A stretch of 20,345 bases of DNA. Origin: a virus. How positions within the stretch are numbered: the first letter of the stretch is position 1; every line of letters starts with the position of its first letter. The stretch lies in IMG/VR virus record IMGVR_UViG_3300037189_007487, positions 1 through 20,345 of that record, one strand, 5' to 3'. The position numbers were made by a program, and so were the translations under genes. Shown here in pieces: positions 1 through 20,345 of the stretch. The notes beneath the pieces were generated by a model, which was given only the letters and a program-made list of their open reading frames with translations, had not been told where the DNA came from and did no database searches.

Positions 1-21
1 TGCGTATAAACCTTTTTCCAT
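1..21 (-). CDS. Start of an unidentified late gene (partial, cut by window edge)
   Basis: Seven codons (MEKGLYA) read leftward out of the window from an ATG at 21. A good ribosome site, AAGGA, lies six bases before the ATG, overlapping the terL stop region, so translation is probably coupled to terL. The position just downstream of the large terminase suggests a portal-region or head-completion gene, but seven residues cannot identify it. Confidence 0.6.
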
Positions 22-30
22 GATCAATCC

Positions 31-1542
31 TTAAACTGTGTAATACCGCTCTGTTCTGCGGCCTTTGAAGTACCTGACTTCCTCTTGCTCATCTGAGTCA
101 ATTCCAATGAAGCCGCCTTGTCGGTAACGGATCAGCGCCTGACTGGTGGAGTCCACAAGGTCATCGTTGTCGCCATTAGGGAAGGCTGCAAGTTCTTCCA
201 TGAGTTCATCAGCCCAGCGGGTATCGGGACACCAGACCACGCCAGATGCAAACAGGTCTGAGATCGCGTTTACACGGGCGATCTTATCGTTTCCTTTGCT
301 TGGTGTGAACTCCTGTAGAGGAACTCCCATCATGCGCAGCTCATAAATCAACGGAGCGCCAGCGGCTTTCTTCTCAATGATCAACGTATCGGGATTCCAT
401 TCCTTCCACATCTCCATTGCCTTCTTTTTGAGTTCAGGGAACTCCATACGCTGTTTAAACGAGTCAAGGACGATGATATTCGGCTTTAGATTGCCCTGCG
501 CATCGGGATGTTGGAAGACACCCCACGTTGTGCAGGCTGAGAAGTCAGCCCTGTTGTTCTTTTCAAAGGCGGTATCCCAGCTTTGAATCAGGTAATCACA
601 GGGAGGCGGTACATCCGACTCCCATATCCGCCACATATCCCGCTTGATGATGGCTGATTCGTTGCCGGTTGGGTTTTGTTGGTATTGCGCTTCCCATTTT
701 GCTGTTGGAAGCTCTGCTTTGAGGGCCTCTAACTCGATTTTTGACCAAAATCCGGGCCAAAGTGGCGTTCCAGAGGGCAAAATAGCCGGAAATTCGATCA
801 CTTCCCACTCATCTACGCCGCCTTTTTCGGAATTCTTGATGATCTGACCGGTCAAATCTCGCTTAGACCAGCGTGTCATCACGATAATGATGGCTCCGCC
901 CGGCTGTAAACGCTGGCGCGGGCCAGATGTGTACCACTCATAGACCCCATCAAAGACTGCGGGGTTGTTTTGGCGGGCTTCTTGTTCTGAGTGCGGGTCA
1001 TCAATGATCAGAATGTCAGCACCCTTACCGGTAACCGCACCACCAACACCAATAGCGAAGTAGTCTCCGCCTTTGTCGGTGTTCCACCGGCCTGCGGCCT
1101 TGGAATCAGAGGACAGTTTGGTGTCAAAGACCTTGGCGAAAGCCTCCGACTGGACTAGGTTTCGGACTTTACGTCCAAACCCGACCGCAAGTTCTGCGGT
1201 GTGAGCAGTCTGAATGATCTTCTTCTCAGGATACTTACCCAGAAACCAAGACGGCAGCAGATAGGAAGCAAACTCAGACTTGGTGTGCCGTGGAGGCATA
1301 TTGATGATTAGACGCTTTAGCGTCCCTGCCGCCACTCTCTCGAAAGCATTAGCCATGATTGCGTGGTGTTTACCGGAAATAAACCCGGGCCACATCTGCG
1401 TGACGAAATACAGGAAGTTCTCCCGGCATCTCTCAACCCTGTCCATCTCCAATAACTGGAAAACCTTAGCCCGATCATCGGGCGGCAAAGAGTTGGCTAT
1501 CCCCAAATACTGGATGATCTCTTCGCGGGTCAATAAACTCAT
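31..1542 (-). CDS. terL: Terminase large subunit (packaging ATPase-nuclease)
   Basis: 503 residues, normal for the family. The protein pumps DNA into the prohead and cuts concatemers. Seen in the sequence: an ATPase Walker A-type motif MPPRHTKSE at residues 82-90, a Walker B LIIDD at about 178-182, and an RNase H-like nuclease half with acidic residues in WDTAF (D323), LIIEKKA (E390) and DDLVDS (about D461-D464). The C-terminal DSTSQALIRYRQGG stretch is typical of the phage terminase group often labelled psiM2_ORF9/TIGR01630 (family from memory). The ATG overlaps the stop of the upstream winged-helix gene as ATGA, which supports both the start and co-translation. The gene is intact, with a GTTTAAAC octamer inside it at 453-460. 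Confidence 0.95.
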   Translation of the reverse strand: MSLLTREEIIQYLGIANSLPPDDRAKVFQLLEMDRVERCRENFLYFVTQMWPGFISGKHHAIMANAFERVAAGTLKRLIINMPPRHTKSEFASYLLPSWFLGKYPEKKIIQTAHTAELAVGFGRKVRNLVQSEAFAKVFDTKLSSDSKAAGRWNTDKGGDYFAIGVGGAVTGKGADILIIDDPHSEQEARQNNPAVFDGVYEWYTSGPRQRLQPGGAIIIVMTRWSKRDLTGQIIKNSEKGGVDEWEVIEFPAILPSGTPLWPGFWSKIELEALKAELPTAKWEAQYQQNPTGNESAIIKRDMWRIWESDVPPPCDYLIQSWDTAFEKNNRADFSACTTWGVFQHPDAQGNLKPNIIVLDSFKQRMEFPELKKKAMEMWKEWNPDTLIIEKKAAGAPLIYELRMMGVPLQEFTPSKGNDKIARVNAISDLFASGVVWCPDTRWADELMEELAAFPNGDNDDLVDSTSQALIRYRQGGFIGIDSDEQEEVRYFKGRRTERYYTV

Positions 1543-1769
1543 AAAGCGGAGATTTCTCTAACAGAACGATCCATCACCTTAATGGAATGGAACTTGTGCG
1601 GCTTTAAGGTCAAGTAGCCATCATCGCGCAAGCGATGCACTATCCGGTGGATATTGGCTTTTGACTTCATGTTCAGACCTTTGGCAATAACTTCATATGA
1701 CGGAGCTATACCGTGGATACGAATGTAAGCCTTGATGAAGTCCAGCACTAATTGTCTGCGAGGGGTCAT
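1539..1769 (-). CDS. LexA-N-like winged-helix DNA-binding protein, no protease domain
   Basis: About 76 residues from the ATG at 1769; a TTG at 1781 would add four. The body (RQLVLDFIKAYIRIHG, APSYEVIAKGLNM, then a helix with NIHRIVHRLRDDGYL) matches the N-terminal winged helix of LexA: helix, turn, recognition helix, beta wing. LexA's C-terminal autoprotease (Ser/Lys dyad) is absent, so this is a stand-alone DNA binder that RecA could not cleave. It sits between probable terS and terL and overlaps terL by ATGA. The 320 bp upstream contain two near-identical CGTTCTYACGAAC palindromes that could be its own operators. No good ribosome site is visible before the ATG, so the start is uncertain. 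Confidence 0.75.
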   Translation of the reverse strand: MTPRRQLVLDFIKAYIRIHGIAPSYEVIAKGLNMKSKANIHRIVHRLRDDGYLTLKPHKFHSIKVMDRSVREISAL

Positions 1770-1788
1770 TTTGATTTTCAAAATCTTT

Positions 1789-1855
1789 CGTTCTTACGAA
1801 CTCAGCATGGTCTTGCTGATGTTTAAACACCGTCAGTTTAAACGTTCTCACGAAC
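1789..1855. promoter_or_regulatory. Candidate operator-promoter block before the winged-helix gene
   Basis: Two copies of CGTTCTYACGAAC (1789-1801 with TTAC, 1843-1855 with TCAC at the centre) flank two GTTTAAAC palindromes (1821-1828, 1836-1843). A third palindrome, GAACGTTC, follows at 1852-1859. On the minus strand TTGCGA is followed after 17 bases by TAAACT, a weak sigma70-like promoter whose -10 lies in the second GTTTAAAC and whose spacer contains an operator copy. This fits repression, perhaps autoregulation, of the downstream leftward genes. The regulator is inferred. Confidence 0.45.
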
Positions 1856-1908
1856 GTTCGCAAGTGTTTTCTGAAAATATATATACCCCGGGGGTGTAAG
1901 TTTTGCGA

Positions 1909-2014
1909 AAGGAAGGGGGAGGTGTTTGGGGGGAGATATTTGGAAGAGTGGATCACAGTGTAAGTGCGGGAGGGGGAGGTAAGCGTGCCATCTGGGGGGT
2001 TGGGGTACGGCAGG
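1909..2014 (+). other. G-rich tract, possible G-quadruplex sequence
   Basis: The noncoding gap 1860-2095 has no convincing gene. On the + strand it contains many runs of three to six G separated by short loops (near 1914-1919, 1929-1934, 1968-1978, 1994-2006), enough for an intramolecular quadruplex on the strand that is the template for leftward transcription. Short frames here change register with the G runs and look accidental. A role as a transcription or replication pause is inference. Confidence 0.4.
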
Positions 2015-2095
2015 GGTCGCCCACACCACGTTTACACGCCACTGCCCCATGCGATGCCAGTAGCTCTGCGATGGGTGCGTGTACACACACTAGCG

Positions 2096-2725
2096 TCATG
2101 CACTAGGCATAGCCTTACTAGCCTTCACAAGCTTGAGGTGTTGACCTAGTTCACGCTTGAGTTGCTCTGCTGTCACTGGCACGTCTGCTTCGCCTGTCAC
2201 TTGTGTAAACAACCCTGATGCTTTACCCAACAGTTCAAGTGCTTTTAATTTCGTACCCTCTTGCTTTGCCTGTTTACTGTGTGCAACCAACTGCCGCATC
2301 ACATACCGCTTTGTACTCGCCATATCCTCTGCGAGGTGTTCCGCTGTTTCCTCTAACGCATCTGCCACAAGTGCTTGAACCCTTGGGTCACGGCTCAGCT
2401 TGTATGCGCTAGTCGTGATTGTGCTGTCGCTACCTGTCTGCTGAGGGTAAGCATCACGGTAGGCTTGGCGATAGGTTTTTCCCTGCACCAACCCCTGTGC
2501 GAATAGAGTCATTGCCGCTGTCATTGGCTTAGGTCTTTCCCCTCTATCACTCCCTATCGGTTTACCGTCTGTTGTCCTTACTGTAGGTGCATCTGCGTGA
2601 GCGGCAAGCCGTTCAGCTTCGCTGAGTTCACCGTCCCCCCAACTGTTCGCATCGCCGTCCTGATCCAGATCCTGCTCTGCCATTTCCAACGCTCTCAGGT
2701 ACTCATCCTTGCTGACCTTGTCCAT
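2096..2725 (-). CDS. terS: Probable terminase small subunit
   Basis: 209 residues from the ATG at 2725, chosen because GGAG lies seven bases upstream; a GTG 27 bases earlier has no ribosome site. The first 75 residues are acidic and probably flexible. Residues from about 80 (FAQGLVQGKTYRQAYRDAYP, then AYKLSRDPRVQALV) match the DNA-binding helix-turn-helix of small terminases, which recognise repeated units in the packaging site. A long helix follows, and the C-terminus is lysine-rich. Position upstream of terL, with one small gene between, agrees. The small subunit would form a ring that loads viral DNA onto the motor. No family search was possible, so the call rests on motif shape and position. 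Confidence 0.75.
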   Translation of the reverse strand: MDKVSKDEYLRALEMAEQDLDQDGDANSWGDGELSEAERLAAHADAPTVRTTDGKPIGSDRGERPKPMTAAMTLFAQGLVQGKTYRQAYRDAYPQQTGSDSTITTSAYKLSRDPRVQALVADALEETAEHLAEDMASTKRYVMRQLVAHSKQAKQEGTKLKALELLGKASGLFTQVTGEADVPVTAEQLKRELGQHLKLVKASKAMPSA

Positions 2726-2737
2726 GCCCAATCTCCA

Positions 2738-2756
2738 TAAGTTAGTAAGCACTCAC
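2738..2756. repeat. 19-bp direct repeat, copy 1
   Basis: TAAGTTAGTAAGCACTCAC, identical to 3144-3162. This copy lies just upstream of the terS ribosome site, inside its leader. The last 12 bases (GTAAGCACTCAC) are an imperfect dyad. The two copies bracket the DnaA-box region in the same orientation. Confidence 0.8.
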
Positions 2757-2797
2757 ACACTTAGCCTCAACCTGTACGTTTAAACAGTACTGTTCGC

Positions 2798-2826
2798 ATT
2801 ATCAGTGCTTCGCACCGACCTGTCAA
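2798..2826 (-). promoter_or_regulatory. Strong sigma70-type promoter for the leftward terminase genes
   Basis: On the minus strand TTGACA (2826-2821) is followed after exactly 17 bases by GATAAT (2803-2798). This is one mismatch from full consensus at ideal spacing. The predicted start is near 2791, leaving a leader of about 65 nt that contains GTTTAAAC (2778-2785) and the 19-bp repeat before terS. The -35 box is two bases from the first DnaA box, so DnaA binding could affect it. Confidence 0.75.
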
Positions 2827-2827
2827 C

Positions 2828-2938
2828 TTATCCACATATCCACAACTTGTTAATGTGCATAACCCTGTGGATACTGTGAATAACTTCCCGACCACTGTGC
2901 ATAACCACTTATCCACACTGGTTTAAACCTTATCCACA
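2828..2938. other. Cluster of DnaA boxes, candidate replication origin
   Basis: Six perfect matches to TTATNCACA in 111 bp: 2828-2836, 2909-2917 and 2930-2938 on the + strand, and 2854-2862, 2875-2883 and 2896-2904 on the minus strand. Two one-mismatch boxes lie at 2836-2844 and 2866-2874. The cluster sits where transcription diverges, beside an AT-rich tract. One GTTTAAAC (2921-2928) lies between the last two boxes. By analogy with bacterial and plasmid origins this is a site where host DnaA would load and open DNA. Origin function is inferred; the box cluster is directly seen. Confidence 0.8.
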
Positions 2939-2944
2939 TGGGTC

Positions 2945-3183
2945 TAGGACGCATTTAAACACCCCTAGAAGCGATTTTTATTTTTACCCTCATCTACCCC
3001 TTACCTTTCGGTTTTCCCCGCCTTGTAGCCCGTTTTAAGCGTTTTAGAATACTTTCGTTAATTACCCTATTTTCTGAAACCTTACGTATTCATTCTCCTA
3101 GAAAACCACCCAACTAATATAAATACACTGCAAATCCATCGGCTAAGTTAGTAAGCACTCACTTCAACTATTTTTAATTTTTT
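2945..3183 (+). other. AT-rich noncoding tract next to the DnaA boxes
   Basis: About 240 bp without a gene. The + strand is strikingly poor in G and rich in T/A and C, with blocks such as GATTTTTATTTTTACC near 2972 and TTTTTAATTTTTTTTG near 3171. This is the expected character of a DNA unwinding element beside an origin. It also contains ATTTAAAC (2953-2960), a one-base variant of the genome-wide octamer. Confidence 0.45.
3144..3162. repeat. 19-bp direct repeat, copy 2
   Basis: Identical to 2738-2756 over 19 bases and in the same orientation, 406 bp apart. It lies at the right edge of the AT-rich tract, upstream of the first rightward genes. The pair suggests a shared operator limiting both arms, or an iteron-like element of the origin. 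Confidence 0.8.
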
Positions 3184-3189
3184 TTGTCA

Positions 3190-3233
3190 GCGTGTAAACG
3201 CATCTGTCACCTATGGCGTTGTAGTACTATCAC
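3190..3233 (+). promoter_or_regulatory. Phage early promoter-like block, copy A
   Basis: GCGTGTAAAC (3190-3199) followed by GCGTTGTAGTACTATCAC (3216-3233). Both parts recur upstream of 4490, where 15 of 18 bases of the second block match. The core resembles a -10 region (TGTAGT, TATAGT in copy B), but no good -35 stands at 17 bp, so it may use an activator or an unusual polymerase contact. It would start the rightward operon, with the first ATG at 3256. Confidence 0.55.
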
Positions 3234-3255
3234 AACCAACCGCACTATCACTATC

Positions 3256-3387
3256 ATGACCAAGTCACTCAAAGCCGTAATCGAAACCCTGTTAGCCCAA
3301 GGCATGACCAAGCACCAAGTGCTTGAAACCCTTGCCAATGAATACTGGGTTGACCAGTCTGTCGCACGTTTTCTTGCCACTGTTTAA
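3256..3387 (+). CDS. Small protein of unknown function (43 aa)
   Basis: I do not recognise this gene. The 43-residue product starts MTKSLKAVIETLLAQG and looks like two or three short helices, possibly a mini helix-turn-helix (KHQVLETLANEYWVDQS). No Shine-Dalgarno sequence is visible before the ATG, unlike the following genes, so it may be read from a short leader just after the promoter-like block. Longer upstream starts would read through that block and are rejected. Its stop codon is formed by the octamer GTTTAAAC (3382-3389), giving a Val-stop ending shared with several neighbours. Confidence 0.6.
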   Translation: MTKSLKAVIETLLAQGMTKHQVLETLANEYWVDQSVARFLATV

Positions 3388-3411
3388 ACCAACCACTTGA
3401 AAGGTATTGCT

Positions 3412-3723
3412 ATGCAATCAGTCAACCAACAAATCCTCAAAGCCCACTTGATGGGTTGGGCTGAAAAAATCCTGCGCTCTGCCCATAAAGACTTTGCGCT
3501 CAACCCAAACGCTGTCAATTGGAACAACCTCATGCGAGCCATGTTTGTCTACCAACAATCCGAATTTGCAGTGCGCTCTTACTCAATTGACCATGCCAAA
3601 TTGGTTGACGCACTTGATGCCGATCAGGCTGATTGGGCTGACGTTGTCTGCATGGCAACCGTAGGTCAGACATTGCGTGATGCTGTACCAACCGCCGAAT
3701 TCGTCAACATCGAAACCGTTTAA
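3412..3723 (+). CDS. Hypothetical protein, 103 aa
   Basis: I do not recognise this gene. It starts at the ATG at 3412 with GAAAGG seven bases before it; a TTG five codons upstream has no ribosome site. The sequence is mostly helical and aromatic-rich (LMGWAEKILRSAHKDF, WNNLMRAMFVYQQSEF), with a conserved-looking WADVVCMATVGQTLRDAVPT near the end. There is no signal peptide or membrane segment. It is the second gene of the rightward operon; the stop is again inside GTTTAAAC (3718-3725). Position after the origin suggests early expression. Confidence 0.8.
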   Translation: MQSVNQQILKAHLMGWAEKILRSAHKDFALNPNAVNWNNLMRAMFVYQQSEFAVRSYSIDHAKLVDALDADQADWADVVCMATVGQTLRDAVPTAEFVNIETV

Positions 3724-3744
3724 ACACAACCCTGAAAGACCATC

Positions 3745-3996
3745 ATGACCTACACCGAAATGAACCGTGCCGCCGTGGCAAAAGTTAGCGGCTACTCACT
3801 TGCTCAATGCGAGTACGCCATTGCTGACATTCACTCAACCCTCGCCCTGTATGACCGTGACCTTGCTCACCCCTACGTGGCAAAGCTCTACGCTGAACTG
3901 GATGCCGTGCGTGACCGCCGCATGGTCTTGCAGTCCAAGTCACTCCGCACCCGCCGTGCGATCCGCTCCGCTCACCTGTTAATCGACTCACTCTGA
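3745..3996 (+). CDS. Hypothetical protein, 83 aa, helical and basic at the C-terminus
   Basis: Unrecognised. The GAAAG ribosome site is six bases before the ATG. The first 55 residues look like two helices (CEYAIADIHSTLALY, VAKLYAELDAVRDRR) that could form a helical hairpin, and the tail is basic (SKSLRTRRAIRSAH), so nucleic-acid contact is possible. The stop is TGA, and GTTTAAAC (4000-4007) then fills the gap up to the next ATG. Confidence 0.75.
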   Translation: MTYTEMNRAAVAKVSGYSLAQCEYAIADIHSTLALYDRDLAHPYVAKLYAELDAVRDRRMVLQSKSLRTRRAIRSAHLLIDSL

Positions 3997-4007
3997 AAGG
4001 TTTAAAC

Positions 4008-4190
4008 ATGGACTCAATCACCGCAACAGGAATCGCCGAGGGTTGGATTGATTGCGACAGCGAGGATCAATACCTACAGGCATGGCAGACACTGGTTGAC
4101 ACTGGTCTGGCATGGCAACTGCAAGGTTGGTTCGGACGCACTGCCGCCGCATTGATCGATGCAGGGCATATCACCGCACCGTCCAAGTGA
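4008..4190 (+). CDS. Small conserved phage-type protein, 60 aa
   Basis: The ATG follows GAAAGG, with GTTTAAAC between ribosome site and start codon, so the octamer is inside the translation initiation region. The product has the recurrent phage pattern AWQTLVDTGLAWQLQGWFGRTAAALIDAG (quoted here in parts: AWQTLVDTG, then LQGWFGRTAAALI). I remember similar uncharacterised short proteins in many phages, possibly a DUF7417-like family; that assignment is unverified. It is acidic, with no membrane segment. The function is unknown. Confidence 0.8.
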   Translation: MDSITATGIAEGWIDCDSEDQYLQAWQTLVDTGLAWQLQGWFGRTAAALIDAGHITAPSK

Positions 4191-4197
4191 TTTCAGC

Positions 4198-4235
4198 GAT
4201 AAGCCCGATCAGGGCTTATCAGTGGCATCACCACT
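4198..4235 (+). promoter_or_regulatory. Two tandem intercistronic hairpins
   Basis: GATAAGCCC (4198-4206) pairs perfectly with GGGCTTATC (4212-4220) over a five-base loop, directly followed by AGTGG (4221-4225) pairing with CCACT (4231-4235). No T-run follows, so this is not a standard terminator. It more likely protects mRNA ends or attenuates transcription into the next gene. Confidence 0.55.
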
Positions 4236-4261
4236 ACTTCAACAACTCTGAAAGGCAAACT

Positions 4262-4420
4262 ATGTACAACATTCTTACAACCCTGCTTGCTACTGCACTG
4301 ATTATTTTCGGATCACAAAGTCTGGACGGCGGCTTGCTGTTTAAATTGGCACTGATTGTCGGCGGCATCTACCTTGGTCATGTGATGACCGATGCCTTAA
4401 ATAAATCTGACGGCGTGTAA
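4262..4420 (+). CDS. Small membrane protein, 52 aa
   Basis: This starts at the ATG at 4262 with GAAAGG eight bases upstream. Two hydrophobic segments (about residues 3-17, YNILTTLLATALIIFG, and 27-43, LLFKLALIVGGIYLGHV) predict a two-pass inner-membrane hairpin with a short polar loop SLDGG. There are no holin hallmarks beyond size, and it lies among early genes rather than beside an endolysin, so a lysis role is not supported. Its stop is in GTGTAAAC, which is also the upstream half of the promoter-like block for the next gene. Confidence 0.75.
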   Translation: MYNILTTLLATALIIFGSQSLDGGLLFKLALIVGGIYLGHVMTDALNKSDGV

Positions 4421-4455
4421 ACCGATCCGCTGTTTATACGTTATAGTACTAGCAC
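4413..4455 (+). promoter_or_regulatory. Phage early promoter-like block, copy B
   Basis: GCGTGTAAAC (4413-4422) and ACGTTATAGTACTAGCAC (4438-4455) repeat the arrangement at 3190-3233 with almost the same spacing. TATAGT (4442-4447) is a good -10. ACTAGCAC (4448-4455) is also found in the copy before 6617. It would give a separate start for the SprT-like/ATPase/VWA genes. Confidence 0.6.
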
Positions 4456-4489
4456 TCACACAACAACTATCACTAGCAAAGGAAAAATC

Positions 4490-5071
4490 ATGGAACACAA
4501 GACAAGAGAGGATTGGTTGCAAGCGGCGGTTGCCGAATTGCGTCCAATGTTTGACCTGTTAGGTAGACCACTCGCAACCAACATTCGGGTGTCGTGCGGT
4601 TATCCGCTCAACTTCAAACGCAACAAACGCTTGGGTGATTGCCATGCGTCCACTGAATCCGCTGACCGCTCAATGGAGATATTCATTGCCCCGACAGTAG
4701 ACAAACCCATAGAGGTGTTCACCGTGTTGCTGTCGCAACTCTGCCGCACGACATCTGGTGCGCTGTCTTATGGTACTAGCTACGGTGTCATTGCTAGTGC
4801 TATGGGACTTGATGGATCTGCAACTGGTTGGAAAGTAATCACCCGCTCAATCGATTTCCCTAGCACCTATCACGACATGATCATGGGTTTGGGTGCATAC
4901 CCACACGCTGAAATGTCCATCTCTGAGGTTAAGACTCAGAACACCAGAATGCTCAAGGCATTCTGTCCAGTGTGCGATTACACCGTGCGACTGTCTACCA
5001 AATGGGCGTTGCTTGGTCTGCCTGTCTGCCCACTGGACTCTACAACTTTCACCCTTGCCCCAACCGTTTAA
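4490..5071 (+). CDS. SprT-like zinc-ribbon protein with lost HExxH (pseudo-protease)
   Basis: 193 residues with the layout I remember for phage SprT-like metallopeptidases: an N-terminal region, a catalytic helix before an A-MGLDG segment, LGAYPHAE, a KTQNTRMLKAFCPVC zinc ribbon, and a KW-GLPVCP ending. At the catalytic helix, where HExxH is expected, residues 82-86 read S-Q-L-C-R in VLLSQLCRTTSG, and the following HG-type ligand position reads YG. The zinc ribbon keeps C159, C162 and C180, but the fourth ligand position is D183. The reading frame is intact and the ribosome site (AAAGGAAAAA) good, so this looks like a retained non-catalytic relative rather than a pseudogene. It precedes the ATPase and VWA genes and may deliver substrates to them. 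It ends in GTTTAAAC (5066-5073). Confidence 0.6.
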   Translation: MEHKTREDWLQAAVAELRPMFDLLGRPLATNIRVSCGYPLNFKRNKRLGDCHASTESADRSMEIFIAPTVDKPIEVFTVLLSQLCRTTSGALSYGTSYGVIASAMGLDGSATGWKVITRSIDFPSTYHDMIMGLGAYPHAEMSISEVKTQNTRMLKAFCPVCDYTVRLSTKWALLGLPVCPLDSTTFTLAPTV

Positions 5072-5089
5072 ACATAAAGGAAAACCACA

Positions 5090-6547
5090 ATGAACATTCA
5101 GCAAGCCACTCTCAAAGTCCTGTCAATGGGTACAGGCAAAATCCTCGGTGCGTATAAATTCCATGTGGGAGAGGATCTGCCCACTGTCAATGCCAATGCC
5201 ACTTGTGCTAGGGCGTTAGCCCAAATGGTGATGGACGACAAAATATCTTTTGAGAATATTCAGTCCTGCCCTGTATTCATGCCGACTGCACCCGCCGCCG
5301 CTGTTGACAGCGTCAAGCTTGATGCTGTTGCCGCCGTGGCTAACCGCTCAGAGTCAATCGCACTTGAGGTGCGTGGCATGGTCAATGACGCTGTACGTGC
5401 CGCCGCTCATGCCGTCACCATGTCGGACAACTCAATCAATAGAGTTAAGACCGCCATCGATGAGATGAACGAACGCATTGAATCATTCGTTCAAAAGCCT
5501 GTGACAATTGATACCAGTACTGTGCAAGCGGCAGTGGCTAGTACTATCGCAAAAGAATTCGATGCGTTTAAACGTATCGTGGCTGACGCACACGCTGAGT
5601 CAATCGTGGCTGATGCCGCCGCCGTCCACATTGTGGATCGCCGCTCTGCCTTGGACGTATTCGGCATCGATATACGTGAACGCAATGGCGATCCAGTGAT
5701 GGTTGACATCTTTAATCACCCTGCCGCACCGTCCATCGATAAGCACTGGGTATGGTCAGAAAAGATCTTACGTGCGATCCTTGGGGTGCAGGGTACGCAT
5801 GACAACCTGTTCTTTGGCGGTGCTAAGGGTACAGGCAAGTCTCAAACCGCCGAACAATTTGCCGCATTCACCGGACGCAATTACGTGCGTTTCCAATTCA
5901 CCAAATACACCACTGCAATGGATTTTATGGGCGGCAAAGGTATGTCTAAGGGTGACACCGTGTTTGAAAAGGGTGCAGTGCTTGCAGGACTGACAACCCC
6001 TAGCACCGTGGTGCTGTTGGACGAAATCAGTATGACTGATGCGGGTGAGTTGGCTATCCTTAACGGTTTTCTTGAGCCTAACCCTGTGATCAGCTATGGC
6101 GGTGAGGTTCACCGCCGTGCAAACGGTGTCGTGGTGTTCGGTGCTGATAACACCCTGACATCTGGCGATGAGTCCGGTCTGTATGGCGGCACTCGCCGTT
6201 TAAACACTGCCACTGCCGAACGCTTTGCGTCAGTGATTAAGTTTGAACACATGACACCCGCAATGGAGATCGACATTGTGTGCCGCCGCACTGGTTGCAG
6301 TAAGCAGTTAGCTACCCATGTGGTCAAAGCACTGAATGCATTCAGAGCCAAGGTTGATTCGGGCGACATCATCGATGCACCGTCCATTCGCCAAACCATG
6401 TACTTCATCAAGAATCTGCGACTGATGACCGTTGATGACGCATGGGCGGCGGCAATCGGTAACCGTCAACCGTCAGAGTCAGCCATCGCCGTGCAAGCAA
6501 TCAAGACCGCTTGCATCAATGCCGAATTCATCGAAAAGAATCTGTAA
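5090..6547 (+). CDS. MoxR/CobS-type AAA+ ATPase
   Basis: 485 residues. The first 190 or so are mainly helical with likely coiled-coil (SINRVKTAIDEMNERIESF). The AAA+ core begins near residue 215: Walker A GGAKGTGKS at 243-251, Walker B VVLLDEIS with D311-E312, a sensor-1-like GADNTLT, and an arginine-finger candidate in TRRLNTATAERFASV. This is the AAA_5 pattern of MoxR and CobS. Such ATPases form hexameric rings that remodel partners holding a VWA domain; the next gene encodes one. Homologues in phages are often labelled cobaltochelatase CobS, but no cobalamin gene is nearby, so a chaperone role is more likely. A GTTTAAAC lies in the core at 6198-6205 and another at 5566-5573. Ribosome site AAAGGAAAA. 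Confidence 0.9.
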   Translation: MNIQQATLKVLSMGTGKILGAYKFHVGEDLPTVNANATCARALAQMVMDDKISFENIQSCPVFMPTAPAAAVDSVKLDAVAAVANRSESIALEVRGMVNDAVRAAAHAVTMSDNSINRVKTAIDEMNERIESFVQKPVTIDTSTVQAAVASTIAKEFDAFKRIVADAHAESIVADAAAVHIVDRRSALDVFGIDIRERNGDPVMVDIFNHPAAPSIDKHWVWSEKILRAILGVQGTHDNLFFGGAKGTGKSQTAEQFAAFTGRNYVRFQFTKYTTAMDFMGGKGMSKGDTVFEKGAVLAGLTTPSTVVLLDEISMTDAGELAILNGFLEPNPVISYGGEVHRRANGVVVFGADNTLTSGDESGLYGGTRRLNTATAERFASVIKFEHMTPAMEIDIVCRRTGCSKQLATHVVKALNAFRAKVDSGDIIDAPSIRQTMYFIKNLRLMTVDDAWAAAIGNRQPSESAIAVQAIKTACINAEFIEKNL

Positions 6548-6560
6548 TCAGTCAACCAGT

Positions 6561-6594
6561 GTGCTAGTAATAGCGTTATACTATCCACTAGCAC
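6561..6594 (+). promoter_or_regulatory. Promoter with flanking inverted repeat before the VWA gene
   Basis: GTGCTAGT (6561-6568) and ACTAGCAC (6587-6594) form a perfect 8-bp inverted repeat with 18 bases between. In the middle is GCGTTATACT with -10 TATACT (6577-6582). ACTAGCAC and CGTTATA are shared with copy B at 4438-4455. The dyad around a -10 looks like an operator. No good -35 was found. Confidence 0.5.
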
Positions 6595-6616
6595 TATCAA
6601 ACAAGGGAGAATCAAA

Positions 6617-8203
6617 ATGAAAAATACAATGCGTGGTTGGGAATTCCGCAAGGGTGTCGAGGATGCCGCCCACAAAATCACAAGCGCACTCAAGTTGCGT
6701 CCCATCACTATTCGTTGGGGCAATATCCCGACAGCGTGTATCGATGGCAAAGGTCGCATGGTGCTGTCCGACATCGCTGATGATGCCGTGGTCACTAAGC
6801 AGTTGTTTATGCGCTACATGGGTTTCATTGTGCATGAGTTGTTGCACCGCAAATACACCACTGATGGTTTGACTTACAGCAACCACTTTGTGCGTATGCT
6901 TTGGAATGGTTTAGAGGATGCCCGAATCGAAAACACTGCCATTGCCGCCGGTCTGACAGGCAACATCGGTGAGTTGTTGACAGTGCTGATCGACACTATG
7001 GTGTCGGAGGGTTTAGAGCAAGTATCCGATTGGTCTAACCCCGCTCAATTGCCCTTTGTCATTGCAGTATTTTGCCGTGACCATGCCACACGCAAAGTCC
7101 CTGTTCACCCTACCGTCCTGCCAATATTCGAGCAGGCACGTACACGTTTAAACACTTGCACCGACTCCGCTCAGGTGCGTGACCTTGCACAATGGGTGTA
7201 TGACCAGATTGAAAAAGCTGTCGAGGAACAACCGCCAGAGGGCGACACCCCTGATCCAGAGGGTAAACCTACCAAAGGATCAGGTGACGGCGATGCTGAC
7301 GCTGACGGTGAGAGTGCCGATGCCGATGCCGATGGCAAAGGTGCGGCTGACTATGGTGATACAGGCGGCAAGCCTATGTCAAAGCCTGTGCCTAATGATG
7401 CTGTATGCCCTGAGCCTACATTGGATCGTGAAGAGGGTATCGGCGGCGGTGTCAGTTGGTCACCTGATCGCACAATGGCAAAGCCCCTGTCGCACGTACG
7501 TGACTTAGAGGAATCTGCCGCATGGGATCTCAAGCCTGTCGGCGGTGCTAAGTTGCGTTATGAGGTTCGCCGCCTGTTTGAAATGTCAGGCATTGATGAG
7601 TACCAATTCAACCGCCGTCATGGTCAGCTTGATGTCGGAAATTTGCATACCGTTGCCGCAGGTAATGATCGTGTGTTTAAACGTCATCACGAAGAGGGCG
7701 GCATCGATTCCGCCGTGGTGTTTGTGATGGACTGCTCAGGTTCAATGTTCAATGAGAATATGAGAGCCGCCGCACCTGTCATGGCAACCATGATGGAAAC
7801 GTTAGACCGTGCGGGTGTTGCAACCAGTGTCGTGACGTTCGGCACAAAGGTGTCAATGCTCAAGCCTTGGAACATGACTGTCGCAAAGGCTATGCCGCTG
7901 ATCGCACGTATGCGCTCAGGTGCTGACAACTCTGACAGTCAAGCCTTGCGTTATGCGCATAGCCTGTTGCTGAACCGTCCAGAACAGCGCAAGGTTGTGT
8001 TTATCCTTGCTGATGGCGGTGTTGAGTATGACGATCAGAAACGTTGCATGGAGCAAGCTAAGTCCGGCGAACGCTTAGGCATCACAACCATCGGGGTTGG
8101 TATCCACGCTGACCTGTCACGTATGTATCCCAACAACATCATCATTAAGAATCTGGATGAGTTGGCGGGTGCATCTTTCAAGCAAATCAAAATGGCGGCA
8201 TAA
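6617..8203 (+). CDS. CobT-like protein: HExxH domain plus VWA (MIDAS) domain
   Basis: 528 residues, starting after AAGGGAGAATC. The N-terminal domain has a zinc-metallopeptidase-like motif HELLH at 73-77 followed by NGLEDARIE (97-105), whose Glu residues could supply the third ligand. A very acidic linker of Asp-Ala-Asp and Gly repeats lies at about 205-255. The C-terminal VWA domain begins near 365, with MIDAS DCSGS at 372-376 (D372, S374, S376) and a later ILADGGVEYDD. This is the usual partner architecture for MoxR/CobS ATPases. In such pairs the VWA protein binds a metal-dependent client and the ATPase remodels it. Whether the HExxH site cuts protein is not known. Calling it CobT in cobalamin synthesis would be unsupported here. 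Confidence 0.88.
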   Translation: MKNTMRGWEFRKGVEDAAHKITSALKLRPITIRWGNIPTACIDGKGRMVLSDIADDAVVTKQLFMRYMGFIVHELLHRKYTTDGLTYSNHFVRMLWNGLEDARIENTAIAAGLTGNIGELLTVLIDTMVSEGLEQVSDWSNPAQLPFVIAVFCRDHATRKVPVHPTVLPIFEQARTRLNTCTDSAQVRDLAQWVYDQIEKAVEEQPPEGDTPDPEGKPTKGSGDGDADADGESADADADGKGAADYGDTGGKPMSKPVPNDAVCPEPTLDREEGIGGGVSWSPDRTMAKPLSHVRDLEESAAWDLKPVGGAKLRYEVRRLFEMSGIDEYQFNRRHGQLDVGNLHTVAAGNDRVFKRHHEEGGIDSAVVFVMDCSGSMFNENMRAAAPVMATMMETLDRAGVATSVVTFGTKVSMLKPWNMTVAKAMPLIARMRSGADNSDSQALRYAHSLLLNRPEQRKVVFILADGGVEYDDQKRCMEQAKSGERLGITTIGVGIHADLSRMYPNNIIIKNLDELAGASFKQIKMAA

Positions 8204-8212
8204 GGGGGAATC

Positions 8213-8410
8213 ATGATTGAAGTATCAATAACAGAGATAGCATTGTTTGCATGGGGTATGTTGGCAACGGCGATGGCATTGCATTTCCATCACAAGACGT
8301 ACCATTTGACACGCATCATGTATGAAATTCTGAGCAATCAGGACGTTAGAGAAAAAGCCATTCAATCATGGCGAGAATTTGAAACCAGTACTTTGAAAGG
8401 GAACAAATGA
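8213..8410 (+). CDS. Small membrane-anchored protein, 65 aa
   Basis: The ribosome site AGGGGGAA precedes ATG at 8213, nine bases after the VWA stop. A single hydrophobic helix spans about residues 5-24 (SITEIALFAWGMLATAMALH), followed by a His-rich, then charged cytosolic helix (REKAIQSWREFETSTLKG). The arrangement predicts an inner-membrane anchor with a C-terminal tail. It is unrecognised. It overlaps the next gene by ATGA, so they are co-translated. It could tether the ATPase/VWA complex to the membrane; that is speculation from position alone. Confidence 0.75.
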   Translation: MIEVSITEIALFAWGMLATAMALHFHHKTYHLTRIMYEILSNQDVREKAIQSWREFETSTLKGNK

Positions 8411-8640
8411 AAACCGATTTGATTCGTAGCGATAGCTACATTGAAACTATGACCGTACTTCCTATTGCCGCACTGGACGGTGCGTTTGAAGTGAAGATCA
8501 GCAGTCAACTGCTACACGCAAAAGATCCAGATCGATTGCACTCACGTTACCAAACCGTGATGAGCTTTGATGAGCTTTGCCGTTTAAACGATGACCTGAC
8601 AAAGTATCTGCGTTCGGTCGAACTGAAGGCTACAGCATGA
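8407..8640 (+). CDS. Hypothetical protein, 77 aa
   Basis: ATGA overlap with the previous gene and ATGA overlap with the next; GAAAGGG precedes the start. The product mixes a beta-rich first half (TVLPIAALDGAFEVKISSQ) with a helical second half (MSFDELCRLNDDLTKYLRSVEL). The segment encoding MSFDELC contains a 10-bp tandem duplication (GATGAGCTTT twice, about 8561-8580). GTTTAAAC occurs in frame as part of Arg-Leu-Asn (8582-8589). The gene is unrecognised; it is probably cytosolic. Confidence 0.75.
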   Translation: MKTDLIRSDSYIETMTVLPIAALDGAFEVKISSQLLHAKDPDRLHSRYQTVMSFDELCRLNDDLTKYLRSVELKATA

Positions 8641-8789
8641 AGGCGATAAGACTTTACGAACTGCTGAACAATGCAGGATTTAGATTTGAAGTGGTAGAGA
8701 TCATGGACGGTCTACGTGTAATCAGCGTAGAGGTCGATGAGTTTACCGATGATGAGTTGGACGATGAACTTAAACCGGAGGATATATGA
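8637..8789 (+). CDS. Small acidic protein, 50 aa
   Basis: A 50-codon gene starts by ATGA overlap at 8637 and ends by ATGA overlap into the gene at 8786, which makes the frame convincing despite its size. The product begins MKAIRLYELLNNAGFRFEVV and ends in a strongly acidic tail (VDEFTDDELDDELKPEDI). It has no membrane segment or cysteine motif. It is unrecognised; the acidic tail suggests protein binding or DNA mimicry, but there is no direct evidence. Confidence 0.65.
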   Translation: MKAIRLYELLNNAGFRFEVVEIMDGLRVISVEVDEFTDDELDDELKPEDI

Positions 8790-9049
8790 GCTTTACTAAA
8801 GATGAGTACATGGAGATCATGGAACTGGCTGACAAGATTGAAGATCATCTAGAGGGTGGCGACTTCATCTTAGGCATCAATGCCCTGATGGTTGTAGCCG
8901 CCAGAGGTGGACGGTTAGCCACGCACAAGTCAGAAAACATTTTTGAACGTGAAGAATTTGTTGAATTGTTTGCTGATAAGGTCGAATACTGGTGGGATTT
9001 TTATGATCACCTTGATGAGATTGATGCTATAAAAGCAAGGTCAAAATAA
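8786..9049 (+). CDS. Hypothetical acidic protein, 87 aa (paralogue of next gene)
   Basis: A strong GGAGG ribosome site precedes ATG at 8786. The protein is helical and acidic, with an N-terminal helix (MEIMELADKIEDHLEGG), a small-residue helix (INALMVVAARGGRL) and a C-terminal EREEFVELFADKVEYWWDF. The last block aligns with KEKFFERIDYVWEFENFF in the following gene, and the middle helices are also comparable, so the two look like diverged tandem duplicates. Function is unknown. Confidence 0.75.
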   Translation: MSFTKDEYMEIMELADKIEDHLEGGDFILGINALMVVAARGGRLATHKSENIFEREEFVELFADKVEYWWDFYDHLDEIDAIKARSK

Positions 9050-9060
9050 GGGAGCAAATC

Positions 9061-9291
9061 ATGCCCAAACTTGAGTCAGCAAATAAAGACATAGCCATGT
9101 TCTACGAGGGTATCGTAGAGATGGTGAGTCACTCCGAGGTTGATGTATCAGCGACACTGGCAGTGTTGTCAAAGGTGTTGGTGTTGCTGTCTATGTCAAC
9201 TGGCGAGGATAAAGAAAAATTCTTTGAACGCATAGACTATGTCTGGGAGTTTGAGAATTTCTTTCAACCCGATAGCAGTGAAAAGCACTGA
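9061..9291 (+). CDS. Hypothetical acidic protein, 76 aa (paralogue of previous gene)
   Basis: GGGAGC lies before the ATG, 11 bases after the previous stop. The order is helix, small-residue hydrophobic helix (ATLAVLSKVLVLLSMSTG), then an aromatic acidic end (FFERIDYVWEFENFF), the same as in the gene at 8786. The hydrophobic helix is too short and too flanked by charge to be clearly transmembrane. After the TGA, GTTTAAAC lies at 9296-9303. Unrecognised. Confidence 0.75.
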   Translation: MPKLESANKDIAMFYEGIVEMVSHSEVDVSATLAVLSKVLVLLSMSTGEDKEKFFERIDYVWEFENFFQPDSSEKH

Positions 9292-9322
9292 CTACGTTTA
9301 AACAAACAACGAAGGAAAACAA

Positions 9323-9478
9323 ATGGACAAAGATTTTGTGTTGCAGACTATCCGCAATCTGATGTCATTGGTAGGTGCGCTTGAGCCTGAGCCTGAGTGG
9401 CGAGAGTATTACATGATCGATGAAGTTCTACAAGACGCAGACCGTGCAATTCAATTGTTAATCAAGGGAGATGAATAA
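9323..9478 (+). CDS. Small protein, 51 aa
   Basis: AAGGAAAAC precedes the ATG at 9323. The frame runs 51 codons and its TAA shares a base with the next start (TAATG), a normal coupled junction. The product is MDKDFVLQTIRNLMSLVG, a short Pro-Glu repeat (EPEPEW), then MIDEVLQDADRAIQLLIKG. It looks like a two-helix protein. It is unrecognised. Confidence 0.65.
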   Translation: MDKDFVLQTIRNLMSLVGALEPEPEWREYYMIDEVLQDADRAIQLLIKGDE

Positions 9479-9759
9479 TGGCTAGATTGATCCAAGGGCA
9501 TGACGATGAATGGGTGTTGCGTGATGAATGGGGTGTCGATGACATTCGTAGTGTCATTGAGACTGAGGGCATCGAAGATGCGGAAGACTTTACCGATGAA
9601 GATTGCATCAACGTAATGAAGATTGCCGAGACTGCATTCGATGCCAATATCGGTTTGAATTGGGATTCAATTGCATCGGCTGTCAACTTCTACATGGACT
9701 GCAAGCGGGACGGTACACCCATGTTCTACCGTGGTCAGCCTATCAAGGTGACCGCATGA
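9478..9759 (+). CDS. Hypothetical acidic protein, 93 aa
   Basis: AAGGGAG lies before the start, which overlaps the previous stop by one base. The protein is strongly acidic (HDDEWVLRDEWGVDDI, EGIEDAEDFTDEDC), then less charged with an aromatic C-terminal part (WDSIASAVNFYMDC, MFYRGQPIKV). The shape suggests a small globular cytosolic protein. It is not recognised. ATGA overlaps the next gene. Confidence 0.75.
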   Translation: MARLIQGHDDEWVLRDEWGVDDIRSVIETEGIEDAEDFTDEDCINVMKIAETAFDANIGLNWDSIASAVNFYMDCKRDGTPMFYRGQPIKVTA

Positions 9760-9995
9760 GGGTAGTCAAGGTATTGGCTGACCCATCACCCACGTTTGCA
9801 TCTGCTGTAGCCCCTTGGGAGTGCGTAGAGGTCGTTAGAACGGCTGATGCAGTCCCAAAGGGTGAGAAGTACATCAAGTATAAAGACGGTGCTTGGGTGG
9901 TCTATCGCAAGCCTAGAGTGCATCTGGCTACACCACGTTTCATCAGTCGGTTTGACAATGTACTTTCAGCCGTTCATTCTGCGCGGCTTGTTTAA
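9756..9995 (+). CDS. Hypothetical protein, 79 aa, last gene of the rightward early operon
   Basis: The start is the ATG overlapping the previous stop (ATGA), with AAGGTG five bases upstream. A longer in-frame reading would run inside the previous gene and is rejected. The product is beta-rich and basic in the second half (GEKYIKYKDGAWVVYRKPRVHL). The stop is in GTTTAAAC (9990-9997), within a longer palindrome TTGTTTAAACAA. A hairpin and a strong terminator follow, so this closes the operon. Confidence 0.7.
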   Translation: MRVVKVLADPSPTFASAVAPWECVEVVRTADAVPKGEKYIKYKDGAWVVYRKPRVHLATPRFISRFDNVLSAVHSARLV

Positions 9996-10005
9996 ACAAA
10001 GCTCA

Positions 10006-10022
10006 CCGGGTAGCTCACCCGG
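10006..10022 (+). terminator. Upstream hairpin of the terminator region
   Basis: CCGGGT (10006-10011) pairs with ACCCGG (10017-10022) over loop AGCTC. The block AGCTCACCGGG also repeats imperfectly as AGCTCACCCGGG. No T-run follows; it probably assists the stronger terminator 20 bp further on. Confidence 0.5.
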
Positions 10023-10042
10023 GATTTAAATAGCGTTTAAAC

Positions 10043-10070
10043 GGGGGATAAGATTTCTTATCCCCCTTTT
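10043..10070. terminator. Bidirectional intrinsic terminator between convergent operons
   Basis: GGGGGATAAG (10043-10052) pairs perfectly with CTTATCCCCC (10057-10066) across loop ATTT, followed by TTTT and a further T-rich stretch. It ends the rightward operon (last gene stops at 9995). It also lies just after the leftward primase-helicase stop at 10077, so it can serve both. GTTTAAAC (10035-10042) abuts the stem. Confidence 0.9.
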
Positions 10071-10076
10071 CTTTGC

Positions 10077-11762
10077 CTAGAACTGATCCAGATTTTCCTC
10101 ATACGTTCCGCTGATTTTGTTGTACAGCAGGGACGTTTCACCTTGTGTGCCTACCCATCTATAGCGGCACTTCCATACGGCGATTTCAACGCAACCCTCA
10201 CCACGGTGAACGGTGATACCGCAATCGGTCTTAGCCCACCAAGCCATCGAACCTGAGATGGACATACCGTCCGGTCTTGGTTGATCTACGCCTGATCGAT
10301 TGATCTTTGATGGGTGCGCTACGAACCATGTATGGATAGCGTGTTGCTTACAGAACTTCTGAACCCTTGTCAGCATATTGCTGATGGCTTCTGTCTCTGT
10401 CTGGCTAGACTTATTCATCTCAATGTAGTTGTAGGGATCGATGACCAATCCCTTTACACCAAGCTTGGTGACTGCTGTTGCCGCACGATCCAGAATTGAA
10501 TCCAATGTTGACGGCTCATCGCCGTTTGTTTCAATGAACACAAAATGATCCTGCACCCATTTAAACGCTTCATCGCGTTCGCTGGTTGTCATGCGTTCTT
10601 TGCCGTCGAAGAATCTTTTCTTTGTGTAAATCTCCATCAGTCGGCTGATGTGGATCTCCGGTTGATTCTCAAACGAGCAGATGGCAAACTTCCAATCCTC
10701 ATTGCGTCCGAGATTGACCATCAACTGATCGACGAAGTTAGATTTGCCTGAGCTTGGGTAACCAGTGACAACTGTAAGCTGTGAAGGTGCAACCGTGTAA
10801 ATCTGATCCACCGAGTCGTAGCCCGTACTGCAACCCTTTCCCGTTCCGGCTGCGTAGAGATTGTTTAAACGGTCGTTGAACTGCGCTGCTCGCAAAAGTC
10901 CGGTGATCGGATATGGCTCGGCTGCGTCAATAATTTTCTTCAGTATGTTAGCGGGGCGATCATCAAGTGTCGGGTCATCATCTGTTAAGACCTCGTTGAA
11001 ATCTTTCTTTGAAAACTTGGCAAGTCTGCACTTGTCTTTACCTATCCTGCGAGCCAACTCTTCGGCTAAGACCTGACCTGCTTGGTCTTGATCTGTCGCT
11101 ATGACAATGTAGGGAGCTTTATCGATGACCGTTCTTGCGTTCTGTATAAACGCAAAACGCTTCTCATCGCCTTTGGCTTCGGTTAGCTTCTGCGGCGCAC
11201 CTGAAGGTACAGACACTACATTGTTTAAACCCGCCTCAACGGCGGATAAGACATCCATCTCGCCTTCGACAATGATGATTGGCTCACCGTTCTTTATGTT
11301 GTCGATGTTGAAGAAGTCGTGCGCTCCTCCCATATCTTGGGTGAAGTCTTTGCCCTCAATGGATCTGTACTTGGTGGCAACCAACACACCGCCACGGTAG
11401 TAGGGAAATGCAATGGCTTGGGTTACCTTACCGATCTTGTGAAAAAACTTCTCTGCTGATGTCAGCCCGAGCTTATCGGCTGTGACTTTGGATATTCCTC
11501 GGCTTTCTAACCAGTCATAGTGCGTATTAGTTAGATGGGCGGTGGGTTTGATTGCTTGGACAACTGACAATTTGATTTCCTTTCGTGGTTGAACTACACC
11601 GTTCTCAAAGCAATGGTGGCAGTGGTAGATTACCGCCCCATCATCTTTGCGAGTCAGCGTCATATCTTTTAGATTTTGTTTTTTTCTTTCGGGCGTGCAG
11701 TAAGGACAGATCACCCGCGCACTACTTCCAAAGTGCGTTTGCGCTACCAGCTCGGCAATCAT
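10077..11762 (-). CDS. Bifunctional DNA primase-helicase (T7 gp4/Twinkle type)
   Basis: 561 residues, close to T7 gp4 (566). Domains in order: zinc ribbon C19-x2-C22 and C48-x2-C51 for template recognition; TOPRIM primase core with EGEMD at 166-170 and DQDQ at 224-227; then a RecA-like DnaB-family helicase with Walker A GYPSSGKS at 334-341 and a Walker B-type GLVIDPYNYIE. It makes RNA primers and unwinds DNA at the fork as a ring. The ATG overlaps the stop of the upstream HNH-like gene (ATGA). It is the last and largest gene of the leftward operon and ends at the shared terminator. With no DNA polymerase in view, it must work with one encoded outside the window or with the host's. GTTTAAAC lies inside at 10863 and 11223. 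Confidence 0.95.
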   Translation of the reverse strand: MIAELVAQTHFGSSARVICPYCTPERKKQNLKDMTLTRKDDGAVIYHCHHCFENGVVQPRKEIKLSVVQAIKPTAHLTNTHYDWLESRGISKVTADKLGLTSAEKFFHKIGKVTQAIAFPYYRGGVLVATKYRSIEGKDFTQDMGGAHDFFNIDNIKNGEPIIIVEGEMDVLSAVEAGLNNVVSVPSGAPQKLTEAKGDEKRFAFIQNARTVIDKAPYIVIATDQDQAGQVLAEELARRIGKDKCRLAKFSKKDFNEVLTDDDPTLDDRPANILKKIIDAAEPYPITGLLRAAQFNDRLNNLYAAGTGKGCSTGYDSVDQIYTVAPSQLTVVTGYPSSGKSNFVDQLMVNLGRNEDWKFAICSFENQPEIHISRLMEIYTKKRFFDGKERMTTSERDEAFKWVQDHFVFIETNGDEPSTLDSILDRAATAVTKLGVKGLVIDPYNYIEMNKSSQTETEAISNMLTRVQKFCKQHAIHTWFVAHPSKINRSGVDQPRPDGMSISGSMAWWAKTDCGITVHRGEGCVEIAVWKCRYRWVGTQGETSLLYNKISGTYEENLDQF

Positions 11763-11998
11763 TTCATGCTGCCATCAGAATTGCGTTTAAATGAACGGTT
11801 CTTGCTGGGCGATTGCAGTTTGATGCCAGTAGCGTTTGACCCTCCCTTGCTTAAAGCTTTAACGTGCGCAACGTCTTTGCCTTTTCGGTCTACGCCTTTT
11901 GCGTCAAGCTTGCGTCTGGCTCGTTGACGTTCCATGCGGTTCTCATGTTCACCACGATCAACCTGCGTTTTGTATTCTTGTTTATAGTTGCGAGTCAT
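11759..11998 (-). CDS. Small HNH-like protein, 79 aa
   Basis: The start is the ATG at 11998 with AAGGAG eight bases upstream; a TTG seven codons earlier has no ribosome site. The N-terminal half is a charged helix (EHENRMERQRARRKLDA). The C-terminal half, GKDVAHVKALSKGGSNATG then SPSKNRSF, has the D-x2-H45 then N55 then N67 spacing of an HNH (beta-beta-alpha metal) fold without a zinc-binding CxxC. Phages often carry such small nucleases for packaging or DNA processing, but catalytic activity is inferred. It sits directly before the primase-helicase and is co-translated with it. Confidence 0.65.
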   Translation of the reverse strand: MTRNYKQEYKTQVDRGEHENRMERQRARRKLDAKGVDRKGKDVAHVKALSKGGSNATGIKLQSPSKNRSFKRNSDGSMK

Positions 11999-12167
11999 TC
12001 GCTTGTCTCCTTGCTTCAATCATTGCGTCTGCTTCAATGTAAGCAAGCTTGGCTCTTTGTTCTGGCCTTGCCTGCCCCGCATCAAAAACATCTCTTGAAT
12101 TCATCCCTGCCATTGCAAATGCGGCAAACAAATCCCGCATCGTCAAGTTGTTTAAATCTGTTTCCAT
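11982..12167 (-). CDS. Small conserved phage protein, 61 aa (paralogue of 19470-19670)
   Basis: ATG at 12167 with AAGGA five to six bases upstream; extending upstream would enter the previous coding end. The core, NLTMRDLFAAFAMAG then RAKLAYIEADAMIEARR, matches the MTLRDYFAAKAMQ then AKVAYMQADAMLKARE of the gene at 19470. This is a two-helix pattern I remember as very frequent in phages of proteobacteria, always of unknown function. Having one copy in the leftward replication operon and one in the rightward operon is unusual. It overlaps the next gene by 17 bases. Confidence 0.75.
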   Translation of the reverse strand: METDLNNLTMRDLFAAFAMAGMNSRDVFDAGQARPEQRAKLAYIEADAMIEARRQANDSQL

Positions 12168-12174
12168 GTTGTCC

Positions 12175-12654
12175 TTAAAGCTTTGTGAATTTAACCGCAC
12201 TCACTGGGCATGAGTAAATCGGCTGTGTGAAGTCTTTGTAACGTGAGTCCTTAACATTCTTGACAGTCCAGAGGTTTTTGGTGTCTCCCATGATGATTGC
12301 GGCATGAGTCATGTTCTTGTTAAGGATGATGTATGAGTGCGGCTTTGGCTTTGCGTTGTCATATGAATGCTGTGCGCAGACATATATTCCATCTTTAAAA
12401 GGATAATCTTGTGCGCAGGTAAAGTCAATGGAACGAACCTTGACTTCCATGCGTTGATGGAGAAATAAATCACCGTTGTCAATGTGATTCATTCGGTCTT
12501 CGTAAGATGATTGGACTACGACCATCGGCGGGACAGTGACGGTGTAGCCCTTATCGTTTAGCCATGCGGCAACTCTTTGAACGCCTGACTTGCTTTTCTC
12601 TACGTTGACCAGAATGTCCTGATGGTTCTGTTCGTTCTCTTGATCAGTCGGCAT
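12175..12654 (-). CDS. PD-(D/E)XK-like nuclease-fold protein, 159 aa
   Basis: The ATG at 12654 overlaps the upstream stop by 11 bases; upstream in-frame ATG codons lie within the other gene and are rejected. The segment NGDLFLHQRMEVKVRSIDF has the restriction-like core D62 followed by E70-x-K72 with beta-strand spacing. It is preceded by a helix (SGVQRVAAWLNDKGYTV) as in VRR or Holliday-resolvase-like folds. The C-terminal half has several His and Tyr residues (YVCAQHSYDNAKPKPHSY). It is likely a DNA-end or junction nuclease in the replication operon, but the family is not identified and the fold call rests on one motif. Confidence 0.55.
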   Translation of the reverse strand: MPTDQENEQNHQDILVNVEKSKSGVQRVAAWLNDKGYTVTVPPMVVVQSSYEDRMNHIDNGDLFLHQRMEVKVRSIDFTCAQDYPFKDGIYVCAQHSYDNAKPKPHSYIILNKNMTHAAIIMGDTKNLWTVKNVKDSRYKDFTQPIYSCPVSAVKFTKL

Positions 12655-12853
12655 TTCCAAAGTCCAATTTTGTTTGGTCGGGCGGGGCGACTGTTTCGAT
12701 TGACGTACCTTCTGCGAGGTGTTTAACCAAGTCTTCTTGTGATGCAACACGCACGGTTAATTCCTGCGATGCAACAAATGATAGTGCTTGTGAGCGATGG
12801 TTTGCTCTTACTAGCCTAACGCCACGGTTACTTGCGATTAGATAAATTCTCAT
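12644..12853 (-). CDS. Small conserved phage protein, 69 aa
   Basis: ATG at 12853 after AAAGGGAAAAC. The sequence MRIYLIASNRGVRLVRANHR, then ALSFVASQELTVRVASQEDLV, matches my memory of a short phage protein widespread in Burkholderiales phages (pattern RLVRA-N..QAL..VA...VRVASQ.DL). It is likely a compact alpha/beta domain with a disordered acidic tail. Function unknown. It overlaps both neighbours, showing a tightly coupled operon. Confidence 0.75.
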   Translation of the reverse strand: MRIYLIASNRGVRLVRANHRSQALSFVASQELTVRVASQEDLVKHLAEGTSIETVAPPDQTKLDFGNAD

Positions 12854-13064
12854 TGTTTTCCCTTTCAATTTGTTCTCTGATCATTTTTGTCAGCACCGCA
12901 AGCTGTGCGGCGCTCATTTGAAATACAGGTCTGCGGGAACCCCATAGATACCCCGCCGTGAAAATTTGTTTTGCTTGCTTCTTTGAGACGAAGTCGATGG
13001 GTTCATCGTCAGGATCACCTTCCCACCATTCCTCAAAAGCATCATCCATGTTTTTATCGCTCAT
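12828..13064 (-). CDS. Hypothetical acidic protein, 78 aa, first gene of the leftward replication operon
   Basis: ATG at 13064 after AGAGGA. It has an acidic start (DDAFEEWWEGDPDDEP), then KKQAKQIFTAGYLWGSRR, a pattern seen in many small phage proteins (F..W......A..AF.AG...), and a C-terminal helix (AAQLAVLTKMIREQIERENN). The upstream leader has a hairpin (13077-13090) one short step from the ribosome site and, further up, the proposed RNA switch, so expression of this operon is probably controlled in the leader. Function unknown. Confidence 0.75.
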   Translation of the reverse strand: MSDKNMDDAFEEWWEGDPDDEPIDFVSKKQAKQIFTAGYLWGSRRPVFQMSAAQLAVLTKMIREQIERENNENLSNRK

Positions 13065-13076
13065 TTATTCCTCTCT

Positions 13077-13096
13077 GCCCCTGACGGGGCTGTTTT
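13077..13096 (+). terminator. Hairpin with T-run; also abuts the leftward operon's ribosome site
   Basis: GCCCC (13077-13081), loop TGAC, GGGGC (13086-13090), then TGTTTT on the + strand, a short intrinsic-terminator shape for rightward transcription. For the leftward mRNA the same stem lies immediately upstream of the AGAGGA ribosome site of the gene at 13064. Which role is real is unclear. Confidence 0.45.
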
Positions 13097-13173
13097 AATA
13101 ATTTCACCCCAAAGACCCCCCTACCCCAGACGGAGTAAGAGAGGAGGTTCACCCGCCTTTACGGCATCATCAT

Positions 13174-13189
13174 GCTGACGTTAGTCAGC
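13174..13189. promoter_or_regulatory. Small perfect hairpin in the leader region
   Basis: GCTGAC (13174-13179), loop GTTA, GTCAGC (13184-13189). There is no adjacent T-run. It lies between the RNA-switch terminator and the first gene of the leftward operon, so it would be in the read-through mRNA leader. Confidence 0.4.
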
Positions 13190-13496
13190 CCCTCGGCTTG
13201 ATGATTCGACCAGCCGCACGGATTATTCGGGAACTGCCCCCTAGACGTATGTCGTACCGTGTACCCTTTTCTTCCACGCAGTCAGGCTGAACTCTTGCTA
13301 TCGGATGGAGTCCGGTCAGAAGTGAAAGGGCAACAAAAAAGCCGTTAGAACTGACCCCGGTGAGAAACCAAATTGTCTTTTGGACATTTGACACCCCATG
13401 CGGGGTCGGGATCAGATCTAACGGCTTGCTTGCTGGGTTTCTCACATCCAACGGTGAGAACTCTATCATATTTTCTATACGTGTCAAGCGGGTCAT
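13185..13496 (-). CDS. Doubtful ORF overlying the RNA-switch region, 103 aa
   Basis: An open frame of 103 codons from ATG at 13496 spans the entire structured RNA region. The product (GFFVALSLLTGLHPIARVQP, GGSSRIIRAAGRIIKPRG) has no clear fold but faintly recalls the Ash/Icd-like frames that overlie immunity RNAs of P4-like elements; this is memory only. No good ribosome site is seen, and the frame starts upstream of the promoter proposed at 13460-13487. The RNA structure may be the real constraint and the frame a by-product, or the two may overlap as in P4. Confidence 0.25.
   Translation of the reverse strand: MTRLTRIENMIEFSPLDVRNPASKPLDLIPTPHGVSNVQKTIWFLTGVSSNGFFVALSLLTGLHPIARVQPDCVEEKGTRYDIRLGGSSRIIRAAGRIIKPRG
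13335..13453 (-). ncRNA. Leader RNA with two mutually exclusive stems and a terminator (immunity-RNA-like switch)
   Basis: Read leftward from a start near 13453. The RNA has GTGAGAAACC (13445-13436), AAGCCGTTAGA (13427-13417), GGTTTCTCAC (13369-13360) and TCTAACGGCTT (13349-13339) followed by a U-run (13340-13335). Arms one and three pair, arms two and four pair, and the pairs interleave, so they form a pseudoknot or exclude each other. The second pair plus GACCCC/GGGGTC (13409-13404 with 13357-13352) makes a long terminator hairpin. The alternative frees it and allows a local ACCCC-GCAT-GGGGT hairpin. Termination here would shut off the primase operon (13064 to 10077). The arrangement resembles the transcription-termination immunity of phage P4; that comparison is inference. 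Confidence 0.55.
13460..13487 (-). promoter_or_regulatory. Leftward sigma70-type promoter for the leader RNA
   Basis: On the minus strand a perfect TTGACA (13487-13482), then 16 bases, then TAGAGT (13465-13460). Predicted start near 13453. TTCTCACC just at the start region (13460-13453) can pair with the GTGAGAA of the first switch arm, adding a third possible pairing if transcription begins a few bases earlier or comes from upstream. Confidence 0.55.
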
Positions 13497-13524
13497 GTAA
13501 AGATTTTTAGATTTTCTTTACATG
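13494..13524. promoter_or_regulatory. AT-rich 10-bp palindrome, candidate operator or hairpin
   Basis: CATGTAAAGA (13494-13503) and TCTTTACATG (13515-13524) are perfect inverted repeats separated by 11 A/T-rich bases. It lies directly upstream of the -35 box of the leader promoter, where a dimeric regulator could bind. It would also form a hairpin at the 3' end of any RNA coming leftward from the promoter at 13838-13867. Confidence 0.5.
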
Positions 13525-13831
13525 AGGTGTCGGCTACTCGCTACGTCTGTGGCGAACCAACTTTGATCGGCACACATTGGTATTGGTTGAGGCGACTTCA
13601 ACCACAGCATCCGCTTTCACCAACAAGAGTATGGACTGTTTGCAGTTGCGACCTGCACAGAGCATCGGGATGAAGAGCTTGGGGTTGACTAGCTTGCAAG
13701 ACATCTTCCCTCAGAGGCCCACTGACCGACTTCATACCTGCCAATCCACACACTTGTAGGAACTGGCGCAGGGAGTTCCAGACCGAACTGTTACGTATGC
13801 GAGGAGCATGATCCAGTTACTGTGCGCCAGC
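13525..13831 (-). ncRNA. Candidate structured leftward RNA of unknown class
   Basis: No strong gene fits this stretch. Read leftward from about 13831 it has TGCGCCAG/CTGGCGCA arms (+ strand 13763-13770 and 13823-13830, perfect 8 bp), an alternative hairpin GGAACT/AGTTCC (13759-13764, 13774-13779) that uses the same bases, and GGTTGA/TCAACC (13585-13590, 13598-13603) extended by CTGTGG/CCACAG. It does not match 6S RNA, tmRNA or RNase P as I know them. The overlapping hairpins again suggest alternative folds. Confidence 0.35.
13534..13704 (-). CDS. Possible small Cys-containing ORF, 56 aa
   Basis: The frame opens at an ATG at 13704, just two codons after an in-frame stop, with AGGGA very close to the ATG. 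The product has MSCKLVNPKLFIPMLCAGRN, then KQSILLLVKADAVVEV, and a basic tail RSKLVRHRRSE, with four cysteines. The composition looks protein-like, but the region also has strong RNA pairing, and the ribosome-site spacing is too short. It may be a small gene or chance. No homologue is recognised. Confidence 0.25.
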   Translation of the reverse strand: MSCKLVNPKLFIPMLCAGRNCKQSILLLVKADAVVEVASTNTNVCRSKLVRHRRSE

Positions 13832-13837
13832 AGTTTT

Positions 13838-13867
13838 AGTATAAACCAACTGTTCGCATCGGTGCAA
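13838..13867 (-). promoter_or_regulatory. Leftward promoter for the structured region
   Basis: On the minus strand TTGCAC (13867-13862), 18 bases, then TATACT (13843-13838), preceded by TT. It would start an RNA near 13831, heading into the structured region. The spacer holds ATGCGAACAGT (13859-13849), an 11-mer also found just downstream of the -10 of the terS promoter (2799-2789), a possible shared operator. Confidence 0.5.
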
Positions 13868-13885
13868 GTAAATTTTGCTTTGCTT

Positions 13886-13921
13886 TTTAATATAAGCTTC
13901 CGAAGTGAAGCTTATATTAAA
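13886..13921. other. Perfect 15-bp AT-rich hairpin
   Basis: TTTAATATAAGCTTC (13886-13900) pairs with GAAGCTTATATTAAA (13907-13921) across a six-base loop CGAAGT. There is no T-run on either side beyond the arms, so it is a weak terminator candidate but a strong cruciform or protein site. The rest of 13922-14009 has GTTTAAAC (13942-13949), a GTGGC/GCCAC hairpin (13989-14006) and no gene. Confidence 0.6.
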
Positions 13922-14009
13922 TTTCAGGACTTGTCAATAGCGTTTAAACACCAAAACCGGCAATAAGTACTTGTGGTAGTATTTGCTTGTGGCGAGCAGT
14001 TGCCACGGT

Positions 14010-14468
14010 TCATTTGATTTTCCTTTCTTTTGCCCGCTTTGATGCGGGCATTTTTTTGGGCATCTGCTCAATGATTATTTCTGCCCTTGGGTTCTCAGGA
14101 TCAAGCCCCCAGTACGTATGCCGCTCCTTTACCTGACGGTCGTTCACATATACCAACCCCTGCAACAGATCCAAGATCAGACTCTCATCTAAGTCCGGTC
14201 TGCGGGACGCATAGAAGATCGTGATGTGCATCCTAATATCCCCAGACATTAGAGGGGTAATTGGGGTAACCTGTTGCCGAAAATGCTCAGAATAGTCGAG
14301 AGCTTTCTGGCTCTTTATCAGTCTGGACATAGATCCAAACTTTACAACTCTGCGGGAATTTGCTTTTGATGCAGGTTCTCCAGAAATAAATAACACTAGC
14401 CCTTGCAATTCTTGCGTACAATCACTATTATTATCAGTCACAGGCATTTTCATACAAGGAGCATCCAT
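14010..14468 (-). CDS. rusA: RusA-family Holliday junction resolvase
   Basis: Up to 152 residues. The core FISGEPASKANSRRVV (from about residue 27), RRPDLDESLILDLLQG (89-104) and VYVNDRQVKE matches RusA. D92, D94 and D110 are in the places of its catalytic aspartates, with D100 between. The enzyme is a dimer that cuts four-way junctions made during recombination or replication. The start is uncertain: the ATG at 14468 has no ribosome site and shares its position with the start of the divergent exonuclease, while a GTG at 14396 after AAGGG would give 128 residues, nearer the usual length of about 120-130, though its spacing is short. The C-terminus is very basic (KKMPASKRAKERKIK). Confidence 0.9.
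   Translation of the reverse strand: MDAPCMKMPVTDNNSDCTQELQGLVLFISGEPASKANSRRVVKFGSMSRLIKSQKALDYSEHFRQQVTPITPLMSGDIRMHITIFYASRRPDLDESLILDLLQGLVYVNDRQVKERHTYWGLDPENPRAEIIIEQMPKKMPASKRAKERKIK
14032..14057 (+). terminator. Intrinsic terminator shape overlapping the 3' end of rusA
   Basis: GCCCGC (14032-14037), loop TTTGAT, GCGGGC (14044-14049), then A and seven T on the + strand. It lies inside the last codons of rusA, so it is oriented against it and would stop rightward transcripts coming from the 13.5-14.0 kb region before the recombination operon. Confidence 0.65.
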
Positions 14469-15337
14469 TGAAAATTACGAACAATCAGAATTTACCCGCA
14501 CCAGTCGTGGCTTTGTTGACTCGCAACTACTACACAAAGGGTAAATCTCAGTATAGCGTAACCGAGATAATGTCGCCACCAAAAATCAGAAGGTTGCGCG
14601 AACAATATGATGAACAGATAGAGGTTGATGTCACTTCATTGTTGGCTACGCAGTTCGGTACATTCATGCATGGCAAGTTGGAGGCCAAGGAAATTGAGGG
14701 TTATGTAAACGAGGAGCGGCTGTTTACCGAGGTGGACGGTGCGGTTATCAGCGGGGCGATTGATCTGCAACAGCAAACGCCTGACGGCGTGGTCATCATC
14801 GACTACAAGTTCGTCAAGGCTTATTCAGTGATGATGAACAAGATTGACTGGGAAGTCCAACTCAACATTTACAAATGGTTGGTCGAGACAGTTAAACACA
14901 CCAAGGTTGTTGGACTGCAAATCTGCGCATTTATCAAGGACTTCAATAAGTTTGAGACATCCAAAGAAGGTTACCCGCAAGCCGAGGCTGTGATGATTGA
15001 CATCCCTATGTGGGACGCAGTACGCACTGAAACGTACGTGCGGGAGAGATTGGAATTACATCGCAACGCAAAGGTTGCGCATGACTTTGGTGAGGAGCTA
15101 CCGCTCTGCACCGATGAGGAGAGGTGGGCAAAGGAAGCCGCCTACGCCGTGAAGAGGGACGGTCGCAAGACTGCGATCAGAGTGTTTAAAACCATAGAAG
15201 AAGCCACAGAGTTGGCAGAAAAGGAAAAAGGATATGTCGAAACAAGGAAAGGCGAGTACACAAGATGTACCGGAAACTACTGCGGAGTCGCCCAGTGGTG
15301 CGAACAATACCAAGGAGAACTCAATGAGTCCGCTTGA
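14468..15337 (+). CDS. PD-(D/E)XK exonuclease, Cas4/RecB-like, with cysteine cluster
   Basis: 289 residues from a TTG at 14468, chosen because AAGGAG (14456-14461) stands six bases upstream. The nuclease core is H68 (GTFMHGKLEA), D99 (SGAIDL), D112-Y-K114 (VIIDYKFVK) and Q131-x3-Y135 (QLNIYKWL), the RecB/Cas4 pattern for end resection. C214 and the C-terminal C267-x4-C272-x5-C278 could hold an iron-sulfur cluster, as in Cas4 and AddB, though C214 is placed differently. It lies directly before a single-strand annealing protein and an SSB-like protein: a phage exonuclease plus annealase recombination module. The start abuts the divergent rusA start. It overlaps the next gene by 14 bases. Confidence 0.85.
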   Translation: MKITNNQNLPAPVVALLTRNYYTKGKSQYSVTEIMSPPKIRRLREQYDEQIEVDVTSLLATQFGTFMHGKLEAKEIEGYVNEERLFTEVDGAVISGAIDLQQQTPDGVVIIDYKFVKAYSVMMNKIDWEVQLNIYKWLVETVKHTKVVGLQICAFIKDFNKFETSKEGYPQAEAVMIDIPMWDAVRTETYVRERLELHRNAKVAHDFGEELPLCTDEERWAKEAAYAVKRDGRKTAIRVFKTIEEATELAEKEKGYVETRKGEYTRCTGNYCGVAQWCEQYQGELNESA

Positions 15338-16052
15338 TTTACTGAAGATCAACGTCAATGACAAGACGGAGAAGAAGAATGGCATGACGTACCTGTCATG
15401 GGCTTGGGCATGGACAGAGGTTCTGAAAGCTGACCCTGCCGCCGACTTTGAAGTCAGGATGTTCCCTGACGGCACAGGAATTGGAATGACTCCGGCTATG
15501 TCTGTTGGTGACACTGCGATGGTTTGGGTAACCTGTACCGTCTTTGGCAAACCAATGACCTGCCAGTTGCCTGTTCTGGACTATCGCAACAAGCCTATCG
15601 CCAACCCCAATGCGATGGACATCAACACCGCCATCATGCGTTGCTTGGTCAAGGCTATCGCCTTGCACGGACTTGGTCTGTACATCTACAGTGGTGAAGA
15701 CACACCCCATGAAGAAGAGGTTAAGACGGTAACGGTTACAACGCCCAAGGCGACCGTAGAAATGACTGCTCCTGCGTCCGCACCCATTCCCGCCAAGGTT
15801 GAATTAACAGGGGCTTCTGTCGCCGCTGTGGACGCTCCCAAGGGGGATTGGACAGAGGAAGATGCTAAGAAGATCAGCGACACCCTGCTGGCGTTCCTTG
15901 GTGTTCACCGTGACCTGCCGGATTTAAACAGTTACTGGAAGAACAACCAAGTCGTCTTGGACAAGCTCAAGGCCAGCCACCCTGAGTTCTACAACGGAGT
16001 CCGTAATGGCTTTGCGGAATACAAGAAAACCCTGCAAGGAGCAGAAAAATGA
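15324..16052 (+). CDS. DUF1071-type single-strand annealing protein (Sak3-like)
   Basis: 242 residues from ATG at 15324 with AAGGAG seven bases upstream, overlapping the exonuclease. The N-terminal domain, KKNGMTYLSWAWAWTEVLK, then MTCQLPVLDYRNKPIANPNA, then MRCLVKAIALHGLGLYIYSGED, is the pattern of the DUF1071 group, which phage recombinase surveys place among annealing proteins (Sak3; from memory). A Thr/Ala/Pro-rich linker (about 135-170) leads to a C-terminal helical segment. It would coat single strands exposed by the exonuclease and anneal them. Its neighbours, nuclease and SSB-like protein, strongly support the role. Confidence 0.8.
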   Translation: MSPLDLLKINVNDKTEKKNGMTYLSWAWAWTEVLKADPAADFEVRMFPDGTGIGMTPAMSVGDTAMVWVTCTVFGKPMTCQLPVLDYRNKPIANPNAMDINTAIMRCLVKAIALHGLGLYIYSGEDTPHEEEVKTVTVTTPKATVEMTAPASAPIPAKVELTGASVAAVDAPKGDWTEEDAKKISDTLLAFLGVHRDLPDLNSYWKNNQVVLDKLKASHPEFYNGVRNGFAEYKKTLQGAEK

Positions 16053-16357
16053 CAGATAAAAAAGCGTACAAGCCCTATCCCGATAGCGGCTCTCTTCGTG
16101 CAACCATCAGCAAGCGCACTCCCATGTCGCCTGATTACTGGGGCAACATCGCCATCAATTTAAACGACCTGACCAACATCAAGACTGAGGATGGCCTGAC
16201 CGTCATCAAGCTCAGCGGCTGGAAAAAGGTAGACGCAAGCGGCAAGACTTACCTGTCTGTCAGCGTGGATCGATTTGTTCCTACCAATGCCGAGCAACCT
16301 CCTGCCGCCAAACCAAAAGCTCCAGCCGCAGGTATGGATGATGATGTACCTTTCTGA
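16049..16357 (+). CDS. SSB-like single-stranded DNA-binding protein, 102 aa
   Basis: ATGA overlap with the annealing gene. The body (LRATISKRTPMSPDYWGNIAI, then GLTVIKLSGWKKVDASGKTYLSVSVDRF, each read in parts) looks like five short beta strands of an OB-like domain. A Pro/Ala linker follows, and the protein ends DDDVPF, almost the DDDIPF tip by which bacterial SSB recruits partner enzymes. That ending is the main evidence. At 102 residues it is shorter than cellular SSB, as in many phages. It probably protects single-stranded DNA in recombination and replication. Confidence 0.75.
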   Translation: MTDKKAYKPYPDSGSLRATISKRTPMSPDYWGNIAINLNDLTNIKTEDGLTVIKLSGWKKVDASGKTYLSVSVDRFVPTNAEQPPAAKPKAPAAGMDDDVPF

Positions 16358-16365
16358 GAACCACT

Positions 16366-16752
16366 ATGGCTCTTCAGTTTGAAGCACGTAAGGTGGCGTT
16401 GAAACAGGACAGGACAGGATATGTCCTGACCCTGTCCCTGCACCCTGATGAAATACCGGAGGAACTCCTTCGGGATTTTGTTGGGGCTAGATACGGATGC
16501 GCACTTGTACGCATCCAAGACGATGAGTCTCCAACGGAGTACAGCAATCGTGTTCAGCAAGCGGGAATGCTTTGCCGGTCTGAGGATTTCCAGAACTTCT
16601 TTGGCGAGTTGGATGAAGCCAGTACTGCTGCTGAATTGTGTAAACGCTGTGGCATTAGCTCACGCAGTGAGCTTAATGGAAACAAGCAAGCGCAACAACT
16701 TTTCGATGACATTGTCATGGAATTCAAATCAGGATCACGCAATGACTTTTAG
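16366..16752 (+). CDS. Hypothetical protein, 128 aa, next to SSB-like gene
   Basis: ATG at 16366, eight bases after the SSB-like stop; the ribosome site is weak. The first half is beta-rich (ARKVALKQDRTGYVLTLSLH, then HPDEIPEELLRDFVGARYGCA), a pattern I recall from phage proteins beside SSB genes; the second half is helical (SSRSELNGNKQAQQLFDDIV). It has four cysteines without a clear zinc pattern. By position it may regulate or assist recombination, but the function is not known. It overlaps the next gene by 11 bases. Confidence 0.7.
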   Translation: MALQFEARKVALKQDRTGYVLTLSLHPDEIPEELLRDFVGARYGCALVRIQDDESPTEYSNRVQQAGMLCRSEDFQNFFGELDEASTAAELCKRCGISSRSELNGNKQAQQLFDDIVMEFKSGSRNDF

Positions 16753-17083
16753 TAAAAAATTCAAACCATTCATGGCCTACATAGCGGAGGATGAAATTGA
16801 GAGACTCCGCAGGTATGCAAAAGATACCAAGACACCGATGACTCAACTTATCAGGGAGGGTATATCTGCACGTATCACCAGCGACAACTTATTTGCCGAA
16901 GGATTCAATCAGGGATTGACTAAGGCGATAGGCGTTATCCATGAACTGCAATTTGCGCAGATGAGATTTCCGTCCGGAGCATCGTACGCAGAACTTATTG
17001 AAGACGAGTTAGTTAAGCACATGTGGCGCAAAACAGAGGAGGAATCGCATGAAGAAAGTGGGAGCGTCAAGGAATCAGTGTAG
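16742..17083 (+). CDS. Ribbon-helix-helix-type protein, 113 aa
   Basis: This starts at the ATG at 16742 inside the end of the previous gene; the longer upstream frame is an out-of-frame shadow. Residues 1-40 (FKPFMAYIAEDEIERLRRYAK, then TPMTQLIREGISARIT) have the strand-helix-helix spacing of RHH repressors (CopG/Arc type), where the strand pairs in a dimer to read DNA. A helical C-terminal region follows, with a Glu-rich tail. It could repress the operon or a distant site. No obvious repeated operator next to it was found. Confidence 0.6.
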   Translation: MTFSKKFKPFMAYIAEDEIERLRRYAKDTKTPMTQLIREGISARITSDNLFAEGFNQGLTKAIGVIHELQFAQMRFPSGASYAELIEDELVKHMWRKTEEESHEESGSVKESV

Positions 17084-17258
17084 AGGGTGCGGGGAATACT
17101 TCAACAGCAACTCAGCCTTTGAAGCTCACCGCACAGGGAAGTTTGGCGATGACCGTAGATGCAAGACCCATGAAGAAATGCACGCTGCTGGTTACCGTTT
17201 AAACAAAGATGGGTACTGGGCCGGAGAGCCTAGACCTGAAATAGAGATGAATGATTAA
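17049..17258 (+). CDS. Small zinc-finger protein, 69 aa
   Basis: GGAGG precedes the ATG, which lies inside the end of the RHH gene (35-base overlap). The ligand pattern is C11-x2-C14-x12-H27-x10-C38 in CRGCGEYFNSNSAFEAH then RTGKFGDDRRC, a single C2HC-type finger close to short phage proteins I remember from Burkholderiales phages. The second half (AGYRLNKDGYWAGEP) is a small conserved-looking beta hairpin. It probably binds nucleic acid or protein. GTTTAAAC is in frame as Arg-Leu-Asn at 17197-17204. Confidence 0.75.
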   Translation: MKKVGASRNQCRGCGEYFNSNSAFEAHRTGKFGDDRRCKTHEEMHAAGYRLNKDGYWAGEPRPEIEMND

Positions 17259-17276
17259 CAACTTAAAGGAAATCAA

Positions 17277-17930
17277 ATGAAAGAAGAAAGCTTTGTAATT
17301 TCACCGCCCAAGTTTGCACACACGGACTTTTACTTGGAAGGCATTGCCCCATTGGTTGTCGAGAGGTTTAGCAAAAAAGCTGAACTGATGGCAAAGATGG
17401 CAGAGGGCAAGTCTTCCGGTAGCCGCAAAGTTCGTGACGCAAGGGACTACGACAAAGAAGCCGAAGAAGCTCGCTATCGTAGCCATGAGGATTGGGAAGG
17501 CATGAATGCCGCCGCATTCAGAGCCGCAATGATTTCTGCGTGTCGTCTGGTTGGTTTCAAAATGACGTTGGCAAAGCTGTCTACGTTCGTTGAAGCTGAT
17601 GGGTATGACAAGCAGGATGGCATTCCTTTGGTTCGTATATACGGCACTAGCCATGTATATACAGCGCACACAAGGAATGCAACAGGCGTAGTTGACATCC
17701 GCTCCCGTCCTATGTACAGCGAGTGGGCTTGCAAACTACGTGTTCGGTATGACTTGGATCAATTCAAAACTGGCGATGTTCTAAACCTTGTAAGTCGTTG
17801 CGGTCTACAGGTTGGGATAGGTGCTGGTCGTCCTGATAGCAAAGCAAGCGCAGGATGTGGATTTGGATTATTCCAAGTTGTGCCAAGCGACAGAGAGGCT
17901 GAAGTACGTGCCAAGTTTGGCATCGTTTAA
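17277..17930 (+). CDS. Conserved phage protein of unknown function, possible RAMP/Cas7-like fold
   Basis: 217 residues after AAAGGAAATC. Features: a short beta N-terminus, a charged helical insert (40-72), then GMNAAAFRAAMISACRLVGF (75-94), which resembles the PASSLRGALR-type motif of RAMP (Cas7/Csm3) proteins, and MTLAKLSTFVEADG. Then come DIRSRPMYSEW and a glycine-rich C-terminus VGIGAGRPDSK then SAGCGFGLF (179-199) like the G-rich loop of RAMP folds. I remember similar uncharacterised proteins in other phages, but no confirmed function. The RAMP idea is pattern inference and needs a structure comparison. The stop is inside GTTTAAAC (17925-17932), and the GGNNN array starts right after. Confidence 0.7.
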   Translation: MKEESFVISPPKFAHTDFYLEGIAPLVVERFSKKAELMAKMAEGKSSGSRKVRDARDYDKEAEEARYRSHEDWEGMNAAAFRAAMISACRLVGFKMTLAKLSTFVEADGYDKQDGIPLVRIYGTSHVYTAHTRNATGVVDIRSRPMYSEWACKLRVRYDLDQFKTGDVLNLVSRCGLQVGIGAGRPDSKASAGCGFGLFQVVPSDREAEVRAKFGIV

Positions 17931-17937
17931 ACCATAG

Positions 17938-18462
17938 CAGGCCCGGCTGGTTAAGGCTGCGTCAGGATTGGTTGGGCGTGGCAGGCGTGGCAAGGAGAGG
18001 TTAGGCAGGCTTGGAGGGTTCCGGCGTGGCGCGGTCAGACCCGGCCCGGTTGGGTAAGGCAAGGCAGGCTAGGCGCGGCGCGGTTCGTTGCGGTTTGGAT
18101 TGGTTTGGTATGGCAGGCTAGGCTCGGATTGGCACGGCGCGGTGCGGCAAGGATCGGCAGGGCAGGTTAGGTTTGGCAGGTCAGGGTCTGGATTGGAACA
18201 GTCAGGCACGGTAAGGCAGGCTAGGTGCGGCGAGGCTCGGCACGGTTTGGATTGGTGTGGCATGGCAGGCATGGAACGACTAGGACAGGCTTGGTGTGGA
18301 GAGGTTTGGCGCGGAAAGGCAGGCGAGGCGGGGTACGTCGCGGTGCGGTCAGGTGAGGCAGGTCGGGCATGGCAAGGCATGGCACGGTTGGGTTGGGAGC
18401 GGTCTGGCATAGCAGGCGAGGCATGGCGCGGAATGTTCAGGTTTGATACGGTAAGGCAGGCA
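17938..18462 (+). repeat. Degenerate pentanucleotide array, (GGNNN)n, about 525 bp
   Basis: The + strand is built from GG followed by three variable bases about a hundred times, for example GGCAA, GGATC, GGTTT, GGCGC, with occasional four-base GGCA units that shift the register. G is very common and C less so. No two stretches are long exact copies, so it is not ordinary slippage of one unit. Open frames through it (rich in Gly, Arg, Trp, Ala on one strand; Pro, Cys, His on the other) are artefacts of the period. It is bounded on both sides by GTTTAAAC (17925-17932 and 18465-18472). Confidence 0.9.
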
Positions 18463-18485
18463 TTGTTTAAACAAAAGGAGTTGAA

Positions 18486-18947
18486 ATGAACGCAGAAAAG
18501 AAGTTTTTAGAGAAATTAGCAAATCAAAATGGTGGCATCCTGATGGTTGATGATGTGATTGAGGCGGCAAAGGATAAGTCCTGCGTCCTTCACCATCATT
18601 TTGAATGGGATGACACTGAGGCGGCTAAGGCTTATCGTAAGGAACAAGCACGTAGCCTGATTCGTAAATGCAAGATTGTTCTGGTGGACATGCCATCTGC
18701 TGAGATTAGAGCTTTCACAAGCTTGCCGTCAGACCGTGAGAGCGGCGGCGGTTACAGATTGACATCTACAGTTTTGAATGATCAGCAGATGCGATTGGAA
18801 TTCATGCATGACATTGAATTGACAATTGCTAGATGGAAGTCAAAGCTTCATTTGCTTGACCCAAGAACGGCTGAGCTTTTACTTGATCTTGAGGAATCAA
18901 TTTCAAGCGGCAAGATTACTCAACAAAACGCCCAACAGGTGGCATAA
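18486..18947 (+). CDS. Conserved phage protein of unknown function, 153 aa
   Basis: AAAAGGAG lies five bases before the ATG and directly after the GTTTAAAC that closes the array. The first half has a recurrent phage pattern: GGILMVDDVIEAAKD, then CVLHHHFEWDDTEAAKAYR, then KEQARSLIRKCKIVLVD, likely a helix-turn-helix-like start and a conserved WDD loop. The C-terminal half is a helix bundle (EFMHDIELTIARWKSKLH, ELLLDLEESISSG). I remember relatives in phages, none with a known role. Confidence 0.75.
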   Translation: MNAEKKFLEKLANQNGGILMVDDVIEAAKDKSCVLHHHFEWDDTEAAKAYRKEQARSLIRKCKIVLVDMPSAEIRAFTSLPSDRESGGGYRLTSTVLNDQQMRLEFMHDIELTIARWKSKLHLLDPRTAELLLDLEESISSGKITQQNAQQVA

Positions 18948-18956
18948 GGAGACAGT

Positions 18957-19112
18957 ATGAATTGGGCTTCATTTATTGGTATAGCGTGTTTCATTGCATG
19001 GCTCACGCACATTTTTACCTGCTTTGCACAATCCATGTGGGGATTCTTGGTTGCTGGCGCAATCTTTTTCCCGATAGGAATTCTTCATGGCTTCTACCTC
19101 TGGTTTCACTAA
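18957..19112 (+). CDS. Small membrane protein, 51 aa
   Basis: AAGGAG six bases before the ATG. The product is almost entirely hydrophobic with two segments (FIGIACFIAWLTHIFTCF and WGFLVAGAIFFPIGILHG), predicting a two-pass inner-membrane hairpin. The frame ends just at the AAGGAG of the next gene. It could be holin-like by shape but has no lysis neighbours here. Confidence 0.65.
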   Translation: MNWASFIGIACFIAWLTHIFTCFAQSMWGFLVAGAIFFPIGILHGFYLWFH

Positions 19113-19122
19113 GGAGAAGATC

Positions 19123-19242
19123 ATGTGGGACGTACTTGTAACGCTAATGCTGATGGGCTTTGGCGCATTCATGGTTATCGTTGTGGGTGCTGTCTTCATA
19201 GCGGCAATCTTCTATATGCAGAACGGAGGTAAAGGTGACTGA
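19123..19242 (+). CDS. Small membrane protein, 39 aa
   Basis: AAGGAG precedes ATG at 19123. One long hydrophobic helix (LMLMGFGAFMVIVVGAVFIA, about residues 8-30) and a short polar tail NGGKGD. It overlaps the next gene's GTG start by eight bases, and its last codons hold that gene's GGAGG site. With the preceding gene it forms a pair of tiny membrane proteins of unknown role. Confidence 0.6.
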   Translation: MWDVLVTLMLMGFGAFMVIVVGAVFIAAIFYMQNGGKGD

Positions 19243-19477
19243 ATCCAGATTGTTTGACCCGGAAGCAGAAGAGTTTAAACATCTTGAGCTTATGAACAGG
19301 CTCAGGGAAGATCATCAAAGAAACATGGAGCCACCCAAAACCCAGCAACAGTTCTATGACGAACTGCGTAATGGAGTCATTGAGGAGGTTGCAGTGTCTA
19401 TTGAGAAGATGCGTGGCTTCGGCAAGGACACTATCGACTCGTTTGCAATATACATCAGGAAGATGAAAAATGACTAA
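19235..19477 (+). CDS. Hypothetical protein, 80 aa
   Basis: A GTG start at 19235 is supported by GGAGG five bases upstream. The product is charged and helical: LFDPEAEEFKHLELMNRLRE, then TQQQFYDELRNGVIEEVAVS, then IEKMRGFGKDTIDSFAIYIR. The last part resembles a phage pattern I remember (IE.M..FG.DT..SFA.Y). GTTTAAAC is in frame (19273-19280, Phe-Lys). Function unknown. It overlaps the next gene by eight bases. Confidence 0.7.
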   Translation: MTESRLFDPEAEEFKHLELMNRLREDHQRNMEPPKTQQQFYDELRNGVIEEVAVSIEKMRGFGKDTIDSFAIYIRKMKND

Positions 19478-19670
19478 CAACCCACCAGCATTTCCAACAG
19501 GCGCAGGAATTACGCCTTATTACCAAGGCATGACCTTGCGTGATTACTTTGCGGCAAAGGCTATGCAAGGTCAGCTATCCCGTCCAAGTGGGGGGTATTT
19601 GCCAGAGGAAGAGATTGCAAAGGTCGCATACATGCAAGCAGATGCAATGCTGAAAGCGAGAGAAGCATGA
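19470..19670 (+). CDS. Small conserved phage protein, 66 aa (paralogue of 11982-12167)
   Basis: The core MTLRDYFAAKAMQGQ then AKVAYMQADAMLKAREA is a very frequent small phage family of unknown function. The N-terminus NNPPAFPTGAG is disordered and the two helices follow. It corresponds to the gene at 12167 on the other strand; the present copy is closer to the family pattern as I remember it. Starts and ends overlap its neighbours (ATGA at the end). Confidence 0.8.
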   Translation: MTNNPPAFPTGAGITPYYQGMTLRDYFAAKAMQGQLSRPSGGYLPEEEIAKVAYMQADAMLKAREA

Positions 19671-19912
19671 ACGAAGAACAAATCAACAAAGCGTTTGATG
19701 AAGAGTACATCAAGTACCGTGACGCATTTTCCAAGGACTACGCATTCCAACTGAGTCCAGAGCAATCTGAATGGCAGTGCTATCTGTGGGGCAACAGGCC
19801 GGGCGGCGTTGGAATTATTTATCGCCCAGTAAAAGGCAAGGAGCCGAACTGGTTTGTGCGCTGGATGATGCGTATCTGCTTTGATTGTTTGTGGGTAAAG
19901 GATAAGAAATGA
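19667..19912 (+). CDS. Hypothetical protein, 81 aa, aromatic C-terminus
   Basis: ATGA overlaps both neighbours. The N-terminal acidic helix (EEQINKAFDEEYIKYRDAF) is followed by a Trp-rich stretch (SEWQCYLWGNRPGGVGIIY) and a hydrophobic basic end (EPNWFVRWMMRICFDCLW) that could be an amphipathic membrane-surface helix. Its N-terminal half recalls the small protein at 13064 (F..W... pattern), but the match is weak. Unknown. Confidence 0.7.
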   Translation: MNEEQINKAFDEEYIKYRDAFSKDYAFQLSPEQSEWQCYLWGNRPGGVGIIYRPVKGKEPNWFVRWMMRICFDCLWVKDKK

Positions 19913-20130
19913 ACAACGAAAAAGTTATTCATATGCAACCGAGTACCAACTACAGCCCTGAGCAAGCATTGAACCAAGCATTGAAGTACGACCTGACAGA
20001 TGTGATGATTATCGGCTACGACGTAGATGGTAATTTGGTTGTTCTGTCATCCAAGATGACAAGGGCAGAAGGATTGTTTATGGTGAAGAAGGCAGAGGAG
20101 TGGAGTATGTATGGGGGGTCAGACGCATGA
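19909..20130 (+). CDS. Conserved small phage protein, 73 aa
   Basis: AAGGATAAGAA stands before the overlapping ATGA start. The product YSPEQALNQALKYDLTDVMI, then IGYDVDGNLVVLSSKMTRAE, then ALFM-like GLFMVKKAEEWSM matches a short alpha/beta phage family pattern that I recall (GYD.DG.L...SS.MTRAEALF). Function unknown. Confidence 0.75.
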   Translation: MNNEKVIHMQPSTNYSPEQALNQALKYDLTDVMIIGYDVDGNLVVLSSKMTRAEGLFMVKKAEEWSMYGGSDA

Positions 20131-20333
20131 CACAAGATGAAATACTTAATCTGGCAAGACAGGCTGAAGGACAAGTGACGATGTGGGTCAATCACAGCAC
20201 GATTCAAAAGACTACGACATTCACATTTGAGTCACCGATTGATTACTACGTCAGCGGCGAGTACCCCGAAAAATACCACATCAAATTCTTGGAAAGGTTT
20301 GCCGAGCTTTTAATTTCTAGAGGTGAAGCATGA
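20127..20333 (+). CDS. Small conserved phage protein, 68 aa (first of a tandem pair)
   Basis: The ATGA overlap at 20127 sets the start; longer upstream frames lie in the previous gene. MTQDEILNLARQAEGQ opens a short alpha/beta protein (HIKFLERFAELLISRGEA at the end). The next gene begins with the same 16 bases, ATGACACAAGATGAAA, indicating a recent or conserved tandem duplication. Confidence 0.75.
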   Translation: MTQDEILNLARQAEGQVTMWVNHSTIQKTTTFTFESPIDYYVSGEYPEKYHIKFLERFAELLISRGEA

Positions 20334-20345
20334 CACAAGATGAAA
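20330..20345 (+). CDS. Start of a tandem copy (partial, cut by window edge)
   Basis: ATGA overlap with the gene at 20127. The visible 16 bases (MTQDE) are identical to the start of that gene, so this is almost certainly a paralogue. Only five codons are visible. Confidence 0.65.

Follow-up and report, generated by a model that had tools for sequence, protein, structure and literature searches.

The minus strand of the window, as we call the whole 20,345-nt stretch analysed here (IMG/VR virus record IMGVR_UViG_3300037189_007487, positions 1 to 20,345), carries a promoter followed by approximately 350 nt of noncoding structured RNA, which is made up of a module A and, downstream of it, a module B. 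Sequence comparison indicates that conservation of both modules, with compensatory changes, extends to many environmental phage contigs, and it supports the promoter, both loop pairings and the long stem of module A, the fold of module B, the noncoding character of the stretch and its place before an operon. As to function, we give an about even chance to the reading that the RNA is a noncoding leader, which would control an early operon, usually one for replication, through conditional termination of transcription. The most interesting part of the leader is a short word within module B (R1) and its identical copy at the 3' edge of the RNA (R2), an identity that is left unexplained by conditional termination.

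Part of this arrangement had been described in an initial annotation of the window, the sequence and coordinates of which are correct when read on the minus strand. The palindrome reported there is an exact, operator-like inverted repeat (arms 13493-13503 and 13515-13525, span 13493..13525, no strand assigned) with 100% complementarity; it adjoins the -35 box on its upstream side, and a similar inverted repeat was seen by eye in the aligned rows of the close relatives L004, L015, and L021. The perfect TTGACA (13487-13482) was likewise located at the reported position and forms, together with a 16-nt spacer and TAGAGT (13465-13460), a promoter with 10 of 12 matches (13460..13487, minus strand). 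Although a promoter scan of the window alone was not above chance (3 found, 2.6 expected), the place of this promoter is backed by the relatives, with at least 9 of 12 matches around the -10 box in 43 of 58 distinct loci, compared with 9.5% of shuffles. Transcription would start at approximately 13454.

Module A (13452-13335, minus strand) contains a hairpin, the loop of which pairs into a long terminator-like stem with a run of six U at its end (13340-13335). The first hairpin, P1 (13432..13452, minus strand), is formed by GTTGG/CCAGC, and the loop it encloses, GTGAGAAACC (13445-13436), serves as pairing element. Inside the long stem lies the partner of the loop, GGTTTCTCAC (13360..13369, minus strand), which is 100% complementary to it and forms a pseudoknot. 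The long stem itself (13331..13435, minus strand) has two inner hairpins between 29-nt arms (13407-13435 and 13331-13359) that are 83% complementary, and the linker 3' of the U run (13311..13334, minus strand) offers a second, competing partner of the P1 region. The interleaved arms and the U run of the initial annotation were thus recovered in full; its leader of about 120 nt was, however, too short, as conservation continues past the reported end of module A to approximately 13076, just 5' of the first ORF. A fold of the 126-nt leader had an energy of -56.3 kcal/mol (z -6.3), which was reached by 0 of 200 shuffles, and the 394-nt leader had a z of -5.2 relative to shuffles. With a stable stem directly before a U run, 3' of a promoter and 5' of genes, the stretch has the layout of an intrinsic terminator or attenuator.

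Further loci were found by conserved patterns or via one gene. The search with the primase-helicase gene returned 175 related stretches in viral contigs, the best 80 of which were analysed, and the region before the operon was conserved in most relatives reaching far enough. The G-rich stretch of module B was present in at least 119 viral stretches and in 4 genome contigs. Module B was identified in 171 of the 203 collected sequences, which include the window and contain some contigs twice under different locus ids, and module A was located upstream in 128 of those 171. A scan by the module B hairpin without the G-rich motif yielded at least 52 further distinct loci; among the 52 listed, the exact G-rich motif was present in 30, a relaxed form was parsed by script in 34, and in the other 18 the motif was recognised by eye.

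For the loop pairings of module A, near-identical rows were dropped, which left 59 distinct loci of the 128 with module A, and contiguous-helix scores were compared between each locus's own partner and the partners of other loci. The pairing of the P1 loop with the downstream stem strand scored 15.44 with the own partner and 11.19 with those of other loci (best of 10,000 permutations: 12.62), and the pairing of the P1 region with the linker after the U run scored 14.72 versus 12.55 (permutation maximum of 10,000: 13.89), whereas a control pairing in module A over the same 59 loci gave no signal (11.71 versus 11.74). The own partner ranked first in 12 of the 59 loci. These scores replaced an earlier duplex-energy test, which was blurred by internal loops (own -15.63 versus -14.07 for the best of 5000 permutations; own partner first in 6 of 59). 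In this comparison of relatives, a check that the initial annotation had proposed, both pairings of the loop exceeded all 10,000 permutations with a negative control, and with these competing pairings module A is a candidate switch with a predicted effect on termination. A third partner, TTCTCACC, which had been suggested at the start of the leader, is not conserved (1673 of 10,000 permutations were as good; 63 loci), and the signal for the suggested choice of GACCCC between a local and a distal partner was not separable from that of the main stem, being confounded by the P1 and P2 strands. Two tests confounded by these strands were left out, and a clean rerun of one was used instead; alignment A2, which misplaces the pseudoknot strands of module A, was excluded from the counts. 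The distance from the -10 box to the end of the U run was near-constant at 96-138 nt (58 distinct loci). A variant 5' module with the same layout, A', scored 24.88 for the loop with its own partner, compared with 15.59 for others and a permutation maximum of 17.57 (63 distinct loci).

Module B (13103..13310, minus strand), which was absent from the initial annotation, is a strongly conserved structured RNA of approximately 210 nt with two pseudoknots, the 3' end of which lies just before the primase operon. Its G-rich motif GGGGTAGGGGGGTCTTTGGG (13108..13127, minus strand) ends in two G that are the first two of R2. Covariation scans were performed with 65 rows for module B and 36 rows for B'', a second 3' domain described below, after removal of rows that were above the set similarity, incomplete, or longer than 290 nt. 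In the structure-free scan of module B (65 distinct sequences) canonical helices came out on top, including those of the two pseudoknots. In 35 sequences the named structure had 98.4% of cells paired (shuffled: 86.2%), 20 pairs with changes on both sides (shuffled: 12.9), and a covariation score of 0.408 (shuffled: 0.189; versions slid by 1-3 columns: at most 0.100), while further pair types were not above the shuffles (37 versus 38.4). Helix 9, a CU-rich/G-rich hairpin, varies on one side only. Taken by its pattern of covariation, module B is a real RNA fold. An insert of about 140-190 nt between profile positions ~60 and 62 was seen in L022, L035, L072, L148, L164, and others. In three loci with the G-rich 3' motif (L134 at 7169, L206 at 3457, and L208 at 4084) the match to module B is confined to its final 40-55 nt; their upstream parts seem structured but different, and no R1 was found in them.

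The 3' part of the leader is interchangeable. Among the 32 collected sequences without module B, 14 have module A on the plus strand of the locus, and another domain follows it in 13. In L002, L057, and L060 this domain is the Betaproteobacteria-1 RNA (RF02932; 84.6-100.1 at a cut-off of 49.4), which is therefore part of the same modular leader, and the domain in L059, L061, and L071 resembles it by eye; module B of the window was not matched by this model at the cut-off of 49.4 bits. Seven loci (L076, L026, L069, L048, L049, L010, and L027) have B'' as 3' domain, another RNA, which was without Rfam match in the scanned L076, L010, and L027. A conserved string of B'' was present in at least 120 viral stretches, many with A' as the 5' module. 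In L040 (5672-5783) an ORF directly follows module A with no 3' RNA domain, which makes this locus a natural test case for module A alone. Of 399 genomes from the order to which the L207 bin belongs, 5 had Betaproteobacteria-1 above the cut-off. In the loci scanned, A, A', B, and B'', all of them frequent in phage contigs from the environment, had no match to a family of Rfam 15, and eight further loci searched against Rfam gave only an int-alpA RNA in L113 (4260-4332; RF02996, 36.6 bits, cut-off 35.8), located directly behind module B. GOLLD and ROOL, large structured RNAs that are partly phage-borne and of open function according to the accessible part of the source (PMC12286853), likewise had no Rfam match in the window or in the loci scanned. 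A blastn search with A, A', B, and B'' gave no match in cultured-phage records besides one metagenomic record, and homologs in annotated phages or plasmids were not found besides MW202545, an annotated phage record that is itself metagenomic and matches the A part. In this record, a row of five tRNA genes (L002, 8389-8870) immediately precedes module A.

The copies R1 (GGGTGAA, 13148..13154, minus strand), located immediately 5' of an ACC-containing strand, and R2 (GGGTGAA, 13103..13109, minus strand), the final conserved part of the RNA, behave as an identity-locked word. In the scan of module B the ranks 11, 15, and 20 were identities rather than base pairs (columns 173-175 equal columns 224-226), and the same identities appeared at ranks 5, 7, and 10 in the scan of B''. 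Among the matches listed for B'', a repeat of at least 7 nt was found at the expected place in 96 of 100 distinct pattern matches, the exceptions being L220, L241, and L268 without repeat (L268 ends near the match) and L319 with an unrelated 6-mer. Where the 3' edge CACCAA could be located in B'' loci, R1 and R2 agreed at each of the first 7 positions in 90 of 90; compared between loci, the variable ones among these 7 agree only at 0.44-0.56 (eighth position 0.90, lower beyond). R1 equals R2 in all 86 distinct B'' loci; on a tree built from the rest of the backbone the word has changed 20 times or more, with both copies always changing together (joint count 20, not 40). For module B they are equal in 151 of 163 loci, with 33 changes of R1, 31 of R2, and 34 counted jointly; in 4 of the 12 exceptions no R1 was found, and the other 8 differ within the five compared bases. 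The longest shared word in module B was 6.64 within a locus and 5.25 with others (permutation maximum 5.56; 126 loci). Judged by these counts the identity is real. Since R1 and R2 lie within approximately 80 nt, the joint changes may have come about through recombination that exchanged the entire stretch rather than through double mutations; this could explain that the copies change together but not that they need to match.

No strand of the transcript was found to be both complementary to the R word and covarying with it, the only covariation partner being the other copy. An exact reverse complement was present in 21 of 22 loci with the word AAAAGCA and in 0 with the other eight words; it was discounted because it is part of the linker TTGCTTTT, which is also seen with other words. 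This linker explains at least part of the more frequent occurrence of the reverse complement of R nearby (0.41 for the own word versus 0.21), and extra copies of R nearby were not in excess (0.41 for the own word, 0.36 for other words). That R2 is flanking target DNA to which R1 has adapted is disfavoured by L237 and L300, which share the next gene and have different words, each matched by its own R1; R2 is therefore part of the RNA and not of the next gene. In the phage copies of Betaproteobacteria-1 a similar repeat was seen by eye; in two bacterial copies, L416 and L422, any such repeat was weak at best.

The operon behind the leader (10077..13064, minus strand) consists of small ORFs and a primase-helicase (10077-11762) of the Toprim/DnaB type (phrog_239 primase/helicase type), which bears out the replication operon of the initial annotation. 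In 83 of the 88 loci with B'' and in 96 of the 127 with module B, an ORF with Shine-Dalgarno sequence and ATG begins no more than 120 nt from R2. Among the gene families represented in the neighbourhood are primase-helicase, replication initiation protein, primase, helicase, and RecE-like exonuclease. In L119, L167, L183, L200, and L202 the element stands beside apparent terminase genes (named by eye), so that it is not tied to one gene. It is almost certainly wrong to read the stretch as a protein-coding gene with incidental arms. A 103-aa ORF (13185-13496) is present and overlapping ORFs recur in relatives; its ATG is, however, upstream of the -35 box, it had no Pfam match, and the region has covariation of the RNA type. 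Compared with the overlapping ORF, 63 of 65 aligned rows had frameshifting indels, and on this ground the ORF is not a gene. Elsewhere in the window, positions 18069-18489 are a repetitive G-/C-skewed stretch with low-complexity ORFs on both strands between real genes, and at positions 5090-8203 a phrog_249-type ATPase is succeeded by a large co-oriented ORF (6617-8203), with which it may form a pair.

Under conditional termination, the P1 hairpin would fold first after transcription has begun, and its loop would pair with the strand inside the long stem as the stem closes before the U run. In this closed state RNA polymerase would terminate and leave an RNA of approximately 105-120 nt. In the open state termination would not occur, the P1 region would pair with the linker just past the U run, and module B would be transcribed and fold ahead of the genes. 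The linker pairing is made only once the U run has been passed; it is therefore unable to stop termination on its own and more likely locks the read-through form. Module B with R1 and R2 would most likely be a second step, for instance by holding a factor on the transcript or by adjusting how the genes are entered. The support for conditional termination at module A is anatomical; the action of the stem as a terminator, what would tip the balance, and what module B would do are points that we infer. U runs of only 4 nt, present in 14 of 58 loci, would be weak for an intrinsic terminator and count somewhat against termination, and the 31 of 127 B loci without a Shine-Dalgarno and ATG ORF start within 120 nt, together with the loci beside apparent terminase genes, count against this reading as well.

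The initial annotation had likened the leader to that of P4, the CI RNA of which, in the accessible text of PMC4825925, pairs with one site upstream and one site downstream of itself. Shared with P4 (PMC4825925, as far as accessible) are the leader of a replication operon, a short element complementary to two places in this leader, and, as proposed here, a termination decision. In the leader studied here, however, both supported partners lie downstream, and across 63 loci an upstream one showed no conservation; the element is also modular and of far greater size, and no sequence kinship was found. The leader, promoter, terminator-like stem, and covarying competing pairings of the P4-like design stood, and the upstream partner did not. 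Kinship with P4 and membership in the P4 group are not supported, the primase being of the phrog_239 primase/helicase type and the Rfam search (below) giving no relevant match, and a P4-like geometry is partly supported. If the leader nevertheless conferred immunity of the P4/C4 kind, the terminated A RNA would target newly made leader transcripts in trans as an antisense RNA and so shut the operon in phage-carrying cells. Such a role would fit the presence of a single loop for which two complementary leader sites are supported, similar to seqA and seqC of the CI RNA (PMC4825925, accessible part), and the operator-like palindrome adjoining the promoter; as the upstream site is not conserved, every pairing can be intramolecular, and the window had no Rfam match at the cut-off (two weak unrelated matches in the region at E ≤ 10; Rfam may hold no P4 CI model), we consider it unlikely. 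A terminator-bearing RNA is also known from the prophage Gifsy-1, where the terminator of IsrK gives a short RNA and a read-through transcript; IsrK differs in that its effect is exerted in trans, on how the long form is translated (PMC4825925, as far as accessible).

The reading that best explains the identity of R1 and R2 is pairing of RNA with DNA at R2, which we nonetheless hold to be rather improbable. In a replication role the RNA, either whole or as a cleavage product with R1 at its end, would pair with the template DNA at R2 and give an R-loop or primer. The identity provides exactly the complementarity to the template strand that is needed, the transcript has no partner strand of its own, a G-rich stretch adjoins R2 in module B, and the element lies ahead of replication genes. 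Seven base pairs alone are few, however, B'' is without the G-rich stretch, and some loci are away from replication genes; a replication origin was also sought by GC skew, and four contigs gave no signal and no consistent switch at the element. Such a role in replication is, on balance, quite improbable, and it is doubtful that the leaders form a superfamily working by identity rather than complementarity, in which the RNA or a cleaved part would pair via R1 with the template DNA at R2. The put RNA of HK022 is, like this leader, a structured RNA right behind an early phage promoter, and put antitermination lets distal terminators be read through in cis without phage proteins. A leader that binds the elongating RNA polymerase and carries it past later terminators would match the structured RNA directly behind the early promoter; put sites are far smaller than this leader, which differs from put also in having a downstream module and a terminator-like stem within the element, and we regard a function of this kind as improbable.

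Terminator-bearing leader RNAs are a familiar kind, and conditional termination would place the present one among them; the families A, A', B, and B'' and the rule that R1 equals R2 were not met with in the Rfam scans, the Betaproteobacteria-1 RNA being the sole part already in Rfam. A literature search, drawn mostly from freely accessible papers, yielded no description of these RNA families or of the rule in the texts covered. For Betaproteobacteria-1, an unexplained RNA of Rfam, the context is widened: it is one of the 3' domains that can be exchanged in a phage leader. We can name no counterpart for the rule, which is a sharp and testable constraint and would mean either pairing of RNA with DNA or copies of a freely drifting word that are both recognised by something drifting along. 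If the pairing with DNA were true, the leader would be an RNA recognising the end of its own gene, be it to provide a primer for replication, to keep an R-loop in place, or to flag where the operon begins.

Follow-up and report, generated by a model that had tools for sequence, protein, structure and literature searches.

The closest described counterpart of the locus analyzed here is VIPR, a system reported only in 2026 (preprint PMC13142463), with few natural targets known, in which a phage-encoded RAMP protein is combined with guide RNAs built from GGY and NN in alternation. As described in the preprint, the Vipr protein is a RAMP homolog with an RRM core, a G-loop, and a thumb; each guide (vrRNA) consists of 9–16 tandem YNNGG repeats in which GGY is conserved and NN is hypervariable; and the vipr gene, found mainly in phages and prophages, adjoins long intergenic stretches, typically together with a vap gene (PMC13142463). 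Recognition of DNA by the NN pairs with one skipped base was shown for SUSP1, and silencing was demonstrated for the SUSP1 VIPR only (PMC13142463). TldR likewise provides phage-encoded, RNA-guided control of transcription; it is described as regulating flagellin, and no pentamer array appears in the abstract of the report (PMC13418256).

Here, we describe a locus in a 20,345-nucleotide stretch of viral DNA (the window; IMG/VR virus record IMGVR_UViG_3300037189_007487, positions 1 to 20,345) that also carries terminase genes. Three elements follow each other on the plus strand: a 217-aa gene (17277–17930), a non-coding array of GGYNN pentamers in GGCA-separated modules (about 17940–18463), identified by a lag-5 test, a unit parse, and an entropy profile, and the start of a 153-aa gene (18486–18947). 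With high confidence, we classify this locus as a VIPR system, in which the stretch is very probably a VIPR guide array, and we propose that the complex it serves would silence the integrases of rivals. The homology and fold of the Vipr protein, the linkage of gene and array, the array grammar, and a statistical match between guides and integrases support this reading.

Based on a profile match and a predicted RAMP fold, the product of the 217-aa gene, which ends about 10 bp 5' of the array, is a Vipr protein. A profile (A1) of the window protein and 65 proteins from other array loci (66 in total), with no SUSP1 sequence included, matched the solved SUSP1 Vipr (PDB 36pp_D) over its length with an E-value of 4.7e-43. 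The best-ranked fold matches of the AlphaFold (AF2) model (pLDDT 86.9, pTM 0.82) were all CRISPR RAMPs resembling Csm3/Cas7. PDB 36pp is more recent than the fold library and does not appear among the matches listed, and the link to the solved Vipr therefore rests on the sequence profile. The protein falls in phrog_4652, a family of unknown function, and contains near its C-terminus a conserved glycine-rich loop, AGxxVGIGxxRPxxxxxFGxF. The fold is shared with Csm3/Cas7 of Class 1 CRISPR systems (VIA Z 10.7, rmsd 3.1 over 148 residues), whereas the sequence identity is about 10%, there are no CRISPR repeats, the protein is a single small one, and the guide is gapped instead of contiguous. The array itself does not have the CRISPR signature of identical repeats and unique spacers, and Pfam, PHROG, and PADLOC named no cas genes among the submitted proteins, a subset of the ORFs of a record that is itself a fragment.

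The array had been predicted from the sequence as pentamers that share GG while the other three bases vary freely, and the proposed autocorrelation check confirmed it, with 75 GG pairs at lag 5 compared to 21.8 (sd 4.1; maximum 38) in 1000 dinucleotide shuffles. The array can be divided into 108 units, and the final one extends into the palindrome to its right; eleven are four-mers (ten GGCA and one AGCA) and the remainder are pentamers. In the arrays of the clade, blocks of mostly 7–12 pentamers alternate with GGCA four-mers, so that GGCA, originally thought to reset the phase, does more than this by marking modules. Among 439 unique clade blocks, positions 1 and 2 are G, and positions 4 and 5 are nearly free (entropy of about 1.8–2.0 bits in the block interior), less so in the first and last pentamers of a block. 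The third position is not free: it is almost never G (C>T>A), and A in roughly one-tenth to one-fifth of the units makes the scaffold GGH rather than strictly GGY. Comparison with the closest relative (L129, 98% Vipr identity), likewise proposed at the outset, revealed strongly different content, with only the ends and a few units in common, which implies that array content turns over quickly. No structured 3' tail of the SUSP1 vrRNA kind was seen; the modules abut with GGCA alone between them, and the guide boundaries were therefore drawn from GGCA.

Open frames of 113–133 aa run through parts of the array, and repetitive protein-coding sequence was accordingly considered and rejected as almost certainly wrong: no frame spans the array, the four-base units shift the frame, the free positions keep no codon phase, and relatives vary freely. 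The stretch is thus non-coding, as the original prediction had it, and its suspicion that similar arrays are misannotated as ORFs in other phages was borne out by gp52 of Mycobacterium phage Philus (L208:3041-3973), an annotated CDS in which a GG array and the Vipr gene are joined and whose start is probably misannotated. Some repetitive, GG-rich "hypothetical proteins" annotated in phages may therefore be guide arrays that went unrecognized.

The functions initially offered for the array ranged from a binding track for a G-reading protein to a two-layer G-quadruplex, a long structured RNA, a sponge, or a packaging or recombination signal. GG at every 4–5 bases in principle allows two-layer quadruplexes, and an RNA or DNA element of this or another structured kind (decoy, sponge, packaging signal) would depend on the GG spacing alone. 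A quadruplex has no need of a third position that prefers C or T and almost never accepts G, and the strict GGCA module grammar, the obligate link to a RAMP protein, and the codon-framed information in the free bases likewise make this explanation highly improbable. Plain RNA folding of the array, with a tool that models no quadruplexes, gave z = -0.71, no better than shuffles, which speaks against a globally structured long RNA; no Rfam family or hammerhead ribozyme matched the array, and nothing pointed to a packaging or recombination signal. Two of the original ideas were supported: the GG spacing is under selection, and the array appears to work with a protein that reads a G-containing scaffold. 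The list of options lacked a more specific possibility, namely an RNA array of many guides in which the free bases spell out DNA targets.

The array had also been taken for a cassette boxed by copies of GTTTAAAC. Copies of this palindrome do occur at both ends, the left one overlapping the stop codon of the 217-aa gene, but the cassette was rejected: the 20 kb window contains 24 copies in total (0.3 expected), of which these are just 2, and in most relatives the same gene and array occur without the motif. The copies are spread over positions 453–19280, in coding and non-coding DNA and with little flanking consensus, and are sparse at 11231–17196, where gaps of 2.7 and 3.3 kb occur. Some relatives (L152, L156, and L166) also have the motif at high density, whereas most have none. 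In this genome, it is a feature unrelated to the array, and it might serve one host or phage lineage as a site of binding or modification.

The Vipr gene and the array travel together. Of the 101 Vipr relatives detected among virus contigs, 80 were fetched, and in all 80 the array lies directly downstream of vipr, usually starting within 60 bp. In the opposite direction, a DNA-pattern scan of IMG/VR for eight consecutive GGHNN units, the search for further arrays that had been suggested, found at least 120 stretches, and among the loci collected by DNA pattern alone a Vipr homolog was present in at least 46 with the first profile and at least 75 after iteration. Phages of Mycobacterium and Gordonia in GenBank were recovered independently by array DNA and by the Vipr protein search. 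The carriers are mainly phages (101 virus-contig relatives and 33 phage records). GGCA punctuation occurs in the arrays of Viprs close to that of the window and not in SUSP1. Four loci (L050, L097, L101, and L057) have very long or multiple GG arrays that flank the Vipr gene on both sides and are without GGCA; these are other VIPR architectures.

The 153-aa gene (18486–18947, plus strand; phrog_15946) is a candidate vipr-accessory (vap) gene by virtue of its conserved position. Its family is kept in 80 of 80 clade loci, as the only other neighbor conserved in all of them, and is present in 21 of the 73 loci that were collected through their array DNA, on the same strand in 101 of 101 cases. 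Relatives of the protein adjoin Vipr in cyanophage Cy-LDV1, in phage Philus, and on a Rhodoplanes plasmid. The latter (L311; Rhodoplanes serenus, NZ_LR026982.1), a 54-kb element with phage head and tail genes, encodes a Vipr homolog with 53% identity along with an accessory gene of the same kind as that of the window, and is likely a phage-plasmid.

The locus thus resembles the SUSP1 VIPR (type II; PDB 36pp) in a RAMP protein of about 20–24 kDa beside non-coding GGY/NN tandem repeats, in hypervariable NN, in being phage-borne, and in targets that fit decoding with a 1-nt skip. It differs in several respects. In SUSP1, the vrRNAs are separate, comprise about 15 units each, lack GGCA, and are followed by a non-repeat tail, whereas here a continuous array is punctuated by GGCA every 7–12 pentamers, giving modules mostly slightly shorter than the 9–16 repeats per guide of VIPR. 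The accessory gene is also different, with no significant profile similarity to SUSP1 vap1 (E 0.03–0.1), and the targets are, by sequence match, integrases rather than a satellite. With neither a structured 3' tail per guide nor a vap1-like accessory gene, the locus was not assigned to type II. VIPR types with staggered arrays and overlapping vrRNAs are included in the preprint (PMC13142463, fig. S18), and continuous arrays like that of the window may be shown there.

Across the clade, NN usage agrees much more closely with codon positions 1 and 2, on both strands, than with either alternative register, with weak strand coherence within blocks (z 1.7). A first target test against 1.6 Mb of DNA gave no excess. 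A degenerate 1-nt-skip pattern derived from two window modules, B4 and B7, and a similar module of relative L173 retrieved 65 contigs; in about half of these, the match lies antisense in a Pfam-checked tyrosine integrase, where it covers the catalytic-tyrosine box (..ALAHTIKNKVEAAYRRG..) and skips the wobble bases. When 29 integrases from this search were compared with the non-redundant clade guides, strong matches appeared only at the 1-nt skip, where 51 of 444 guides passed (controls, 5–16), 45 of them antisense and 46 in frame 0. The matched boxes include HTIANKVEAAY (22/22), VHGFRSTFRDW (22/22), and KAGKEHKVPL (20/20). When the comparison was extended to all 70 integrases, antisense matches in the codon frame were obtained for 138 of 583 guides, compared to 26 after shuffling, and one or more such guides were present in 61 of 64 distinct arrays. 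The catalytic-tyrosine box is over-represented in both the 29- and the 70-integrase sets, for which the reference integrases with this box were gathered with B4/B7-derived patterns. An independent set, free of this bias, was assembled from bacterial genomes by homology over the whole protein and comprised 31 integrase ORFs; there, 22 guides match antisense in the codon frame compared to a mean of 3.05 and a maximum of 7 in 20 shuffles, and skips of 0, 2, and 3 yield 1, 6, and 6 matching guides. Finally, a blind exact scan with a guide common to eight arrays hit two contigs, both at a Pfam Phage_integrase, in a second integrase subfamily at F-EKGLNPMEV. This excess at skip 1, and not at 0, 2, or 3 nor with shuffled guides, suggests, on statistical grounds only, that the NN pairs recognize DNA with a 1-nt skip.

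In the window, all modules lie on the plus strand. B4 (18067–18111; TA-GC-GC-TC-GC-TT-TT-TT-AT, antisense codons I-K-N/K-K-A-E/D-A-A-Y) reads under the one-base-skip rule as IKNKAEAAY, the catalytic-tyrosine box of phage integrases, and matches 18 of 18 bases in at least 11 integrases. Its exact matches also include one unrelated phage gene family, so that a target could not be considered proven from the match of a single block. B7 (18219–18263; TA-GC-GA-TC-AC-TT-TT-GT-AT) is a variant of B4 that matches ITNKVEAAY at 17 of 18 bases; the antisense differences among B4, B7, and the L173 module are conservative codon changes in one peptide. An exact B7 scan of 84,980 species genomes gave eight matches, none an integrase by context. 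B5 (18116–18160) may read the integrase box LD(W)AAV..Y, with 15 of 18 bases matching LDWAAVRNY; 3% of order shuffles score as well, a degenerate scan gave 14 matches in unrelated genes, at chance level, and related clade guides match LDWATVKGY better, so that this assignment is suggestive only. Exact scans with nine units gave no match for B3 (18008–18062; 11 pentamers), in viral contigs, and none for B8 (18268–18317). B10 (18361–18410), whose target is uncertain, had 12 matches for eight units, near chance; about half of them fall in one gene family, which encodes a small protein of enterobacterial prophages (..DRA[AQQVIFMR]EGYPYE..; L299, L300, L303, L304, L306, and L309). B1, B3, B6, and B8 to B11, with B11 (18415–18454) scored in the same test, had no convincing match among the 70 integrases, and the decoded window guides are thus B4, B7, and perhaps B5 only.

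Most guides of the window are undecoded, and about three quarters of the clade guides have no integrase match; moreover, guides recur in related arrays, so the counts are not fully independent. The array could then be a VIPR array for which integrases are not working targets, with guides that address other elements and a similarity that reflects a partial repertoire or descent from a few old guides. This we regard as unlikely, if deserving of some weight, given that the matches fall on many separate conserved boxes, antisense and in codon frame, with non-redundant guides and in an independent set, and that the blind scan gave integrases only. Less likely still is a domesticated switch, in which the phage would silence its own integrase or that of a close relative to control lysis and lysogeny, as might be surmised from guides against lysogeny regulators of prophages reported in the preprint (PMC13142463). 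None of 25 carrier contigs (19–66 kb, the window included), records that may be incomplete, encodes a PF00589 integrase, so that the guides do not appear to address a gene of the carriers themselves. A Vipr profile search of 14 targeted contigs, run without a positive control, found none.

Integrases of competing elements are the targets we propose, and the mechanism we infer for this locus comprises transcription, processing at GGCA, binding, silencing, and a benefit to the phage. The phage would make the small RAMP protein Vipr and a same-strand RNA built of fixed GGY scaffold triplets and, in alternation with them, pairs of free bases, one module of about 7–12 pentamers between GGCA four-mers serving as one guide. 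Vipr subunits would probably coat the RNA, one per pentamer, presenting the NN pairs for base pairing with double-stranded DNA, each third target base being skipped as in SUSP1 (PMC13142463). In this clade, the base skipped in tyrosine-integrase genes is the wobble base of the codon, so that a guide would read a conserved protein motif and could match a wide variety of integrases. If the complex acts like that of SUSP1, a temperate competitor would have its integrase gene silenced and its integration or excision blocked. On balance, we consider it likely that phages of this widespread clade, devoid of a tyrosine integrase of their own, carry VIPR panels that read integrase boxes in DNA as a broad-spectrum anti-integration weapon, with continuous GGCA-punctuated arrays as their hallmark. 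VIPR is a known kind of system, and anti-integrase guide panels are absent from the main text of the preprint (PMC13142463). If correct, this reading gives a large environmental clade a concrete role, that of phages reading catalytic integrase codons and thereby hindering rival mobile elements from integrating or excising; it would make the one-base skip useful as wobble-blind reading of a protein motif, and the arrays decodable from sequence alone, with test cases ready at hand. Elsewhere in the window, at 5090–8203, adjacent genes for a MoxR-like AAA ATPase and a von Willebrand/CobT-like protein form an odd pair for a phage.
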